DNA from: Acidovorax sp. 107
GTDB lineage: Bacteria > Pseudomonadota > Gammaproteobacteria > Burkholderiales > Burkholderiaceae_C
Length of the DNA: 64,000 nt
Direction: 5' to 3'
Assembly (NCBI RefSeq): GCF_003058055.1
Contig: NZ_QBTZ01000001.1
Span: 312,501-376,500, forward strand
Positions 1 through 64,000 of this stretch are shown here, piece after piece (positions within the stretch are counted from its first letter, which is position 1; each line of letters begins with the position of its first letter). The position numbers were made by a program, and so were the translations under genes. The notes under the pieces are model-generated. The model was not told where the DNA came from, did not search any database, and saw only the letters and a list, made by a program, of their open reading frames with translations.

Positions 1-1
1 C

Positions 2-50
2 AAAGTCACCGAAGTGCCTTTGGGCACCAAGGCCAATGCCTCAGCATCCT
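2..50 (+). CDS. Possible C-terminal end of an upstream phage gene (partial)
   Basis: Frame 2 is open from the window edge and ends at a TGA at 48-50, giving a 16-residue tail ending LGTKANASAS. Its length is too short for any functional call. The following bases to 276 contain no convincing gene; a short region before the next start carries a good ribosome binding site (GGAGAGA) for the gene at 277. Confidence 0.25.
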
Positions 51-276
51 GACCGATTGCTGGCAGGGCCCGCCCCGACGCCATAGGTGATCGGTCGCGG
101 CCAAGTGGTTCGCCCAGCCTGGCCTGCATTCGCAACACACAACCACCCCGGAAGCTGGACGGGAGCGCCCTGACCAGGCGCTGAACTCCTGCGGCTGCCC
201 AGCCGTTACCAGCAGAGGTGCAACGGCAAGCCCTGCCCATGTGGGTTGTCCGAAGGGCTCTTAACTGGAGAGACGG

Positions 277-477
277 ATGATCTTCATCGTAGGCATCGTG
301 ATCCTGGCCATCACCCAGCTGTGCGGCATGGTGTTCCTGTACCGACGCGGCTGGACGCTGCCCAAGCATGGATCGCCCGAGGCTGTGCCGATGTATTGGC
401 TGGCGCTGGGCTACCTGTCGGGATCTGCCTGTGTCGTCGTGAGCGTTGGCATGCTGATCTGGCGCTACTTGCCTTGA
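277..477 (+). CDS. Small two-helix membrane protein, prophage, unknown function
   Basis: This 66-residue protein is not recognised. It has a hydrophobic N-terminal segment (about residues 2-22), a short basic loop (YRRGW, then PKHG) and a second hydrophobic segment (about 40-62), so it should span the inner membrane twice. The start is supported by GGAGAGA seven bases upstream of ATG. It opens a run of small genes upstream of the terminase, only 7 bases before the next start, and is probably co-transcribed. The function cannot be read from sequence. Confidence 0.6.
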   Translation: MIFIVGIVILAITQLCGMVFLYRRGWTLPKHGSPEAVPMYWLALGYLSGSACVVVSVGMLIWRYLP

Positions 478-484
478 GGCCACC

Positions 485-727
485 ATGGAACTGGAATACA
501 CCCGCGTCGAGTCCTTCGAGGTGAAGGGCATCCGCTTCACCTGCGTTTCAAAGTGGAACGGCATGGAGGAGTGGAAGGACGATAAGGGCCGCAAGATGAT
601 CGTGGCGCGTGGATACGAAGGCGGCTTCGCTGCGACGTTCCAGCAGCTATTCGGCGATTCGATAGCTCCCGGCACGCTGCGCGTGATCTCCGCCGCTCCT
701 GACTTGGTGGCCCTGTTGAAGGCTTGA
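485..727 (+). CDS. Hypothetical prophage protein, 80 aa
   Basis: A small soluble protein rich in charged residues (EEWKDDKGRK near residues 29-38) with no recognised domain, signal or membrane segment. It begins 7 bases after the preceding small membrane gene and ends one base before the GTG start of the metallopeptidase gene, so it belongs to the same transcription unit. It is unlike a regulator, having no obvious helix-turn-helix. Function unknown. Confidence 0.55.
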   Translation: MELEYTRVESFEVKGIRFTCVSKWNGMEEWKDDKGRKMIVARGYEGGFAATFQQLFGDSIAPGTLRVISAAPDLVALLKA

Positions 728-728
728 T

Positions 729-1334
729 GTGTTCCAAAGGCCCATGCCACCCGCCGACCTAGACAGGTTCCGGCCTGCGGATGGGGTAGCCGAGTGGGTG
801 CAGACAACCATCCTGGCCGAAGACGGCCGCATCCACAACCCGGAGCACGCGCACCTGATCGACTCCGACCTGGTGTTCCTGTGGGCGCCGATGGGCTTCA
901 CCAAGCAGATGCGCACCGTCATTGGTCAGGCCGAAGAAGTAATGATCCGCGCCGGGGGATGGCAGAAGGCCCGCCAGGAGCAGCAGCTATGTGAGTGGTT
1001 CGGGCGGGTGCCGGCCTTCATCATCACCCTGGACGCCAGCTACTGTGCGACCTGCAGCGACGCCGACTGGTGCGCCCTGGTGGAGCATGAGCTGTACCAC
1101 GTTGCCCACGCGCTGGACGAATTTGGGGCGCCCAAGTTCACCAAGGATGGAGCGCCTAAGCTGACCATCCGGGGCCATGACGTTGAAGAGTTCGTGGGTG
1201 TTGTCAGGCGCTACGGGGTAGGCGACCCTGGCGGCGCGATTGGAAAGCTGGCCCGGGCTGCGGGCGCACAACCAGAGGTCAGCAAGGCAAACATCGCAGG
1301 AGCATGTGGGACGTGTCTGTTGCGCGCAGCCTGA
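729..1334 (+). CDS. Putative phage metallopeptidase (zincin, HELYH)
   Basis: The 201-residue protein carries HELYHVAH at about residues 120-127, an HExxH zinc-peptidase motif with a further histidine, in the context typical of the putative phage metallopeptidase family found beside terminase genes. A later HDVEEF segment (about 149-154) could add a zinc ligand. The start is GTG one base after the previous stop, and an internal ATG at 744 is an alternative. Substrate and role are not established; its place before the terminase suggests a DNA-packaging or head-associated function. A second, unrelated HExxH protein lies at 9655. Confidence 0.75.
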   Translation: MFQRPMPPADLDRFRPADGVAEWVQTTILAEDGRIHNPEHAHLIDSDLVFLWAPMGFTKQMRTVIGQAEEVMIRAGGWQKARQEQQLCEWFGRVPAFIITLDASYCATCSDADWCALVEHELYHVAHALDEFGAPKFTKDGAPKLTIRGHDVEEFVGVVRRYGVGDPGGAIGKLARAAGAQPEVSKANIAGACGTCLLRAA

Positions 1335-1362
1335 TTGACTGGCGGTTTACAGGTGGTTTCGC

Positions 1363-1827
1363 ATGGCAGCACTCTCCGACGACGTGAAGCGCTTCGTCGT
1401 ACAGGCGCTGGCGTGCTACGACACCCCTTCGCAGGTAGCTGAGGCGGTAAAAGAGGAATTCGGGATCGTGGTGGTGCGCCAGCAGGTGGCCACCTACGAC
1501 CCAACAAAGCACACCGGGCGGAACCTGTCCAAGAAATGGCGGGCAGTTTTCGAGGCGACCCGGGCGAAGTTCAAGGACGAGGTCAGCGACATCCCGATTG
1601 CGCAGCGTGCCTTTCGACTCCGGGCTCTGCAGCGGATCGCCACCAAGGCCGAGAACATGCGAAACATGGCTCTGACGCTGCAGGTGCTGGAGCAGGCGGC
1701 CAAAGAAGTAGGCGACGCCTACGTGAACCGCCAGAAGACGGACGGCAAGGAGGGCGGAGACACCCCCCAACCGACGCAGGTAGTCATCACAGTGAAGGAC
1801 GCGCGCAAGCATGTCAGCGACGGTTAA
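1363..1827 (+). CDS. Terminase small subunit (DUF2280-like)
   Basis: This 154-residue protein resembles the DUF2280 family that stands directly before phage large terminases. The N-terminal half (SDDVKRFVVQALACYDTPSQ) is predicted helical and could form a DNA-binding helix-turn-helix (about residues 3-45); the middle is a long charged helix and the C-terminus is polar. By position it should recognise the packaging site and load the large subunit. It overlaps the large subunit gene by 17 bases, implying translational coupling. The small-subunit role is inferred mainly from position and family. Confidence 0.75.
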   Translation: MAALSDDVKRFVVQALACYDTPSQVAEAVKEEFGIVVVRQQVATYDPTKHTGRNLSKKWRAVFEATRAKFKDEVSDIPIAQRAFRLRALQRIATKAENMRNMALTLQVLEQAAKEVGDAYVNRQKTDGKEGGDTPQPTQVVITVKDARKHVSDG

Positions 1828-3097
1828 CCCTTCGCTGAACGTCCCGCAGTCGCAATTTCTCACGCTGCCGCACAAGTTCCGGGCCTTCGTGGCTGGCTTC
1901 GGCAGCGGGAAGACGTGGGTTGGCGCCGCCAGCCAGTGCAAGCACTTTTGGGAGCATCCGAAGGCCCATCTGGGCTACTTCGCGCCGACCTACGCGCAGA
2001 TCCGGGACATCTACTACCCGACCTTTGAAGAGGTCGCCTTCGACTGGGGGCAGCGGGCAGAGATCAACCAGAGCAACCACGAGATCCACGTCTACAGCGG
2101 ACGGGTGTATCGCGGGACGATCATCTGCCGGTCCTTGGAGAAGCCGGAAACCATCATCGGCTTCAAGATCGCGCGCGGCTTGATGGACGAGCTGGATGTG
2201 ATGAAGTTGCCCAAGGCCGAATTGGCCTGGCGCAAGGCCATCGCGCGGTTGCGGTTGAGGTTCGACGGGCTCAACGGCCTGGATGTGACGACGACGCCCG
2301 AAGGCTTCAAGTTCGTCTACCAGCAGTGGGTCAAGGCGATTCGGGACAAGCCAGAGCTTGCCTCGATGTACGGCATGGTGCAGGCCAGCACGTACGACAA
2401 CGAAGACAACCTGCCAGAGGATTACATCAGTAGTCTGCTGGCGAGCTACCCGCCGCAGCTGATCAGCGCGTACCTGCGCGGCCAGTTCGTGAACCTTGCC
2501 AGCGGCAACGTGTACCCCAACTTCGACCGGAAGTTGAACCACACGCCGGAGAAGATCAAGGACAAAGAGGCGCTGCACATCGGCCTGGACTTCAACGTGC
2601 TGAACATGACGGCGGTGGTCAGCGTGATCCGTGCCGACCTGCCGCTGTCACTGGAAGAGCTGACCAAGGTGCGGGACACCCCGACCATGGCGCGCATGCT
2701 GAAAGAGCGGTACGTGGACAAGGGCCACCCGGTGGTGGTCTACCCTGACGCCAGCGGCGGCAACACCAGCAGCAAGAACGCCAGCGAGTCGGACCTGACG
2801 ATCCTCAAGCAGGCGGGGCTGCAGATCAGCGTGAACGCCTCGAATCCTGCTGTGAAGGACCGGGTAAACGCAGTGGACGCGATGACGCTGAACGCCGACG
2901 GCGCGCGACGCTGGAAGATCAACACGGATGCCTGCCCCGCGCTCACTGAGGCGCTGGAACAGCAGGCATGGGGCGCGAATGGCGAGCCCGACAAGACAAC
3001 GGGGCATGACCACCCGAATGATGCGGTCGGCTACTTCCTGGTGAAGCGCTGGCCGATTGTGAAACGGACGGTTTCGGTGGCGCCTCTGCGCGTGTGA
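1811..3097 (+). CDS. Phage terminase large subunit
   Basis: The 428-residue packaging motor has an N-terminal ATPase with a Walker A motif GFGSGKTW (residues 29-36) and a probable Walker B region MDELD near residue 126. The C-terminal half carries RNase H-like nuclease features: GLDFN (about 257-261), VYPDASGGN (about 311-319) and DHPNDAVGY (about 399-407), supplying the acidic metal ligands. It pumps DNA into the prohead and cuts the concatemer. The length fits the family. It overlaps both neighbours: 17 bases with the small subunit and at its stop with a possible portal GTG. Confidence 0.92.
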   Translation: MSATVNPSLNVPQSQFLTLPHKFRAFVAGFGSGKTWVGAASQCKHFWEHPKAHLGYFAPTYAQIRDIYYPTFEEVAFDWGQRAEINQSNHEIHVYSGRVYRGTIICRSLEKPETIIGFKIARGLMDELDVMKLPKAELAWRKAIARLRLRFDGLNGLDVTTTPEGFKFVYQQWVKAIRDKPELASMYGMVQASTYDNEDNLPEDYISSLLASYPPQLISAYLRGQFVNLASGNVYPNFDRKLNHTPEKIKDKEALHIGLDFNVLNMTAVVSVIRADLPLSLEELTKVRDTPTMARMLKERYVDKGHPVVVYPDASGGNTSSKNASESDLTILKQAGLQISVNASNPAVKDRVNAVDAMTLNADGARRWKINTDACPALTEALEQQAWGANGEPDKTTGHDHPNDAVGYFLVKRWPIVKRTVSVAPLRV

Positions 3098-3105
3098 AAG
3101 AAGAC

Positions 3106-4500
3106 ATGGCCCAAAAAGTACAGAACCAATCCAGCGAAGTGCAGGCGCTCTCGGCCAATTGGCCCATCGCCGAAGCCCTGCTGGGCGGAACTGCGGCCAT
3201 GCGCAAGGCGGGAACCACGTTCCTGCCCAAGTGGCCCGGCGAGGAAAAGGAGAGCTACGAAGCCCGCCTGGCCACGGCCACGCTGTTCCCAGCCTTCGGC
3301 CGCACGCTGGGCGTGATGTCCGGCAAGCCTTTCAGCAAGCAGATCACACTGGGCGAAGACACCCCGGACAAGATCAAGGCCTGGTGCGAAGACGTGGACC
3401 TGCAGGGCAACAGCCTGCACACCTTCGCCGCGATGATGATGGATGAGGCCCTGGGCTTCGGCCTGGCTGGCATCCTGGTGGACTACCCTCGCGTGTCGGG
3501 TGCCCGGACCCTGGCCGACGAGCGAGCCATTGGTGCCCGCCCGTACATGGTGGCCGTCCGGCACAGCCAGATCCTGGGCTGGAAGGCTCAGCGCAGCAAC
3601 GGCGCCACGGTGCTGACCCAGCTGCGGTTGGCCGAGACCAAAGAAGAGGACGACGGAGAATTCGGCATCAAGCATGAGCCGCGTGTGCGCGTGCTGACGC
3701 CGGGCGCGTGGGCGGTCTACATGCCCGGGGCGAAGGCTGAGGATGACTGGGTGCTGGAAGAAGAGGGCACCACAACGCTGCAGGCCATCCCGTTCGCGCC
3801 GGTTTACGGCCGCAAGCGCGGGTTCATGGATGGCGTCTCCCCGCTGCTGGATCTGGCCTACCTGAACGTCAAGCACTGGCAGAGCCAGAGCGACCAGGAC
3901 ACCATCCTGCATGTCGCCCGGGTGCCCATCCTGGCGCTGATCGGCGGGGATGATCCAGCACCAGACGGTTCGGGTGGAACCCAGCTCACGGTCGGCGCAT
4001 CCGCTGCAGTTCGGCTGCCGAAGGACGGCGACCTGAAGTTCGTGGAGCACACGGGCGCAGCCATTGAGGCCGGGGCAAAGTCCCTGGAGGCGCTGGAAGA
4101 CCAGATGATCCAGACCGGCGCCGAGCTGCTGGTGCAGAAGCCCGGTCAGCGTAGCGCCACTGAAGCGAGCAACGACGCCGAGGCGAACAAGTCAGAGCTG
4201 CAGCGCATCACCGAGGGGTTCGAGGACTCGCTCGACCAGGCCCTGCAGTTCATGGCGGCTTGGGTCAAGGAGCAGCAGGGCGGTCATGCCAGCCTGTTCA
4301 AGGACTTCGGCGCGGCCACCTTGACCGAGTCGGGCGCCCAGCTGGTGATCTCCATGCAGCAGGCCGGATACATCACGAAGGCCACGGCCATCAAGGAACT
4401 GCAGCGGCGCGGCATGCTGGCTGCTGACATCGACGCCCTGGTGGAGCTTGACGCCGTGCAGGAGGAAGGCCCAGCCTTGGGCACTGTCGGGGCGGTCTGA
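3106..4500 (+). CDS. Phage portal protein (DUF4055 family)
   Basis: The 464-residue protein matches the DUF4055 portal-like family, which follows the terminase in P22-coat siphoviruses. It would form the dodecameric ring at the packaging vertex. Recognisable features are the N-terminal RLATATLFPAFGRTL region, a central beta-rich part and a C-terminal helical region with KPGQRSATEASNDAE. A GTG at 3094 overlaps the terminase stop and would add four residues, but ATG 3106 follows an AAAGAAG stretch and is preferred. The stop overlaps the next ATG (TGATG). Confidence 0.85.
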   Translation: MAQKVQNQSSEVQALSANWPIAEALLGGTAAMRKAGTTFLPKWPGEEKESYEARLATATLFPAFGRTLGVMSGKPFSKQITLGEDTPDKIKAWCEDVDLQGNSLHTFAAMMMDEALGFGLAGILVDYPRVSGARTLADERAIGARPYMVAVRHSQILGWKAQRSNGATVLTQLRLAETKEEDDGEFGIKHEPRVRVLTPGAWAVYMPGAKAEDDWVLEEEGTTTLQAIPFAPVYGRKRGFMDGVSPLLDLAYLNVKHWQSQSDQDTILHVARVPILALIGGDDPAPDGSGGTQLTVGASAAVRLPKDGDLKFVEHTGAAIEAGAKSLEALEDQMIQTGAELLVQKPGQRSATEASNDAEANKSELQRITEGFEDSLDQALQFMAAWVKEQQGGHASLFKDFGAATLTESGAQLVISMQQAGYITKATAIKELQRRGMLAADIDALVELDAVQEEGPALGTVGAV

Positions 4501-5606
4501 TGGATTCGGTCAACGACCTGCTGCAGTCCGAAGCGATCCGCCATCAGGTGGCGCTGCAGGGGCTGAGCAACAACGTGGTGGCGCGGATCATTGCCGTGCT
4601 CAACCGCAGCGACAAGCGCATCTTCGCGGAGCTGGCCGACCGGCTGGAGCGCATGGACGCCACCAGCTTCTCCATCGAGCGTCTGGAGTCCATGCTGACC
4701 AGCGTGCGCAGCATGAACACCCAGGCATTCGCCGAGGTGGAGCGGGAACTGACGCAGGAGCTGCGGGACTTCGTAGCCTATGAGGCTGCGTACCAGAACC
4801 AGGTGCTGGTGGCCCATGTGCCCGTGGTGGTGCAGGTGGCCAGTGTGGCGCCCGAGGCTGTGTATGCGGCGGCCATGGCCCGGCCGTTTCAGGGCGTGAT
4901 GCTGCGTGAGGTGTGGCAAGAGCTGGACGCCAAGAAGATGCGCCAGGTGCGCCAGGCCATCGCCAGCGGGTTTGTGGAAGGCAAGACCACGGACCAGATC
5001 ATCCGTGAGCTGCGAGGCACCCGGGCGAAGGGATTCGCTGACGGGCTGATAGAGGTCACGCGGCGCGACGCCGAAGCGGTGACCCGCACGGCGCTGGGCC
5101 ACATGGCACGGTTCGCCCAGGACATGACGGTGGAGGCGAACACCGACCTGATCAAGGCGCTGGTGTGGTCATCGACCATTGATCTGCGGACCTCGCCACC
5201 GTGCCGGGCCCGTGACGGCAAGCAGTACACGACGGCGCACAAGCCCATCGGGCACGCGCTGCCGTGGCTGGGTGGCCCAGGGGCGCTGCATTGGCGCTGC
5301 CGCAGCCATGCGACCTACGTGCTGAAGTCGCACCAGGAACTGGGTATTGATGTTCCCGAGGTTGTGGTGGTGGGCAAGACCCGGGCGAGCATGGACGGCC
5401 AAGTGCCGGCAGAGACAACCTACGCGGAGTGGCTGAAAAAGCAGTCGTCGGCGCGGCAGATCGAGGTGCTGGGCCCTACGCGGGCGCGGCTGATGAGCGA
5501 AGGCAACCTGCCGCTGGAGCGGATGTACTCGCAGAACGGGCGGTATCTGACGCTGGACCAGCTCAGGGAGAAGGACGCGGAGGCTTTCAAGCGGGCGGGG
5601 TTGTAG
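4500..5606 (+). CDS. Phage head morphogenesis protein (Mu F / SPP1 gp7 type)
   Basis: The 368-residue protein has a helical N-terminal half and a C-terminal MuF-like domain (about residues 170-285). Characteristic segments are VTRRDAEAVTRTALGHM (about 185-201) and HWRCRSHATYV (about 264-274), where the tryptophan-arginine-cysteine-arginine core is typical of the family. These minor head proteins bind the portal and are packaged in small numbers. The ATG overlaps the portal stop, which agrees with coupled synthesis. Confidence 0.85.
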   Translation: MDSVNDLLQSEAIRHQVALQGLSNNVVARIIAVLNRSDKRIFAELADRLERMDATSFSIERLESMLTSVRSMNTQAFAEVERELTQELRDFVAYEAAYQNQVLVAHVPVVVQVASVAPEAVYAAAMARPFQGVMLREVWQELDAKKMRQVRQAIASGFVEGKTTDQIIRELRGTRAKGFADGLIEVTRRDAEAVTRTALGHMARFAQDMTVEANTDLIKALVWSSTIDLRTSPPCRARDGKQYTTAHKPIGHALPWLGGPGALHWRCRSHATYVLKSHQELGIDVPEVVVVGKTRASMDGQVPAETTYAEWLKKQSSARQIEVLGPTRARLMSEGNLPLERMYSQNGRYLTLDQLREKDAEAFKRAGL

Positions 5607-5619
5607 GCAAAATGGCGGG

Positions 5620-5928
5620 ATGTTCACAGTAACAATCAAGAGCTATGACCGAGTAGTCACGGCTGGGCGCATCAACTCTGGAAAAGAGACGATGCACGGA
5701 TTGAGCCAAGACCAGATTTTTGACATTGAATCTGGCCTGTCGGTACATATCCCAGGGCGACCGCTTACGGCGCTTGTAGAAGCCAGGCTCCCGTTGGAAG
5801 TCTGGGAGTTCGAGGGGCCTCGCGCGTCATTGCCGAAGCTAGATGAGATCAAAGGAGACCAGGACAAGCTGGTTGCTTTGCAGAAATGGGCTGAACAGGC
5901 GCGGTGTGTACAGGCGAGATCCTGCTAG
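5620..5928 (+). CDS. Hypothetical prophage protein, 102 aa
   Basis: Not recognised. The protein is soluble, with no signal or membrane segment, and ends in RCVQARSC. Its stop TAG shares a base with the GTG start of the following zinc-ribbon gene, and it lies between the MuF-type head gene and the scaffold gene, where phages often carry accessory small genes. GC content is a little lower than in neighbouring genes. Start is ATG 5620 with a weak AAATGGCGGG upstream. Function unknown. Confidence 0.5.
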   Translation: MFTVTIKSYDRVVTAGRINSGKETMHGLSQDQIFDIESGLSVHIPGRPLTALVEARLPLEVWEFEGPRASLPKLDEIKGDQDKLVALQKWAEQARCVQARSC

Positions 5929-6236
5929 TGCCAGAACTCCGCATAGTCCCTCCCGCCGAACCCGACGCCAAGCAGGCCGCCATCGAGCGCGTCAAGGCCA
6001 TGAAGCGCGCGCCGGGCATGCTGCAATGCTCGAAGTGCGGCGGCCGCGACACCATGACGGTGGTCACTGGCTCCTACATCGGCCAGGACGGCAAGATCAA
6101 GCGCGGGACGGTAACGGCTGACAAGGTCTGCTACCACTGCGACAAGAAGGGAATCCTCAGCTTCATGGTCCAAGACCCTCCGAAGCTGGTGCAGGAGCCG
6201 AAGCCCAGGCGGACGAAACCGAAGGCCGTGAAATGA
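5928..6236 (+). CDS. Small zinc-ribbon protein, prophage
   Basis: About 102 residues with two CxxC pairs, CSKC (residues 34-37) and CYHC (68-71), spaced as in a treble-clef or ribbon zinc site, followed by a lysine- and arginine-rich tail (KPRRTKPKAVK). This suggests nucleic-acid or protein binding. I chose GTG 5928, which overlaps the previous TAG and has GGCGAG nine bases upstream; GTG 5904 is an alternative. The stop overlaps the next ATG (ATGA). No family name is certain. Confidence 0.6.
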   Translation: MPELRIVPPAEPDAKQAAIERVKAMKRAPGMLQCSKCGGRDTMTVVTGSYIGQDGKIKRGTVTADKVCYHCDKKGILSFMVQDPPKLVQEPKPRRTKPKAVK

Positions 6237-6499
6237 AGGGTGACATTTTCACGTCATTTAAGCTCTGGCTGACATTCGGATCTGGGAAAGGCCGCGTCTA
6301 TGAGGTGTATCCCAATTCGGTGAAGGTGATTTACCTACCGGAAACCACGGAAGAATTCGTTGATGTTTTGCAGCGCCTTCAAGTAGGTGACACGTTTGAC
6401 GGCTGTTGGAGTAGCGCTCCTACTACAAAGACGATGACTGTTCTGTCTGCCCCATGCCGATGGTCCCAGGGTGAGATATATCTACACCTCAAGTTTTAA
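6233..6499 (+). CDS. Hypothetical prophage protein, 88 aa
   Basis: An unrecognised, mostly beta-type small protein beginning at an ATG that overlaps the preceding stop. It contains FGSGKGRVYEV (about residues 15-25), which superficially resembles a P-loop but lacks the surrounding fold and is very short. It has a lower GC content than flanking structural genes, hinting at recent acquisition. It ends just before a strong terminator hairpin, so it closes this sub-operon. Confidence 0.5.
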   Translation: MKGDIFTSFKLWLTFGSGKGRVYEVYPNSVKVIYLPETTEEFVDVLQRLQVGDTFDGCWSSAPTTKTMTVLSAPCRWSQGEIYLHLKF

Positions 6500-6518
6500 T
6501 GCGCATTGCGCACCCCAA

Positions 6519-6553
6519 CAACCCGCCCTGGCGCAAGTCTCGGCGGGTTTTTT
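6519..6553 (+). terminator. Rho-independent terminator
   Basis: The stem ACCCGCC (6521-6527) pairs with GGCGGGT (6542-6548) and is followed by a run of six T. It separates the small-gene cluster from the scaffold gene. Confidence 0.85.
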
Positions 6554-6642
6554 CATGCCCAGACGCCGGATGGCTGAGGGCGCATCGGGCCGGATGGCTC
6601 ACCCGTCCACAGGTGGATGCCTGTGAAGAAAGCACTCAAACC
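6554..6642 (+). other. Structured 5' leader of scaffold gene, with 11-bp direct repeat
   Basis: Between the terminator and the scaffold ATG lies an 89-base leader with the direct repeat GCCGGATGGCT (6565-6575 and 6589-6599) and a 6-bp hairpin CACAGG/CCTGTG (6608-6613 with 6620-6625). No riboswitch or ribozyme class was recognised. It may control expression of the scaffold/coat genes or carry a late promoter. Confidence 0.35.
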
Positions 6643-7422
6643 ATGCCATTCAAATTCGACGCCAACGGCGCAATCGTTCTCCAAGAAGTCAACGGCCAAA
6701 AGCTCCCCGTGTTCGTCCACGCCGACGGCAAGGAAACGGCCTTCGATGGTGACAGCACCATCGCCACCATTTCCCGACTCAACGGCGAGGCCAAGAGCCA
6801 CCGCGAGCGCGCAGAAGCAGCTGAAGGTGCGCTGAAGCCATTCAAGGACGCAGGGATCGAAGACCCCGTGGCAGCCGCGAAGGCCCTGAGCACCATCAAG
6901 AACCTGGACGACAAAAGGCTGGTGGATGCCGGCGAAGTCGAAAAGGTGAAGGCCGAAGCCATCAAGGCCGTAGAGGACAAATACGCTCCAGTGGTGAAGA
7001 AGGCGACCGAGCTGGAGCAAGCCCTGTACGGCGAAAAGATCGGCGGTGCGTTCGCGCGCTCCAAGGTCATCGCTGACAAATTCGCCATCCCGGCGGATCT
7101 GGTGCAAGCCCGTTTCGGCAACGCCTTCAAGATCGAAGAAGGCAAGACAGTCGCTTACGACGCCCAAGGCAACAAGATTTTCAGCCGCGCTCGCCCCGGT
7201 GAGCTGGCCGACTTCGAAGAGGCCCTGGAAACTCTGGTGGACCAGTACCCCTACAAGGACCAGATCCTGAAGGGCACTGGCGCATCTGGTGGCGGCGCCC
7301 ATGGCGGCAATCAAGGTGCTGGCGGGAAGAAGACCATGACCCGCGCGCAGTTCGATGCTCTGGACCCGACAGCCAAGGCCGCAGCGGTCACCGGCAAGGA
7401 TGCCGTGCAGATCACCGACTGA
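6643..7422 (+). CDS. Phage head scaffolding protein
   Basis: The 259-residue protein directly precedes the coat gene and has the expected make-up of a scaffold: a charged, mainly helical middle (residues about 40-125, rich in Glu, Lys and Ala, e.g. EVEKVKAEAIKAVEDKY) with coiled-coil potential, a glycine-rich linker (about 224-236) and a short C-terminal helix that could contact coat protein. ATG 6643 (MPFKFDANG) is preferred to upstream in-frame codons, which lie inside the terminator region. By analogy with P22-type heads it would direct prohead assembly and then leave. Confidence 0.75.
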   Translation: MPFKFDANGAIVLQEVNGQKLPVFVHADGKETAFDGDSTIATISRLNGEAKSHRERAEAAEGALKPFKDAGIEDPVAAAKALSTIKNLDDKRLVDAGEVEKVKAEAIKAVEDKYAPVVKKATELEQALYGEKIGGAFARSKVIADKFAIPADLVQARFGNAFKIEEGKTVAYDAQGNKIFSRARPGELADFEEALETLVDQYPYKDQILKGTGASGGGAHGGNQGAGGKKTMTRAQFDALDPTAKAAAVTGKDAVQITD

Positions 7423-7445
7423 CCACGTTTCAACCATCCCCAATC

Positions 7446-7468
7446 GGGCCGCCATGTGCGGCCTTTTT
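7446..7468 (+). terminator. Terminator hairpin between scaffold and coat genes
   Basis: GGCCGC (7447-7452) pairs with GCGGCC (7458-7463), followed by five T. It probably attenuates rather than ends late transcription, because the coat gene lies just downstream with no separate promoter that I can recognise. Confidence 0.8.
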
Positions 7469-7486
7469 CATTTCCGAAAGGCCATC

Positions 7487-8791
7487 ATGAAAGCCACTCT
7501 CTCCAAACTGCGCTTTGTCGCTCTCGCCCTGGTCGCGGTTGTCGCGGCCATCTTGCCCATGGCCACCGTCGCTGCTGCTGCGGCCCGCGTGTTCGAGTTC
7601 ACGCACTCCTGGGTGACCCAGAAAAAGCAGGACTTCGCCTTGGGCGCCAACACGCTCACCGGTCTGATTCCGACGCTGTACGAGGCGCTGAATGTGGTGT
7701 CCCGCGAAATGGTGGGTTTCATCCCTGCCGTTCGTCGTGACAGCAACGCAGAGCGCGCGGCCGTTGGCCAGACGGTTCGCATCCCCCTGGGTGAATCCGG
7801 CGCGCTGGAAGACATCACGCCTGGCGCGACCCCTGCCAACAGCGGTGACACCACCGTGGGCTTTGCCGACATCACGATCAGCAAGTCCAAGGCTGCGCCC
7901 ATCCGCTGGAACGGCGAAGAGCAGAAGGCTGTGGGCTCCACTGGTACTTACAACCAGATCCTGGCCGATCAGTTTGCCGACGGCATGCGCAAGATTGTGA
8001 ACGCCATGGAAATCGACTTGGCTGCGTCCGCGAAGACCGGCGCATCCCGCGCCTACGGCACCGCTGGCACCACGCCCCTGGGCACTGCTGGCGACCTGTC
8101 CGACCTGGCCGGTGTGGCGAAGATCCTGGACGACAACGGCGCCCCGGTGGTCAACCGCCAGCTGGTGCTGAATTCGGCATCCATCGCCAACCTGCGCGGC
8201 AAGCAGTCGGTTCTGTTCAAGGTCAACGAAGCTGGCTCCAGCGACATGCTGCGCACCGGCATGACCGACCTGCTGCAGAACATGGCCGTGCGCTACTCGG
8301 CCGGCATCCAGCAGCATGTCAAGGGCACTGGCGCCAGCTATGTGACCTCGGGCAGCACGGCCGCTGGCGTGCGCGACATCGCACTGGTGACTGGCACGGG
8401 CACGGTGCTGGCTGGTGACGTGGTGACCTTCGCCGCTGACTCTGCCAACAAGTATGTGATCGGCACTGGCGTGGCTGCTCCCGGCACGATCAGCCTGAAC
8501 CGCCCAGGCGCGCTGATGACCATTCCAACGGCCAACGCGCTGACCGTGGGCAACAGCTACACCGGCAACTTCGCGTTCAGCCGCAACGCCCTGGTGCTGG
8601 CCTGCCGCGCTCCTGCCGTGCCTGATGGCGGCGACTCGGCTGACGACTCCATGATGATCACGGACCCTGTGACCGGCCTCACCTTCGAGGTGCGCGTGTA
8701 CCGCCAGTACCGCCAGGTCAAGTTCGAGATCTGCATGGCCTGGGGCACTGGCGTGACCAAGCCTGAGCACATCGCCACTCTGCTGGGCTGA
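7487..8791 (+). CDS. Major capsid protein, P22 coat type, with signal-like N-terminus
   Basis: The 434-residue protein resembles the P22-type major coat family from about residue 53 onward (NTLTGLIPTLYEALNVVSRE, then GFIPAVRRDSNAERA), including the beta-rich insertion region and the conserved C-terminal VYRQYRQVKFEICMAWG. It forms the icosahedral shell. Unusually, residues 1-35 look like a signal peptide: basic start MKATLSKLR, then a hydrophobic stretch and an Ala-rich end. ATG 7487 has GAAAGG seven bases upstream; the internal ATG 7559 lacks a binding site. Relatives I recall begin near the TLTGLIPT segment, so the extension is odd. Confidence 0.85.
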   Translation: MKATLSKLRFVALALVAVVAAILPMATVAAAAARVFEFTHSWVTQKKQDFALGANTLTGLIPTLYEALNVVSREMVGFIPAVRRDSNAERAAVGQTVRIPLGESGALEDITPGATPANSGDTTVGFADITISKSKAAPIRWNGEEQKAVGSTGTYNQILADQFADGMRKIVNAMEIDLAASAKTGASRAYGTAGTTPLGTAGDLSDLAGVAKILDDNGAPVVNRQLVLNSASIANLRGKQSVLFKVNEAGSSDMLRTGMTDLLQNMAVRYSAGIQQHVKGTGASYVTSGSTAAGVRDIALVTGTGTVLAGDVVTFAADSANKYVIGTGVAAPGTISLNRPGALMTIPTANALTVGNSYTGNFAFSRNALVLACRAPAVPDGGDSADDSMMITDPVTGLTFEVRVYRQYRQVKFEICMAWGTGVTKPEHIATLLG

Positions 8792-8797
8792 TTAGCT

Positions 8798-8825
8798 GCT
8801 GGGGGCTTCGGCCCCCGGCCTCTTT
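8798..8825 (+). terminator. UUCG-capped hairpin after coat gene
   Basis: GGGGGC (8801-8806), loop TTCG, GCCCCC (8811-8816), then a weak pyrimidine run CCTCTTTCC. It is a stable hairpin, but the poor T-run suggests an attenuator or 3' end stabiliser for coat mRNA. Confidence 0.6.
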
Positions 8826-8845
8826 CCTGCGAACCGGAGAACACC

Positions 8846-9169
8846 ATGACCGACAACGAACTGATCCCTGTGACCAAGCACGGCGAGTACCTCGAAGTGC
8901 ACCCCGTGGCCCTCTCGCAGCATGAAGCCCTTGGCTGGGTGAAATGTGCTCGTCAGGAGCCTGCCGACAACGAGCCCGACGGCGCCAAGAAGGCCCCCAC
9001 GGTGCCCGAGATCAAGGCCACCCTGGAAGCCGCTGGCGTTACGGTGCCCGACGGCGCCAAGAAGGCCGACCTAGTTGCTTTGCTGACCGCCTTTGAGCGC
9101 TCAGGCCTGACCGGCGCAGAGTGGAACAACTTGGCCGAAGAAGACCGCGCCAACCGCGTCTCCTACTGA
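8846..9169 (+). CDS. HeH/LEM-domain phage protein
   Basis: The 107-residue protein has a helix-extension-helix (HeH/LEM, SAP-like) fold in its second half (about residues 50-80, VPEIKATLEAAGV then KADLVALLTA). Such domains occur in small phage proteins next to coat genes and may bind DNA or act as a head decoration or completion factor. It also contains the twice-repeated hexapeptide DGAKKA. The role is inferred from position only. Confidence 0.65.
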   Translation: MTDNELIPVTKHGEYLEVHPVALSQHEALGWVKCARQEPADNEPDGAKKAPTVPEIKATLEAAGVTVPDGAKKADLVALLTAFERSGLTGAEWNNLAEEDRANRVSY

Positions 9170-9172
9170 TCC

Positions 9173-9658
9173 ATGGCCCTGATCGTCGCCCCCACCGCTG
9201 GCGCGGAGTCGTACGTGTCTGTTGCAAATGCGGATGCGTGGCACGCCGCAAGAGGCAATGCCGCCTGGGCTCTCCTGTCCACCGAGGCCAAGGAGCAAGC
9301 CCTGCGCAAGGCCACCGACTACATGGGCCGGTACTCTGGCCGCTGGAAAGGCGAGCGCTTGAACGCCGGCCAGGTGCTGGACTGGCCCCGCGCTGGCGTG
9401 GTGGTGGACGGCTACGAGATCAACTGGGAGACGGTCCCGGCTGCCATCGCAAACGCCTGCGCGCTGCTGGCGCTGAAGGCATCGGCCGGTGACATCGAAC
9501 CCGACCTGGGCCCGAAGAAGCAGAGCGTGAAGGTGGGGCCGATTGAGACCACCTACGCGGCCGGCACGCGGCAGGCTACGCGGTATCAATCCGCCGAAAC
9601 CCTGCTGGCTCCGTATCTGCTGGGCAGCGCCGGGCAGGTGAGGGTGGTGCGGGCATGA
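9173..9658 (+). CDS. Head-tail connector-like protein (DnaT-like family)
   Basis: The 161-residue protein resembles the family annotated as putative DnaT-like ssDNA-binding protein. Its place between coat and neck genes and its helical make-up (residues about 30-70 and 85-105) fit a head-tail connector (adaptor) better than a replication role, so the family name may be misleading. It starts 3 bases after the preceding stop and its own stop overlaps the next ATG. Confidence 0.7.
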   Translation: MALIVAPTAGAESYVSVANADAWHAARGNAAWALLSTEAKEQALRKATDYMGRYSGRWKGERLNAGQVLDWPRAGVVVDGYEINWETVPAAIANACALLALKASAGDIEPDLGPKKQSVKVGPIETTYAAGTRQATRYQSAETLLAPYLLGSAGQVRVVRA

Positions 9659-10077
9659 AGGCATTCCGCGCCTACGCCGACGAATGGCGCGGTGTGCGTC
9701 ATGCGTACGTTCAGGTGCGGGTGTTCGATACGCGCGCCGAGATGTGCAAAGACATCGATGATTGCCAATTCGGCCCTAGCCTGAACGCTCACGGCCAATG
9801 CTCTGGCCTGCGGCACTACAACCGCGCGGGCCGCCTCACCGGGCGGTTTGCCTGCATGTGGCTGAACCGCGATGACCTCCGGGCCCGAGGGGCGGAAATC
9901 GTTACCCATGAATGCGTGCATGCGGCCATGCGTCACATGGCAAACCATGGCCTAAACGTCCAAGAGAAGGGTGATGGCGCTTCGGTGCACGCCAATGAAG
10001 AGGCGCTCGCCTACACCGTAGGCTGCCTGGCGCAGCAGATCAACGACCGGCTCCACCGAATGGGAGCGTTTGCATGA
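9655..10077 (+). CDS. Putative zincin metallopeptidase (HECVH)
   Basis: This 140-residue protein contains VTHECVHAAM with H85, E86 and H89, and a following ANEEALAY where E115 or E116 could be the third zinc ligand, the layout of gluzincin-like peptidases. It is embedded among neck and connector genes with ATGA overlaps on both sides, so it is co-translated with virion parts. It might act in head maturation or be a virion-carried enzyme. It is distinct in sequence from the HELYH protein near the terminase. Confidence 0.6.
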   Translation: MKAFRAYADEWRGVRHAYVQVRVFDTRAEMCKDIDDCQFGPSLNAHGQCSGLRHYNRAGRLTGRFACMWLNRDDLRARGAEIVTHECVHAAMRHMANHGLNVQEKGDGASVHANEEALAYTVGCLAQQINDRLHRMGAFA

Positions 10078-10433
10078 CCTTCTACGCCGAGATGGCCCAG
10101 GTTGCCGACGAGATCCTGCGCGAGTTCGGCGCCGCGGGCACGCTCACCTACAAGACCCGCAGCGGTCAATACGACCCAGACCTGGGCGATTACCCAGAAG
10201 TCGAGGTGACGCAGGATTGCACCGCCGCGGTGTTCCCAGTTGACCAAAAGCTGGTGGACGGCACCACGGTGCTGGCCACCGACGAGCAGGCGTACCTGTC
10301 AGCCGTGGGTCTGGGCATCCCTGAACCGACCCACGTCCTAACGCTGGGCGGCGTTGCCCGCACGGTGGTCAGCGTGAAGAACCTTGCCCCGGCCGGCACT
10401 TCGGTGCTGGTCGAGCTGATCGTGAGGCGCTGA
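10074..10433 (+). CDS. Putative head completion/neck protein
   Basis: A 119-residue, beta-rich protein (TLTYKTRSGQYDPDLGDYPE, then TAAVFPVDQKLVDGT and HVLTLGGVARTVVSVKNL) of the kind found between the connector and HK97 gp10-like genes of siphoviruses. The beta-barrel pattern suggests a stopper or neck protein. It begins within the preceding stop and ends two bases before the next gene. Assignment rests on position and general composition. Confidence 0.6.
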   Translation: MTFYAEMAQVADEILREFGAAGTLTYKTRSGQYDPDLGDYPEVEVTQDCTAAVFPVDQKLVDGTTVLATDEQAYLSAVGLGIPEPTHVLTLGGVARTVVSVKNLAPAGTSVLVELIVRR

Positions 10434-10434
10434 C

Positions 10435-10830
10435 ATGGGATTCGCTGCCGACCTGAACAAGCTTTGCGAGCGCGCTGTCGATAAGGCTGCCCTGGTGGTG
10501 CGCCGCGCCGCGCTGGAGCTGCAGAGCGGGATGATCGAGCGCAGCCCTGTCGATACCGGCAGGTTCAAGGGCAACTGGCAGTGCGGCATCGGCACGATCA
10601 ACACTGACACCAGCCAGGACGAAGACAAGAGCGGGCAGGGCGCGCTCGGCCGCACGGCCACCACGCTGCAGGGCTGGAAGCCCGGCCAGACCATCGTGCT
10701 GTCCAACAGCCTGCCCTATGCCAAGCGCCTGGAAAACGGCTGGTCCGACCAGGCGCCCTCCGGCATGGTCCGCCTCACCGTGCAGGCCTACAGCGACGCC
10801 GTGAAGAAGGCCGTGGAGAGCATCAAGTGA
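10435..10830 (+). CDS. HK97 gp10-like neck/tail completion protein
   Basis: The 131-residue protein matches HK97 gp10-type proteins: a helical N-terminus, the conserved MIERSPVDTGRFKGNW (about residues 33-48) and LPYAKRLENGWS (about 99-110) near the C-terminus. Members sit at the head-tail junction and help join the tail. Its GTGA stop/start overlap with the following tail terminator gene is typical. Confidence 0.8.
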   Translation: MGFAADLNKLCERAVDKAALVVRRAALELQSGMIERSPVDTGRFKGNWQCGIGTINTDTSQDEDKSGQGALGRTATTLQGWKPGQTIVLSNSLPYAKRLENGWSDQAPSGMVRLTVQAYSDAVKKAVESIK

Positions 10831-11228
10831 CCATCGCCCTGATCGAAGCCGCGCTGGAAGAGCGCCTGCTGGCCATAACGCCCGCCATCGCCACCGCGTT
10901 CGAGAACAAGACCTACACACCCGTGGCTGGCACGGAATACCAGCGCATCAACCACCTGACCAACACCCCTGTGGATCACGCCGTCACGCTGGACGTGACC
11001 GAGGACCGGGGAATCCTGCAGGTGTCGCTGTTCTACCCACTGGACAAGGGCCGGGTGCCAGCCAAGACGCGGGCCCAGTTGATCCGCGACCAGTTCAAGC
11101 CTCCGCTGACGCTCACCAAGGGCGCGGTGAAGGTCGAAATCACCAAGACGCCAAGCATCGGCAGCGGCTACCCGGATGGGGACCGCTACATGGTGCCGGT
11201 GTCCATTTACTGGCGCGCCTTCGGTTAG
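10827..11228 (+). CDS. Tail terminator protein (DUF4128-like)
   Basis: The 133-residue protein has the alpha-beta pattern of tail terminator proteins related to lambda gpU (residues 1-20 helical, then beta strands such as RGILQVSLFYPLD and YMVPVSIYWRAFG). It would cap the tail tube and set its final length. Start is GTG in the stop codon of the previous gene. It is followed by two strong terminators. Confidence 0.7.
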   Translation: MTIALIEAALEERLLAITPAIATAFENKTYTPVAGTEYQRINHLTNTPVDHAVTLDVTEDRGILQVSLFYPLDKGRVPAKTRAQLIRDQFKPPLTLTKGAVKVEITKTPSIGSGYPDGDRYMVPVSIYWRAFG

Positions 11229-11247
11229 GCCGCCCCACCAGCAACAA

Positions 11248-11271
11248 GGCCCGCCGCGTGCGGGCTTTTTT
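11248..11271 (+). terminator. Rho-independent terminator
   Basis: GCCCGC (11249-11254) pairs with GCGGGC (11260-11265) and is followed by six T. First of two back-to-back terminators before the tail tube gene. Confidence 0.85.
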
Positions 11272-11293
11272 GTGCCCGCAAGGGCTTCACAGC

Positions 11294-11327
11294 ACCCCGC
11301 ACGGCGAAGGCCCTGCGGGTTTTTTTA
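11294..11327 (+). terminator. Second rho-independent terminator
   Basis: CCCGCA (11296-11301) pairs with TGCGGG (11314-11319) and is followed by eight T. Together with the preceding hairpin it could strongly set the level of tail transcripts. Confidence 0.8.
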
Positions 11328-11365
11328 TGCCCCTTGCGGGCGACTGAACCCAAGAAAGGCCCACC

Positions 11366-12007
11366 ATGTCGGCATTCCTCCCTGACGGCGCAACCGTCGC
11401 CCTCGCAACTGCTTACGGCTCTGCCAAGGCGGTTTCCGCCATCACCAATGCCAATCCTGGCGTGATCACTGCAGCCGCCCACGGCATGGCCAACGGCGCG
11501 TTTTACGAACTCACCTCCGGTTGGCAAAAGGTCAATGGCCGCGTGTTCAAGGCTGCCAACGTGGCCACCAACGCGACGGACCTGACCGGCATCGACACCA
11601 CGGACACGACGCGCTTCCCTGCAGGCTCTGGCACCGGTAGCCTGCGCGAGATCACTGCGTTCACGCAGATCGCGCAAATCCTGGAGTTCACCACCAACGG
11701 CGGCGACCAGCAGTTCTCGAACTTCTCCTTCCTGGAAGAAGATTTCGAACGCCAGCTGCCTACCGTGACCAGCGCCCAGTCGATCCAGATTGGCATTGCC
11801 GACGACCCGACGCTGGCTGGGTACATCGCCCTGAAGGCCGCTGGTGAAGCCCGCGCCATCCGTGCGCTGAAGGTAACGCTGCCGAATGGCTCCGTGCTGC
11901 TCTACAACGGCTACGTGTCGTTCAACGAGACGCCAACCCTGACCAAGGGCAGCGTGATGCAAGTCCGCGCGACGGTCTCGCTCCAAGGTCGCCCCACCCG
12001 CTACTAA
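11366..12007 (+). CDS. Major tail tube protein
   Basis: The 213-residue beta-rich protein matches siphovirus tail tube proteins by size, place (between tail terminator and chaperones) and sequence style, for example TAFTQIAQILEFTTNGGDQQ in the middle and VSFNETPTLTKGSVMQVRA at the C-terminus. It polymerises around the tape measure to make the tail shaft. AAGAAAGG upstream of ATG supports the start. It follows two terminators and probably depends on read-through or its own promoter. Confidence 0.8.
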   Translation: MSAFLPDGATVALATAYGSAKAVSAITNANPGVITAAAHGMANGAFYELTSGWQKVNGRVFKAANVATNATDLTGIDTTDTTRFPAGSGTGSLREITAFTQIAQILEFTTNGGDQQFSNFSFLEEDFERQLPTVTSAQSIQIGIADDPTLAGYIALKAAGEARAIRALKVTLPNGSVLLYNGYVSFNETPTLTKGSVMQVRATVSLQGRPTRY

Positions 12008-12126
12008 GCGGCACCCATCCACGGCCATACGGCCAACCCAGCACCGACGCATCCCGGTTCGTTCCTTCGCAGGGACGGCCGGGGTGCGCACGGGCCTGTT
12101 CAACCCTGCGAAGAAAGTAATTCACC

Positions 12127-12621
12127 ATGGCTACCAAACTCGTCATCGGCAAGTCTGCCCCCAAGTCTTTCCCCATGAAGGTCGAAGTGCCGACGCCCCA
12201 CGGACCTTGTGAGATCAACTTCGAAGCCAAGTACATGTCCTCCACGGAGTGGGCGAAGCTGCGCGAAGAACACGCGGAGGCGACCAGCAAGGCAGTCCAG
12301 GAGCTGTTCGACGCCGCAAAGCTAGAAGCAACCCGGGACCACACGCTGGCCGCCCAAAACAGTCCAAAGGTGGCGACCACCGAAGAAGAGCGAGAGAAGG
12401 AAATCCTGGCGCTGATGAAACCGGTGAAGAGCAGCGAACTGGAGTCGCTGAAGGCCAAGTTCACCGGTGAACTGATCTTCAAGATCGTGATGGGCTGGGA
12501 TCTGGACGACCCCCTCTCCGTTGCCAGTCTCACCGAAATGTGCGACCAATACGCTGGATCGGCCGAAGCGGTGTTCAGGACTTACAACGAGACGCGCGAG
12601 GGAACCCGCACAAAAAACTAA
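12127..12621 (+). CDS. Tail assembly chaperone G
   Basis: The 164-residue protein (MATKLVIGKSAPKSFPMKVE...) is the G-type tail chaperone: acidic, helical and placed between tail tube and tape measure. It would coat the tape measure with G-T during tail assembly. Its last codons are ACA AAA AAC TAA, a slippery A AAA AAC site directly before the stop, so a fraction of ribosomes make the longer G-T form. AAGAAAG precedes the ATG. Confidence 0.85.
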   Translation: MATKLVIGKSAPKSFPMKVEVPTPHGPCEINFEAKYMSSTEWAKLREEHAEATSKAVQELFDAAKLEATRDHTLAAQNSPKVATTEEEREKEILALMKPVKSSELESLKAKFTGELIFKIVMGWDLDDPLSVASLTEMCDQYAGSAEAVFRTYNETREGTRTKN

Positions 12622-12941
12622 AGGACATCGGGCGGGCCATCTACGAGAAACCGCCCGATGCCAAGAAGCTGGCGGTCTGGGGATTGAAGCCCTCGGACTA
12701 CCCAGACAAGATCGTAGAAATTTGGCCGGAACATTTTGATGCCTACCGGTCCTTCGTGGCTGTGTCCACGCAATGGCGGGTAGGCGGAATGGGCGGTGCT
12801 CCTGGGCTGGACTACCAGGCCGTCTTTGCCACGCTGGCCAGCATGCATCGCGGCAAGTCGGATGCAGAGCGGGACGCCATCTTTGCTGACCTGCAGCTGA
12901 TTGAGCGCGCGGCACTGGAAGAGATGAACCGGACGGACTGA
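12127..12941 (+). CDS. Tail assembly chaperone G-T (-1 frameshift fusion)
   Basis: A -1 shift at 12612-12618 joins the first 164 residues of G to 107 residues in the overlapping frame, giving about 271 residues. The T part (LKDIGRAIYEKP... through EEMNRTD) resembles DUF1799, the usual T domain, and contains GGMGGAPGLDY. No usable start codon precedes the T frame; the ATG at 12540 lies inside G and lacks a good binding site. In lambda the T part contacts the tail tube protein while G binds the tape measure. Confidence 0.85.
12612..12660 (+). promoter_or_regulatory. Programmed -1 ribosomal frameshift signal
   Basis: The heptamer A AAA AAC (12612-12618) is in the correct G frame, followed after 7 bases by a perfect 10-bp stem: CATCGGGCGG (12626-12635) with CCGCCCGATG (12651-12660), loop 15 bases. 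This is the canonical arrangement for -1 frameshifting, and the G stop codon TAA lies in the spacer. Confidence 0.9.
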
Positions 12942-12975
12942 TTCGCTACCATGTGGGCTTCTACATGGAGGGGAT

Positions 12976-13266
12976 ATGGAAATCTTCTTGGGTTGGCTGG
13001 TCTGCTCAATCGTCATCGGCGTTATCGCTAGCTCGCGCGGTCGCAGTGGATTCGCCTGGTTCTTGATCGCCGCGCTGCTGTCGCCGCTGATTGGGTTGAT
13101 TCTGGTACTCGTGTTTCCGAAACTGGGCCAAGCTGCTGCTGCAGTGGATGAGACGGGGCAGAAGATCACAGCCGATTCGCATGTCCGGTGCCCGGACTGC
13201 CGGGAACTTGTGCGCAAGGACGCACGAAAGGGAAAGCACTGCGGGACCGCCCTGATCCCTCAGTGA
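12976..13266 (+). CDS. Small membrane protein with Cys cluster, probable moron
   Basis: The 96-residue protein has two hydrophobic segments (about residues 2-20 and 25-48) and a cytoplasmic C-terminus with CPDC (about 73-76) and a later Cys (about 88), like a partial zinc ribbon. A good GGAGGGG binding site precedes the ATG. It sits between the tail chaperones and tape measure, followed by two terminators, the placement of a non-structural cargo gene. It may act at the host inner membrane, for example in superinfection exclusion; that is inference. Confidence 0.6.
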   Translation: MEIFLGWLVCSIVIGVIASSRGRSGFAWFLIAALLSPLIGLILVLVFPKLGQAAAAVDETGQKITADSHVRCPDCRELVRKDARKGKHCGTALIPQ

Positions 13267-13283
13267 GCAAGTAGACACATCAC

Positions 13284-13305
13284 AAACCCGCTTCGGCGGG
13301 TTTTT
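13284..13305 (+). terminator. UUCG terminator after membrane gene
   Basis: AACCCGC (13285-13291), loop TTCG, GCGGGTT (13296-13302) and a T run. Classic rho-independent form. Confidence 0.85.
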
Positions 13306-13312
13306 CAATTGA

Positions 13313-13344
13313 AGGCCTCGCGGCTCATGTCGCGAGGCCTTTTT
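13313..13344 (+). terminator. Second terminator before tape measure
   Basis: GGCCTCGCG (13314-13322) pairs with CGCGAGGCC (13331-13339), then five T and CTTT. A perfect 9-bp stem only 14 bases before the tape measure start. Confidence 0.85.
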
Positions 13345-13358
13345 CTTTGGGCGCTCGC

Positions 13359-16300
13359 ATGACGCAAGAAATCGAATCCATCGGTCTAGGGATGGACACC
13401 AGTGGCGTGGAAAGGGGCATCAAGGCCCTCGATGTGCTCGCTGGGAAGGGTGCGCCTGTTGAAAAAGCGATGGCTGGTATCGAAGGCGCCGCTGATCGCA
13501 CTGGCAAAAGCCTCAAATCTCTGGGCGAGGGGGCTGCCAAGGGCATCGATGATTTGGCGAAGCGCGCGCCGGCGGCGGCATCAGGCCTGAAGAAAGTTGA
13601 CGAGAGCGCAGACTCCGCCGCCAAAAGTGTGAAGAGCCTAGGCGGCGCAGGCTCCTCCGGTCTGGATGCGCTGAACAAGTCCGCATCTGTGGCCGCTACA
13701 GGCATGCGGAGCCTCTCTTCGGCCGCCAATGAAGTGACTGCTGCCATCCGGGCAGAAGCTGCTGCGCTCACAGGGTTGCAATCTGGGGTGGCGGCATTGA
13801 ACGCTGCCAATGCAGCCGCCGCTAAAAGCGCCCAAGAACTGGCAATTTCGCTCCAGGCCGCATCGGAGCAAGGTGCAAAGGTAAAGAAGGCGACTGGCGC
13901 AAGTGCGGAAGCCTTTGTTGGGCTCGGTGGGGCAGCGAAGTACGCGGGTGCAGCGCTGGCAGCAATCGGCATCGGCACGACGGTAAGCGACTTGGTAAAG
14001 ATGGCCGACGCGAGCACAAACGTCGCCTCACGGCTTTCTCTGGTCACCACGTCAGCATCAGAGCTCGCGCAGGTGCAGCGCCGGTTGTTCGACATCGCGC
14101 AATCTTCCCGCGTGTCGTTCGTTGACCTGGCTGGGACTTACGCGCAGATTGCACGGTCTACCAAGGAGTTGGGTGTCTCCCAGTCCTCTCTATTGGGCAT
14201 CATCAAGACAGTCAGCCAGGCTGTAACCATCAGCGGAGGATCTGCGCAGTCTGCACAGGCGGCGCTGGTGCAGTTGTCTCAAGGCTTCGCCGCAGGGGCT
14301 TTGCGTGGCGAAGAGCTGAACTCTGTCATGGAGCAAACGCCAAGGCTGGCTCAGGCTATCGCAGATGGCCTCGGAGTAGGTATTGGGAAGCTCCGTGAAA
14401 TGGGGCAAGCGGGCGAACTGACGGCCGAAAAGGTACTCGGCGCTCTGGAAAAGTCGGCCGCCAAGGTGGAAGCTGAATTCGGCAAGATGGCTGTCACCGT
14501 TGAGCAGGCCTCTACTCAAGCCGCGAACAGCGTGTTGCGGTTGGTAGGAGCGTTCGACAAGCTGTCGGGGGCGACCTCGTTCATTTCTGGGTTCATCACC
14601 AAGCTTTCGCAGGGGATCGATTTCCTGTCTAAGGATGTAGAAAAGCTTGGAAGCCAGGGGCCTCTGCGAAGCGCTGCTCGCGAGGTGATCAACTTGGACG
14701 CGGCTGCGCAAAGGCTGCGCACGGGCATGCAAAGCGGCGTGCTTGGCCCAAATGCTCAGGCTGAGCTCGACAGGATCAATGTCAGGCTGGAGGAAGCGAA
14801 GCGGCGATTCAACGAGTTGAACGCGGCTACGGGCGGCACCAATCCCCGTGACCAGACTGGATTCCCAACGCGCACACAGTCCTATGCCGCTGAAGCAAAT
14901 CGGCTTGCTGCCGTTCAGGCGGCCATGGGCAAGGTCGTCAACGGCCTCTCTGGCGTCAAGGACGATTTCTACAAGGACTTGAACTCTCTGTACGCGGGGT
15001 ACAAGAACGGCTTGATCGGGCTGACCGACTACCAGAAGCAGGTTGCCAAGCTGATCAAAGACAGCGGCACTGCCAAGCCGGACGCTGGAGCAAACGCTGC
15101 CCTGAACGACTCTTTGGCGGCCCAGCTCCAAGCCTACAAGAACAACGACAAGGCCATCCTTGACAGCCGCAAGGCGTTCTACGACGCGCAGGCCCTACTG
15201 GTGAAGCTGGGCGGCAAGTCGGAGCTGGACGCCATCGACGAGAGCATGGCCAAGGAAGAAGAGGTCTGGGCCCAACGCAAGGCCAACTTCGAAGCAGAGC
15301 TGGCCCAGGCCGCCAAGAAGAAGACTTCGCAAGCTGAAGTTGCGCGCATCACCGGCCAGATGCAGGACGCCGAACGCGACTACGAGCAGAACATCGCAAA
15401 GCTGCGTGCTGAATCTGCGCTTGCTGACGCCAAGTCCCTGGATGCACTGGAAGCCCGCGTGGCGGGCCAAGAGAAGGCTTCGCGCGCCGCCATGGAGCAG
15501 GTGCGCATGGCAGAGCTGGAAGGCAAGGCCATCGGTCTCACCGGGGACGCTCTGCGCGTTTTCAACCAGCAGCAGCTGGAAAGCAGCATCCCTCTGGCGC
15601 TCAAGATGCAAGCCGCGTGGGCAGATCAAGCCGGCGCGCTGGGCGACCTGGGCCGCGCCGCGCGCGATCAGATCCAGGCCATGCGCGACTTGGCCAAAGC
15701 GCAGGGCGAGAACCGTGCCGCCCAAATGGTGTACGAGTACGCCAAAGGCATCGACGATAGCAACAAGCTGCTGCAGGCCGAAATCGGCCTCATGGGCATG
15801 TCGGAGCAGGCCCGTACGACCGCACTGGAGCAACTGCGTATCCAGCTCGACCTGGAGCAGAAGATTGCCTTCGTGAAGGCCAACGTGGCCGACACCGACA
15901 AGCAGGCGGCCGACATCGCAAAGCTGCAGGCCAGCGCATCCATCGCCAAGGCCAACGCAGCGAACAAAGCTTTCCTGGACGAGTGGAAGACCTCCGTCGG
16001 CAAGTACGACGACATCTTCCGCCAAGGCTTCGCCGACATGCTGAACAACGGCAAAGACGGCTGGAAGTCTTTCACCCGTTCGCTGGTGACTACCTTCAAG
16101 ACCACGGTCGCAGACCAGATTTACAAGATGTTCGCCCAGCCCTTCGTGGTGAACATCGTCGGTAACCTGCTGGGCCTTGTCGGCGGTGGCGCCGCCCAAG
16201 CTGTCGCTGGCGCGGCTTCTGGCGGCTCTGCCCTGGGCACCATCGGCAATGCTGCCAGCGGCCTGTCTGCCCTTACCGGCACTTTCGGCATGGGCCTGCG

Positions 16301-18824
16301 CGCTGGCCTGTCTGGCTTGTTTGGCGAGGCTGGTCTGGCGGGCACGATCAGTGCTGGCACAACCGCTATCGGCGCGGGCAACATCGCTGGCGGCCTGGGT
16401 ACGCTGGCTGGCCCCCTTGCCCTGGTGGGCGGCGGATTGCTGGTCCTGAACTCCCTGCTCAAAAGCACCAAGGGCGAAACCCGCACCGGCGGCCAATTCG
16501 GCGTGTCGTTCGATGGCACCGTGACCAACCAGCGCCGCGACCAGGTTTACACCTACCAGGGCCAGCAGTTCGACCGCGACTTCTCCAACGGCCAGCGCAA
16601 CGCGCTGATCGCGGGCCAGGCCTACCGCCTGGAAGGCGACCCGGTGCAGAACGAGCAGGCTATCCGCGATGCGGTCTCGGGCACGGCCAGCGGCATCAAT
16701 GCCTTCCTGAAGGCGCTGGGCAGCAAGGCCACGCTGACCGGTTTCTCTGCGGGCCTGGAAACGTCCAGCAAGGGCCGGGGCGGTGTGTTCGCTGGCGGCA
16801 TCTTGTCGGATGGCACCACCTTCGGCGAAAGCGGCAAGGGTGACAACTACGCGGGCACGCTGTACGAGAAATTCAGCACCAACAGCCCGGACTTCAAGAC
16901 CGCGCTGGAGAACTTCACGCTCGACCTGAAGCAGTCCACCATCCAGGCGCTGCAGTCGGTTACCGATATCCCGCAGACCGTGCAGAAGATGCTCAAGGGT
17001 GTGGATGCCGAGGCCCTGAGCGAAGAGGCTGCCAACGCGCTGCTGGAGTCCATCAACGCCCAAATCGTTGGGGTGCAGAACCTGACCACCTCGTTTGAGG
17101 CCATGGGCCTGGACAAGCTGGCAAAGATGGGATTCGACGCTGCTGCGGGCCTGGCTGCCGCTGCGGGTGGGTTCGACAAGCTGCAGGGCAACCTCAACAC
17201 GTTCTACGACAACTTCTACAGCGAAGAAGAGCGCAAGGCCAACCTGCAAAAGCAGGTGGACAAGCAGTTCGCCGAGCTGGGCATCGACGTGCCCAAGAAC
17301 CGCGAAGAGTTCCGCAAGCTGGTCGAAGACACCCTCTCGCAAGTGGAGGTGCAGGACAAGGCCAAGGCCTCTCTGTCCAAGCAGATCAACGATGCCTTGG
17401 CCGCCGGTAACGGCAAGCTCAGCCTGTCCGACATGGGCGGGCGCAGCATCATCGCTGGCATCGACCCTGCGCTGCTGGGCAACGGGGCGGCAGACCCTGC
17501 CGTGGCAGGCAAGCTCAACGGCTTCCTGTCGGGCATCACCGACCTCTCGAAGCAGGGCCTGGACCCCGACGCGTTCAATAAGGGGGTCGAGGGGCTGATC
17601 AACATGAACGCCGAGGTGCTTGGCATCGGAAAAGATGCCTCCAAGACCGCCGCCACGCTGCTGGGCCTGTCGGGTGTATTTGCTGGCCTGAACGAGAGCG
17701 CAGAAGAAGCCGCAGCCCGCATCGCCAAGGATCAGGCCGACGCCCGCGACAAGGCCCTGCGCGGCCTGGAGCGCGCCATCGCCAAGGAGAAGGAGGCGCT
17801 GCAGTCGCAGATCGACGTGGCGCAGGAAGTGGCCAGCACCATGAGCGGCCTGTTCGACCTGCTCAAGTCCAACGTGCGCGAGCTGTACGGCGAAGTGGAT
17901 TCCACCCGCTCGATGCTGGCGGCCCAGGGCAACGACTTCATCACCCAGGCGCTGGCAAACGCCCGCACCACCGGCTACCTGCCCGACGAAACCCAGCTGG
18001 CCGACGCCATCAGCGCCGCGCGCAACGGGCTGGACGCCAGTGGGTACGCCAGCCAGTTCGAGTTTGATCGTGACCGCTTGGTGCTGGCCGGCAAGCTGTC
18101 CGAGCTGGAAGGCCTGACAGGCAAGCAACTCACCAGCGCAGAACGCACGGTGAAGGAGCTGGAGGCCCAAAGCGAGCAGCTGGACAAGACGCTCGACTAC
18201 TGGAAACAGCAGATCGACATCGCCAACGGCACGTATGAGGCGACGGTGAGCGTGGCTGATGCGGTCAAGCATCTGGAATCGCTGATGTTTCCGGAGGTCG
18301 GGAAGCTCAAGCCGGAGCAGGTGGGCGGCCAGGCCAGCTCGGGCGGTGACATTTTCGTAGTCGGCGGCGGTGCTGCTCGCCCTGCGACCACCGGGCCCAG
18401 TGCGTATCTGGACTACGAAAAAGGCGTGCGGGTCTATGCGGACGGGTCCAAAGAGACGATCTCGCCAGAAATGCTCGCGTTCTACAAGGAGCAGGACCCG
18501 GAGTGGTGGCGAAAGCTGGCGGCAGGCACTGGCAACGTTCCTTCTTATGACGTTGGCACCAACTACGTACCCCGCGACATGCTGGCCCAGATCCATGAGG
18601 GCGAGGCCATCGTCCCCAAGGCCTACAACCCGGCCGCCAATCCTGGCATGGGCGGTGGCAACGGACAGATGGAAGCGCTCTTGGCTGCACTGTTGGAGCA
18701 AAACGCGCGCCTGGAAACCCGGCTGGCCGCAATTGAGGGGCACACCCAGGACACCAGCCGCGCCACCAATGGAAACCCGGTTTCCCCGGTGCCCATGGCG
18801 CTTGTTGAGGACGAAACCGTATGA
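13359..18824 (+). CDS. Tail tape measure protein
   Basis: The largest phage gene, about 1,821 residues. It sets tail length. A conserved tape measure domain lies about residues 190-375 (segments KMADASTNVASRLSLVT, LSQGFAAGALRGEELNSVMEQ, AQAIADGLGVGIGKLREMGQ). Extended helical and coiled-coil stretches follow, then a glycine/alanine-rich hydrophobic region (about 930-1030) that could insert in the host membrane during ejection, and a typical C-terminus GTNYVPRDMLAQIHEGE. ATG 13359 is chosen over TTG 13347. At about 1.5 angstrom per residue the tail would be near 270 nm. The stop overlaps the next ATG. Confidence 0.92.
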   Translation: MTQEIESIGLGMDTSGVERGIKALDVLAGKGAPVEKAMAGIEGAADRTGKSLKSLGEGAAKGIDDLAKRAPAAASGLKKVDESADSAAKSVKSLGGAGSSGLDALNKSASVAATGMRSLSSAANEVTAAIRAEAAALTGLQSGVAALNAANAAAAKSAQELAISLQAASEQGAKVKKATGASAEAFVGLGGAAKYAGAALAAIGIGTTVSDLVKMADASTNVASRLSLVTTSASELAQVQRRLFDIAQSSRVSFVDLAGTYAQIARSTKELGVSQSSLLGIIKTVSQAVTISGGSAQSAQAALVQLSQGFAAGALRGEELNSVMEQTPRLAQAIADGLGVGIGKLREMGQAGELTAEKVLGALEKSAAKVEAEFGKMAVTVEQASTQAANSVLRLVGAFDKLSGATSFISGFITKLSQGIDFLSKDVEKLGSQGPLRSAAREVINLDAAAQRLRTGMQSGVLGPNAQAELDRINVRLEEAKRRFNELNAATGGTNPRDQTGFPTRTQSYAAEANRLAAVQAAMGKVVNGLSGVKDDFYKDLNSLYAGYKNGLIGLTDYQKQVAKLIKDSGTAKPDAGANAALNDSLAAQLQAYKNNDKAILDSRKAFYDAQALLVKLGGKSELDAIDESMAKEEEVWAQRKANFEAELAQAAKKKTSQAEVARITGQMQDAERDYEQNIAKLRAESALADAKSLDALEARVAGQEKASRAAMEQVRMAELEGKAIGLTGDALRVFNQQQLESSIPLALKMQAAWADQAGALGDLGRAARDQIQAMRDLAKAQGENRAAQMVYEYAKGIDDSNKLLQAEIGLMGMSEQARTTALEQLRIQLDLEQKIAFVKANVADTDKQAADIAKLQASASIAKANAANKAFLDEWKTSVGKYDDIFRQGFADMLNNGKDGWKSFTRSLVTTFKTTVADQIYKMFAQPFVVNIVGNLLGLVGGGAAQAVAGAASGGSALGTIGNAASGLSALTGTFGMGLRAGLSGLFGEAGLAGTISAGTTAIGAGNIAGGLGTLAGPLALVGGGLLVLNSLLKSTKGETRTGGQFGVSFDGTVTNQRRDQVYTYQGQQFDRDFSNGQRNALIAGQAYRLEGDPVQNEQAIRDAVSGTASGINAFLKALGSKATLTGFSAGLETSSKGRGGVFAGGILSDGTTFGESGKGDNYAGTLYEKFSTNSPDFKTALENFTLDLKQSTIQALQSVTDIPQTVQKMLKGVDAEALSEEAANALLESINAQIVGVQNLTTSFEAMGLDKLAKMGFDAAAGLAAAAGGFDKLQGNLNTFYDNFYSEEERKANLQKQVDKQFAELGIDVPKNREEFRKLVEDTLSQVEVQDKAKASLSKQINDALAAGNGKLSLSDMGGRSIIAGIDPALLGNGAADPAVAGKLNGFLSGITDLSKQGLDPDAFNKGVEGLINMNAEVLGIGKDASKTAATLLGLSGVFAGLNESAEEAAARIAKDQADARDKALRGLERAIAKEKEALQSQIDVAQEVASTMSGLFDLLKSNVRELYGEVDSTRSMLAAQGNDFITQALANARTTGYLPDETQLADAISAARNGLDASGYASQFEFDRDRLVLAGKLSELEGLTGKQLTSAERTVKELEAQSEQLDKTLDYWKQQIDIANGTYEATVSVADAVKHLESLMFPEVGKLKPEQVGGQASSGGDIFVVGGGAARPATTGPSAYLDYEKGVRVYADGSKETISPEMLAFYKEQDPEWWRKLAAGTGNVPSYDVGTNYVPRDMLAQIHEGEAIVPKAYNPAANPGMGGGNGQMEALLAALLEQNARLETRLAAIEGHTQDTSRATNGNPVSPVPMALVEDETV

Positions 18825-19756
18825 ACATCCTCGTCCCCATCACCATCACCGACGCCATGATCGGCGCGGGCACCACCATCGCAGAGCCTGCGGCTAGTGA
18901 AACGGCTTGGGTATCTGCTGGCAACTACGTGCTGGGCGACCGCCGAATTCGCGCTACCACTCACCGCGTGTACGAATGCGTCCAGGCGCACACCGGGCGC
19001 ACGGCGCTGCCAGAGGTTGACACGGCCTACTGGCTCGACGCAGGGCCAACCCAGCGCTATGCCCCATTCGACACCTACACGAACACGGCGGCCACGACCA
19101 CCACCAGCATCACCTACGTGCTGAGCCCTGGCTACTTTAACGCCATCAGTCTGTACGGCCTCACCGGCACGCAGATCGTGGTGAGCGTGAAAGACGCGCC
19201 CGGCGGAACAGAAATCTACCGCTATCCCACCACAGGTGCTGCCAGCCTTACCGAGCCGCCCACCGGCTGGTACGACTACATGTTCGGCAAGCGCCGACCG
19301 ATCCAGAAGCTGGTGCTCAGCAATCTCCCTATCCGCCCCACCGCCGAATTGACCATCACAGTCACCGCCGCCACGGGTGCTGCTGTCGGCATCGGAATGA
19401 TCAACGTGGGCGACCTCACGCCATTACTCGGCGATGCTGAGTGGGGTGGGGTCACGGGTGGCGCATCGGCAGAGCCCACCAGCTACAGCTACATCAAAAC
19501 CAACGACGACGGCACCACCACCATCAAGCGACGCGGCAAGTCCACCAACCTGCGCGCAACGGTGGTCCTCCCCCGCCAGAAGGCAGACGCAGCCCTGGCG
19601 ACGGTGCAGCAAGTGCTCGATGTGCCGGTGTCGTGGATCGCCACTACCTCCCAAGGCTTCGACGGCCTCAACGTCTTTGGCATCGGCAGCTGTTCCATGA
19701 GTTACGACAGCTTCGGCATCGCCACCCTGCAGGTCAATGTGAAAGGACTCATCTGA
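18821..19756 (+). CDS. Tail tip-associated protein
   Basis: The 311-residue protein follows the tape measure and is probably part of the distal tail. Near the N-terminus it has YVLGDRRIRATTHRVYECVQ followed by HTG and WLDAGP (about residues 38-87), a pattern like the small carbohydrate-binding modules of chitinase type. The rest is beta-rich. ATGA overlaps its neighbour on both sides. The closest equivalents are tip proteins in Burkholderiales prophages; the exact counterpart in lambda is unclear. Confidence 0.65.
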   Translation: MNILVPITITDAMIGAGTTIAEPAASETAWVSAGNYVLGDRRIRATTHRVYECVQAHTGRTALPEVDTAYWLDAGPTQRYAPFDTYTNTAATTTTSITYVLSPGYFNAISLYGLTGTQIVVSVKDAPGGTEIYRYPTTGAASLTEPPTGWYDYMFGKRRPIQKLVLSNLPIRPTAELTITVTAATGAAVGIGMINVGDLTPLLGDAEWGGVTGGASAEPTSYSYIKTNDDGTTTIKRRGKSTNLRATVVLPRQKADAALATVQQVLDVPVSWIATTSQGFDGLNVFGIGSCSMSYDSFGIATLQVNVKGLI

Positions 19757-20415
19757 TGGCAATCGTTGCCCCAACCCCGGTTGATGCGCTGCCTACGGCG
19801 CCAGACCCTAATGACCGCGCCACGTTTGACCCGCTGGCTTACCCGTATCAGCAGGCGCTCAGCGGCACCTATCGCACGCAGATGAATGCGCTGGCCGAGA
19901 ACGTCAACAACAACGCCATCGAGGCAAGCCTTGCAAGCACTGGAGCTGTCAGTGCCGCAGCCTCCGCATCCACTGCCGCAAGCCAAGCTGTTGCCGCCGC
20001 CAACTTCAAGGGGTTGTGGCCGACCCTGACAGGGCCATTGAGCACGCCAGCCTGCGTCAAGCACAACGGCCGGTTCTGGATGCTTCTCAACAACCTGGCC
20101 GATGTCACCACCAGCCAGCCCGGCGTATCGGCGGACTGGACATCTCTCAACGTGGGGCAGGTGTCGGCACGCATCAACTCCAACACGAATGCAGTAGCGG
20201 GTGTCTTTTACATCGCTGCCACCCCAGGAATCACCTTAACGATCCCCGCTGGCTGGGCTGCGGACGATCAAGTGGGTGGACGCAATGCTTCGGGTAGCAA
20301 TTGCTCGATCAATTGGGGTTCTTACACGCTAGTAGGTGATACGCCCGAGTCCCCCATGGTGTGGCCGAACCAGGGGCGGTTTCAGGCGGTTTTTGATGGG
20401 AGCACGTTCGCATGA
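19756..20415 (+). CDS. Putative tail fibre/tip protein, 219 aa
   Basis: Starting at ATG in the stop codon of the previous gene, this protein has a proline-rich start (APTPVDALPTAPDPNDRATF), a helical Ala-rich coiled region (about residues 48-82) and a C-terminal beta domain (TLTIPAGWAADDQVGGRNAS) resembling fibre-like receptor proteins. It directly precedes the glycine-rich adhesin-like gene and may anchor it to the tail. Confidence 0.65.
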   Translation: MAIVAPTPVDALPTAPDPNDRATFDPLAYPYQQALSGTYRTQMNALAENVNNNAIEASLASTGAVSAAASASTAASQAVAAANFKGLWPTLTGPLSTPACVKHNGRFWMLLNNLADVTTSQPGVSADWTSLNVGQVSARINSNTNAVAGVFYIAATPGITLTIPAGWAADDQVGGRNASGSNCSINWGSYTLVGDTPESPMVWPNQGRFQAVFDGSTFA

Positions 20416-21479
20416 TCACTTTTTCTCAAGCGTTTTCTGCAGCCGCCGGCGGCGGATACATGGTCCGTGCAGTCCGGCCTCTGCCGCTCTCTTCGGTGGT
20501 GGTGTCACCCGTAGCTGGACTTATGGTGTACATGATGATCGCTCCCGGCGCGTCCGGGGGATTCATCGATAGCGCAGCCAGCGCGCAGAGATTGGCCACA
20601 GGTGGTGGCGCTGGTGAAATCGTCTTTGATGTCGTTTCGGTGGGTGTAAACGACAGCTTCACTTTTACCCATGGCGCTCCCGGCGTTGGTGTCGGCTCGG
20701 TGAATGCAACCGTCAACGGCAATGACGCAACGAACAGCAGTGTGACCGGCCCAAATTCCTACTCGTGCACAGCTGTGGGCGGGAAGAAGGGGCTTGCGGC
20801 TAGCTCAGTAGCCTCGCTTGCAGGTGGAGCTGGTGGCACTGGTGGTACTGGTGGAAGCGCCAAGGTGCTTCGATTCCCTGGAGCCCGTGGCGGGAACATT
20901 TCGGCTGCAGCTGGGGCGGCACGGATAGCCACGGGTGGGGGTGCCGCAAATCCCCAGGGGTTCGCAAACAGCACGACAACCCGTGGTGGGGATTGCTCAA
21001 GTGCCACCAGCGCAACAAACAGCGCAACTGGTGGCGGCGGTGTGGGCGGCAATGGCGGAGACGTAACCACGGGTTCCGTGTTGACTGGCGGGGGTGGTTC
21101 TGGTGCGGCTGCGCCGAACAATGCAACAACAGGCGGCGGAAATATCAAGGGGACTGCGACAACGGCAAGCCCCGCCGATATTTTGTCTTTGCTCGCCGTT
21201 TACGGAATTGACTATTTCGGTGGCGGTAGTGCTTCCGGGTCAAGCCCTCAGGCTTCCGGCCCTGGCGGCGGTGTCGGTGCCGGATCCACGATGGGTAACT
21301 CTGTTTTGGCTGGAAATTTTGGTGGCACTGGGGGAACCCTTGGAGGTTCTAGTGGCGCTGCATTGCCAGGCTTTGGTGCAGGTTCTGGCGGTAACTCAGC
21401 GCCGGGAACTACAGGGGGGGCTACCGCTTCTGGAGGGCTGCCATACGCCGTGGTGATATTTCTTGAAAAGGTGGCATGA
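20412..21479 (+). CDS. Glycine-rich putative receptor-binding adhesin
   Basis: The 355-residue protein has a conventional N-terminal part (about residues 1-110) and a long glycine-rich section (about 115-345) with many GGG, GGAGG and GTGG runs separated by short variable Ser/Thr/Asn loops, ending PYAVVIFLEKVA. This composition is like the polyglycine-helix sandwich of phage S16 gp38-type adhesins, in which loops contact the host receptor. It lies at the end of the tail tip genes, the normal place for a receptor-binding protein. The assignment is by analogy. Confidence 0.7.
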   Translation: MITFSQAFSAAAGGGYMVRAVRPLPLSSVVVSPVAGLMVYMMIAPGASGGFIDSAASAQRLATGGGAGEIVFDVVSVGVNDSFTFTHGAPGVGVGSVNATVNGNDATNSSVTGPNSYSCTAVGGKKGLAASSVASLAGGAGGTGGTGGSAKVLRFPGARGGNISAAAGAARIATGGGAANPQGFANSTTTRGGDCSSATSATNSATGGGGVGGNGGDVTTGSVLTGGGGSGAAAPNNATTGGGNIKGTATTASPADILSLLAVYGIDYFGGGSASGSSPQASGPGGGVGAGSTMGNSVLAGNFGGTGGTLGGSSGAALPGFGAGSGGNSAPGTTGGATASGGLPYAVVIFLEKVA

Positions 21480-21480
21480 C

Positions 21481-21885
21481 ATGCGGATTGAAATCCTTGA
21501 TGAAACTGGCGCTGTCCTACGCTGCATTTTTGCGGATGGTGAGTTTGCTGAGCAGCAATATCCGGGTTCTTGGCGAATCGCAGGTGAGCAGGCAGATGTG
21601 ATCTCAATCGAAGACCAGCGCATCACCCGCCTGGCGTTCCTCGACCGCTTCACCGATGCCGAGGCTGTGGCCATCGATCTGGCGAGCCTCGGCGCCACGG
21701 TGCAAGCGGCAGGCCTACGGCGCTACCTGCACAAGGTCAACTCCGCCCAGCACATCGACCTGGCCCGCGCCGATCTGCAGGCCGGTGTGCAGGCGCTGGA
21801 GGCGGCTGGCCTGCTGGCTGCGGGTCGGGCTGAGCAGATCCTGACCGCGCCGATCACGGACGTGGAACGCTACCGGGGGCAGTGA
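21481..21885 (+). CDS. Small protein downstream of adhesin, possible tail-fibre chaperone
   Basis: The 134-residue protein has a short beta-type N-terminal domain (RIEILDETGAVLRCIFADGE, about residues 2-21) followed by an alanine-rich helical C-terminal half. It is co-oriented directly after the adhesin, where fibre assembly chaperones are common. AAAGGTGG seven bases upstream supports ATG 21481. No confident family; it could also be a minor tip protein. Confidence 0.5.
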   Translation: MRIEILDETGAVLRCIFADGEFAEQQYPGSWRIAGEQADVISIEDQRITRLAFLDRFTDAEAVAIDLASLGATVQAAGLRRYLHKVNSAQHIDLARADLQAGVQALEAAGLLAAGRAEQILTAPITDVERYRGQ

Positions 21886-22352
21886 TGCGCGCCGCCTTCT
21901 ACAAAGGCACGCGCCCCGGCGTGCAGTCCGTGTACAGCCACGCCGTGCGCTGGGTGGACCGTGGCCCCTACAGCCATTGCGAGCTGGTGTTCTCCGATGG
22001 GATGAGCGCCAGTGCCAGCTGGATGGATGGTGGTGTGCGCTTCAAGCGCATCGACTACGACCCGGATCACTGGGACTTCATCGAACTGCCCGACCACCTG
22101 GAGGCCGCCGCCCGCGCCTGGTTTGAGGCGCACGAGGGCGAGCCCTACGACCTGCCCGGCAACCTGCGCTTTGTGTGCTGGCTGGTGCGCGAGGCGCCCG
22201 AGGGCTGGTTTTGCAGCGAGGCCGAGGGCGCAGCGCTCGGCATCTTGGAGCCCTGGCGATTGGGCCCCAACGGGCTGGCGGCGCTGCTGCTCAGCATGTA
22301 CCCACAGCAACCCGCCTCGGCGGGTTTTCTTTTGCCTGAAGGAACCCCATGA
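21885..22352 (+). CDS. NlpC/P60-like (permuted papain fold) hydrolase
   Basis: The 155-residue protein has the pattern of permuted NlpC/P60 (YiiX/YebB-like) enzymes: a catalytic histidine in YSHCELVF (H31) and a cysteine in WFCSEAEGA (C110, followed by E112), with DLPGNLRF before it. It could cleave cell-wall peptides or amide/ester bonds during entry or lysis. The ATG overlaps the previous stop. A hairpin terminator is encoded within its last codons (22309-22326). Confidence 0.65.
   Translation: MRAAFYKGTRPGVQSVYSHAVRWVDRGPYSHCELVFSDGMSASASWMDGGVRFKRIDYDPDHWDFIELPDHLEAAARAWFEAHEGEPYDLPGNLRFVCWLVREAPEGWFCSEAEGAALGILEPWRLGPNGLAALLLSMYPQQPASAGFLLPEGTP
22309..22330 (+). terminator. Terminator-like hairpin inside the 3' end of the hydrolase gene
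   Basis: AACCCGCC (22309-22316) and GGCGGGTT (22319-22326) form a hairpin followed by TTTTCTTTT. It lies within the coding region, so translating ribosomes could oppose its folding. Confidence 0.6.
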
Positions 22353-23026
22353 ACTACCTCAAGCACCTGCGGGCGGCCGGTGTGCCGGATCACTACCATT
22401 CGGCCGCCATTGCCGCCCTGGAGGGCGCCCGCGAGCGCGCGCAGGGCCTCACCTGGGCCAAGTGGCGCGTGCGCCTGTTCAAGGCGGGCAAGATCGCCCA
22501 GCTGTTGCCCTGGACGGCCGAGCGCCTGGTGGACGTGCGCCCCGATCTTGCCGACTGGGACATAGCCCCCATGGTCAACATCACCGCGCATGGCGACAAC
22601 GTGCCATGGGTGATGACACCCGAGGGCGGGCGCCCCGCGCCGGGTCAGTGGCTGGATCCTGCAGACGCGCAGGCCGTGGCGGCTAACTACTGGCTGCCAG
22701 GCACACACCCGCGAAGCCCGGAGAGCCGCAAGGCCTGGTACAGGCGCAACGCGGGCGAGTACCGCGCCTGGCGCCTGGGCGTTCCGGTGGATCTGTCCAA
22801 AGGCGTGCAGGTCTGGCGCGGTGGTTGCGTCACCGTCTACCGCTGCGGCGATGCGTGGCAGCTGATCGCGCAGGACAAGCTCCTCTTCATCCCCATCGTG
22901 GTACGCATCGGCTACGAAATCAGCAACCTCTGGCGCGAGTCGGACGGTGCGCAACTGTGGTTCCCGATTTCAGGCGCAGACCTGCGGGCGCCGGTTACGT
23001 GGTCTGTTTTGCCTGGGAGGGCCTGA
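22349..23026 (+). CDS. Hypothetical phage protein, 225 aa, upstream of lysis genes
   Basis: The protein starts at an ATG that overlaps the hydrolase stop. It is Trp- and Arg-rich, with WYRRNAGEYRAWRLGV (about residues 130-145) and a hydrophobic C-terminal region (KLLFIPIVVRIGYEISNLW). Similar proteins occur in proteobacterial phages near the lysis cassette without a known role. No signal peptide is visible. The stop overlaps the following holin-like start (TGATG). Confidence 0.5.
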   Translation: MNYLKHLRAAGVPDHYHSAAIAALEGARERAQGLTWAKWRVRLFKAGKIAQLLPWTAERLVDVRPDLADWDIAPMVNITAHGDNVPWVMTPEGGRPAPGQWLDPADAQAVAANYWLPGTHPRSPESRKAWYRRNAGEYRAWRLGVPVDLSKGVQVWRGGCVTVYRCGDAWQLIAQDKLLFIPIVVRIGYEISNLWRESDGAQLWFPISGADLRAPVTWSVLPGRA

Positions 23027-23346
23027 TGAACGATGAAAACCTGCAACAGATTCACGACGAACTGGCAGAAGGAGACAAGCGCATGGACTCCCTCACAGAT
23101 GAAGTGACAGCGATCAAGCTGGAACAGGCCCAGTTCCGGGTAGAGCTGGCAGAGAACACCAACGCCACAAAACGCATTGAGGCCAACACGGCGGAAATGC
23201 TGGATGTGTTCGAGAGCTGGAAGGGCGCAATGAAAGTGCTGACGTGGATTGGCAAAGCGGCGAAACCGCTGGGCTATCTTGTCGGGCTCGGCGCGTCCAT
23301 GGCTGCGTTCTGGACGGCCATGAAGTCCGGGGTGCATCCGAAATGA
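23026..23346 (+). CDS. Holin-like protein (coiled coil plus one TM)
   Basis: A 106-residue protein with an N-terminal acidic coiled coil (about residues 4-60) and one C-terminal hydrophobic segment (about 76-98, GYLVGLGASMAAFW). It precedes the endolysin with an ATGA overlap, so it is the best candidate for a holin, or pinholin given the SAR-type endolysin. It could alternatively be a regulator of lysis timing. Confidence 0.6.
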   Translation: MNDENLQQIHDELAEGDKRMDSLTDEVTAIKLEQAQFRVELAENTNATKRIEANTAEMLDVFESWKGAMKVLTWIGKAAKPLGYLVGLGASMAAFWTAMKSGVHPK

Positions 23347-23810
23347 CGCCGCGCCAAAGGCTGGCCGCCAAGATCGGCGGCGGTGCGCTTGCGCTCGCGC
23401 TTCCTCTGGTGGCGCATTTTGAGGGCACGGTGTACCGCACCTACCGCGACCCGATCAACGTAATCACGAGTTGCACCGGCCACACTGGGCCAGAGCTACG
23501 CATGGGGCAGACCTTCACCAAGGAGGAATGCGATGCGCAACTGTTGGGCGACCTGCTCAAGCACGCCGAGGCCATCGACTGCATCAAACGCCCGCTGACC
23601 GATGGTCAAAAGGCCGCGTTCCTGTCGTTCGCCTTCAACGTGGGCAACGGCGCATTCTGCAGCTCGACTCTGGTGCGCAAGGCAAACGCTGGCGACATGG
23701 CCGGAGCCTGTGCGGAGCTGTCCCGCTGGACATTGGCCGGAGGCAAGGAGCTTCCCGGCTTGGTTCGTCGTCGCGCCGCTGAGCGTGCAGTCTGCGAGGG
23801 GAAATCATGA
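23343..23810 (+). CDS. Endolysin, GH24 lysozyme, SAR type
   Basis: The 155-residue muramidase has the T4-lysozyme type catalytic triad with the expected spacing: E27 (in HFEG), D36 and T42. A weakly hydrophobic, Gly/Ala-rich N-terminal segment (residues 11-24, IGGGALALALPLVA) fits a signal-anchor-release domain, so the enzyme may be exported by Sec, held in the membrane and released when the membrane is depolarised. Further family features include FLSFAFNVGNGAFCSSTL. The gene overlaps both neighbours by ATGA. Confidence 0.85.
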   Translation: MTPRQRLAAKIGGGALALALPLVAHFEGTVYRTYRDPINVITSCTGHTGPELRMGQTFTKEECDAQLLGDLLKHAEAIDCIKRPLTDGQKAAFLSFAFNVGNGAFCSSTLVRKANAGDMAGACAELSRWTLAGGKELPGLVRRRAAERAVCEGKS

Positions 23811-24265
23811 TTCCTGGCCTGTACACCTATGTCGCTACAGCTTTGGTAGCGGGTGCCGTTGCGGCTACTGGAGCTTGGCAGGTGCAGGGCTGGAGACTGG
23901 GCAACGAAATCAACGGCATCAAAGCCCAACAAGCCGCCGACTCCGCCAAGGCCCAAGTCGACACCCGGGCCAAAGAACTCGCCTTCAACCAGAAACTGCA
24001 GGACGCCCAAAATGAAGCCACGAAACGCGAAACCAAGCTGCGCGCTGATGCTGCTACTGCCCGCCGTACTGCTGACGGCCTGCGCGGCACCCTCTACGAA
24101 TTCCGTGCAAGTCTCCCCAGCGCTTCCACAAGTGCCCTCATTGCGCGAGCCGATACCGCAGCAGAGCTACTCGGAGCGTGCGTCGGTGAATATCGAGCAG
24201 TGGCAGAAGCGGCTGACCGACACGCTGGGGACGCGCTGATGCTGCAGCAGGCGTGGCCTAAGTAG
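23807..24265 (+). CDS. Inner-membrane spanin Rz
   Basis: The 152-residue protein has one N-terminal membrane segment (about residues 7-25) and a long periplasmic coiled coil (about 30-100), the architecture of i-spanins, which link the inner membrane to the outer-membrane lipoprotein Rz1 and disrupt the outer membrane at lysis. It begins inside the endolysin stop codon. Rz1 is nested in another frame within it. Confidence 0.8.
   Translation: MIPGLYTYVATALVAGAVAATGAWQVQGWRLGNEINGIKAQQAADSAKAQVDTRAKELAFNQKLQDAQNEATKRETKLRADAATARRTADGLRGTLYEFRASLPSASTSALIARADTAAELLGACVGEYRAVAEAADRHAGDALMLQQAWPK
24012..24239 (+). CDS. Outer-membrane spanin Rz1 (nested lipoprotein)
   Basis: Entirely inside Rz, in a different frame, is a 75-residue protein with a basic start (MKPRNAKPSC), a hydrophobic segment and the lipobox LLTAC at residues 20-24, followed by a proline-rich mature part (VPSLREPIPQ). 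This is the o-spanin pattern. The longer in-frame start at 23853 is less likely because the signal sequence begins at 24012. Confidence 0.8.
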   Translation: MKPRNAKPSCALMLLLPAVLLTACAAPSTNSVQVSPALPQVPSLREPIPQQSYSERASVNIEQWQKRLTDTLGTR

Positions 24266-24280
24266 GCCAGAACACATTGC

Positions 24281-24547
24281 TCAGGCTTCGTCCTTAAATG
24301 GCGCGCCCAAATTAGGCCCAAGAACAGGCGCCTCGCCATCCCTATCCCAAGCTGCAGGAGACTTGCCAATTTCCCACGGCTTAACGCCAGGGAAAATTTG
24401 CTCGAATTCCTGCGACGAAATCTTGTCAATCGTCAGGACGAACCCGCGAGTGCCAGCCGGAACGATGCTGAATTTCTCCAGCAGCCAATCATCGTCTGCG
24501 GTTTCAAAAATACTGCGTAGGCCGTCTAGCTGCTCGTGGTTGATCAT
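24281..24547 (-). CDS. Reverse-strand small gene between lysis genes and integrase
   Basis: The 88-residue acidic protein (MINHEQLDGLRSIFETADDD..., ending LGAPFKDEA) is not recognised. It is transcribed against the lysis cassette and with the integrase, the layout of a lysogeny-expressed cargo gene. AAGGATTGAGC before ATG 24547 supports this start over TTG 24577. It has no membrane or signal segment. The convergent gap to Rz is only 15 bases. Confidence 0.5.
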   Translation of the reverse strand: MINHEQLDGLRSIFETADDDWLLEKFSIVPAGTRGFVLTIDKISSQEFEQIFPGVKPWEIGKSPAAWDRDGEAPVLGPNLGAPFKDEA

Positions 24548-24573
24548 GCTCAATCCTTTGTGATGCGTGGCCC

Positions 24574-25497
24574 TCAAAGCCGCGCTGAAATCTGTTCTGC
24601 TGTCTCGCGGTAGTACACATTCAACAGCATCGACAAGTCCTTGTGCCTGCTAATCCGCGCCAGGGTCATCACATCCACTCTCCGCGCTAACAGCGTCAAT
24701 GCCGTAGCGCGGGTGTCGTGGAAGGTCAAGTCGTCCAACAGCAGTTGGCGACGTAGCTTGGCGAACAGGACGCTTGCCTCATTGGGGCCAACAGTGAACG
24801 TCACCGGGAAGAGCTTCAATGCTCGTCGCGGGATCGGCACCTCGACATAGCCGCCTGTCTTGGTTCTCGCCAGCACGTACACCCGACGCTTAGGGTCGTA
24901 GGTTCCTGTAAGCACCTCGGCCAAGCGCATGCCGGTGTGCAAGGCAATGTGAAACGCCTTCACCACCTCGCCCATCTTCTTCTCGCGGCCAGAGCGCAGC
25001 ACGCGCTTGATCTGCCGCCACCCCCACACCTGCCTGCGTGCCTCGATCTGCTCGGGCATCCGAACGCCTCGGAATGGGTGTGAGTCAATCCAGCGCCATT
25101 CGTCCATCGCCACCGTGAACAGGTTGCGCAACAGATTGGCTTCGCGCTGCACCGTCGCACCTGTCACCGTCTGCAAACGGAAATCACGCCACCGGCCTAT
25201 GTCCGCGCTAGTGATGCTGGAGAGCGGCGCTTTCTCCCCGATGTAGTCGATGAAGGCCTGGAAGCGCTTTTCCTCCCACTCAGGCTTGCTCTTGGTCTGA
25301 CTGACGGTTTTCACGTAGTCGGCCACAGCATCACCCAGAGTTTTCCCACCAGAGCCTTTCAGCCGGTCTAGCTCGGCCTCCTTGGCAAGCGCCCAGGTCT
25401 GCGCCTCGCGCTTGGTGTCGGCTACATGAGAGGCCCGGATGCCGTGACGCTGAACCTCTGCCCGCCACTTGTCGCGGTACTTGCGGATGGATGCCAT
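24574..25497 (-). CDS. int: Tyrosine integrase
   Basis: A phage-type site-specific recombinase of about 307 residues. The N-terminal arm-binding domain (MASIRKYRDKWRAEV) is followed by a SAM-like core-binding domain (about 50-140) and the catalytic domain with R191 (HTGMRLAE), K213, H260-x-x-R263 (FHDTRATAL), H285 and Y295/Y296. All catalytic residues are present, so it should be active. I chose ATG 25497 rather than the GTG at 25563, because the extra residues do not look like integrase. It lies 111 bases from the tRNA 3' end. Confidence 0.9.
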   Translation of the reverse strand: MASIRKYRDKWRAEVQRHGIRASHVADTKREAQTWALAKEAELDRLKGSGGKTLGDAVADYVKTVSQTKSKPEWEEKRFQAFIDYIGEKAPLSSITSADIGRWRDFRLQTVTGATVQREANLLRNLFTVAMDEWRWIDSHPFRGVRMPEQIEARRQVWGWRQIKRVLRSGREKKMGEVVKAFHIALHTGMRLAEVLTGTYDPKRRVYVLARTKTGGYVEVPIPRRALKLFPVTFTVGPNEASVLFAKLRRQLLLDDLTFHDTRATALTLLARRVDVMTLARISRHKDLSMLLNVYYRETAEQISARL

Positions 25498-25563
25498 GTT
25501 GTGCGGACCTGTGTGCGGGATGCGTGCGGGGAGGTATTGATTTCTTGCCCGAAACTCTAGCAC

Positions 25564-25640
25564 TCTCCCTCTGTGAGGGCGTCGCTATTTCCCCGCATTT
25601 CCGCCAGTTGGTCCCCTCGACAGGAATCGAACCTGTATCT
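25564..25640. other. Probable prophage attachment site (attL/attR) at tRNA-Arg 3' end
   Basis: The integrase gene ends its 5' region here and the tRNA T-arm and acceptor end lie at 25609-25640, the usual crossover segment for tRNA-integrating phages. The matching copy at the other prophage end is not in the window, so the core length cannot be read. Confidence 0.6.
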
Positions 25641-25683
25641 AGCGCTTAGGAGGCACTCGTTCTATCCATTGAACTACGAGGAG
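25609..25683 (-). tRNA. tRNA-Arg (anticodon CCT)
   Basis: On the minus strand a 75-base tRNA folds as a cloverleaf: acceptor CTCCTCG/CGAGGGG with encoded CCA, D-arm GTTC/GAAC, anticodon stem AGTGC/GCGCT with loop CTCCTAA (anticodon CCT), and T-arm ACAGG/CCTGT with TTCGATT. Its 3' end faces the prophage integrase, so it is both a functional arginine tRNA and the likely integration site. Confidence 0.92.
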
Positions 25684-25738
25684 GCAAGGCAGCCGCGCAT
25701 TGTAGTGGCGCGCGGGAGCGTCCCTGGCCGCCTGGCCC

Positions 25739-28700
25739 TCAGTCGTACTTCACGGTGTAGATGATGTCCACCGCGCTTTTCTCGCCAGTTTGCCCGCGCA
25801 GGGTGAGGCGGCGGGAGAGGTCGTAAAAGATGTAGAGAGTGCCCAGCGTGCCCGACAGGCTGCGCTCATAGGTCACGTACAGGTCTTTGGACAGGCGCTT
25901 GCCGAAGGTGAGGGCGGCGGCGCTGGCGTCTTCGCCGGTGGTGGCACCGCGAAAGCCGATTTCGTCCAGGCCCAGGCGGCTGGCGGCGTTGGCCGTGGGG
26001 CTTTGGCCGCCGTTGCGGCCCAGCAGCGCCAACGCCGCTTGTTGCAGCACGGCCGCTTCGGCGCCTCCGGCGGAGGCATTGCGGCCCAGCACCACCCACG
26101 ACAGCTTTTCGGCATCGGGCAGTTCAGGGTCCGAGTAAAGCGTGACGCGCGGCGCCTGCGCGCTGCCAGTGACCTGCACGCCCGCGCGCACGCTGATGTT
26201 GGGGCGCAGCGCCAGGATATCGAGCGAGGGGTTGTTGTACGGGCCGTTGAAGCGGATGAGACCCGTCTCCACGTCCAGCATCTGGCCCCAGGCGCGGTAG
26301 CGGCCCTGGTCGGTGCGGACCTCGCCGGTCACGCGGGGCGGGGCGCCGGGCACGGCGCTGCTGCGGATGTCCACCTCGCCCGTCAGCCGGGTGGTGATGC
26401 CCTGGCCTTGCAGCGCAAAGTCGCGCCCCAGGTTGAGGGTGATGGCGATGTCGGGCGGCTTGGCGGTCTCTGCCTGCGCGGCCACCTGGTTGGCCTTGGC
26501 GGCGGCCTGGGCCTTGGCCTGGTCTTCGCGGTCCTTGGCGGCAGAGCGCACGACCACGTCCGAGCCCAGTCGCGGTGCGGATTCATCGGGCAGGATGATG
26601 GTGGCGCGGTCGGTGGTGAGCTTGCCGCGCAGGCTGATCTGGCCCTGCTGCAGCTGGGCCTGCAACTGGCCCGACACGCTGACCTGGCGGTCGGCCCGTA
26701 CGAGCACTTGCAGGGCCTTGGCCTCGGCCTGCAGGGACATGGTGATGCCTGACAGGCCGGTGGCTGCCGTGGCGCTGTCGCCCCAGGCCACGCGGCCCGT
26801 AGCAGTCAGCGTGCCGCCGTCTTGCGCTGCGGCCGTGCGGTTGCCGCTAAAGCCTGCGATGCGCGCGCTGCTGCCCCGACCACCTTGCAGGCGGAACTCC
26901 GTGATGTTGAGCTGGTTGCCCTGTAGCGTGGCGCGCAGGCGGCCACCTTGCAGGTCCACGCCGTCCACCACCGATCTCACTGCCATGTCGTCGGCCCCCA
27001 GGGTGCCCGCCCAGCGCGGCGCATCGCGCGTGCCCGACAAGGTCGCACTGGCGTCCAGCGTGCCGCGCACGCGCCAGCCGGGCGGCGCCAGCGCAGACCA
27101 CACGCCCACGTCGGGCAGGCGGGCGCGCAAGGTGCCGGCCAGTGGTGCGTCGGCAGGCCAGGTGATCGGGGCACCGGCGTTGGCCGCGGACAGGCGTGTG
27201 CTGGCGGTGGCGTCGATCTCGCCCGCGCGGTCGCTGGCCCAGAGCAGGCGCGCGCGCAGCGTGTCGCCTTCGGCGGTGACCGTGATTTCTGCCTGGCGCA
27301 CACCGGCGGGCGTGCCCGGGGCGCTCGATGCGCTTGCTGCACCTGATGCACCTGCAGGCGGTGTGGCTGCAGTGGCCAGCACGGTGGTGGCACCTGCACC
27401 GGTGCCCTGGCCGCTGCTTTGCACTGCTGTGACGGCTGTGGCATCGCCCGCCAGGATGCGCAGGTCGCCACTGGCACGGCGCAGGCTGGCGCTGGCGCGC
27501 AGGGCGTCGCCCGTGGTGTCCACACTCCATTGCCCGTCAAGCACGATGCTGCTGGCCAGGCCCATGCGCGCAAGCAGCGGCTGCGCGGGCCGGCCTGCGG
27601 CGGCGGGCGTCTCGCCCAGGCCCAGCGCATCCACCCAGGCCATGGGCAGGCCCTGCAGCGTGCCCTGCGTTTGCAATCGCGCGAGGGCGTTGGGTGCCAT
27701 AGCGGCAGACCATTGCGCCGGCGACCAGCGCAGGGTGACGGTGCCTGGCAAGGGACCGGTTATTCGGGCCTGACCGGCCGATGCCTGCAGGCTGAGGGAT
27801 GTGGTGGTTGATGGTGCCGCACGCCCGCTGGCCAGTGACGGGGGGGGGCTGGGGGTAGGGGCGCCGGTGCGCACAGTCAGGCCCAGGGGCTCTGCCAGTT
27901 GCATCGTCCACGGCCCGGGGCGCTGAGCGGCCTGGGCTTGCAGACGCAGTTCGCTGACTTGCAGCTGCCATTGCCCGGCACCCACCATCGTGCTGGCAAG
28001 GCGGGTCTGCACCATCGCCTGCGTGGCCTGGGGAGCTGGTGTGCGGACCTCGCCGGCTAGCGCCAGAGAGGCCTGTGCCAGGTTGCCACCCAGTTCGGCT
28101 TTGAAGGCGCGCAGTTGCAGGGCTTGCCCGGCGGAGGTGCCGCCGCTGGCGTTGGTGCTGGCCGGGAGTGTCAGGTCCAGCTGGGGGGTGTTCAGCGTGG
28201 CCTGCAGATCAAAGCGGTCGGGGTTGCGGGCGGGTGCGCTGTGGGCGGTGGCAGTCTGAAGTTGCTCCGTCAGCGTCTGCCAGCCACCCTTCCAGCGCGC
28301 GGTGATCTGTGCCGTGCCCTGGGCGCTGGCCCCTTGCAGCGCCCGCTGCACGGCGGTGCCCACCACCGGCAGCCCAGCCAGCCAGCGCTGCGTGAGCGAG
28401 GCGTCTGCCCACTGCACCTGCAGGTCGCCCGCGCCGCTGCGCGGGGCCAGCGTGCCTTGTGCCTGTGCGGTGGCGCCGGGCACTACCAGGGTGACCTTGC
28501 CTTGCGCAGACTGCGTGCCCAGTGCGACCTGCAGTCCGGTGGCTTCCACGCGGGCTTGCAGTGCGTCCAGCAGTAGGCGGTCCAGCCGCACCGTGCCGCC
28601 GTCGGTGGCCTGCCAGGTGCCTCGTGTGCTGAAGGTATTGATGCGCAGCGGTGCGCCCGCTGCACCCGGGGTCTTTGCGGTTGCCGTTCGCGCGGCAGTG

Positions 28701-30160
28701 CCGGTGTCTGCCCGCACATCGGCACTGAAGCGCACGGCCTCTCCCTGGGTTTGCGCGGTGACGCGGCCGGAGAGCGGGGCGGCGGCCAGCAGCGTGTGCA
28801 GGGCGTCGGGGCGCAGCGCGCGCAGGGTCGCCTGGCCCTCCAGCGCGTGGGTGGCAGGGGTGTAGTGGCCCTGCGCGGTGATGCTGCCCGTGCCCGCCTG
28901 CAGGGTGGCGCTGGGCACGGTCCAGCGGGTGCCGTCGTAGCTTGCGCTGGCGTCCAGCGCGGTCAGGGGCAGGCGGTTGGTGTCCCAGGGGCCGGGCAGG
29001 TCGTTGCGCAGCGCGGCCTGCAGGCTCCAGCCTGCTGTGCCTGCTGTGCCTGCTGTGCCTGCGCCGCCGGATGTGGGCCCGGCTTGCAGCGTGCCGTGCA
29101 ACTGCGTGACCGGTGCCTGCGGCCACAGGGCCGCCAGATTGACGGCGCGCAACGTGGCGTTGGCGGACTGCAGGGGTTGCTGCGTCCAGGGTGCCAGCGT
29201 GGCGGCCAGATCGGCCTGCATGGGGTCTGCAGCGGGTGCAGGGGTTGTGCGTGGGGTAGGAGGTTTTGATGCGCCCGGTTTGCTGGCGGGCGCGGCTGCG
29301 GGTGGTGTGGCGGCTTCGCTGGTCGGCTCGGGCTTCAGGCGTGCCTGCAGTTGCAGCTGGGGGGCTGCGTTGGCCAGCGTGCCCTGCAGCGTGGCGTGGG
29401 CGCCCACCTGCAGCGCAGCGCCGCCCCCGGGCACGGCGGTGCGCACAGTGCCGTCCACGGTGGCATCCAGCGCCATGGGGGCTTGTGCGTCCAGCGTGGC
29501 GCGGGCGCTGTACTTGCCCTGGGCCAACTCCACTGCGCCTATGTTCAGGCGGTGCTGGTGGCCATCAAACCGGTAGTCGCCCACCAAGCCCTGGGCTTCC
29601 ACGGCGGGTGACCCGGCCCACACAAGCTGGTCGACCCGGAACGGCACGCCCAGCTGCAGCGGCAGCACCAGGCTGGTAGGGGGCGTGGGTGGTGGCTCGG
29701 GTGTGTCAATGGGTTTGGGCTGGGGTGTGATCGCCACGCGGGCGGCATGCACCTCGCCCAGCTCCAGGCGGCGCTGCAGCAAGGGGGCCAGCTGCCAGCC
29801 CAGGCGGATGTCGGTCACTTCCACCGCCAGGGTGGGGCTGCTCCAGCGTAGCCAGCCAATGCGCCCGCCGCTGCGCAGCGAGCCGCTGACATCGCGGCTT
29901 TCCAATGTCTGGTTGGTAGGCAGGTATTGCGCCGCGCGGGCCAGCGTGGTTGCCAGCGACGTACTACTGCCCGCCCACCACCACAGCAGCGCACTGGTCG
30001 CCAGCAGCAAGGCCACCAGGGCCGCCACAAGCCAGCCCAAGGCCCGCAGCCAGCGCGGCGTGCGAGGGGGTTGAGGGCGGGGTGCCGACGAGGACCCGGC
30101 GCTGAAGTCCGACGCGCGGGCGCGGGGCTTGGGGGTGTGGGGGGCGTCGCTCATCGCCAT
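25739..30160 (-). CDS. tamB: Translocation and assembly module TamB
   Basis: The 1,473-residue protein is the inner-membrane anchored partner of TamA. It has a proline-rich cytoplasmic start, one membrane helix (about residues 40-65), a very long beta-rich periplasmic region forming a lipid-groove bridge, and the conserved C-terminal TamB/DUF490 domain (about 1,130-1,473, ending LYIFYDLSRRLTLRGQTGE). It links the envelope membranes for outer-membrane protein assembly and phospholipid transport. It overlaps the tamA stop (TGATG). The coding region includes a 9-base C tract and a short 9-bp tandem repeat. Confidence 0.92.
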   Translation of the reverse strand: MAMSDAPHTPKPRARASDFSAGSSSAPRPQPPRTPRWLRALGWLVAALVALLLATSALLWWWAGSSTSLATTLARAAQYLPTNQTLESRDVSGSLRSGGRIGWLRWSSPTLAVEVTDIRLGWQLAPLLQRRLELGEVHAARVAITPQPKPIDTPEPPPTPPTSLVLPLQLGVPFRVDQLVWAGSPAVEAQGLVGDYRFDGHQHRLNIGAVELAQGKYSARATLDAQAPMALDATVDGTVRTAVPGGGAALQVGAHATLQGTLANAAPQLQLQARLKPEPTSEAATPPAAAPASKPGASKPPTPRTTPAPAADPMQADLAATLAPWTQQPLQSANATLRAVNLAALWPQAPVTQLHGTLQAGPTSGGAGTAGTAGTAGWSLQAALRNDLPGPWDTNRLPLTALDASASYDGTRWTVPSATLQAGTGSITAQGHYTPATHALEGQATLRALRPDALHTLLAAAPLSGRVTAQTQGEAVRFSADVRADTGTAARTATAKTPGAAGAPLRINTFSTRGTWQATDGGTVRLDRLLLDALQARVEATGLQVALGTQSAQGKVTLVVPGATAQAQGTLAPRSGAGDLQVQWADASLTQRWLAGLPVVGTAVQRALQGASAQGTAQITARWKGGWQTLTEQLQTATAHSAPARNPDRFDLQATLNTPQLDLTLPASTNASGGTSAGQALQLRAFKAELGGNLAQASLALAGEVRTPAPQATQAMVQTRLASTMVGAGQWQLQVSELRLQAQAAQRPGPWTMQLAEPLGLTVRTGAPTPSPPPSLASGRAAPSTTTSLSLQASAGQARITGPLPGTVTLRWSPAQWSAAMAPNALARLQTQGTLQGLPMAWVDALGLGETPAAAGRPAQPLLARMGLASSIVLDGQWSVDTTGDALRASASLRRASGDLRILAGDATAVTAVQSSGQGTGAGATTVLATAATPPAGASGAASASSAPGTPAGVRQAEITVTAEGDTLRARLLWASDRAGEIDATASTRLSAANAGAPITWPADAPLAGTLRARLPDVGVWSALAPPGWRVRGTLDASATLSGTRDAPRWAGTLGADDMAVRSVVDGVDLQGGRLRATLQGNQLNITEFRLQGGRGSSARIAGFSGNRTAAAQDGGTLTATGRVAWGDSATAATGLSGITMSLQAEAKALQVLVRADRQVSVSGQLQAQLQQGQISLRGKLTTDRATIILPDESAPRLGSDVVVRSAAKDREDQAKAQAAAKANQVAAQAETAKPPDIAITLNLGRDFALQGQGITTRLTGEVDIRSSAVPGAPPRVTGEVRTDQGRYRAWGQMLDVETGLIRFNGPYNNPSLDILALRPNISVRAGVQVTGSAQAPRVTLYSDPELPDAEKLSWVVLGRNASAGGAEAAVLQQAALALLGRNGGQSPTANAASRLGLDEIGFRGATTGEDASAAALTFGKRLSKDLYVTYERSLSGTLGTLYIFYDLSRRLTLRGQTGEKSAVDIIYTVKYD

Positions 30161-32139
30161 CAGAAGCTGAACCCCAGGCGCAGGTGCAGCCGCACCTCTT
30201 TGGTCTTGACGCCATAGGCCAGGTCGGCCTGCAGCGGGCCCACGGGGCTGCGCCAGCGCACACCGGCGCCCACGCCCACGCGCGGGCTCAGGTCACCCAC
30301 CTTGTCGGCCACGGCACCGGCATCCACAAACAGCGTGCTTTCCCAGTCGGTCATGGCCCCCTTGTAGACGATGGGGCGTTGCCACTCCACGCTGCCCACG
30401 GCCAGGTAGCGGCCCCCGTACAGCTGGCCGTTGTCGGTGCGCGCGCCGATGCTGCGGTAGCCGTAGCCGCGCACGGTGGTGTCGCCGCCCGTCACAAACA
30501 GCTGCGTGACGGGGATCTGCGCGCCCTCGCGCGCCAGCACCGCGCCTGCCTCGGCCCGCAGGGCCACACGGGCATTACGGCCGATGCCTGCGTCGTCCTG
30601 CACGCGCCCTGCGGGGATGAAGGACTGCCACCGCACCAGGGCGCGCACAAACGGGTCGCGCTCGGGCCGCAGCGTGGTGCCCAGGCCCAGCTCCACCGCC
30701 AGGCCGTGGCCCCGCGTGGGGGCGGTCAGGCTGTTGAAGTAGCGGCCCGTCCAGCCGTAGTTGATGCTCAGGGCGGTGCTGGTGTCGGAGGGCGACCGCG
30801 TATTGTCGGTCAGGCCTTGGCTGTTGGCGTAGTCGTACTGCAGAAAGTAATTGCGGTCGATGGATTTGGTGCTTTTGCTGCGGCCCGCGCGCACGCGGCC
30901 ACTGTTCACGTCGTAGTCGCCCGTGGCCTCGCGCAGCAACTGGCCGCCCGCAAACCAGCGCCAGCCGTTGTCGTTGGGCAGGTCCGTCCATTCGGTGTTG
31001 GCGAGCTTGGTTTCGCGGTCGAGCGCGAGTTTGGTCACCGCGCGCCAGCCCAGCACGGGCATCTGGTTGTGGATGTGTTCCAGGGACAGGCGTGCGCCGC
31101 TGTCGGTCGAAAAGCCCGGGCCAAAGACCAGCTTTTGCATCGGGGCCTCGCGCACCTGGGCCACGACGGGGGCGGCCTGCGGGTCGGTGCCTTCGGTGTC
31201 GAGCGTGAGGAACACGGCGTCGTAGTAGCCGCTGCTGGCCAGGCGCAGCTGGGCGTCCAGCATGTCGGCCTCGTCATACACGGCGCCCGTGGGCAGTCGT
31301 GCCAGGCGTCGCGCACCGTCGCTGTCGTAGCGCTGGCTGCCTTGCACGCGCAAGGGGCCGAAGCGGTAGGCGGGGCCGGGGTCATAGCTCACGCCCAGCT
31401 GGGCTTCGTGCCGGTCGGCATCGATCTCGGCCCGGCTGTTGGCGATGCGGGCCGTGGGGTAGCGCCGGGCCTGCAGCTGGCGCAGCCCGTCGGTCTTGGC
31501 GCTGTCCCAGGCCGACTGGGTAAAGGGCTGCCCGGGGGCGAGGGACCAGTTGCGCTGCAGGCGTTGCTGCCGTCGCGCCAGGGTGTCCTTGTCGGCCTCG
31601 TCGGTGCCCGCCACGGTGATGTCGGCACGGGCAATGCGGGTTGGGGGGCCGGGCTCCACGGTGACCGTGACGGTGCGGGGTGCGCCCTTGCGGGTGCCCG
31701 CAGTCTCTTGCGCCTCTGTCAGCTCCACGGTGATGGTGGGCGCAAAGTAGCCCAGGGTGCCCAGCAGTTCGCGCGCATTGGCGTCGGTGGCGCCCAGCAG
31801 GCGCTGCAGCTCGTTGGCCTGCAGGTCGGGCAGCTGGCGAAAGCGCTGCAGCTCCAGGTGGCGCTCCAGTGTCTCGCGCACCGCGTCGGGGGCACGCACC
31901 ACCACGTCAAACGATGGTGCGCCATTGCCAGCTTCTGGACTGGCCAGGTCGCTGCGCGTGTCGCCGGTCGTGGGCTCGTCGGCACGCGGCAGCAGGCTGC
32001 AGCCGCTCAGGCACAGTGCGCCGGAAAGCAGCAACGCCGACCACAGGGCCGGCGTTGGGGTACTAACAGTGGCGGGGCGCAAAACGCGGAGGGGCACGGT
32101 GCGGGAGGATGTGTCAGGGGATCGTGTGGGGGAGGGCAA
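30160..32139 (-). CDS. tamA: TamA, Omp85-family outer-membrane protein, with lipobox
   Basis: The 659-residue protein has periplasmic POTRA domains (about residues 70-310) and a C-terminal Omp85 barrel (about 325-659) with VRGYGYRSIG (conserved VRGY loop) and terminal strand LHLRLGFSF ending in Phe. It works with TamB in outer-membrane biogenesis. The N-terminus is unusual: after a long basic leader, LCLSGC places a cysteine at residue 47 in lipobox context, implying lipidation, a feature better known from TamL proteins. Start ATG 32139 gives the long leader; a later start is possible. Confidence 0.9.
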   Translation of the reverse strand: MPSPTRSPDTSSRTVPLRVLRPATVSTPTPALWSALLLSGALCLSGCSLLPRADEPTTGDTRSDLASPEAGNGAPSFDVVVRAPDAVRETLERHLELQRFRQLPDLQANELQRLLGATDANARELLGTLGYFAPTITVELTEAQETAGTRKGAPRTVTVTVEPGPPTRIARADITVAGTDEADKDTLARRQQRLQRNWSLAPGQPFTQSAWDSAKTDGLRQLQARRYPTARIANSRAEIDADRHEAQLGVSYDPGPAYRFGPLRVQGSQRYDSDGARRLARLPTGAVYDEADMLDAQLRLASSGYYDAVFLTLDTEGTDPQAAPVVAQVREAPMQKLVFGPGFSTDSGARLSLEHIHNQMPVLGWRAVTKLALDRETKLANTEWTDLPNDNGWRWFAGGQLLREATGDYDVNSGRVRAGRSKSTKSIDRNYFLQYDYANSQGLTDNTRSPSDTSTALSINYGWTGRYFNSLTAPTRGHGLAVELGLGTTLRPERDPFVRALVRWQSFIPAGRVQDDAGIGRNARVALRAEAGAVLAREGAQIPVTQLFVTGGDTTVRGYGYRSIGARTDNGQLYGGRYLAVGSVEWQRPIVYKGAMTDWESTLFVDAGAVADKVGDLSPRVGVGAGVRWRSPVGPLQADLAYGVKTKEVRLHLRLGFSF

Positions 32140-32237
32140 GCCTGCCAGCCCGCCCGATGCATCCCCGACTATGCCCTGAAACGGGAGCGCCCCCTGTCGG
32201 ACAGATGCTCACAAGGCACCTGGCCCCGCCGCAGGGG

Positions 32238-33425
32238 CTACTTGGACAGCAGCCGCATGGTTTCTTCCAGGCCCTTGAGCGACAGCGGGTACATGCGGTT
32301 GCCGATGAGCTGCTGGATGATGCTGATGCTTTGGCGGTACTGCCACACGCCCTGTGGCTCAGGGTTGATCCACGCAAACTTGGGGAAGGCGTGGGTCAGG
32401 CGCTGGATCCACTCGGCACCCGGCTCTTCGTTGTTGTATTCCACGCTGCCGCCGGGCTGCAGGATCTCGTACGGGCTCATGGTCGCGTCGCCCACAAAGA
32501 TCAGCTTGTAGTCCTTGTTGTACTTGCGGATGATGTCCCACGTCGGGAACTTCTCGGCAAAGCGGCGGCGGTTGTTCTTCCACATGAAGTCATAGACGCA
32601 GTTGTGGAAGTAATAGAACTCCAGGTGCTTGAACTCGCTCTTCACGGCGCTGAACAGTTCTTCCACCCGCTGGATGTGTTCGTCCATGGTGCCGCCCACG
32701 TCCATGAGCAGCAGCACCTTCACGTTGTTGTGCCGCTCGGGCACCATCTTGATGTCCAGGTAGCCTGCGTTGGCTGCCGTGCTGCGGATGGTGTCGGGCA
32801 GGTCCAGCTCCAGCTCATGCCCTTCGCGCGCAAACTTGCGCAGGCGGCGCAGCGCGACCTTGATGTTGCGCGTGCCCAGCTCCTGTTGGTCGTCGTAGTC
32901 TTTGTAGGCGCGCTGCTCCCACACCTTCACCGCGCTCTTGTTCTTGCCTGCACCGCCAATGCGCACGCCCTGCGGGTTGTAGCCGCCGTGGCCGAACGGG
33001 CTGGTGCCGCCGGTGCCGATCCACTTGTTGCCACCCTCGTGGCGCTCCTTCTGTTCTTCGAGGCGCTTCTTCAGCGTCTCCATGAGTTCGTCCCAGCCCA
33101 TCTTCTCGATGGCGGCTTTCTGCTCGGGCGTGAGTTCGTTCTCCAGGATCTTGCGCAGCCAGTCGGCCGGGATCTGCTTGGTGAAGTCGGCCACCATTTC
33201 GACGCCCTTGAAGTAGGCGCCGAAGGCCCGGTCGAACTTGTCGTAGTGCTTCTCGTCCTTGACCAGCGTGAGGCGCGAGAGGTTGTAGAAGTCGTCCAGG
33301 CTCCAGGCGTCATCCGACTTGGGGCCCACCACACCGGCCTGCAGGGCTTCGAGCAGGGTGAGGTATTCCTTGACCGACACGGGCAGCTTGGCCGAGCGCA
33401 GGGTGTAGAAGAAGTCGATGAGCAT
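32238..33425 (-). CDS. vWA-domain protein of the MoxR/CoxE type
   Basis: The 395-residue protein has a helical N-terminal half, the conserved middle segment GTGGTSPFGHGGYNPQG (about residues 137-153) and a C-terminal von Willebrand A fold with a MIDAS-like DVGGTMDEH (about 240-248) and GDATMSPYE. The motif varies from DxSxS, with Gly and Thr in place of two Ser, as in related bacterial proteins. Such proteins pair with MoxR ATPases as metal-insertion or assembly chaperones; a MoxR gene lies about 0.9 kb upstream. GGAGG, supplied by a repeat-like sequence, is 8 bases before ATG. Confidence 0.85.
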   Translation of the reverse strand: MLIDFFYTLRSAKLPVSVKEYLTLLEALQAGVVGPKSDDAWSLDDFYNLSRLTLVKDEKHYDKFDRAFGAYFKGVEMVADFTKQIPADWLRKILENELTPEQKAAIEKMGWDELMETLKKRLEEQKERHEGGNKWIGTGGTSPFGHGGYNPQGVRIGGAGKNKSAVKVWEQRAYKDYDDQQELGTRNIKVALRRLRKFAREGHELELDLPDTIRSTAANAGYLDIKMVPERHNNVKVLLLMDVGGTMDEHIQRVEELFSAVKSEFKHLEFYYFHNCVYDFMWKNNRRRFAEKFPTWDIIRKYNKDYKLIFVGDATMSPYEILQPGGSVEYNNEEPGAEWIQRLTHAFPKFAWINPEPQGVWQYRQSISIIQQLIGNRMYPLSLKGLEETMRLLSK

Positions 33426-33482
33426 GATTTGGGCCTCCAGCGCTAGTAGTTATTGCGCGTGACGCTCTAAAAGATATAGCAA
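33426..33482. repeat. Copy of dispersed intergenic repeat (degenerate)
   Basis: On the minus strand this reads TTGCTATATCTTTTAGAGCG followed by CTAGCGCTGGAGGCCCAAAT. It matches the half-sites of the copy at 59845 imperfectly and includes the ribosome binding site of the vWA gene. Confidence 0.5.
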
Positions 33483-34046
33483 CTGTGCCTTGGCCTCCGG
33501 CCATTCGCCAGCACGCATGCTGTACATCACCGTATCGCGGATGGTGCCGTCGCGGCGCAGCGCGTGGCCGCGCAGCACGCCGTCCTTCTTGGCGCCCAGG
33601 CGCTCGATGGCGCGTTGCGACGCAAAGTTGTAGTTGTCGGTGCGCCAGCCCACCACATGGCAGTCCAGCGTGTCGAACGCGTGGCCCATCATCAGCAGCT
33701 TGGCCGTGGTGTTGACGTGGGTGCGCTGCACGCTGTGGCGGTACCAGGTCCACCCGATTTCCACACGCTTCACGGCGGGCACTATGTCGTGGTAGCTCGT
33801 GGTGCCCAGCACCGTGCCGGTGGCGTCTTCCACCACGGCAAAAGCAAAGCGGTTGCCGTCTTCGCGCATCTTGAGCGCGGCTTCGATGTACGCACGCGTG
33901 TCCTGCGGCTCGGGCACCGAGGTGATGCGCAGCTTCCACAGCTCGCCATCGGAGGCAGCGGCGCGCAAGCCTTCTTCGTGGGTCAGAGCCAGGGGCTCCA
34001 GGCGGACGCCGCGATCCCGCAGCGTGACAGGTTCTACAAAAGCCAT
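33450..34046 (-). CDS. GNAT-family N-acetyltransferase (RimJ/RimL-like)
   Basis: The 198-residue protein has the RimJ/RimL-type acetyltransferase layout: N-terminal RDRGVRLEPLALTHEEGL, core strand GTVLGTTSYHDI and EIGWTWYRHSVQRTHVNTTA (about residues 96-115), then HVVGWRTDNYNFASQRAIERLGA, the acetyl-CoA region. Members acetylate protein N-termini or small molecules. It stands between moxR and the vWA gene on the same strand and so is probably co-transcribed. Substrate unknown. Confidence 0.8.
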   Translation of the reverse strand: MAFVEPVTLRDRGVRLEPLALTHEEGLRAAASDGELWKLRITSVPEPQDTRAYIEAALKMREDGNRFAFAVVEDATGTVLGTTSYHDIVPAVKRVEIGWTWYRHSVQRTHVNTTAKLLMMGHAFDTLDCHVVGWRTDNYNFASQRAIERLGAKKDGVLRGHALRRDGTIRDTVMYSMRAGEWPEAKAQLLYLLERHAQ

Positions 34047-34066
34047 GGGTCTCTACCCTTTGATCA

Positions 34067-34330
34067 TCAATCCTGGGACGGCTGGCTGCGGCGGCTGTTC
34101 TGCCAGCGCCGGGCCCCGTGCAGTCCCAGGCCACCACCGAGGCCCACCAGGGCAATGCCCACCAGGCTGCCGGTGCCGTAGCCGGGCGCGAAGATGTCGA
34201 GCCCGAGCAGCTGGCCGAGCCAGAAGCCCAGCAGCGCACCCCCCACAAAGCCAACGGCATCTGCGACGCCGTTGACCAGCAGCTGGCGGGTGTCGTCGTT
34301 GCCGTTGCTGTTGCTGTTGCCGTGGCTCAC
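34067..34330 (-). CDS. Small glycine-zipper membrane protein
   Basis: The 87-residue protein starts with a Ser/Asn/Gly-rich leader and then has two hydrophobic, glycine-rich segments (about residues 24-44 and 53-70), so it likely forms a membrane hairpin. The GTG start follows the moxR stop with no gap; no other convincing start was seen. Function unknown; its place in the moxR cluster suggests accessory membrane role. Confidence 0.55.
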   Translation of the reverse strand: MSHGNSNSNGNDDTRQLLVNGVADAVGFVGGALLGFWLGQLLGLDIFAPGYGTGSLVGIALVGLGGGLGLHGARRWQNSRRSQPSQD

Positions 34331-35185
34331 TCAGCGGTTCCTCTGGTTCATGAACACCAGCTTTTCAAACAGGCTCACGTCCTGTTCGTTCTTGAGCAGC
34401 GCGCCCACCAGCGGGGGTACGGCCACCTTGTTGTCTGCGCTTTGCAGGGCGGTGAGCGGGATGTCTTCGGCCACCAGCAGCTTGAGCCAGTCGATCAGCT
34501 CGCTGGTCGAGGGCTTCTTTTTCAGGCCGGGCAGGTTGCGTACGTCATAGAACGTCTTCATCGCCACGCTGAGCAGCTCGCTCTTGAGCGTGGGGAAGTG
34601 CACGTTGATGATCTGCCGCATGGTGTCGGCCTCGGGGAACTTGATGAAGTGGAAGAAGCAGCGGCGCAGGAAGGCGTCGGGCAACTCCTTCTCGTTGTTC
34701 GAGGTGATGAACACCAGCGGGCGGTGCTTGGCCTTGATGAGTTCGCGCGTTTCGTAGCAGTAGAACTCCATGCGGTCGATTTCGCGCAGCAGGTCGTTCG
34801 GGAATTCGATGTCGGCCTTGTCGATCTCGTCGATCAAGAGCGCCACGGGCCGGTCGGCCGTGAAGGCCTGCCACAGCACGCCCTGGATGATGTAGTTGCG
34901 GATGTTCTTCACCCGCTCGGCGCTGTCACCGTCGTTGAGCTGGCTGTCCCGCAAGCGACTCACCGCGTCGTATTCATACAGGCCCTGCTGGGCCTTGGTG
35001 GTGGATTTGATGTGCCATTGCAACAGTGGCATGTCCAGCGCCTGCGCCACTTCCTCGGCCAGCATCGTCTTGCCCGTGCCGGGCTCACCCTTGATCAGCA
35101 GCGGCCGTTGCAGCGTGATGGCGGCATTCACGGCAAGCATCAGGTCTTGGGTGGCGACGTAGTTCTGGGAGCCTTGGAATTTCAT
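34331..35185 (-). CDS. MoxR-family AAA+ ATPase
   Basis: The 284-residue ATPase has Walker A GEPGTGKT (about residues 34-41), Walker B LLIDEIDKAD (about 113-122), sensor residues in FITSNNEKELPDAFLRRC (about 159-176) and a C-terminal helical lid. MoxR ATPases act with vWA proteins as chaperones that assemble enzyme complexes or insert metals. I chose ATG 35185 (MKFQGSQNYV), which agrees with the family's usual beginning, rather than the longer open frame to 35425. It heads a cluster with three downstream genes. Confidence 0.9.
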   Translation of the reverse strand: MKFQGSQNYVATQDLMLAVNAAITLQRPLLIKGEPGTGKTMLAEEVAQALDMPLLQWHIKSTTKAQQGLYEYDAVSRLRDSQLNDGDSAERVKNIRNYIIQGVLWQAFTADRPVALLIDEIDKADIEFPNDLLREIDRMEFYCYETRELIKAKHRPLVFITSNNEKELPDAFLRRCFFHFIKFPEADTMRQIINVHFPTLKSELLSVAMKTFYDVRNLPGLKKKPSTSELIDWLKLLVAEDIPLTALQSADNKVAVPPLVGALLKNEQDVSLFEKLVFMNQRNR

Positions 35186-35233
35186 GGGGGAAAACACCGG
35201 ATCGTTGATGAATGGGCTTGACAGGGCGCTGGC

Positions 35234-35239
35234 TATAAT
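35234..35239 (+). promoter_or_regulatory. Candidate -10 element for cytochrome gene
   Basis: A perfect TATAAT lies 52 bases before the cytochrome ATG. The nearby TTGACA (35218-35223) is only 10 bases upstream, too close to act as its -35, so the full promoter is uncertain. Confidence 0.4.
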
Positions 35240-35291
35240 CGACGGCTGATCAGAGCCCAGAGCTGAACTTCCACGAGATTGTGCGCGCAAA

Positions 35292-35954
35292 ATGAACAAA
35301 ACGTTGACCACGCTATTTGCCCTGGCTGTCGCTTCCGTGACCGCCTTGTCCCACGCCCAGGAAGCCAAGGGCGACGTGGAAGCCGGCAAACAAAAGATTG
35401 CCATGTGCATTGGGTGCCACGGCATCGTCGGCTACCAGGCCAGCTTCCCCGAGGTACACAAGGTGCCCATGATCTCGGGCCAAAGCGCCAAGTACATTTC
35501 GGCAGCGCTGGTCGCCTACCAGAAGGGTGAGCGCAAGCACCCCACCATGCGCGGTATCGCCGAGTCGCTGTCCGAGAAGGACATCGCTGACGTGTCGGCC
35601 TATTACGAACAACACGGCAAGACCGGTGCCGAGCTGCCCGCCAAGCCCTCGCGTGAACCCAGCGTGCAAGTGGCCGAGCTGCTGAAGAAGGGCGCCTGCG
35701 TGTCTTGCCACGGCGACAACTTCTCCAAGCCCATCGACCCGTCCTACCCCAAGATTGCAGGCCAGCACGCTGACTACCTGTTTGTGGCCCTGAAGTCCTA
35801 CAAGGTCGAAAAGAACGCCAACGTGGGCCGTGGCAACGCCATAATGGGTGGTGTGGCCAAGCAGTTCACCAATGCCGAACTGAAGGCGCTGGCCAATTAC
35901 GTGAGCGGCCTGGACAGCGAGCTGCACACCGTGCGGCAGTCGCCCTTCCGTTGA
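35292..35954 (+). CDS. Dihaem cytochrome c (cytochrome c4-like)
   Basis: The 220-residue protein has a Sec signal peptide ending near HAQ (residue 23) and two haem-binding motifs, CIGCH (39-43) and CVSCH (136-140), each with a later methionine ligand candidate (TMRG near 85 and IMGG near 185). Two similar domains of about 90 residues are the c4 design. It should carry electrons in the periplasm to a terminal oxidase. It is followed by a bidirectional terminator. Confidence 0.88.
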   Translation: MNKTLTTLFALAVASVTALSHAQEAKGDVEAGKQKIAMCIGCHGIVGYQASFPEVHKVPMISGQSAKYISAALVAYQKGERKHPTMRGIAESLSEKDIADVSAYYEQHGKTGAELPAKPSREPSVQVAELLKKGACVSCHGDNFSKPIDPSYPKIAGQHADYLFVALKSYKVEKNANVGRGNAIMGGVAKQFTNAELKALANYVSGLDSELHTVRQSPFR

Positions 35955-35980
35955 TCAGCAGCCGCGCTGACCACGACAAG

Positions 35981-36005
35981 AAAAGCCCGCTTCGGCGGGC
36001 TTTTT
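35981..36005. terminator. Bidirectional UUCG terminator
   Basis: AAAAGCCCGC (35981-35990), loop TTCG, GCGGGC (35995-36000) and TTTTT. The A-rich 5' flank lets it serve the convergent DUF3429 gene too. Confidence 0.88.
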
Positions 36006-36022
36006 GCTGGGCGGTTGACTCG

Positions 36023-36511
36023 TCAACGGCTGGCGGCCCACGCGCCCACCGCCAGACACGCGCAAGCCGTGACCGTCAGGCGCCATCGCAGCGGCAAGTA
36101 CCACGCGGGAAGCGAGGTGCGCGCAGCCAGCCGATGGTCTTGCACCAGGTGCACTGCAAAGCCTGCGATCAGCAGCATGAACCCTGCTGCAGGGGGCAAT
36201 AGCATGGCGGGCCAGGCCATCAGCGATGGCACCACGCTCCACACAAAGCAGCGTGTGCGCTCTGGGGCGCTCATCCCGCTTTGTGCCATGGCAAAGCCCC
36301 AGTGCAGCGCACCCACAAAACTCAAAATCACCGCGCCGTAGGCCAGCAGCGCTGCGCTCCACCACGGTGTGCCCGGCGCCCACAGGCCCACCGCTGCCAG
36401 CGCCAGGAACGGCAGCAGGCCACCGTATCCCAGCCAGGCCACAACCGGCGGGGTGGGGGCAGAGGAGGGCGAAGGCAAAGGTTGTGTGGACCGGTGGATG
36501 TGAGTCGACAT
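36023..36511 (-). CDS. DUF3429-family membrane protein
   Basis: The 162-residue protein has about five hydrophobic segments and matches the DUF3429 pattern (LPFLALAAVGLW, LSFVGALHWGFAM, YLPLRWRLTVTA). These inner-membrane proteins have no established function. GGAGG six bases before ATG 36511 decides the start over an upstream in-frame extension. It is transcribed away from the antiporter gene. Confidence 0.75.
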   Translation of the reverse strand: MSTHIHRSTQPLPSPSSAPTPPVVAWLGYGGLLPFLALAAVGLWAPGTPWWSAALLAYGAVILSFVGALHWGFAMAQSGMSAPERTRCFVWSVVPSLMAWPAMLLPPAAGFMLLIAGFAVHLVQDHRLAARTSLPAWYLPLRWRLTVTACACLAVGAWAASR

Positions 36512-36731
36512 GGAGGCCTCCAGATAGGGTGCTCGCATTGTCTGGAAACCGGGACTCCCGAGTGCCATGCATGGTTGTGTGCCACCCACCCGGCGCTTCG
36601 CGAAAGTCTCAAGCCCTGCGCCTACAGAGCTCTCCGGTATCGCCAGTTAAAATAGGAACTGGGTGTCGGCGCCAGGGTGGCCCGGCAGGTTCATGCGCTG
36701 GTCGGGCCGCCGCGCGGTTTTTCTGCGACCC

Positions 36732-37994
36732 ATGAACTCCTCCCCCACCTTGATCCAGGTGGTTGGCGCCGTCCTGTTCGGCCTGGCCATTCTTCACACC
36801 TTCTCCACCAAGTATTTCGAGCACCTTGCGCACACGCAGCCCCGGCATGCGGGCATCTGGCATCTGCTGGGCGAGGTAGAGGTCGTCTTCGGCTTCTGGG
36901 CGATGGTGCTCATGCTGGTCATGTTTGCCATCGGCGGCAAGCAGGAGGCCACGGCCTACCTGGACTCGCGCAATTTCATTGAGCCGCTGTTCGTGTTCGC
37001 GATCATGGTGATTGCTGCCACCAGGCCCATCCTGGAACTGTCTGGGGCGCTAGTCCGGGCGCTCGCCGCCTTGTTGCCAGTGCAGCGCGGCATGGCCATG
37101 TACTTTGTGGTCCTGGCGTTCGTGCCCTTGCTCGGGTCGTTCATCACCGAGCCAGCAGCGATGACGCTGGCCGCGCTGATGCTTCGGGACACGCTGTTCT
37201 CTCACCCCATCTCCAGCCGGCTCAAGTATTCGACCATCGGTGTGCTGTTCGTGAACATTTCGATTGGTGGAACGCTCACTTCCTTTGCAGCGCCTCCCGT
37301 GCTGATGGTGGCTGCCAAGTGGAACTGGGACATTGGGTTCATGCTGTCCAACTTCGGCTGGAAGGCGGCAGTGGCCGTGCTCATCAATGCGGCCATTGCG
37401 ATGCTGATCTTCCGCAACCAGCTGGCTCACATGGGCCGCAAGATTCCCGCCTCCGAGTCCCCCGTGCCGTGGACCGTGACGGGCGTGCACCTTACCTTCC
37501 TGGTGTTGGTGGTGGTGTTTGCTCACCATCCGGCCGTGTTCCTGGGCCTGTTCCTGTTCTTCATGGGGTTCACCACCGCTTACCAGCGCTACCAAAGTCC
37601 GCTGATCCTGCGCGAGGCGCTGCTGGTGGCGTTCTTCCTGGCTGGCTTGGTGGTGCTGGGCGGCTTGCAGCAATGGTGGCTGCAGCCCGTGCTCATGAAG
37701 ATGGATGCCAACGCTGTGTTCTTTGGCGCCGCAGCGCTCACCGCGTTCACGGACAACGCTGCGCTGACTTACCTGGGCTCGCTGGTCGAAGGTCTGAGCG
37801 ACGAGTTCAAGGTGGCCCTGGTGGCGGGCGCCGTCACGGGGGGCGGCCTGACGGTGATTGCCAATGCGCCCAACCCGGCCGGGGCATCCATCCTGAAGGA
37901 GAAGTTTTCGGACGGCGTCATCAACCCGCTGGGCCTGCTGCTGGGGGCATTGCCCCCCACGCTGGTGGCGGTGATCGCGTTTCGGGTGTTGTAG
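36732..37994 (+). CDS. Putative Na+/H+ antiporter (PF07399 type)
   Basis: The 420-residue membrane protein has about eleven or twelve hydrophobic segments and resembles the putative Na+/H+ antiporter family. Conserved polar regions include GSFITEPAAMTLAALML, GTLTSFAAPPVLMVA and FTDNAALTYLGSLVEG, the last with Asp and Asn residues that could bind cations. Start is ATG 36732 (MNSSPTLIQ); an upstream in-frame codon would add 23 basic residues. Transport function is by family only. Confidence 0.8.
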   Translation: MNSSPTLIQVVGAVLFGLAILHTFSTKYFEHLAHTQPRHAGIWHLLGEVEVVFGFWAMVLMLVMFAIGGKQEATAYLDSRNFIEPLFVFAIMVIAATRPILELSGALVRALAALLPVQRGMAMYFVVLAFVPLLGSFITEPAAMTLAALMLRDTLFSHPISSRLKYSTIGVLFVNISIGGTLTSFAAPPVLMVAAKWNWDIGFMLSNFGWKAAVAVLINAAIAMLIFRNQLAHMGRKIPASESPVPWTVTGVHLTFLVLVVVFAHHPAVFLGLFLFFMGFTTAYQRYQSPLILREALLVAFFLAGLVVLGGLQQWWLQPVLMKMDANAVFFGAAALTAFTDNAALTYLGSLVEGLSDEFKVALVAGAVTGGGLTVIANAPNPAGASILKEKFSDGVINPLGLLLGALPPTLVAVIAFRVL

Positions 37995-38005
37995 TTGCCA
38001 GGCGG

Positions 38006-38839
38006 TCAGCGATCAGCCAGCACCGCCTGGTTGGTCATGGCCTCGCAGATGGCGCGGATCTGCGGGCGCATGAGCCGGGCCACCTCGTCGCGCCGGTGCG
38101 ATTCGAGCCTTCCTGAAATGGCGGCCACGCTGATGGCGGCGATGGGATTGTCCGGCGGAAACGCAATGCCAATGGCGGCTGTGCCCGGCGTGACCACGCT
38201 GTCCAGAAACGCGTAACCCTTCTCGCGCCCTACCTTGATCGCTTCGCGCAGGTAGGGGGCTGTGACGAATCCGTACTTCTCGTACTTGGGTGCATTGGCT
38301 TCGATGATGGACTCTGCCTCGTCCGGCGGCAGGGCGCACAAGATGGCCAGCCCGCCCGCACCGACGCCCAGCGGGCGGCGAATGCCCACATCCAGCGCCA
38401 ATGACTTGATGGGGTAGTCGCCCAGTGCGCGGTGGGTGCATACCGCCTCCAGCCCGCTGCGTTCGCTCAGGTAGATGGTGTCCTGCGTGACTTCGGCCAG
38501 TTTCTGCAGCGCACCGTCACACAGTTCCGATAGCCGGTAGCGTGGCCGCGCGAGCAGGCCCAGCTCGTACAGCAAGGGGCCGAGGTAGTACTTGCGCGTG
38601 TGCGTATCCCGGTTCAGCAGGCCCTCGGCTTCCAACCGGTGGAGCATGCGAAAGCAGGTCGATTGCGGCAGACCGCTGGTGGTGGCGATCTCGCCGATGC
38701 GCATGCCGCCTTTTCCACGAGACGCCACGATACGGAGCATCTGCACCACGCGCTCAATGCTCTGGGTGCCAGTTTTTGAATTTCCACTATGTGGCGGTTC
38801 TTTTGTCTCAAAGGGGACTGTTGTAGTGTTTTTATTCAT
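38006..38839 (-). CDS. IclR-family regulator of the adjacent aconitase/ABC operon
   Basis: About 277 residues: an N-terminal winged helix-turn-helix (about residues 27-90, SIERVVQMLRIVAS, SGLPQSTCFRMLHRLEAEG) and a C-terminal GAF-like effector domain (about 100-270) with GVGAGGLAILCALP and FPPDNPIAAISVAAISGR. It is divergent from the operon starting at 38975 and should bind the shared intergenic region, where three identical or near-identical palindromes lie. GTG 38863 is an alternative start. The effector is probably a pathway acid. Confidence 0.88.
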   Translation of the reverse strand: MNKNTTTVPFETKEPPHSGNSKTGTQSIERVVQMLRIVASRGKGGMRIGEIATTSGLPQSTCFRMLHRLEAEGLLNRDTHTRKYYLGPLLYELGLLARPRYRLSELCDGALQKLAEVTQDTIYLSERSGLEAVCTHRALGDYPIKSLALDVGIRRPLGVGAGGLAILCALPPDEAESIIEANAPKYEKYGFVTAPYLREAIKVGREKGYAFLDSVVTPGTAAIGIAFPPDNPIAAISVAAISGRLESHRRDEVARLMRPQIRAICEAMTNQAVLADR

Positions 38840-38956
38840 ATTGTGTTTGTAGTTTGTATCCACATGGTGGGCAATATAGGGTTTACCCAGGCAGTTGAAC
38901 TGGCGTTTGATTTTTTAATAAGTGATCAAACGATTTGTTCAACTTCCACATAGTGG
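38784..38956. promoter_or_regulatory. Three IclR-type operator palindromes
   Basis: The 11-bp palindrome CCACATAGTGG occurs at 38946-38956; its exact reverse complement CCACTATGTGG at 38784-38794 (within the IclR start region); and the one-mismatch form CCACATGGTGG at 38860-38870. A further inverted repeat GTTTGAT/ATCAAAC lies at 38905-38931. Spacing of the sites is 76 and 86 bases. They are good candidates for autoregulation and operon control. Confidence 0.65.
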
Positions 38957-38974
38957 ATAACTGGGTAAAGCCGC

Positions 38975-40255
38975 ATGTCTTACACGATGACTGAAAAGAT
39001 CCTCGCCCGGGTTGCAGGGGTGCCTGCCGTCAGGGCGGGCGACGAGATCCTGGCGCGGCCGGATTTCGTGATTGCCTACGACTTTCCGGGCTACACCGAT
39101 GTGTTCTTCAAGGAGGCCAAGGAGGAGTTCGGTGTGGACAAGGTGCCAAGCCCTGAGCGCTTTGTGCTGTTCATCGACCACATGGTCCCGGCTGCTGCCC
39201 CCAAAGAGGAAGAACTCCACAAGATCACCCGTGCCTGGGGCAAGGAGCAAGGCGTGCCCGTGCATGAGCGCGAGGGCATCGGCCACCAGGTGTCGGCCGA
39301 GCTGGGTTACGCCACGCCGGGTGCCTTTGCAGTGCACTTTGACGGGCATGTGAGCCAGCTGGGCGCGTTTGGTACCCTGGCGATGGGCGCCCGCAAGAGC
39401 GTGCTGGAGACCTTTGTCTCCGAGCGCATGGCGCTCGTGGTGCCCGGCACGGTCAAGATCGAAGTCACCGGTACGGTGCAGCCCGGCGTGATGGCGCGGG
39501 ACATCTTCCACCACCTGGTGCGGGTGATGGGGCCTTCCTCCTGCCGCTTCAAGGTGGTGGAGCTGTGCGGCCCTGTGATTGACGCCATGAGCATCGAAGG
39601 CCGCCAGACGATCTGCGGCCAGGCCATGTTCTTGGGCGCGACGACGATGCTGATCGCCCCCGATGCCAAGACGCTCGAATATGCCAAGGGCCGCGCCAAG
39701 ATCGCCCTGGACCCGGTTTACCCCGATGCCGACGCGCACTACGACCGCGTGGTGACGGTGGATGTGAGCAACCTGGCCCCCATCGTGGTGGCACCACCCA
39801 GCCCCGCCAACACGCGGGACCTGACCGAATACGCGGGCCTGGAAGTGCACATGGGGTATCTGGGCAGCTGTGCCAGCGGCCGGCTGGAGGATCTGCGCGT
39901 TGCAGCGCAGGTGCTCAAGGGCCGCAAGATCAAGCCGGGCTTCCAGCTGCATGTGGTGCCCACCTCGCAGGCCATCATGTCGCAGGCCGCCAGCGAAGGC
40001 CTGATCTCGACCCTGGTAGATGCCGGTGCGTTCATCAGCTCGTCGAGCTGCGACTACTGCTATGGCCGCATTGCCACCATGACGGATGGTCAGCGCGCTG
40101 TCTCCACCGGCACGCTCAACACGCCCGGTCGCATGGGCAGTGCCGATTCTGAAATCTTCATCTGCAACGCCGCCGTGGTGGCTGCATCGGCCCTGGAAGG
40201 CTGCATCACCGACCCCCGGCCTTACCTCTCCAACACCGAAGGGAGTGCAGCATGA
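38975..40255 (+). CDS. Aconitase-family hydro-lyase, large subunit (LeuC-like)
   Basis: The 426-residue protein is a LeuC/homoaconitase-like [4Fe-4S] dehydratase. Cluster ligands are recognisable in GSCASGRLEDLR (about residue 299) and SSSCDYCYG (about 359 and 362). FIDHMVP and GIGHQVSAE correspond to family motifs, but the canonical DSHT is changed to DGHVSQLGAFG. It pairs with the small subunit that overlaps its end. With the lyase and importer downstream, a substituted malate/maleate substrate is likely rather than leucine synthesis. Confidence 0.85.
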   Translation: MSYTMTEKILARVAGVPAVRAGDEILARPDFVIAYDFPGYTDVFFKEAKEEFGVDKVPSPERFVLFIDHMVPAAAPKEEELHKITRAWGKEQGVPVHEREGIGHQVSAELGYATPGAFAVHFDGHVSQLGAFGTLAMGARKSVLETFVSERMALVVPGTVKIEVTGTVQPGVMARDIFHHLVRVMGPSSCRFKVVELCGPVIDAMSIEGRQTICGQAMFLGATTMLIAPDAKTLEYAKGRAKIALDPVYPDADAHYDRVVTVDVSNLAPIVVAPPSPANTRDLTEYAGLEVHMGYLGSCASGRLEDLRVAAQVLKGRKIKPGFQLHVVPTSQAIMSQAASEGLISTLVDAGAFISSSSCDYCYGRIATMTDGQRAVSTGTLNTPGRMGSADSEIFICNAAVVAASALEGCITDPRPYLSNTEGSAA

Positions 40256-40791
40256 CTCTGCCCACCTTGCACGGCCGCGCGGCCTGGGTCTTTACGGAAG
40301 ACGACTACGACATCGACCTGATCGTCGGCATCAAGAACATCAAGATCACCGACATCAACGAGCTGGCAGCGGTCACCATGACCAGCTACGACCCTGACTT
40401 TGCCCAGTCCGTCAACAAAGGCGATCTGCTGGTAGGCGGGCAGAACTTTGGCTATGGCCACCCGCATTACCCGGCCATGCGCGCCATGCGCCACCTGGGC
40501 GTGGCAGGCGTGATTGCCGAGTCGTTCTCTCCCGGTTTCTTCCGGGGCGAGATCAGCATGGGGTTCCCGCTGATCACCTGCCCGGGCATCCGCGCGGCGA
40601 CGCAGCGGTGGGACACCCTGCAGGTGGATTGGGAGCGCGGCGTGGTGGTTAACCAGCGCACGGGGCAGACACTGCCGTTCGAGCCCTGGTCGTCCACCGA
40701 GCGCGCCACCATCGAGGCGGGTGGGTTCACGCCCTATCTCAAGGCCCGGCTGGCACGCGAGCGTGCTGCCGCGGCCGCGGCGGCGGCGTGA
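40252..40791 (+). CDS. Aconitase-family hydro-lyase, small subunit (LeuD-like), altered motif
   Basis: The 179-residue swivel-domain subunit resembles LeuD. The usual GSSREH loop, which holds a catalytic serine and substrate-binding arginine, is replaced: GGQNFGYGHPHYPAM (residues 62-76). The next segment GVAGVIAESFSPGFFRG (about 83-99) fits the family. Loss of the Ser/Arg implies a changed substrate or mechanism. The C-terminus has eight alanines. ATGA overlap with the large subunit shows coupled translation. Confidence 0.83.
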   Translation: MTLPTLHGRAAWVFTEDDYDIDLIVGIKNIKITDINELAAVTMTSYDPDFAQSVNKGDLLVGGQNFGYGHPHYPAMRAMRHLGVAGVIAESFSPGFFRGEISMGFPLITCPGIRAATQRWDTLQVDWERGVVVNQRTGQTLPFEPWSSTERATIEAGGFTPYLKARLARERAAAAAAAA

Positions 40792-40807
40792 CGGGCAGGG
40801 GCACACC

Positions 40808-41671
40808 ATGTTGCAGATGATTGTCAGCGGCGTCGCCCTGGGCGCCATCTACGGGCTCATCGCCCTGGGCATCGTGATGGTGTTCAAGGCGACGGGCATC
40901 CTCAACTTCGCGCATGGCGAGGCAGCCATGCTCTCGGCCTTCGTGGCCTACACGCTGTTCAAGCTGGGCCTGCCGTTGTGGGCTGTGGTGCCGCTCACGC
41001 TGCTCTTTGGCGCGGCGCTGGGCATGGCGATCGAGCGGTTCATCATTCGCCGCTTCATTGGCAAGGCGCTGCTGTCGTCTGCGATCTGCACGCTGGGCCT
41101 GTTCCTGGTGTTTGGCGATCTGGCCATCTGGGTGTGGGGCAAGGACACGCAGGAGCTGCCCAGCATCTTCCCGGCCGCGCCCATCGACATCGGGGGCGTG
41201 ATCGTTTCGGGCATTGACCTGGGCATCGTGGCCGTGTGCGCCACGCTGGCCGCCCTGCTGTTTGCGTTCTTCCGCTTCACGCGCCTCGGTATTGCCATGC
41301 AGGCGACGATGGAAAACCCCACGGCTGCGCGCCTCATGGGCATTCCGATCAAGCGCATCTATGCGTTGGCCTGGGCGCTGTCGCACGTGATCGCAGCCAC
41401 GGCGGGCTTGCTGATTGCGCCGCTGACTTTCGTGCACTTTTCGATGATGCAGCACGCACTTCACTTCGCGTTCGCTGCTGCCGTGCTGGGTGGCATTGGC
41501 AGCATGCCAGGCGCGCTCTTGGGCGGCGTGATCATTGGTGTGTCGTCGAACCTCACTGGCGCCTATGTGTCCTCGGCCTGGAAGGACGCCGTGCCCTTCA
41601 TCGTGATGCTGGTCATCCTGATCCTGCGTCCCCACGGTTTGCTGGCCCGCGCCCAGATCAAGAAGGTCTAA
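40808..41671 (+). CDS. Branched-chain-type ABC transporter permease (LivH)
   Basis: A 287-residue inner-membrane permease with about eight hydrophobic segments and LivH features: VSGVALGAIYGLIALG and KATGILNFAHGEAAML at the start, NPTAARLMGIPIKRIY (the coupling loop) near residue 175 and GGIGSMPGALLGG near 230. It pairs with LivM and the two ATPases that follow. In this operon the cargo is probably an organic acid rather than leucine. ATG 40808 follows GGGGCACACC. Confidence 0.9.
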   Translation: MLQMIVSGVALGAIYGLIALGIVMVFKATGILNFAHGEAAMLSAFVAYTLFKLGLPLWAVVPLTLLFGAALGMAIERFIIRRFIGKALLSSAICTLGLFLVFGDLAIWVWGKDTQELPSIFPAAPIDIGGVIVSGIDLGIVAVCATLAALLFAFFRFTRLGIAMQATMENPTAARLMGIPIKRIYALAWALSHVIAATAGLLIAPLTFVHFSMMQHALHFAFAAAVLGGIGSMPGALLGGVIIGVSSNLTGAYVSSAWKDAVPFIVMLVILILRPHGLLARAQIKKV

Positions 41672-41680
41672 GGAGCCGCC

Positions 41681-42652
41681 ATGACCAAAGTCTTTGACAC
41701 ATACTCCTGGCTCGGCCCAGTGCTGTTTGTGCTGGCCTTCGTGCTGGCGCCGCTGGTGCCCGGTGGTTACGTGCTGTACATCTTCACGCTCGTCATCATC
41801 TACACGCTGGCTTCGTTCGGCACCAACATCCTCACGGGCTACACCAACCTGATCTCCATGGCGGGTGCCGTGTTCTTCGGCATCGGTGCCTATGGCTCGG
41901 CCATCCTCACCACGCACTTTGGCGTGCCGCTGGTGCTGTCGATGTTCATTGCCGCCAGCATCGCCACCGTGGTGGGCTTGCTGCTGGCGCTGCCCGTGCT
42001 GCGTCTGGAAGAGGTTTTTCTGGCCATCGCCACGCTGGGGTTTGTGATGATCTCGGTAGAGATCGCCAAGTCCAGCGGCGACATGTCGGGCGGCGAGAAC
42101 GGCATGGGCGCGCCTGGCCCCACCTTGTTTGGCTGGGCGCTGGACGAGCGCGCGTACCACGTGTTCACTGCCGTCGTGCTGGCGGGCGCGCTATGGGTGG
42201 CGCGCAACCTGGCGCGCAGCCGGTTTGGGCGGGGTTTTCTGGCCATCAAAGGCAGTGAGACAGCTGCTCGGGCGCTGGGCCTGAACACCACGGCGCTCAA
42301 ACTGGTGGCGTTTGGCGTGTGTGCCTTCTACACCGGCTTGTCGGGCGCGTTGTATGCACCACTGGTGCGCTTTATCGACCCCTCGCTGTTCAGCATCATG
42401 GTGTCGATCAGCTTCGTCTCGATGGTCATCGTGGGCGGGCTGGGCTCCATCCTGGGCTCGGTGCTGGGTGCAGTGTTCGTCATTGGCGCACCGCAGTTGC
42501 TCACCTACCTGGGGTTCGATCAGTTCCAGCGCGCGCTGTATGGCGTGGCCATGATCCTGGCGCTGATGTTCCTGCCCGACGGGTTGGCCAGCCTCTTCAA
42601 GCGCAAGCGTCTGCCCGGTGCGGATGCAGCGCAGAGCGGGGGTGTGCGATGA
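41681..42652 (+). CDS. Branched-chain-type ABC transporter permease (LivM)
   Basis: The 323-residue second permease has LivM landmarks: GYTNLISMAGAVFFGIGAY (about residues 54-72), GGENGMGAPGP (about 134-144), FLAIKGSETAARALGL (coupling loop, about 186-201) and GGLGSILGSVLGA. AAGGAG lies close before its ATG. The stop overlaps the LivG-type ATPase start (ATGA). Confidence 0.9.
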   Translation: MTKVFDTYSWLGPVLFVLAFVLAPLVPGGYVLYIFTLVIIYTLASFGTNILTGYTNLISMAGAVFFGIGAYGSAILTTHFGVPLVLSMFIAASIATVVGLLLALPVLRLEEVFLAIATLGFVMISVEIAKSSGDMSGGENGMGAPGPTLFGWALDERAYHVFTAVVLAGALWVARNLARSRFGRGFLAIKGSETAARALGLNTTALKLVAFGVCAFYTGLSGALYAPLVRFIDPSLFSIMVSISFVSMVIVGGLGSILGSVLGAVFVIGAPQLLTYLGFDQFQRALYGVAMILALMFLPDGLASLFKRKRLPGADAAQSGGVR

Positions 42653-43506
42653 GAGTGATGGACGAAAAGACCTTGCCGTCGCAGGCGCCTGTGGCGGCAG
42701 CACCAGGCCAGGCAAAGCCTTTGCTCAGCATCCAGGGCGTGCGCATGGCGTTCGGCGGCATCGTGGCCGTGCAGGACGTGAGCTTTGACGTGATGCCCGG
42801 CACAGTGCATGCGCTCATCGGCCCCAACGGCGCTGGCAAGACGACGATGCTCAACTGCATCAGCCGCTTCTACACGCCCCAGCAGGGCGCTATGCGCTAC
42901 CGCACGGCTTCTGGCGACGTAGAACTGCTGGGCTGCAAAGCCCATCAGGTGGCGCGTCTGGGCATCGCCCGCACGTTCCAGAACCTGGAGCTTTTTGCGG
43001 AACTCACGGTATTCGACAACGTGCTGATTGCACGGTCGATGGCGATGCGCGCCACGCTGGTGGAGGCCCTGCTGAGCCTGCCACGCCAGCGCCGAGAGGA
43101 GCGAGAAGAACGGGAGCGTGTGGAAGCGGTGCTTGAAAAGCTCAGCCTGCGAGTCCATGCGCATGCGCTGGTGCGCGACCTGCCCTATGGCACGCAAAAG
43201 CTGGTGGAGCTGGCCCGCGCCATGGCGCTGGAGCCGCGCCTGATGTTGCTGGACGAGCCCGCTGCCGGCATGAACAACCGCGAGATCGATGCCCTTGGTG
43301 AAACGCTCAAGCGGCTGCAGGCCAGCACGCAAGCGACGCTGCTGCTCATCGAACACAGCATGCCGCTGGTGATGTCCATCTCGGACACGATCACCGTGAT
43401 GCACAACGGCGCGTTTCTGGCACAGGGCACACCCAGAGAAATCGAAAACCATCCCGCCGTGGTCGAGGCGTATCTCGGAGGAGGCAAGAGTGGCAAACGG
43501 CGTTGA
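42649..43506 (+). CDS. ABC transporter ATPase (LivG type)
   Basis: The 285-residue ATPase has Walker A GPNGAGKTT (about residues 60-68), Q-loop in ARTFQNLELF, a LivG-type signature LPYGTQKLVELARAM in place of LSGGQ, Walker B LMLLDEPAAG and the H-loop EHSMPL. It energises the importer together with LivF. Start ATG 42649 lies in the previous stop; its C-terminus overlaps the next gene by 17 bases. Confidence 0.9.
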   Translation: MRVMDEKTLPSQAPVAAAPGQAKPLLSIQGVRMAFGGIVAVQDVSFDVMPGTVHALIGPNGAGKTTMLNCISRFYTPQQGAMRYRTASGDVELLGCKAHQVARLGIARTFQNLELFAELTVFDNVLIARSMAMRATLVEALLSLPRQRREEREERERVEAVLEKLSLRVHAHALVRDLPYGTQKLVELARAMALEPRLMLLDEPAAGMNNREIDALGETLKRLQASTQATLLLIEHSMPLVMSISDTITVMHNGAFLAQGTPREIENHPAVVEAYLGGGKSGKRR

Positions 43507-44230
43507 GACATCCAGTGCACCGGCACTGCTGAGCGTGGACAACCTGAGCGCGGGCTACGGCAAGATCCGCGCGCTGCACGGCGTGAGCCTGCGTGTGCCG
43601 CAGGCCCGCATCGTGTGCGTGCTGGGCGCCAATGGGGCTGGCAAGACCACGTTGATGCGTGCGCTCTCGGGCCTGTTGCCGGTCAGCGAGGGTCAGGCCA
43701 TTTTTGATGGCCAGTCCATCGCCAACGTGCCTGCCGAAGCACTGGTGCGCCGCGGTATTGCCCATGTGCCGCAAGGCCGCATGGTGTTTGCGCAGCTCAC
43801 CGTACGCGACAACCTGGTGCTGGGCGGCTACACCCGCCCGGCCGCCGAGGTGCGCGACGACATCGACCGTGTGCTGGGCTATTTCCCCCGGCTCAAGGAG
43901 CGCATCACCTCGCGCGCCGGCACCTTGTCGGGCGGCGAGCAGCAGATGCTGGCCATTGCCCGGGGCCTGCTGGCCAAGCCGCGCCTGCTGATGCTGGACG
44001 AGCCCTCGATGGGCGTGGCCCCCATCCTGAAGGACGCCATCTTCGAAACGCTGCGCGACATCCGCGATCGCGAAAACCTCACGCTGCTCATCGTGGAACA
44101 AGACGCCGACATTGCGCTCGACATTTCTGACGAGGGCTACGTCATCGAGACCGGCCGCGTGGTGATGCAAGGCCCGGCCGCCGAGCTGGCGGGCAATGAG
44201 GACATCCGCCGCGCCTACCTGGGCGGCTGA
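43490..44230 (+). CDS. ABC transporter ATPase (LivF type)
   Basis: The 246-residue ATPase has Walker A GANGAGKTT (about residues 44-52), signature LSGGEQQMLAIARGL (about 144-158), Walker B LLMLDEPSMG and a C-terminal LGG that is common in LivF. A GTG start with GGAGGAGG just upstream overlaps the LivG gene. Confidence 0.9.
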   Translation: MANGVETSSAPALLSVDNLSAGYGKIRALHGVSLRVPQARIVCVLGANGAGKTTLMRALSGLLPVSEGQAIFDGQSIANVPAEALVRRGIAHVPQGRMVFAQLTVRDNLVLGGYTRPAAEVRDDIDRVLGYFPRLKERITSRAGTLSGGEQQMLAIARGLLAKPRLLMLDEPSMGVAPILKDAIFETLRDIRDRENLTLLIVEQDADIALDISDEGYVIETGRVVMQGPAAELAGNEDIRRAYLGG

Positions 44231-44298
44231 TCGCCAACCCAGACCCCCAAGTTCCTTTCCCATGTTCCCTTCCCACCGATAAACACAGGAGACAAACC

Positions 44299-45510
44299 AT
44301 GAGTCACTTCATTCCACGCCGTACGCTGCTGGCTGCCGCTGCAGCAAGCTGCCTGATGGCGACCACGCTGGGCGTGCAGGCTTTCGAGAACAAGGACGAA
44401 GGTGTGCTGACCCAGGAGATCGTTCTGGGCTCCTCGCAACCGCTGTCGGGCACGCTGGCCTACATGGGCAAGGCCGTGGACGAAGGCATGCGCACGTACT
44501 TCGACATGGTCAACGAGCAAGGCGGCGTCAACGGCCGCAAGATCAAGCTCATTACCTATGACGACGAGCTCAAGCCCGCCAAGTCGGTGGCCAATGCGAA
44601 GCTGCTGGTCGAGCGCGACAAGGTGTTTGCCATGGTGGGCAACATCGGCCACGCCACCAACATCAGTGCCTACAAATACAGCTCCACCAAGAAGGTGCCC
44701 ACCATTGGCGCGCTGAGCATCTCGGACCTGACCTCCAACCCGCCGCGCGACCTGCTGTACGTGCTGCCATCGCCCCAATCCACCGAGACGGCGGCCTACA
44801 TCGACCATGCGGTCGAGGTGCTCAAGGCCAAGAAGATCGCGATGCTTTACCAGAACGACGGCTGGGGCAAGCCAGCTTACGACATTGCCGTCCAGCGCAT
44901 GGAAAAGCACGGCCTGAAGCTGGTGGAGGCGCAGACCTTCGAGCGGTTTGCGACCGACCTCACCTCGCAGGTGTTCAAGCTCAAGCAGGCCGAGCCCGAT
45001 GTAGTCATCGTCTACGCGCTGGGTCAGGAGGCCGTGCAGTTCTTCCGCGGTGCCGAAAAACTGGGCTGGAAGCCTACGGTGTTCGGTGCGGGCGGGCTCA
45101 ACGACCCCAAATTCATCGAGCTGCTGGGCAAGACGCAGTCCAAGCTGTACGTGGCTTCGTACTACGACGCCGTGGACGGCAACAACCCGGCCATCCAGTC
45201 GTTCTTCCAGCGCTACGCCAAGCTGTACCCCAAGTCGGCGCCCACGTCGATGGCGCTGATGGGCTATTCGTCAGCCGCTGTGACGGTCGAGGCTTTGAAG
45301 CGTGCCGGTGCCGAGCCCAGCCGTGCCAAGGTGGTGGCCGAGCTGGATGGCATGAAGGACTTTGACCAGAAGATTGGCCCCAAGATCACCTTCCAGCCTA
45401 TCAGTGCTGGTGGCTATGCGCGGCGCGGCCAGACAGGCGTGGCGCTGATGGAGCTCAAGGACCAGAAGTTCGTGTCCATGGGCAGCTATATCGACCCTGT
45501 GAAGCGCTGA
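44299..45510 (+). CDS. Periplasmic substrate-binding protein (LivK type)
   Basis: The 403-residue protein has a Sec signal peptide (about residues 1-28, ending VQA) and the type I periplasmic-binding fold of Liv proteins: IVLGSSQPLSGTLAYMGKAV, then KIKLITYDDELKPAKSVANA and YGS-type central segments. It would capture the imported compound for the LivHMGF complex. AGGAGAC lies nine bases before ATG. A 68-base gap separates it from the ATPase genes. Confidence 0.9.
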   Translation: MSHFIPRRTLLAAAAASCLMATTLGVQAFENKDEGVLTQEIVLGSSQPLSGTLAYMGKAVDEGMRTYFDMVNEQGGVNGRKIKLITYDDELKPAKSVANAKLLVERDKVFAMVGNIGHATNISAYKYSSTKKVPTIGALSISDLTSNPPRDLLYVLPSPQSTETAAYIDHAVEVLKAKKIAMLYQNDGWGKPAYDIAVQRMEKHGLKLVEAQTFERFATDLTSQVFKLKQAEPDVVIVYALGQEAVQFFRGAEKLGWKPTVFGAGGLNDPKFIELLGKTQSKLYVASYYDAVDGNNPAIQSFFQRYAKLYPKSAPTSMALMGYSSAAVTVEALKRAGAEPSRAKVVAELDGMKDFDQKIGPKITFQPISAGGYARRGQTGVALMELKDQKFVSMGSYIDPVKR

Positions 45511-45520
45511 GGACCTGACC

Positions 45521-46396
45521 ATGACCAAGAGCTTGCGACAACAGCTGCGCGCGCGCATCCAGTCAGGCCCGACCTTCTGGATGGCGGGCGCGCAAGACGC
45601 CCTGTCGGCCCTGCTGGTGGACCAGTCGGACTTTGACGGCATCTTCACAACGGGCTTCGGCATCTCGGCATCGCTGCTGGGGCAGCCGGACATGGAGGTC
45701 TACACACTCAGCGAGAACGTGGGTGTGGTGCACCACATCGTCAACGTGGTGAGGAAGCCCGTGTTTGCTGATGCCGACACCGGCTACGGCAACGTGATCA
45801 ACGTGGCCCGCACGGTGCGCGAGTTTGAGAAGGCCGGTGTGGCGGCCATCTCGATCGAAGACCAGATCAGCCCCAAGCGCTGCCCGGCGGCCGCGGCCGT
45901 GACGCCCGTGGTGTCCATCCCCGACGCCGTGGCGCGCATCAAGGCGGCGGTGGATGCCCGTCGGGACCCGGACCTCCTGATCGTGGCCCGCACCGATGTG
46001 GCCGACCCCGAGGAGGCCATTGAGCGTGCCGTGCGCTTTGCCGAGGCTGGTGCGGACCTGATCCAGCCCATCTCGCGCACCTTCAAGGGCTATGAAGACT
46101 TGGTGCGCTTGCGCGATGCCTCGGGCCGCCGACTGTCGCTGCAGCTCATGCAGGGGCTCTGGATGTCGCGTCTGACGCGCTCGCAGATCGAAGAGGTGGC
46201 AGCCTTTGCCACCTACCCGGTGGTGACGCTGATGAGCACGGTGCATGCCTTGCAAAAGAACCTGGCCACGCTGTCGGCGCGCCGCACGGGCGATGTAGAC
46301 GGTTTGCCCTGTGGACAGACCAGCATGGCCGACTTCAAGGAAGTGATTGGCTGGAAGGCCATGGAAGAGCGCCAGGCGCACTACGAAGCCGGTTGA
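45521..46396 (+). CDS. Isocitrate lyase/PEP mutase-family lyase
   Basis: The 291-residue TIM-barrel enzyme has metal-binding D84/D86 in ADADTGYGN and a catalytic-loop cysteine C121 in PKRCP, a feature of lyases such as isocitrate, 2-methylisocitrate and dimethylmalate lyase and absent in PEP mutase. The loop after Cys is unusual (AAAAVTPVV in place of GH...). In context it may cleave the hydrated product into pyruvate or glyoxylate plus a short acid. It starts 10 bases after the binding protein and ends before a strong terminator. Confidence 0.83.
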   Translation: MTKSLRQQLRARIQSGPTFWMAGAQDALSALLVDQSDFDGIFTTGFGISASLLGQPDMEVYTLSENVGVVHHIVNVVRKPVFADADTGYGNVINVARTVREFEKAGVAAISIEDQISPKRCPAAAAVTPVVSIPDAVARIKAAVDARRDPDLLIVARTDVADPEEAIERAVRFAEAGADLIQPISRTFKGYEDLVRLRDASGRRLSLQLMQGLWMSRLTRSQIEEVAAFATYPVVTLMSTVHALQKNLATLSARRTGDVDGLPCGQTSMADFKEVIGWKAMEERQAHYEAG

Positions 46397-46438
46397 ATTG
46401 CACGCGCCCGAGTGCGGCGCAGTGTTCATGAAAAGTAA

Positions 46439-46472
46439 GGCCAGCACCCCGGGTGGGTGCTGGCCTTTTTTT
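46439..46472 (+). terminator. Strong terminator ending the aconitase/ABC/lyase operon
   Basis: GGCCAGCACCC (46439-46449) pairs perfectly with GGGTGCTGGCC (46455-46465), followed by seven T. Confidence 0.93.
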
Positions 46473-46510
46473 GTTGCTGGGGGCTGGTAGTGGGGCGCCG
46501 GGCTGTGGTC

Positions 46511-46945
46511 TCAGTCGCGCGTGGCGCGCCGCTGCACGCAGGCGATGTAGGCGTCGCCGTCGGGCGGGCGGCCTGCACGCTGGCTTTCCCACAGCATCTC
46601 GCCCAGGCAGTCCATGGCGGCGTGGTGTGCGTCGTGCAGCGAGTCGAGCCGCGCGGTCAGCAGCTCGACCGCCTGGCGGATGCCGCGGGGCTGGTCGATG
46701 CTGCACTGCTCGCTGATCGACAGGTGCATCGACAGGTGCAGAAACGGATTGGTCTGCCCCGGCGTTTCGTCGTAGTTGCGCGCCACGGCCGCGTCGGCGT
46801 CGGACAGGTCGGCGTGGTATTCGGGGTGCTCGGCGATCCACAGGCTGGCCAGCGTTTCGATGGCTTCCATGGGGGCGCCGCTCTGGGTCTTGGCGTGCAC
46901 GCCGCACAGAAAGCGGCGCACATCGGCTTGAGAGGGGCTGAACAT
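46511..46945 (-). CDS. DUF1841-family protein
   Basis: The 144-residue soluble protein matches DUF1841 across its length: MFSPSQADVRRFLCGV at the start, SLWIAEHPEYHADL, and TNPFLHLSMHLSISEQCSID (about residues 70-89), then RQAVELL. Function is unknown; the conserved His residues might bind a metal. Start ATG 46945 is chosen because family members begin MF-P-S. It is convergent with the lyase operon. Confidence 0.8.
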   Translation of the reverse strand: MFSPSQADVRRFLCGVHAKTQSGAPMEAIETLASLWIAEHPEYHADLSDADAAVARNYDETPGQTNPFLHLSMHLSISEQCSIDQPRGIRQAVELLTARLDSLHDAHHAAMDCLGEMLWESQRAGRPPDGDAYIACVQRRATRD

Positions 46946-47157
46946 GGGACGTGAGGGTAGCACGCAGGCCACAAGCCGGCATGCGCAGGGGAGCGTGGAC
47001 CGATACGGCCGTGCGGGTCGCGCCCGCCCGCTACGCGGCGCCGGGGCGGCGTCCTACGCGGGCGGCGGGCGCGCGCACCTACATTGGGCTGGCGCAAAGG
47101 CAGGGAGCCGGGTCCCCTTTGTCGCAGTCCTCAAAACCCGGCATTGGGAGAACTGTC

Positions 47158-47379
47158 ATGAAGGCAATGCGAATTGTGGGTGTGCTGTTGCTGGTGCTGG
47201 GGCTGGCCGGGTTTTTGACCGGTGGCTTCAGTTTTACCAAGGACACCACGCAGGCCAAGCTGGGGCCGCTGGAGCTCACTGTGAAGGAAAAAGAGTCCGT
47301 CAACATTCCGCAGTGGATGAGCCTGGGCGCGATGGTGCTGGGCGGCGTGGTGTTGGTGCTGGGTTTTCGCAAGAACTAA
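47158..47379 (+). CDS. Small two-helix membrane protein
   Basis: A 73-residue protein with hydrophobic segments at about residues 5-25 and 53-70, joined by a periplasmic stretch TKDTTQAKLGPLELTVKEKE. Similar small membrane proteins are widespread in betaproteobacteria, without known role. GGGAGAA before ATG 47158 supports the start. Confidence 0.6.
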   Translation: MKAMRIVGVLLLVLGLAGFLTGGFSFTKDTTQAKLGPLELTVKEKESVNIPQWMSLGAMVLGGVVLVLGFRKN

Positions 47380-47528
47380 TTTCACCCGTCGTGGCGAGCG
47401 ACTGGGGCTGCGACTCCGGCTCTTGCCCTATCCACGTAAGACGAGTGTCTGAGGTTCATCTCTAGGCGCTCGTTGCGATGGGTGATCCCCAAAGTTCGCC
47501 GGGCGTCGTCCTGCTTTCTCCAGGACTC

Positions 47529-48329
47529 CTACCCCCTTGGCGCTCCCATCATGCGCGAAATGGTCCGCGCCGCACTCAGCAGCGCGGGCAACAGGCTCTC
47601 CTGCATCATGGCCGCACTCGTACGGTTGGCCTGACCGCTGATGTTGAGCGCCGCCACCGTCTGCCCCGTGCGGTTGGTCAGCGGCGCGGCAATCGAAATC
47701 AATCCCTCTTCCAGCTCCTGGTTCACTAGGCACCAGCCTTGCTGCCGCGCCTGGCGGATGTGAGCCAGCAGCGCCTCCATATCCGTGGTGGTGTGCGCGG
47801 TAAAGCGCTGCAGGGGGTGGCCCTGCAGCCGGGCCTGCAGTTCGTCGTCTGGCAACCCTGCCAGCAGCATGCGGCCCATGGAGGTCCAGCACGCGGGCAG
47901 GCGCGAGCCCACGCCCAGCGTGGTGCGCATGATCTTGTGCGTGGGCACGCGCAGCACGTAAACGATGTCCAGGCCGTCGAGCACGGCGGCCGATGACGAC
48001 TCGCGCACCTCTTCCACCAGGTCTTCCATCACCGGCTCGGCCAGGTTCCAGATGGGCAGCGAGGACAGGTACGCAAACCCCAGGTCCAGGATGCGCGGGC
48101 TCAGGCGAAACAGCTTGCCGTCCGTCTCCACATAGCCCAGCGTCTGCAGCGTGAGCAGGATGCGGCGCGCGCCTGCGCGGGTCAGGCCGGTTTGCGCCGC
48201 CACTTCGCTCAAGGTCTGCTGCGGTGTGGCCGCGCTGAACGAGCGGATCACCTCCAGCCCGCGCGCGAATGACTGCACATAGCTGTCGCTCGGTTTGGGG
48301 TCTTTGGCTTCAGGGCTTTGGGAATTCAT
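47529..48329 (-). CDS. pcaR: IclR-family regulator PcaR
   Basis: The 266-residue protein belongs to the PcaR/PcaU/PobR branch: N-terminal segment SYVQSFARGLEVIRSFS (about residues 16-32), helix-turn-helix SEVAAQTGLTRAGARRILLTL (split around 41-61), then effector domain with SMGRMLLAGLP and ISIAAPLTNRTG. It is divergent from pcaI and likely senses beta-ketoadipate (or protocatechuate) to control the operon. The shared region holds an elaborate repeat set. Confidence 0.88.
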   Translation of the reverse strand: MNSQSPEAKDPKPSDSYVQSFARGLEVIRSFSAATPQQTLSEVAAQTGLTRAGARRILLTLQTLGYVETDGKLFRLSPRILDLGFAYLSSLPIWNLAEPVMEDLVEEVRESSSAAVLDGLDIVYVLRVPTHKIMRTTLGVGSRLPACWTSMGRMLLAGLPDDELQARLQGHPLQRFTAHTTTDMEALLAHIRQARQQGWCLVNQELEEGLISIAAPLTNRTGQTVAALNISGQANRTSAAMMQESLLPALLSAARTISRMMGAPRG

Positions 48330-48354
48330 ACGTATGCCAACTATAATTCTTTAA

Positions 48355-48383
48355 GCGAACATTTGTTCTATATACGAACAAAT
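48355..48383. promoter_or_regulatory. PcaR operator, three-repeat arrangement
   Basis: ATTTGTTC (48361-48368) and GAACAAAT (48376-48383) form a perfect 8-bp inverted repeat spaced by 7, and GCGAACATTT (48355-48364) adds a third, direct copy. The set resembles Acinetobacter PcaU/PobR operators with three repeats. TATAAT at 48342-48347 could be the -10 for pcaIJF. Confidence 0.7.
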
Positions 48384-48429
48384 TTCGGAGAGACGAGACA
48401 GCAAACAAGCAAACCAAGAAAGCGTTGCA

Positions 48430-49131
48430 ATGATCAACAAACTGGCGGACTCGGTGGCCCAGGCCCTTGCGGGGGTGAAGGATGGTGCCACGGTGTTGAT
48501 AGGCGGGTTCGGCACGGCCGGCATTCCGGGCGAGCTGATCGACGGCCTCATCGCCCAGGGTGCGCGTGACCTCACTGTGGTCAACAACAACGCTGGCAAT
48601 GCCGACCAGGGCCTGGCCGCGCTGCTCAAGGCCGGGCAGGTGCGCAAGATCATCTGCAGCTTTCCGCGCCAGGTCGATAGCTATGTGTTCGACGAGCTGT
48701 ATCGCAGCGGCAAGCTGGAGCTGGAACTCGTGCCCCAGGGCAATCTGGCCGAGCGCCTGCGCGCGGCGGGTGCGGGCATCGGCGCCTTCTTCTGCCCCAC
48801 GGCGCATGGCACCGAGCTGGCTGCTGGCAAGGAAACGCGCGAGATCAACGGCAAACACTACGTGCTGGAGTACCCCATCCATGGCGACGTGGCCCTGATC
48901 AAAGCCGAAAAGGGCGACCGCTGGGGCAACCTCACCTACCGCATGTCGGCGCGCAACTTTGGCCCCGTGATGGCCACCGCCGCCAAGACCACGATTGCCA
49001 CCGTGCACGAGGTGGTCACGCTCGGCGCGCTGGACCCGGAGGCCATCGTAACCCCCGGCATCTACGTGACCCATGTCGTGAAGATCGACCGCACAGCCAC
49101 GCAGGCGGGCGGATTCAAGAAATCCGCGTGA
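48430..49131 (+). CDS. pcaI: 3-oxoadipate CoA-transferase subunit A
   Basis: The 233-residue alpha subunit transfers CoA from succinyl-CoA to 3-oxoadipate with PcaJ. Family features are GGFGTAGIPGELI (about residues 25-37), VVNNNAGN, and GAFFCPTAHGTEL with the CoA-binding region, then MSARNFGPVMA. Related transferases act on acetoacetate, but the neighbouring pcaF and pcaR support 3-oxoadipate. It leads the operon opposite pcaR. Confidence 0.9.
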   Translation: MINKLADSVAQALAGVKDGATVLIGGFGTAGIPGELIDGLIAQGARDLTVVNNNAGNADQGLAALLKAGQVRKIICSFPRQVDSYVFDELYRSGKLELELVPQGNLAERLRAAGAGIGAFFCPTAHGTELAAGKETREINGKHYVLEYPIHGDVALIKAEKGDRWGNLTYRMSARNFGPVMATAAKTTIATVHEVVTLGALDPEAIVTPGIYVTHVVKIDRTATQAGGFKKSA

Positions 49132-49154
49132 TATCGGCCGCAAGCGCAGAAAGA

Positions 49155-49811
49155 ATGAGCATGAGCAGCTATCAAAAGCGTAGTAAAGACGAGTTGGCGA
49201 AACGCGTGGCACAAGACATCCACGACGGCGCCTACGTCAACCTGGGCATCGGCCAACCCACCCTGGTGGCCAACCACATTCCTGCCGGCCGCGAGGTCAT
49301 CCTGCAAAGCGAAAACGGCATCCTGGGCATGGGGCCGGCGCCCGCTGCGGGGCTGGAGGATTACGACCTCATCAACGCGGGCAAGCAGCCCGTGACCTTG
49401 CTGCCCGGCGGTGCGTACTTCCACCACGCCGACAGCTTCGGGATGATGCGCGGCGGCCACCTGGACATCTGCGTGCTGGGCGCGTTCCAGGTGTCGGCCA
49501 CGGGCGACCTGGCCAACTGGAGCACGGGCGAGCCCGGCGCCATTCCCGCCGTGGGCGGGGCGATGGACCTGGCCATCGGCGCCAAGCAGACCTGGGTGAT
49601 GATGGACCTGCTGACCAAGCAGGGCGCGAGCAAGATCGTCACGCAATGCACCTACCCGCTCACCGGTGTCGCGTGCGTGAAGCGCATCTACACCGATCTG
49701 TGCACACTGGCCTGCACGTCCACAGGGCTGCAGCTCATCGACACCGTGCCCGACCTGTCACTGGCCGAGCTGGAGCGGCTGGTGGGCCTGCCCATCCGCC
49801 CCGCAGCCTGA
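49155..49811 (+). CDS. pcaJ: 3-oxoadipate CoA-transferase subunit B
   Basis: The 218-residue beta subunit carries the catalytic glutamate in SENGILGMGP (E53) and the typical VNLGIGQPT. It works with PcaI. AGAAAGA precedes two near-adjacent ATGs (49155 and 49161); either is possible, and GTG 49128 overlaps the pcaI end but adds no recognisable sequence. Confidence 0.9.
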   Translation: MSMSSYQKRSKDELAKRVAQDIHDGAYVNLGIGQPTLVANHIPAGREVILQSENGILGMGPAPAAGLEDYDLINAGKQPVTLLPGGAYFHHADSFGMMRGGHLDICVLGAFQVSATGDLANWSTGEPGAIPAVGGAMDLAIGAKQTWVMMDLLTKQGASKIVTQCTYPLTGVACVKRIYTDLCTLACTSTGLQLIDTVPDLSLAELERLVGLPIRPAA

Positions 49812-49841
49812 ATCCACCCCCCGAAACGAGGAGACAAAACC

Positions 49842-51056
49842 ATGAGCCAATCACAACGCCAAGCCTTCATCTGCGACGCCATCCGCACCCCCTTTGGCCG
49901 CTACGGCGGCGCGCTCTCCAGCGTGCGCACCGACGACCTGGGTGCCATCCCCATCAAGGCGCTGATGGAGCGCAATCCCGGCGTGGACTGGGCGGCGGTG
50001 ACCGACGTGCTCTACGGCTGCGCCAACCAGGCCGGTGAAGACAACCGCAACGTGGCCCACATGAGCAGCCTGCTCGCAGGCCTGCCGATGGACGTGCCCG
50101 GCGCCACCATCAACCGCTTGTGCGGTTCGGGCCTGGATGCCGTGGGCACCGCCGCACGCGCCATCAAGGCGGGCGAGGCCGGCCTGATGATTGCGGGCGG
50201 CGTGGAAAGCATGAGCCGCGCGCCCTTCGTCATGCCCAAGGCCGAGTCGGCCTTCAGCCGCAACAACGCGGTGTATGACACGACCATCGGCTGGCGCTTC
50301 ATCAACAAGCTGATGAAGGAAAAGTACGGTGTGGACTCCATGCCCGAAACCGCCGAAAACGTGGCGACGGACTTCAAGATTGAGCGCGAAGCCCAGGACC
50401 AGATGGCCCTGCGCAGCCAGCTCAACGCCGTGGCTGCGATCAAGGCCGGCCACCTGGCGCGCGAGATCGTGCCCGTGCACATCGCGCAGAAGAAGGGCGA
50501 CGCCATCATCGTCAGCCAGGACGAACACCCGCGGGAGACCAGCCTGGAAGCGCTGGCCAAGCTCAAGGGCGTGGTGCGGCCCGATGGCACGGTGACGGCG
50601 GGCAACGCCAGTGGTGTGAACGACGGCGCCTGCGCGCTGCTGCTGGCCGATGAAGCCAACGCCGCCAAGTACGGCCTCAAGCCCCGCGCCCGCGTGGTGG
50701 GCATGGCCGTGGCCGGTGTGGCGCCGCGCATCATGGGCTTTGGCCCCACGCCCGCGACGCTGAAGGTGCTGGCGCAGACAGGCCTGACCATCGACCACAT
50801 GGATGTGATCGAACTCAACGAAGCCTTTGCCGCGCAAGGCCTTGCCGTGCTGCGCGCGCTGGGCGTCAAGGACGACGACGCGCGCGTGAACGCCTGGGGC
50901 GGCGCCATTGCACTGGGCCACCCACTGGGCGCCAGCGGCGCGCGCCTGGTCACCACCGCCGTCAACCGCCTGCACGAACACGCCGGAAAGTACGCGCTCT
51001 GCACCATGTGCATCGGCGTGGGCCAGGGCATTGCCGTGATTCTGGAGCGCGTGTGA
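49842..51056 (+). CDS. pcaF: 3-oxoadipyl-CoA thiolase
   Basis: The 404-residue thiolase cleaves 3-oxoadipyl-CoA to succinyl-CoA and acetyl-CoA, the last step of the beta-ketoadipate pathway. Catalytic residues are C94 in NRLCGSG, H360 in ALGHPLGASG and C390 in CTMCIGVGQG. AGGAGAC lies before ATG. It is 30 bases after pcaJ and its stop overlaps the GTG start of the SDR gene. Confidence 0.92.
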   Translation: MSQSQRQAFICDAIRTPFGRYGGALSSVRTDDLGAIPIKALMERNPGVDWAAVTDVLYGCANQAGEDNRNVAHMSSLLAGLPMDVPGATINRLCGSGLDAVGTAARAIKAGEAGLMIAGGVESMSRAPFVMPKAESAFSRNNAVYDTTIGWRFINKLMKEKYGVDSMPETAENVATDFKIEREAQDQMALRSQLNAVAAIKAGHLAREIVPVHIAQKKGDAIIVSQDEHPRETSLEALAKLKGVVRPDGTVTAGNASGVNDGACALLLADEANAAKYGLKPRARVVGMAVAGVAPRIMGFGPTPATLKVLAQTGLTIDHMDVIELNEAFAAQGLAVLRALGVKDDDARVNAWGGAIALGHPLGASGARLVTTAVNRLHEHAGKYALCTMCIGVGQGIAVILERV

Positions 51057-51796
51057 CCGAGATCGAGCGCAACCCCACACCAGTCACCGTCATCACGGGT
51101 GCCAGCAACGGCATCGGCCGCGCGATTGCCGAAGCCGTGCTGGCCCAGGGTCACGCCGTGGTCAACCTGGACTACGTGCTGCCCAGCTGGAGCCACCCGC
51201 AACTCACCTCGTACCAGGGCGACCTGACCGCCGAAGCATCAACCCGTGAACGCGCAGCCGAGATTGCGGCCAAGCACAACGTGACGGCGCTGGTGAACAA
51301 CGCGGGCGCCACGCGCCCCGGCACCATCGACACTGCCACGACTGCGCAGCTCGACGACGTGGTGGGCCTGCACCTGCGTGCGCCCATGCTGCTGGTGCAA
51401 GCATTCTTGCCCACGCTGCGCGCCTGCGGGCAGGGCCGTATCGTCAACATGTCGTCGCGTGCGGCGCTGGGCAAGGGCGAGCGCATCGTCTACTCGGCCA
51501 CCAAGGCCGGAATGATCGGCATGACGCGCACGCTGGCCATGGAGCTGGGGCGTGACGGCATCACCGTCAACGCGATTGGCCCCGGGCCGATTGCCACTGA
51601 ATTGTTCCGCCAGAGCAACCCGGACGGTGCACCGCAGACCCAGCGCATCCTGAACAGCATCGCCGTAGGCCGCATGGGCACGCCCGATGACGTGGCGCGC
51701 GCGGCGCTGTTTTTCCTCTCGTCCGACAACGGCTTCGTGACCGGGCAGGTGTTGTACGTGTGCGGCGGCACCACGCTGGGAGTGGCGCCTGTTTAG
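51053..51796 (+). CDS. Short-chain dehydrogenase/reductase in pca operon
   Basis: The 247-residue enzyme has TGASNGIG (about residues 15-22), NNAG (about 81), Ser-Tyr-Lys with YSATK (about 147-151), and a C-terminal GGTTLG. It should be an NAD(P)-dependent oxidoreductase. GTG overlaps the pcaF stop, so it is translationally coupled to the pathway, but no SDR step is needed in the standard route; it may act on an aromatic or dicarboxylic precursor. Confidence 0.83.
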   Translation: MTEIERNPTPVTVITGASNGIGRAIAEAVLAQGHAVVNLDYVLPSWSHPQLTSYQGDLTAEASTRERAAEIAAKHNVTALVNNAGATRPGTIDTATTAQLDDVVGLHLRAPMLLVQAFLPTLRACGQGRIVNMSSRAALGKGERIVYSATKAGMIGMTRTLAMELGRDGITVNAIGPGPIATELFRQSNPDGAPQTQRILNSIAVGRMGTPDDVARAALFFLSSDNGFVTGQVLYVCGGTTLGVAPV

Positions 51797-51942
51797 CAAT
51801 CTGAACTGATCTTCCCCGCCGCCCCGCAAGGGGCGCACCCCTGTTCTCACCCGGAGGCCTCGGCGCCCGGTTGAGGCCACGGCGCGGCCGGATGTCGCGT
51901 CCGTGAGACCCATTTCATCCACCTTCTTGAAGGAGACAAACC

Positions 51943-52956
51943 ATGACCCGTTCCATCCACATCACCCGCCGCTTCGCGCTGTCGGCTGCCGCCTGCGCTG
52001 GCATCGCCGCCATCGCTGGTGCTGGCTTGCTGGGCAGCAGCGCTGCACTGGCCCAGGCCTACCCGAGCAAGCCTGTCACCATCGTCGTCCCGTTTGCCGC
52101 AGGCGGCACCACCGACATCCTGGCCCGCATCATCGGCCAGGCGCTGACCACCGAGCTGGGCCAGTCGGTCATCGTGGACAACCGCGCGGGCGCGGGCGGC
52201 AACATCGGCGGCGCCATGGCGTCCAAGGCACCGGCGGATGGCTACACCCTGTTCATGGGCACGGTGGGCACCCACGCCATCAACGCCAGCCTGTACAAGA
52301 AGATGCCGTTCGACCCCATCAAGGACTTCGCGCCGCTGACGCGCGTGGCCAATGTGCCCAACCTGCTGGTGGCCAACCCCGCGCAGCCCTATAAGACGGT
52401 GAAGGAACTGATCGCCTACGCCAAGGCCAACCCCGGTAAGGTCAACTTCGGCTCGTCGGGCAACGGCAGCTCCATCCACCTGTCGGGCGAGCTGTTCAAG
52501 AGCCTCGCCAAGGTGGATATGGTGCACGTGCCCTACAAGGGCAGCGCCCCGGCCGTGACCGACCTGCTGGGCAACCAGATCGGCATCATGTTCGACAACA
52601 TGCCCTCGGCCATCCAGCATGTGCGCAGCGGCAAGCTGGTGCCCATTGCCGTGACCACCGCCAAGCGCTCGCCCGAGCTGCCCAATGTGCCCACCATCGC
52701 CGAAGCCGGCGTGCCTGGCTATGAGGCCACGTCGTGGTTTGGCATGTTTGCGCCTGCGGGCACGCCTGCACCGGTGCTGGCCAAACTCAACAGCGCACTG
52801 GTCAAGGTACTGAACCAGGCCGACGTGAAGAAGAAGATCAACGAACAGGGCGCTGAAACCTACAGCGAAACGCCCGAGCAGTTTGCTGCCTTCATCCAGG
52901 CCGAGTCGGTGAAGTGGGGCAAGGTCGTCAAGGAGTCGGGAGCGAGTTTGGACTGA
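51943..52956 (+). CDS. Bug-family (TctC-like) periplasmic binding protein
   Basis: The 337-residue protein has a long signal peptide (about residues 1-38, ending ALAQA) and the Bug/TctC hallmarks YPSKPVTIVVPFAAGG (about 40-55), DNRAGAGGNIGG and VPTIAEAGVPGYEATSWFG. Bug proteins bind carboxylates. No membrane permease genes are next to it, typical of the expanded orphan Bugs of this family. AGGAGAC precedes the ATG; its promoter region includes 146 bases after the SDR gene. Confidence 0.88.
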   Translation: MTRSIHITRRFALSAAACAGIAAIAGAGLLGSSAALAQAYPSKPVTIVVPFAAGGTTDILARIIGQALTTELGQSVIVDNRAGAGGNIGGAMASKAPADGYTLFMGTVGTHAINASLYKKMPFDPIKDFAPLTRVANVPNLLVANPAQPYKTVKELIAYAKANPGKVNFGSSGNGSSIHLSGELFKSLAKVDMVHVPYKGSAPAVTDLLGNQIGIMFDNMPSAIQHVRSGKLVPIAVTTAKRSPELPNVPTIAEAGVPGYEATSWFGMFAPAGTPAPVLAKLNSALVKVLNQADVKKKINEQGAETYSETPEQFAAFIQAESVKWGKVVKESGASLD

Positions 52957-52985
52957 GCATCGTCCAGACGTTCTGCAGCTACCAA

Positions 52986-53036
52986 ATTAATAGCTGCTAC
53001 CGCATGTACATCAGGCGGTAGCAGCTATTTTTATTT
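52986..53036. terminator. Repeat-like terminator after Bug gene
   Basis: ATAGCTGCTACCGC (52990-53003) pairs perfectly with GCGGTAGCAGCTAT (53015-53028), followed by TTTTATTT. The stem sequence resembles the dispersed repeat family (TAGCTGCTA), so a repeat copy seems to act as a bidirectional terminator between convergent genes. Confidence 0.85.
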
Positions 53037-53054
53037 CATCTCAGGCCGCTGGGC

Positions 53055-53657
53055 TTACTGCATCCGGTACACGCGCCCGGTCTGCCCGCCCTCCACGCTG
53101 CGTTGGTAGCCACGCGCGGCGCGCTCGGCAGGCACCGTGTCAAACCCCGGGAAGAACGGGCCGTACACACCCACCGATTCGGTGAGGATGGTGGGGCTCA
53201 CGGCGTTGATGCGCAGGCCGCGCGGCAGCTCGATGGCGGCGGCGGCCACAAAGCCTTCGATGGCCGCGTTCACCGCCGTGGCATTGGCACCGTTGCGGAT
53301 GGGCTCGATCGACAGGATGCCCGCCGTCAGCGTGATGGAGCCGCCGTCGTTCAAATACTTCTGGCCGATCAGCGCCAGCTGCACCTGGCCCAGCAATTTG
53401 TCTTGCAGGCCGATGTTGAACTGCTCGGCCGTCATCTCTGCCAGCGGGCCAAAGTGCAAGTTACCCGCCGTGCTCACGATGGCGTCCACCTTGCCCACCG
53501 CCTCGAACAGTTGGGCGACCGCGCCCGGCTGCGAGAAGTCTGCACGGTGTGTGCCGCTGCTGCGGCCCACGGTGATCACGTCGTGGCGCGTGCCCAGGTT
53601 GGCCAGCACAGCCTGGCCGATGGTGCCGCTGGCGCCGATGAGAAGAATCTTGGACAT
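53055..53657 (-). CDS. Atypical short-chain dehydrogenase (no YxxxK)
   Basis: The 200-residue protein has the N-terminal cofactor motif LIGASGTIGQAV (about residues 5-16) and STAGNLHF but the usual Tyr-x3-Lys is absent; the matching place reads ATAVNAAIEGF. It fits a subgroup with conserved ESVGVYGPFFPGF. Enzyme activity is therefore uncertain. It is divergent from a LysR gene, with AAGGAAAA before ATG 53657, and is probably its target. Confidence 0.8.
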   Translation of the reverse strand: MSKILLIGASGTIGQAVLANLGTRHDVITVGRSSGTHRADFSQPGAVAQLFEAVGKVDAIVSTAGNLHFGPLAEMTAEQFNIGLQDKLLGQVQLALIGQKYLNDGGSITLTAGILSIEPIRNGANATAVNAAIEGFVAAAAIELPRGLRINAVSPTILTESVGVYGPFFPGFDTVPAERAARGYQRSVEGGQTGRVYRMQ

Positions 53658-53715
53658 GGTGTTTTCCTTGGGTGTCAAAAGGGGTTGATGAGGAACTGAC
53701 AGCCCGATTCTTTTG

Positions 53716-53772
53716 CTAATCAATCAATGCATAAAGTGCCTTCAAGTTATGCTTGAACTAACTATTGATTAG
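53716..53772. promoter_or_regulatory. LysR-type operator palindromes between SDR and LysR genes
   Basis: TTCAAG-N5-CTTGAA (53741-53757) is a perfect interrupted palindrome containing the LysR T-N11-A pattern, nested inside the larger inverted repeat CTAATCAAT (53716-53724) / ATTGATTAG (53764-53772). Confidence 0.6.
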
Positions 53773-53789
53773 TAATTGAGGGGGTTGCC

Positions 53790-54677
53790 ATGGACAAGCT
53801 GCGCAACATGGAAGTCATGGTGGCGGTGGTGGAAGCGGGCAGCTTTGCCGCCGCTGCGCGCCAGCTGCAGATCTCCGCCGTGATGGTGGGCAAGCACATC
53901 CAGCAGCTCGAAGTCCACCTGGGCGCCCGCCTCTTCCAGCGCAGCACCCGCCAGAACAGCCTGACCGAGGTGGGCGCCGCGTTCTACGAAGACAGCAAAC
54001 GCGTGCTGGAGCAGGTGCGCTGGGCCGAGTCCGCCGTGGAGCGCAGCCGAGCCGTACCCCAGGGCCTGCTGCGGGTCAGTGCGCCATTCACGCTGGGCAA
54101 CCACGTGATCGCCCCGCTGGTGGCCGACTTTCTGCAGCGCCACGAGCAGGTGCGTGTGGACCTGCAGCTGACCGACAGCGTGGTGGACCTGGCAGGCGAG
54201 GGCTTTGACGTGGCGGTGCGCATTGGCCAGGTGGTGAACGAGGGCCTGGTGGCGCGCCCGCTGCGTCCCTACCGCATGGTGATTGCCGCCGCACCCGCGT
54301 ACCTGCAGCGCCATGGCACGCCCGAGCGCGCGGCCGACCTGGCACGGCACCAGTGCCTGAGCCACTCGGTGTGGCAACGCAGGGTGGAGTGGACGCTGCG
54401 CGACGGCAAGGAGGAGTTCTTCTGGCCTGAGAACGCACGCTTTGTGTGCAACCAGGGCGACGGCCTGCGCCAGGCTGCGCTGCGTGGCCTGGGGCTCATC
54501 ATGCAGCCCGAAGTGCTATTGGCCGACGACCTGGCCAGCGGTGCGCTGATGCCGGCGATGCAGTCCTGCCTGCCCGTGCCGCGCCCCATGCACTTGGTGT
54601 ATGCGCCCGACCGGCGGCAACTGCCCAAGCTGGCGCGGTTTGTGGAGTTTGTGGTGGGTGCGCTGGGCGCAGCCTGA
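53790..54677 (+). CDS. LysR-family regulator
   Basis: The 295-residue protein has the LysR helix-turn-helix (about residues 1-62, VVEAGSFAAAARQLQISAV then LEVHLGARLFQRSTR) and a periplasmic-binding-like effector domain ending about residue 290. It likely controls the divergent SDR and itself through the palindromes between them. Start ATG 53790 after GAGGGGGTTGCC. Confidence 0.88.
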   Translation: MDKLRNMEVMVAVVEAGSFAAAARQLQISAVMVGKHIQQLEVHLGARLFQRSTRQNSLTEVGAAFYEDSKRVLEQVRWAESAVERSRAVPQGLLRVSAPFTLGNHVIAPLVADFLQRHEQVRVDLQLTDSVVDLAGEGFDVAVRIGQVVNEGLVARPLRPYRMVIAAAPAYLQRHGTPERAADLARHQCLSHSVWQRRVEWTLRDGKEEFFWPENARFVCNQGDGLRQAALRGLGLIMQPEVLLADDLASGALMPAMQSCLPVPRPMHLVYAPDRRQLPKLARFVEFVVGALGAA

Positions 54678-54725
54678 GCGGTGCGGTTCAGGTTTGGACT
54701 ACTGTGGCCTGCGGCCCAGGGCCAC

Positions 54726-55187
54726 TCACTCCACCGCGTTGCTGGGCACCTCAGGCCCGATCTTGAACACCCCGCTCACCCGCGCACACGGCACGCCGTC
54801 GGCGGTGACCAGACCTTGCGCAAACACCAGCGAGCGTGTGATGCGTAGCGGCTCGGCCTCACCCTCCACCCAGGCGCCCAGCGGGGCGGGGGCTAGGTAG
54901 TCGATCTGCAGGCTGATGGTGGGCAGGAAGCGGTTCGACACCTGGTCGCTTTTGCGGTGCACCGACAGGGGTACCAGCATGTCGCAAAAGGTGGCCATCA
55001 TGCCGCCGTGCAGGTTGCCCATGGGATTGGTGTGGCGCGGCTCCACGAGAAAGCCGAACTTCACCACGTTGCCCTGGTGCAGCACATACAGCGGGCCGTT
55101 GTGCTGGATGTAAGGGCCGCCCGCCACCAGCGGGGCAAAGCCCTCGGGAATGGGGACGTTGGTGGCGTTCTCGGGGGCGGGGGTCAT
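54726..55187 (-). CDS. PaaI-type hotdog thioesterase
   Basis: The 153-residue protein has the hotdog fold pattern with NLHGGMMATFCD (about residues 58-69), where the catalytic Asp follows HGG, and LQIDYLAPAPLG. It should hydrolyse acyl-CoA or aryl-CoA thioesters. It begins at the stop of the upstream transglutaminase-like gene (single shared base), so the two are coupled. Confidence 0.82.
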   Translation of the reverse strand: MTPAPENATNVPIPEGFAPLVAGGPYIQHNGPLYVLHQGNVVKFGFLVEPRHTNPMGNLHGGMMATFCDMLVPLSVHRKSDQVSNRFLPTISLQIDYLAPAPLGAWVEGEAEPLRITRSLVFAQGLVTADGVPCARVSGVFKIGPEVPSNAVE

Positions 55188-55873
55188 CAGCGGGCTTCCT
55201 TTTCAATGTCGTTGGCAAAACTGGCGTCCTGCAGACTGCTGCGCGTGGCGTCGCCCTGCAGCCAGCCGCTGTACACCGTGCGAAAGTCGGCCACGATCTG
55301 CGCGAGGGGCATGTCGTCAAACGCGCCGCGCTGGTGCACGTATTCCATGTGGCGTGCGCCCGACTTGTCAAACGGGTGGTAGATCGAGTCGTTCTCGCCG
55401 TCAAACTCCAGCGGCAGCAGGCCAAAGCGCTCGCACAGCTCGATGTTGAAGGCCGGTGTGGCCTTGCGCCAGGCGCCATCGAGCCAGATGTCGGTGTAAC
55501 CGTGCCAGATGAAGAGGTCGGTCTTCATGGTCTCGCGCATGCGCTCGGTGCTGAGGTGGTTGCGCACGTCGGCAAACCCCATGCGGGCCGGGATGCCCGC
55601 CGCGCGGCACGCGGCTGTGAGCAGCGCGGCCTTGGGCACGCACCAGCCGTAGCCGTTGGCCAGCACGGTGCTGGCGGTCATGCCCAGGGGCGAGAGGTCG
55701 ATGCGGTAGGGGTCGTAGCGAAAACCGTCGCGCACAGCCAGGTACAGGGCCACGGCGCGCTCTCGGTCGGTGATGCCGCGCGCGTGTTGGGCGGCAAAGG
55801 TCTGGACGGCGAGGGCGTCGCTGTCGATGAGGGCCGTGGCAAGCAGATGGGCGGGCGCGGGGGCGGTGGTCAT
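55187..55873 (-). CDS. Transglutaminase-like cysteine-fold protein
   Basis: The 228-residue protein contains the transglutaminase-like core: GYGWCVPKAALL with C78, FIWHGYTDIWL with H124, and a third motif WRKATPAFN where the usual Asp is not evident. Such proteins may be cysteine proteases or non-enzymatic. It shares a base with the following thioesterase and stands beside a MITE-like element. Confidence 0.75.
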   Translation of the reverse strand: MTTAPAPAHLLATALIDSDALAVQTFAAQHARGITDRERAVALYLAVRDGFRYDPYRIDLSPLGMTASTVLANGYGWCVPKAALLTAACRAAGIPARMGFADVRNHLSTERMRETMKTDLFIWHGYTDIWLDGAWRKATPAFNIELCERFGLLPLEFDGENDSIYHPFDKSGARHMEYVHQRGAFDDMPLAQIVADFRTVYSGWLQGDATRSSLQDASFANDIEKEAR

Positions 55874-55899
55874 TGTGGTGTGTCTCCTGCAGTCGGATT

Positions 55900-56171
55900 A
55901 AGAACCTGTTCAAGATCTTTTCGGGGTCGCACAAGTACCTTGCCGGGATGGGATGCAAGGCGCGGTGCGCAGTGGATAGCTTGGCTATCCACAAGCGCCG
56001 CAACGCTGCAGACCGCCCGGCAATGCACTTGCCCGAAGGGTTGTAGTGAAATCGGGCGATTGGAAGCCTCTGCTGCTTGCATGGGCACGAGCCCATGCGG
56101 CGCATCCGAAGCATCCACTCATCCCGATTGCACTCCAATGCGATCCCCGAAAAGATTTTGAACAGGTTCTT
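55900..56171. mobile_element. MITE-like element with long terminal inverted repeats
   Basis: A 272-base non-coding element begins with AAGAACCTGTTCAAGATC (55900 on) and ends with the near-complement ending GAACAGGTTCTT (to 56171). The 32-33 bp ends match with only one substitution and one inserted base. The flanks carry TA on both sides (TTA before, TAG after), consistent with a TA target duplication as for IS630/mariner-type elements. Inside is a perfect 9-bp hairpin GTGGATAGC/GCTATCCAC (55972-55992). It has no transposase. Confidence 0.8.
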
Positions 56172-56248
56172 AGGCCAGTGTGCGGGCCTCGGGCCCCTGA
56201 TGCTGTCACAGGCGCGCCAGCCTTGCTCGGCAGGGCTGTATGCGCCTG

Positions 56249-56893
56249 TCACACCCGCCAGGCGGGCAGCTCCCAGTTGCGCCACACCGCCAGCCCGCGC
56301 AGCCCGGCCGTGAGCACCACGCAAGCCACCAGCGGCGTCCAGTCGGGCGCCTGCAGGTGGCGCAGGGCCACATCGGCCCAGCCGCCCGCAAACGCGCACA
56401 GCGCATAGGGGCGGTGGTCGCTGAAGGCCTGTGGCACCTCGTTGCACAGCACGTCACGCAGCACACCGCCAAACACGCCGGTGATCACGCCCATCATCAC
56501 GCCGATGAGGGGTGGCATGCCGATGGCGGTGGCAATGTCCACACCCACGGCGGCAAACAGGCCCAGGCCGATGGCATCGGGGAGCAGCATGGCGCGTTCG
56601 GTGGGCTCAAAGTGCCGCTGGCGCATGAACAGCATGGCGCCAATGCACAGCGCCAGAATGCCCCACACAAATTCGGTGTGGCGAATCCAGAAGAAGGGCC
56701 GCTGGTCCAGCAACAGGTCGCGCAGCGTGCCCCCGCCAAACGCGGCCACAAAGGCCACCACGCACACGCCCACGGCATCCAGCTGCTTGCGCGCAGCCGC
56801 TATCACGCCCGACAACGCGAACGCCACGGTGGCGGCCACTTCCAGCACAAAGCGCAGGGTGTGAATCCAGGGGGCGTCGAGTGGCAGGGTCAT
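56249..56893 (-). CDS. TRIC/UPF0126-family membrane channel
   Basis: The 214-residue protein has seven hydrophobic segments built from two repeats; each repeat carries a glycine motif FGGGTLRD (about residues 52-59) and FGGVLRD (about 141-147), the hallmark of bacterial TRIC (YicG/YadS, UPF0126) proteins, which form cation channels. Lys/Arg residues in the glycine segments could sit in the pore. It stands alone, with a repeat-like sequence upstream. Confidence 0.87.
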   Translation of the reverse strand: MTLPLDAPWIHTLRFVLEVAATVAFALSGVIAAARKQLDAVGVCVVAFVAAFGGGTLRDLLLDQRPFFWIRHTEFVWGILALCIGAMLFMRQRHFEPTERAMLLPDAIGLGLFAAVGVDIATAIGMPPLIGVMMGVITGVFGGVLRDVLCNEVPQAFSDHRPYALCAFAGGWADVALRHLQAPDWTPLVACVVLTAGLRGLAVWRNWELPAWRV

Positions 56894-56940
56894 GGGCGCT
56901 GGTGGGGCGGTGTAGTGCGAAGGGCGGCGAGTGACAGTTG

Positions 56941-56992
56941 CTTGATGATTTTGCTATTAAAAATATAGCTATCAATCAATATTTTTCAGGCA
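56941..56992. repeat. Degenerate copy of dispersed intergenic repeat
   Basis: On the minus strand it reads GATTGATAGCTATATTTTTA followed by ATAGCAAAATCATC. The TTGATAGCT half-site agrees with the copies at 59044 and 59845, but the second half-site is poor. Confidence 0.45.
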
Positions 56993-58903
56993 CTAGGAGC
57001 CTTTTTTGTCCAAATCTCGGGCGCTGGCCGCTTGGTCTACCCCTCCGCCATTTGCCACCCCGCCATATCCCGGGTACTGCCCCTCGACGGCACCCAGTGC
57101 CGCACTCTCCTGCCGCTCCCGCGCCATCTGCTCCGCAAACTGGTTGCGGCCTTCGCGCGCCACGGCGATGAACTTGGCGCGGTCCTTGTGGTGCGGGTAC
57201 ATACGGTCGGCCAGCGCAATGTTGTGGGTGCGAAAGCGCTGGGTGATGGCGGTGGCTTGCGCGGGGGGCAGGCCCATCAGCTCCAGCACGGTGTGGGCGC
57301 TTTGCAGGCTGGACTCGAACAACTCGCGCTGCACCAGCGTCACGCCCAGGTCGCGCAGCTTGTTCCAGTGCGTCACATCCCGTGCGCGGGCCACGATTTG
57401 CAGGTGGGGGAAGTGCTCGCGCGCCAGCTTGGCGATCTGCAGGGACTGCTCGGCATCGTCCACGGCCACCACCAGGATGCGCGCGTGTTCGGCCCCGGCG
57501 ATGCGCAGCAGGTCGAGCCGGGTGGCGTCGCCGTAGAACACGCGGTAGCCAAAGGTGCGTGCCACTTCCAGCATGTCCACGCTGTGGTCCAGCACGGTGG
57601 TCGAAATGCCCTGGGCCAGCAGCACGCGCGAGACGATCTGCCCGTAGCGGCCGAAGCCCGCGATGATGATGGGCGCCTCTTGCGGCTCGGAGATTTCTTC
57701 TGCCTGGGGCTTGGCGGTCTTGAGCTGGGCGTAGCGGCGCAGCAGCACGCGATCCAGCAGCACCAGCAGCAGCGGGCTGATCAGCATGGACAGCGCCACG
57801 GCACCAATCAGCAGCGATGCGGTCTCGGCCGGGAACACGCTGGCGCCCGCAGCGGCCTGGAACACCACAAACGCGAACTCGCCGCCCTGGGCCAGCAGCA
57901 GGGTGAAGACGGGGCGCTCCTGGTAGGGAATCTCGACCACCTTGGCCAGGGCGTAGATGACTACCGCCTTGGCCGCGAGGAAGCCGACCAGGATGGCGGC
58001 CATGAGCCCGGGCGAGCGCAGGATCACACCGAAGTCGATGCTCATGCCCACGGCGATGAAGAACAGCCCGAGCAGCAGGCCCTTGAAGGGCTCGATGTCG
58101 GCCTCCAGCTCTCGCCGGTATTCGCTGTCGGCCAGCAGCACGCCGGCAAGGAAGGCGCCCAGCGCCATCGACAGGCCCACCAGCACCATCAGGTAGGCAA
58201 TGCCCACCACCAGCAGCAGCGCGGCGGCGGTGAAGATTTCGGGGGTGTTGCTCTTGGCGATCCAGCGCAGCACGGGGCGCAGCAGCAGGCGCCCGCCGAG
58301 GATGATGGCTGCGATCACGCCCACGATCTTGAGCGCCTCCAGTGCCACATCGGCGGGCGTGTGGCCCGCGCCTTCACCGGCAGCGGCGCCCAGCACCGGC
58401 AGCATGGCAAGGATGGGGATGGCCGCCACGTCCTGGAACAGCAGGATGGAGAAGCCTGCTTGCCCGCTGCTGGTGCGCATGAGGTTACGCTCGGCCAGCA
58501 CCTGCAGCGCAATGGCGGTGGACGACAGCGCCAGGCCCAAAGCGCCCACCAGGCTCACGCGCCAGGGCAGGCCGGCCAGTGCGCCCAGCGCAAACAGAAT
58601 GGCTGCGCAGCCCAGCACCTGCGCGGTACCGGTTCCGAAGATGGGCCGGCGAAGCGCCCACAGCCGACTGGGCTGCAGTTCCAGCCCGACCAGAAAGAGC
58701 ATGAGCACCACGCCGAATTCGGCGAAATGCAGGATGTCCTGCACGTTGCTCACCAGGCCCAGGCCCCAGGGGCCGATGGCGATGCCTGCCGCCAGGTAGC
58801 CAATGATGGCGCCCAGGCCCAGCGCCTTGGCAATGGGCACGGCCAGCACGGCGGCGGTGAGGTACAGAAAACCGTAGGTGAGCCAGGTGGGGGCGTGTTC
58901 CAT
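56993..58903 (-). CDS. CPA2 cation:proton antiporter (Kef type)
   Basis: The 636-residue protein has an N-terminal antiporter domain of about twelve membrane segments (to about residue 390; landmarks GLGAIIGYLAAGIAIGP and FLVGLELQPSRLW), an RCK N-terminal NAD-binding domain with GFGRYGQIVSRVL (about 412-424), and a polar C-terminal tail. It would exchange K+ or Na+ for H+, gated by nucleotide or ligand binding. Start ATG 58903 (MEHAPTWL) follows GCCTCC; the upstream open frame is Pro/His-rich and not part of the family. Confidence 0.9.
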   Translation of the reverse strand: MEHAPTWLTYGFLYLTAAVLAVPIAKALGLGAIIGYLAAGIAIGPWGLGLVSNVQDILHFAEFGVVLMLFLVGLELQPSRLWALRRPIFGTGTAQVLGCAAILFALGALAGLPWRVSLVGALGLALSSTAIALQVLAERNLMRTSSGQAGFSILLFQDVAAIPILAMLPVLGAAAGEGAGHTPADVALEALKIVGVIAAIILGGRLLLRPVLRWIAKSNTPEIFTAAALLLVVGIAYLMVLVGLSMALGAFLAGVLLADSEYRRELEADIEPFKGLLLGLFFIAVGMSIDFGVILRSPGLMAAILVGFLAAKAVVIYALAKVVEIPYQERPVFTLLLAQGGEFAFVVFQAAAGASVFPAETASLLIGAVALSMLISPLLLVLLDRVLLRRYAQLKTAKPQAEEISEPQEAPIIIAGFGRYGQIVSRVLLAQGISTTVLDHSVDMLEVARTFGYRVFYGDATRLDLLRIAGAEHARILVVAVDDAEQSLQIAKLAREHFPHLQIVARARDVTHWNKLRDLGVTLVQRELFESSLQSAHTVLELMGLPPAQATAITQRFRTHNIALADRMYPHHKDRAKFIAVAREGRNQFAEQMARERQESAALGAVEGQYPGYGGVANGGGVDQAASARDLDKKGS

Positions 58904-59043
58904 GGAGGCGTGTGCGCTGTGGGATCGTCGTGGGGCGGGAGAGGGGCACCGTGCGCCCGGATGGGCGTGGGCCTGCGCTGCAGATTCTGGCACCGCAGCA
59001 AGGCCTCGGGGCGGTTGCCGTGTGTTGGATGCGTGGCGCTCTT

Positions 59044-59094
59044 AATTTGATAGCTCTGCAGGCATGATTATCTAGCGCATGCGGCTGTTTTTGT
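59044..59094. repeat. Dispersed intergenic repeat copy
   Basis: Carries AATTTGATAGCT, GCATGATTAT and CTAGCGCATGCGGCTGTTTT, a rearranged relative of the copy at 59845. It lies between the Kef and LysE genes. Confidence 0.55.
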
Positions 59095-59165
59095 GCCAAT
59101 CGTGGTGCATGAGGCCTTGCGTTGCTAAGATGCGGGCCCTTCTTCGCACACAGGCACGGTGACCC

Positions 59166-59804
59166 ATGGATTTGCAGACTTGGCTGGCTTTTTTTGCGGC
59201 GTCTTGCCTGATTGCGGTGTCTCCGGGCTCCGGGGCCGTGCTGTCGATGAGCCATGGGTTGTCGTTCGGCGTGCGCAAGACGGGCGCCACCATCCTGGGC
59301 CTGCAGCTGGGGCTGCTGCTGATTTTGCTGATCGCTGGGGCGGGCGTGGGCTCGCTGCTGCTGGCGTCCGAGGTGGCGTTCAGCATCGTCAAGGTGCTGG
59401 GGGCCTGCTATCTGATCTATGTGGGTTTTGCGCAGTGGCGCGCGGGCGACAAATCGCCGGTGCAAGGCGACGAGGAGACCCCGGCCGGCACCTGGCAAAA
59501 ACGCTGCCTCACGGGCTTCCTGACCAACGCCACCAACCCCAAGGGCATCATCTTCATGGTGGCCGTGCTGCCCCAGTTCATGACCGACACGCGCCCGCTG
59601 TGGACGCAGCTGCTGGTGATGGCCGCCACCACCGTGACGGTGGACGTGGTGGTCATGCACGGCTACGCTGCGGGGGCGAGTGCTCTGCGCCGCCTGATGC
59701 GCAGTGCGCGCGCTGTGCGGGCGCAGAACCGCGTGTTCGGCGGGTTGCTGATGGCGGTGGGGGCGGGGCTGTTCTTCGTCAAGCGCGGCGGTCAGCACGC
59801 CTGA
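59166..59804 (+). CDS. LysE/RhtB-family exporter
   Basis: The 212-residue protein has six hydrophobic segments and LysE-type features: AVSPGSGAVLSMSHGLSFG (about residues 17-35), GACYLIYVGFAQWR and FLTNATNPKGIIFMVAVLPQ (about 119-138). Members export amino acids such as homoserine, threonine or lysine. Substrate cannot be read. It is preceded by a repeat copy and begins after CACGGTGACCC. Confidence 0.85.
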   Translation: MDLQTWLAFFAASCLIAVSPGSGAVLSMSHGLSFGVRKTGATILGLQLGLLLILLIAGAGVGSLLLASEVAFSIVKVLGACYLIYVGFAQWRAGDKSPVQGDEETPAGTWQKRCLTGFLTNATNPKGIIFMVAVLPQFMTDTRPLWTQLLVMAATTVTVDVVVMHGYAAGASALRRLMRSARAVRAQNRVFGGLLMAVGAGLFFVKRGGQHA

Positions 59805-59844
59805 GGCGGCTGCGGCACCGCCAGGGTGTCAGAGGGTGCTTCTC

Positions 59845-59896
59845 ATTTGATAGCTGCTAGCGCATATGATTATTGCGCTTGAGGCTGATTTGGCTT
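59845..59896. repeat. Dispersed intergenic repeat, best copy
   Basis: Contains ATTTGATAGCTGCTAGCGCA, then TATGATTATTGCGCTTGAGG and CTGATTTGGCTT. GCGC half-sites allow partial base pairing. It lies just before the ParA gene and is the best-conserved representative in this window. Confidence 0.65.
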
Positions 59897-59933
59897 GTAT
59901 TTTCATGGACCTGCAGATTCCAAGGAGCTTGTC

Positions 59934-60551
59934 ATGCCAGTAGTTGTTGTCGCCAACCCGAAGGGCGGAGTGGGCAAGTCCACGCTGTCCACCAACATCG
60001 CGGGCTACTTTGCCAGCCAGGGGCATCCCGTGATCCTGGGCGACACCGACCGGCAGCAGTCCGCCCGGCTGTGGCTGGGCCTGCGCCCGCCCGCTGCGCG
60101 CCCCATTGGTAGTTGGGACACCAGCTCGGACGTCATCAGCCGCCCGCCCAAGGGCACGACGCATGCGGTGCTCGACACGCCCGCCGGCCTGCACGGCTGG
60201 CGCCTGAACGATGTGCTCAAGCTGGCCGACAAGGTCATCGTGCCGCTGCAGCCCAGCGTGTTTGACATCTTCGCCACGCGGGCCTTTCTGGACCAGCTGG
60301 CCGAGCACCGCCACGCCGCCGGGGTGCCCGTGGGCATCGTTGGCATGCGGGTGGATGCGCGCACCAAGGCGGCCGAGCAACTGCACCACTTTGTGGACAG
60401 CCTGGGGTTCCCAGTGCTGGGCTATCTGCGCGACACGCAAAACTACATCCACCTGGCAGCGCACGGCCTCACGCTGTTTGACGTGGCCCCCGGCCGCGTG
60501 GCGCGAGACCTGGAGCAGTGGCAAGGGATCTGCACGTGGCTCAATTCTTGA
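59934..60551 (+). CDS. ParA-family ATPase, orphan
   Basis: The 205-residue P-loop ATPase has the deviant Walker A KGGVGKST (residues 10-17), DTDRQQSARLW in the switch I region, and DTPAGLHG in the Walker B region. ParA/MinD proteins position DNA or protein cargo on the nucleoid or membrane. There is no ParB or partner gene beside it, so its cargo is unknown. AAGGAG six bases before ATG 59934 gives the start. Confidence 0.85.
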   Translation: MPVVVVANPKGGVGKSTLSTNIAGYFASQGHPVILGDTDRQQSARLWLGLRPPAARPIGSWDTSSDVISRPPKGTTHAVLDTPAGLHGWRLNDVLKLADKVIVPLQPSVFDIFATRAFLDQLAEHRHAAGVPVGIVGMRVDARTKAAEQLHHFVDSLGFPVLGYLRDTQNYIHLAAHGLTLFDVAPGRVARDLEQWQGICTWLNS

Positions 60552-60647
60552 AGGACAGCGTGAAGCACGACGTACATCCATTCCCCCGGGAAAACACCTG
60601 TCACCCGGCAGACAAGGCGCTCAGGAGCGCGGGGCTACATTGCAACG

Positions 60648-61112
60648 ATGAAAATCTTCCGCTCTTATTCCGAAGTCAGCGCCTGCGTGGGGCAAGAGGT
60701 CGCTGTGACCGACTGGATCACCATCACGCAGGAACAGGTCAACCTGTTTGCCCAGGCCACGGGCGACCACCAGTGGATCCATGTGGACCCCGAGCGTGCC
60801 AAGGCCGGGCCGTTTGGCGCGCCCATTGCGCACGGGTTTCTCACGCTGTCGCTGATCCCCAAGTTCTTCGAGCTGGGCCTCACGATCGAGGGGGCGCGCA
60901 TGGGCGTGAACTACGGGCTCAACAAGGTGCGCTTCACGGCGCCGGTGCCAGTGGGCAGCCGCTTGCGCGCGCGCCTTACGCTGCAGGCTGCCGAGCCCGT
61001 GGCGCCCGATGGCATGCAGATGACCTGGCTGGTGACCGTGGAGCGCGAGGGCAGCGACAAGCCGGTGTGCGTGGCCGAATCGCTGGCGCGCAACTTCGGC
61101 GCCCCGGCCTGA
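60648..61112 (+). CDS. MaoC-like enoyl-CoA hydratase
   Basis: The 154-residue hotdog protein has the MaoC catalytic motif GDHQWIHVDPERA (D40 and H45) and GPFGAPIAHGFLTLSL (about residues 54-69). It probably hydrates (R)-3-hydroxyacyl-CoA intermediates or relates to polyhydroxyalkanoate synthesis. It has a LysR gene 32 bases downstream on the same strand. Substrate specificity is unknown. Confidence 0.85.
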   Translation: MKIFRSYSEVSACVGQEVAVTDWITITQEQVNLFAQATGDHQWIHVDPERAKAGPFGAPIAHGFLTLSLIPKFFELGLTIEGARMGVNYGLNKVRFTAPVPVGSRLRARLTLQAAEPVAPDGMQMTWLVTVEREGSDKPVCVAESLARNFGAPA

Positions 61113-61144
61113 GCCGGGTCGCCTTCGGGCAGGAGGTCTGAACC

Positions 61145-62086
61145 ATGGACCGCCTGCAAGCCATGAAAATCTTCGAGCGTGTGGTGGAGGAGGGCGGCTT
61201 TGCCGCCGCCGCCCGCGCCATGGACATGTCGCCCCCCGTGGTCACCCGCATGGTGGCCGAGCTGGAGCAGCACCTGGGCACGCGCCTGCTGCAGCGCACC
61301 ACCCGCAAGCTGGCACTGACCGATGCGGGGGAGTCGTACCTGCAGCGGGTGCGCGCCATCCTGCACGAGATCGACGATGCCGAGGCGGCGGCTGCCGCCA
61401 GTACGCGCGACCTGCGCGGCACCATCCGCATCGTGGCGGCGCCTGTGCTGGCGACCAACTTCCTGGCGCCCATGGTGGCGCTGTGGCACGCGCACTACCC
61501 CAAGCTCATGCTGGACATCAGCATGGACGCCTATGCCGCCAGCCGGGTGGATGAGTTCGATGTGACCATCATGGTCGCGGGCGAAGACTTCGACGCCAAC
61601 ATCGTCGCGCGCTCGCTGGTGCAGGGCGAAGCCATCGTGGTGGCGTCACCCGACTACCTGGAGCGCCGGGGCATTCCGCGCGAACCGCAGGACCTGGTGC
61701 ACCACGACCACCTGCGCGACTCCAGTGCGCCAGTGCGCCTGCAGTCGGGGCCGGGGCGCAAGCTGCGCTTGCAGTCGCTGCAGCCCGGCGTGCCCGATGA
61801 GGAAGTGGATGTACCAGCCGTGCTGCAATCCGTGAGCACCGAACTGCTGATGCGTGCCGCGGTGGATGGGGCCGGCGTGGCTGTTACCTCGCGCCTGCTG
61901 GCCGAGGAGCACCTGGCCCGTGGCGAGCTGGTGCACATCCTGCCGGGCTGGATCTTCTCGCGCTACACCATCTACGCGGCACTGCCTTCAGGCCGCATGT
62001 TGCCGGCCCGCACGCGGGTGTTTCTGGATTTCCTGACCGAACACGTGCCCCGCGCCGTGGCGCAAAAGTCCGGCCAGTTCAGCTGA
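61145..62086 (+). CDS. LysR-family regulator
   Basis: The 313-residue protein has the standard LysR helix-turn-helix (about residues 1-62: VVEEGGFAAAARAMDMSPPV, LEQHLGTRLLQRTTR) and a substrate-binding domain with ASPDYLERRGIP. GAGGTCTGAACC precedes the ATG. It may control the preceding MaoC gene. Its last 8 bases overlap the convergent trmL gene. Confidence 0.88.
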   Translation: MDRLQAMKIFERVVEEGGFAAAARAMDMSPPVVTRMVAELEQHLGTRLLQRTTRKLALTDAGESYLQRVRAILHEIDDAEAAAAASTRDLRGTIRIVAAPVLATNFLAPMVALWHAHYPKLMLDISMDAYAASRVDEFDVTIMVAGEDFDANIVARSLVQGEAIVVASPDYLERRGIPREPQDLVHHDHLRDSSAPVRLQSGPGRKLRLQSLQPGVPDEEVDVPAVLQSVSTELLMRAAVDGAGVAVTSRLLAEEHLARGELVHILPGWIFSRYTIYAALPSGRMLPARTRVFLDFLTEHVPRAVAQKSGQFS

Positions 62087-62606
62087 GTTGTGCAAAGCCG
62101 CTGATGATCGTGCCTTCGGGCTCGACCACCACCTGCCCGTCGGGCATGGCAAAGCTATTCTGGCGCCAGGCCTCGAACACGGTCACGGCCACGGCGTTGG
62201 ACAGGTTCAGGCTGCGTTGCCCCGGCACCATGGGCAGACGCAGGCGCTGGGCGGGTGGAAAGCTCTCGCGCAGCTCGGCCGGGAGGCCTCGGGTTTCGGC
62301 CCCAAACACCAGCCAGTCGCCGGGAAGGAAGCAGGTCGAGTGCACGGGCTGCGAGCCGTGCGTCGTCATTGCAAACATGCGTGTCGGGTCGGGCTGCGCA
62401 TCCCGCAGAAAGGCTGTCCAGCCACTGTGGCGTTGCACCTGCGCGTATTCGTGGTAGTCCAGTCCCGCGCGCCGCATCTGCCGGTCTTCCATCGAGAAAC
62501 CCAGGGGCTCGATCAGGTGCAGCGTGCAACCCGTGTTGGCCGCCAGGCGAATCACGTTGCCGGTGTTGGGCGGGATCTCCGGTTCGACGAGGACGATATG
62601 GAACAT
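62079..62606 (-). CDS. trmL: tRNA (cytidine(34)-2'-O)-methyltransferase
   Basis: The 175-residue SPOUT methyltransferase modifies the wobble base in tRNA-Leu. Diagnostic segments are EIPPNTGNVIRLAANTGC (about residues 10-27), FGAETRGLP and the C-terminal knot motif VPGQRSLNLSNAVAV. Length and motifs fit TrmL. I chose ATG 62606 (MFHIVLVEP), the conserved beginning, over a longer frame. Confidence 0.9.
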   Translation of the reverse strand: MFHIVLVEPEIPPNTGNVIRLAANTGCTLHLIEPLGFSMEDRQMRRAGLDYHEYAQVQRHSGWTAFLRDAQPDPTRMFAMTTHGSQPVHSTCFLPGDWLVFGAETRGLPAELRESFPPAQRLRLPMVPGQRSLNLSNAVAVTVFEAWRQNSFAMPDGQVVVEPEGTIISGFAQLS

Positions 62607-62688
62607 GCCTGCATTGTCATCGTTGCACCTGTGAGTTGAGCAACCGCTCGTAATCAAAAGTATCCCTTTGGTACCTGTTTGGCGCTTT

Positions 62689-63411
62689 TCAGTCCCGACC
62701 CGTGCGCGCCAGCACCGCGGCAGTGACATGGGCTACGCCCGCCTCGCGCAGCGCCAGGGTGGCTGCGTGCAGCGTTGCACCGGTGGTCATCACATCGTCG
62801 ATCAGCACCACCCGCTGGCCGCGCAGGGCGGCCGCGCGGGCGGGCTCGATGGCGAACGCGCCGCGCAGGTTGCGCAGCCGCTCGGCCCTGGGCAGGCTGC
62901 TTTGTGCCTCGGTGGCGTGCAGGCGCAGCAGGCTCTGGTGGTCGGCCTTGGCGGCCGCCAAGTGCCTGGCCAGCAGGGCCGCCTGGTTGAAGCCGCGCTC
63001 GCGCAGGCGACCGGTGGACAGGGGTACCGCCAGCACGCGGTCGGCAGCTTCCAGCGCAGGCTCCATCCACGGCGTGCTGCGCATGAGCGTGGCCAAGGCC
63101 CTGGCCCACCCCGGATCGCCGCGAAACTTGAATTGCGCCAGTGCGTCGGCCCACGGGTAAGCATAGTCCACGGCGGCAATGCAGGCATCGAAGCCGGGCG
63201 GGTTCTGCAGGCAGGCGCCACAGACCGCCACCCCTGCTGGTACTCGCAGTGCACAGCGCTGGCAGCGCGTGGCAGGCTGGGCGAACCGCGCCACGCAGGC
63301 GTTGCAGACGCGTTGCGATGGCCAGGCGTGGCAGACCGCGCACTGGCTGGGCACTTTGTCCACCCACCTGTGGAGGCGGCGTGAAATCCCTGGCAAACCC
63401 GAAAAAAGCAT
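62689..63411 (-). CDS. comF: ComF-family phosphoribosyltransferase-like protein
   Basis: The 240-residue protein has an N-terminal zinc finger region with four CxxC pairs (C24/C27, C36/C39, C50/C53, C64/C67) and a C-terminal phosphoribosyltransferase domain with the PRPP-binding loop LIDDVMTTGAT (about residues 203-213). ComF proteins take part in DNA uptake in competent bacteria. It is divergent from a bioC-like gene. Confidence 0.9.
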   Translation of the reverse strand: MLFSGLPGISRRLHRWVDKVPSQCAVCHAWPSQRVCNACVARFAQPATRCQRCALRVPAGVAVCGACLQNPPGFDACIAAVDYAYPWADALAQFKFRGDPGWARALATLMRSTPWMEPALEAADRVLAVPLSTGRLRERGFNQAALLARHLAAAKADHQSLLRLHATEAQSSLPRAERLRNLRGAFAIEPARAAALRGQRVVLIDDVMTTGATLHAATLALREAGVAHVTAAVLARTGRD

Positions 63412-63446
63412 GAATCAATATACTCGCGCGTCCTTCTGCCCCGCCC

Positions 63447-64000
63447 ATGTCCTCCGAGCGTCCCCCCACCATTGATCCTGTTGCCGCAGCCCGCTGGCAC
63501 GCTGCGGCTCCCGCCGTGTCTCCCTGGCTTCATGAAGAAGTGGCCCGCCGCATGGAGGACCGCCTGCAGTGGATTCGCCAGGCCCCGGCTTCCTGGTGCC
63601 ATTGGGACCCGGTGCGTGGCGGCTTGCAGGCGCATGGGTTGGTGAGTGCCCGCTACCCACAGGCGCGTTGCCAGGTGTACGAAACCAGCGCCCATAGCGA
63701 ACCCGTCGCGCGGCAGGCCTTGGCCAAACCGTGGTGGAGCCCTGCCCGTTGGTCTGCAGGGGCCCTGCAGATGGGCGCGCCGGCCGATGCCAGTGTGCAC
63801 ATGCTGTGGTCCAACATGGCGCTGCACATGGCGGCCGACCCCCAAGACCTGATCGGTCGCTGGCACCGCGCCGTGGCGGTGGATGGCTACCTGATGTTCT
63901 CGTGTCTCGGACCGGACACGCTGCGTGAGTTGCATGGCGTGTATGCCGCCATGGGCTGGCCACCGGCGGGCCACGCGTTTACCGACATGCATGACTGGGG
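63447..64000 (+). CDS. BioC-like malonyl-ACP methyltransferase (partial, cut by window end)
   Basis: An open frame runs from ATG 63447 to the window edge (184 codons) with no stop. The translation (MSSERPPTIDPVAAARWHAA..., SVHMLWSNMALHMAADPQDL, VDGYLMFSCLGPDTLRELHG) has the character of BioC, including the LMFSCLGPDTL segment after a Rossmann-like methyltransferase core; the glycine-rich motif I is not obvious here. BioC methylates malonyl-ACP to begin biotin synthesis. It is divergent from comF with 35 bases between starts. Confidence 0.7.
   Translation, partial: MSSERPPTIDPVAAARWHAAAPAVSPWLHEEVARRMEDRLQWIRQAPASWCHWDPVRGGLQAHGLVSARYPQARCQVYETSAHSEPVARQALAKPWWSPARWSAGALQMGAPADASVHMLWSNMALHMAADPQDLIGRWHRAVAVDGYLMFSCLGPDTLRELHGVYAAMGWPPAGHAFTDMHDW

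Follow-up and report, generated by a model that had tools for sequence, protein, structure and literature searches.

Dimethylmaleate hydratase (DmdAB) and dimethylmalate lyase (Dml) belong to nicotinate fermentation and join an aconitase-type heterodimer to a lyase of the ICL superfamily in one catabolic operon. The locus described here shares this plan; set apart from DmdAB/Dml by description, it adds an importer and IclR control, and the active-site motifs of both its enzymes are replaced relative to canonical relatives, a comparison that E. barkeri DmdAB entered by description only. Its hydro-lyase resembles the isopropylmalate/citramalate isomerases (PDB 4nqy and 3vba) in its two-subunit architecture, cluster cysteines and Asp/His acid-base residues, and its lyase resembles methylisocitrate lyase PrpB and the ICL superfamily in its Mg ligands, Lys-x-Cys catalytic segment and ARTD motif. 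In the parts of the aconitase literature drawn on here, Ser642, His101 and Cys358/421/424 are active-site residues, the serine base and most active-site residues are described as common to all aconitases except Aconitase X (AcnX), and the subfamilies have more than 15 of 20 active-site residues identical between them (PMC8184944). AcnX is likewise a branch of the superfamily with a non-canonical active site, with <10% identity to other aconitases and a serine proposed as the base in AtAcnX (PMC8184944), whereas the branch described here retains clear sequence identity and the cluster cysteines and has no serine at the base site. No description of the operon or of its motif was found in the open PMC literature searched.

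Layout and regulation of the operon

The operon lies at 38006–46472 of the window, the whole 64,000-nucleotide stretch of Acidovorax sp. 107 DNA that was analysed. Open reading frames and HMM scans placed every element where the first-pass annotation had put it and agreed with its claim that a single operon joins an importer, a two-subunit hydro-lyase and a lyase. The gene order is divergent iclR, large and small aconitase-type subunits, LivHMGF, a LivK-type binding protein, lyase and terminator, and the operon genes, whose starts were read, all lie on one strand, separated by short gaps or overlapping. On the plus strand, the large subunit of the aconitase-superfamily hydro-lyase (38975–40255, 426 aa; PF00330, E 2e-63) and its small subunit (40252–40791, 179 aa) are followed by the LivH-type permease (40808–41671; PF02653, 7e-43), the LivM-type permease (41681–42652; PF02653), the LivG-type ATPase (42649–43506; NF008449, 265 bits against a cut-off of 362), the LivF-type ATPase (43490–44230; NF008626, 256 bits against 441), the substrate-binding protein (44299–45510; HMM scan) and the ICL/PEP-mutase-superfamily lyase (45521–46396, 291 aa; PF13714, E 7e-40). 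The two permeases, two ATPases and Peripla_BP_6 binding protein make the importer a member of the HAAT family of ABC importers by HMM scan. The strong terminator and facing IclR regulator reported earlier were both recovered: a 13-pair hairpin with a T tract at 46437–46467 on the plus strand, and iclR (PF01614/PF09339) at 38006–38863 on the minus strand, its start codon being uncertain between 38863 and about 38749. Where 0.1 terminator-like sites were expected, the scan returned two, one of them this hairpin as read on the minus strand. The pca-like neighbours at 47529–51056 were excluded as members of the system, as among the loci compared L012 alone shares them.

Selection on the eight operon genes was measured as dN/dS, which was 0.035–0.20 against three relatives (L067, L018, L023) and 0.24–0.50 against the more distant L043. 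Because dN/dS is low and the gene order recurs in other genomes, the arrangement is maintained and not a product of chance.

The nearest NCBIfam model to the regulator is BhcR, at 77.5 bits against a cut-off of 350, and a homologous divergent IclR neighbour is present in 36 of 47 loci. Three copies of a putative IclR operator, CCAC-N3-GTGG, were found by pattern match at 38784–38794, 38860–38870 and 38946–38956, the last 18 bases 5' of the large-subunit start. The pattern occurs exactly in 35 of 53 intergenic regions and with a single mismatch in 16 others, and is absent from two; in mononucleotide shuffles, an average of 0.13 of 55 regions carried it.

Active sites of the hydro-lyase and the lyase

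Membership of the large subunit in the aconitase superfamily outside AcnX is clear from its PF00330 match and from three [4Fe-4S] cysteines in 50/50 aligned relatives (Cys 299, 359 and 362 of the large subunit). Similarity to known structures is full-length (large subunit against 4nqy, E 2.5e-68; small subunit against 3vba, 4.6e-30). Scores for the LeuCD/DmdAB families nevertheless lie under their cut-offs (NF001614, 363.4 against 385; TIGR01343, 332.6 against 385.7; TIGR02086, 322.9 against 410.15), and both subunits and the lyase fall below all NCBIfam cut-offs listed. The small subunit is marginally under that of TIGR02087 (107.0 against 108.95 bits), which a relative in L069 also misses with 106.0 and a Rhodococcus relative passes with 111.0, and slightly under that of Pfam Aconitase_C (21.9 against 22.8). 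A tree of large subunits unites the subfamily, Rhodococcus included (SH-aLRT 99).

The active site itself is extensively changed. At the 20 positions that we take, together with most of their assigned roles, as the classical aconitase site, ten are kept and ten are changed in all 50 aligned relatives, near-duplicates included, and His stands in place of the Ser642 base in 50/50, so that the site falls outside the pattern of a serine base and more than 15 of 20 shared residues. Canonical comparators otherwise keep seven of the changed positions (9–10 of 10, or 8 of 8), among them Ser642 (now His), Glu262 (Phe), Arg447 (Leu) and Arg644 (His); canonical large subunits keep S166, E262 and R447 in 10/10 and canonical small subunits S642, S643 and R644 in 8/8. 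The other three, Q72, N446 and R580, vary among canonical comparators too; Lys31 occupies the Arg580 position in 50/50, and Lys is found there in one canonical small subunit as well. In the large subunit DSHT has become DGHV and NRN has become TLN, and Phe219 stands at the Glu262 site; relative to the isopropylmalate/citramalate isomerases the changes read SSRE to HPHY, NRN to TLN, DSH to DGH, Glu262 to Phe and Asn258 to Gly/Cys. The HPHYP loop (small-subunit residues 70–74, 40459–40473, plus strand) stands in 50/50 aligned loci where SSREH, which holds the Ser642 base and Arg644, is expected. Among the 120 closest proteins, a regular expression found HPHYP in 118 and missed one more, and the remaining protein has HPHYQ; the motif is present in 120/120 relatives of the Rhodococcus protein. 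By sequence, then, the hydro-lyase is a distinct subfamily. With His at the Ser642 site and the conserved carboxylate contacts lost, the carbon that bears the proton probably does not carry the usual carboxylate bound in its customary manner.

The lyase belongs to the ICL/PEP-mutase superfamily, with the Mg-binding Asp pair, Lys and Cys in 48/48 rows; it keeps the Mg ligands D84/D86, K119-R120-C121 and R157, and its AlphaFold2 model has a mean pLDDT of 86.3. The KRCGH segment has become KRCP, with Cys-Pro in place of Cys-Gly-His in 48/48, and residues at the product-acid site of methylisocitrate lyase (MICL) are lost. The enzyme differs from PrpB and the ICL superfamily in the loss of the His that follows Cys-Gly and in the replacement of two further residues, the F-x-E Glu and the Asn in the N-M-V segment; all seven subfamily rows shown have an Arg or Lys within the segment P-[IV]-[ST]-[RK]. 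It scores 159.4 bits against the 354.4 of the methylisocitrate lyase model TIGR02317 and is 34–38% identical to the PrpB-like protein of the same genome. A PEP mutase and methylisocitrate lyases head the list of its PDB matches. A role in phosphonate metabolism was excluded, as the enzyme carries the Cys of lyases at a site where other residues stand in the aligned PEP mutase.

Distribution and neighbours of the core

The dehydratase-lyase core is conserved. A script placed the small subunit next to the large in 46 of 47 loci, and in the 47th (L102) it is annotated; the lyase lies near the core in 44. The lyase is not obligatory, since none was seen in L046 and L102, where the hydro-lyase occurs with a fumarylacetoacetate-hydrolase-family (FAH-family) protein; the top NCBIfam match of these FAH-family proteins is 2,4-didehydro-3-deoxy-L-rhamnonate hydrolase, far under cut-off. 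In other lineages the core has GlcD-like oxidases and lactonase-like MBL proteins linked to it. A fixed upstream pathway was excluded, as lactonase-like MBL and FAD oxidase occur in L040, L068, L069 and L072 only, among the loci examined; by E-value, the best FAD-oxidase match in the own genome is 29% identical.

A recognised importer gene lies near the core in 45 of 47 loci, and its type varies: orthologous Liv (16), orthologous TctC (19), distantly related Liv sets (four: L040, L068, L069, L072), TRAP (three: L044, L047, L049), other TctC (two: L046, L102) and MFS (L071). The sole transporter in L050 and L051 is an ABC system of NMT1 type, encoded on the opposite strand (read for L050). In a plasmid collection, three of 748 records matching the binding protein exceed 80% identity, all three with the core, and the remaining 745 are below 60%. 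Since importers are exchanged between lineages, the Liv coupling is incidental, and the earlier view of it as the distinctive trait of the operon is not supported; judged from the residues, what stands out is the apparently re-tooled hydro-lyase and lyase pair.

Occurrence is patchy and accessory. With the own genome counted each time, the system was found in 3/47 genomes of the genus, 14/250 of the family, 4/300 in an order-level sample and 4/398 in a phylum-level sample; in a class-level sample it was found in 1/369, the own genome alone. The subfamily occurs in Pseudomonadota and Actinomycetota, the genome context in the latter coming from one locus, L071.

Proposed pathway and candidate substrates

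The operon is probably a catabolic unit under IclR control, in which one organic acid is imported, acted on by an Fe-S hydro-lyase and then cleaved at a C-C bond. The HAAT-family importer would take the acid in. The two-subunit hydro-lyase, to judge from its superfamily and its retained cluster cysteines and acid/base residues, would add, remove or move a hydroxyl beside a carboxylate. The Mg-dependent, Cys-containing lyase, given its retained Mg ligands and catalytic Cys, would then cut the C-C bond next to the carbon that bears the hydroxyl, releasing a smaller product along with a 2-oxo acid, either pyruvate or glyoxylate. As a tentative but serious proposal, an aconitase branch with His for the serine base, acting on a substrate whose proton-losing carbon has no classically bound carboxylate, may together with a co-adapted lyase form a new two-step acid-cleavage pathway, present in two phyla and misnamed 3-isopropylmalate dehydratase.

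The first-pass annotation proposed that the operon imports and cleaves a substituted maleate or malate. The coupling of importer, hydro-lyase and lyase stands, and a pathway for dimethylmaleate, another 2,3-dialkylmaleate or citraconate, in which the residue changes would only adjust substrate size, gains from the match of both enzyme superfamilies, from the LeuD/DmdB model as the top NCBIfam match of the small subunit, with the Rhodococcus relative above its cut-off, and from the presence of a 2,3-dimethylmalate lyase, 3fa3, among the lyase's PDB matches. TctC, TRAP and HAAT importers suit carboxylates, which fits as well. We consider this substrate unlikely, since the serine, the carboxylate-site residues and the MICL product-acid site are replaced though a dialkylmaleate retains both carboxylates, and 3fa3 ranks only eighth, behind the PEP mutase and methylisocitrate lyases. 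The same genome, moreover, already has a paralogous operon of that type with intact motifs at C1 1.810–1.825 Mb, which includes a Liv importer and TctC of its own and is the better DmdAB/Dml-like candidate. That the subunits are LeuCD paralogues of leucine or citramalate metabolism, as the database names have it ('3-isopropylmalate dehydratase'; '3-isopropylmalate/(R)-2-methylmalate dehydratase small subunit'), is very improbable for a patchy accessory locus with lyase and importers and no catalytic serine. Orthology to LeuCD and PrpB, the finding that the first-pass annotation had set against its own reading, was excluded on the sub-cut-off scores and on genes elsewhere in the genome whose identity comes from similarity, motif and gene order rather than from HMMs: at C1 4.695 Mb a LeuC-like gene (480-aa frame) whose motifs are canonical, and at C1 1.940–1.945 Mb a PrpB-like gene next to an AcnD-like gene. 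One caveat, which favours the database names, is that searching the own genome with the small subunit returned the window gene and its paralogue only and no separate LeuD; such a search may not reach as far as a bacterial LeuD.

A 4-hydroxy- or 4-methylene-2-oxo-dicarboxylate would instead be converted by the hydro-lyase to HO-C(R)(COO-)-CH2-CO-COO- and split by a retro-aldolase lyase into pyruvate and a second 2-oxo acid. Carboxylate-site residues are lost in both enzymes while a cation is present elsewhere (Lys31; P-[IV]-[ST]-[RK]), FAH-family proteins, which act on 2-oxo acids, stand in for the lyase in L046 and L102, and the oxidases and lactonase-like proteins linked in other lineages point the same way. 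This substrate is distinctly unlikely, being deduced from residues and neighbours, with Lys at the Arg580 position also in a canonical small subunit and the common operon carrying no fixed upstream enzyme; we also know of no precedent for an aconitase-superfamily 2-oxo-acid hydratase. As a broader substrate class, 4-hydroxy-2-oxo acids are speculative.

The proposed pathway of re-tooled hydro-lyase and lyase points to an organic acid for which we know of no breakdown route, and the alignments suggest that the name '3-isopropylmalate dehydratase' is wrong for a sizeable group of database entries. A widespread branch that spans two phyla and has half of the classical site altered is a test of the extent to which Fe-S hydro-lyase chemistry can be re-tooled.

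Operon layout and setting

The operon described in the first-pass annotation was borne out by open reading frames, HMM scans and a terminator search. It spans window positions 38975-46396, faces an IclR gene (38006-38863) and closes with a terminator (46437-46467). The window is C1 312501-376500 of a 5.1-Mb genome, and among named records an Acidovorax MAG comes closest (L012, 98% identity in the large subunit). Positions 47529-52956 hold genes resembling those for 3-oxoadipate CoA-transferase and thiolase (names from ORF reading only), together with another IclR-family gene and genes for an SDR and a TctC protein; the arrangement of the genes is that of a beta-ketoadipate locus, outside the operon system. 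The region from about 485 to 24000, a series of short same-strand ORFs including one for an 1821-aa protein (13359-18824), we read from gene layout only as a putative prophage.

Active sites of the two enzymes

We aligned 50 subfamily members, relatives with HPHYP in place of SSREH in the small subunit, with 10 canonical large and 8 canonical small comparators, and compared 20 positions that we take to be the classical aconitase active site (mitochondrial aconitase numbering); the 50 rows include near-duplicates such as L018/L019, L009/L033 and L011/L041. D100, H101, H147, D165, H167, C358, C421, C424, R452 and D568 were kept in 50/50 members. Changed in 50/50 were, in the large subunit, S166 (to Gly), N258 (Gly in 46, Cys in 4), E262 (Phe) and R447 (Leu), in the small subunit S642 (His), S643 (Pro) and R644 (His), and also Q72 (Tyr), N446 (Thr in 49, Val in 1) and R580 (Lys). 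Canonical large comparators kept S166, E262 and R447 in 10/10 cases and N258 in 9/10, and canonical small comparators kept S642, S643 and R644 in 8/8; the changes at Q72, N446 and R580 are weaker evidence because comparators vary there too. PMC8184944 describes roles for Ser642, His101 and the cluster cysteines, and gives more than 15 of the 20 active-site residues as identical in aconitases outside AcnX.

HPHYP was matched by regular expression in 118 of the best 120 small subunits; of the other two, one also carries it but escaped the expression, and the last reads HPHYQ. The motif was also present in 120/120 relatives when the Rhodococcus protein served as query, the named ones being Actinomycetota. 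A quick tree placed all subfamily members, that from Rhodococcus among them, in a single long-stemmed clade (SH-aLRT 99), with outer relations unsure because branches are long.

The lyase alignment set 48 rows against three canonical comparators, with the roles of aligned residues being our assumption. Mg ligands, Lys and the catalytic Cys were retained in 48/48 rows, Cys-Gly-His had become Cys-Pro in 48/48, a QPIS[RK]-like sequence stands where the F-x-E segment of canonical lyases has Glu, and their N-M-V segment was replaced. KRCP was found in 119 of the best 120 lyases, with one unmatched by the expression. The AlphaFold2 model had a mean pLDDT of 86.3, falling below 50 at residues 47-60 and in the catalytic loop (120-124).

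Other serine-less proteins were also seen. Beta-proteobacterial MAGs (L053, L054, L055, L057, L063) hold a LeuCD-like group with large subunits about 30% identical, in which STA(A/T)NN replaces STSNRN; in the small subunits of L054 and L063, which were the ones aligned, GPKMNGY takes the place of GSSREHA, and TctC matches lie close by in L053 and L054. A third small-subunit type, FGHHNHVEV, occurs on Roseomonas plasmids (L100 6986-7525, L101 6971-7504); its neighbours are a large subunit of the aconitase family, TctC and a flavin reductase, and the opposite strand carries genes annotated as two-part fumarase.

Distribution, importers and a putative operator

Searching genome contigs yielded large-subunit relatives at least 63% identical in 41 loci among the 55 matches listed, mostly Comamonadaceae where named, along with Caballeronia, Sulfitobacter, Anderseniella and gammaproteobacterial MAGs. 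Plasmid-borne relatives occur in Comamonas, Variovorax, Polaromonas and Azospirillum, and in Rhodococcus opacus at 45%. Counting its own genome, the system was present in 3/47 genomes of the genus, 14/250 of the family, 4/300 of the order, 1/369 of the class sample and 4/398 of the phylum sample, these samples overlapping in genomes.

Across the 47 loci inspected (the 41 plus six from plasmids), the small subunit adjoins the large in 46 by script and is annotated in the 47th (L102), 44 have the lyase nearby, and a divergent IclR homologue stands alongside in 36. The loci without a lyase are L032, where the contig ends, L046 and L102. No lyase was seen in L046 (Ramlibacter MAG) or L102 (Polaromonas plasmid), where the HPHYP-type hydro-lyase accompanies a GlcD-like oxidase, an FAH-family protein and TctC; L102 also has an IS6 transposase downstream, a citryl-CoA lyase gene close by and an unannotated large subunit.

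Liv genes orthologous to those of the window were near the core in 16/47 loci, and an orthologous TctC binding protein in 19/47. In Azospirillum (L068, L072), Variovorax PBL-E5 (L069) and Caballeronia (L040), the Liv systems share just 27-47% identity with the window's where matching. TRAP genes accompany the core in L044, L047 and L049, an MFS transporter lies downstream in Rhodococcus, non-orthologous TctC genes lie downstream in L046 and L102, and the sole importer near L050/L051 is an ABC system of NMT1 type, encoded on the other strand (scanned in L050). Because importer type differs among loci, the constant part is the core, and the Liv coupling, proposed earlier as the distinctive feature, did not hold up as such. 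In L067 (Comamonas endophytica plasmid, 17317-18500) the livK copy may be interrupted, since its match is in two pieces with no gene annotated there. Adjoining the TRAP genes near the core in L047 (2450-3883) and L049 (2750-4204) is a conserved protein of about 480 residues, 83% identical between these loci; at the thresholds used Pfam gave no match to it, nor, for L049, did NCBIfam.

The palindrome CCAC-N3-GTGG, probably the IclR operator judging from sequence, has three copies in the window's iclR-operon region and 8 matches in the whole window (2.7 expected). Of 53 intergenic regions, 35 have it exactly, another 16 have it with a single mismatch and 2 lack it; mononucleotide shuffles gave it in 0.13 of 55 regions on average. 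The copy closest to the large-subunit start is similarly placed in many loci, and in several of these another copy lies some 86 bases upstream of it.

Paralogous operon and proposed pathway

Two familiar identities were rejected. The window subunits are not taken as LeuCD, as a LeuC-like gene with canonical motifs sits elsewhere (C1 4.695 Mb), nor the lyase as PrpB, as a PrpB-like gene adjoins an AcnD-like gene at C1 1.940-1.945 Mb; these labels reflect similarity, motif and gene order only. A small-subunit search of the genome found no LeuD. A paralogous operon lies at 1.810-1.825 Mb (L092, C1:1808000-1827900, positions 1748-16727), encoding GntR, a binding protein with LivHMGF, TctC, DmdAB-like subunits, hydantoinase B/A, an isochorismatase-family hydrolase, a flavocytochrome-type FAD protein and an ICL-family lyase. 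Its GSSRE and KRCGH motifs are intact, and its subunits score above four NCBIfam cut-offs (NF001614, 528.8; TIGR01343, 408.2; TIGR02086, 412.8; TIGR02087, 145.8), all of which the window subunits fall below. By sequence it is the better DmdAB/Dml-like candidate, and at a guess it could break down a maleimide- or lactam-like compound via a dialkylmaleate.

For the window operon, the protein families encoded suggest that import would be followed by a hydro-lyase step and C-C cleavage; as the minimal operon has these enzymes only, the two steps should give central metabolites. Retention of the cysteines and of His/Asp residues speaks for continued chemistry on an Fe-bound hydroxyl, and the loss of carboxylate-site residues in both enzymes suggests that the proton-bearing carbon carries an unusual group. 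A lactonase-like MBL protein and a GlcD-like oxidase are linked to the core in L040, L068, L069 and L072, and a GlcD-like oxidase and FAH-family protein to the hydro-lyase in L046 and L102; such links in other lineages give a hint of lactones and of hydroxy or oxo acids. Our most specific substrate guess, held with low confidence, is a 4-hydroxy-2-oxo-dicarboxylate.

The operon was rightly recognized and its first reading was sensible in outline, but the Liv coupling is not where the novelty lies. What is new is a conserved, unassigned pair of re-tooled enzymes: known systems share the superfamily and operon logic, but not the active-site set or, putatively, the substrate.
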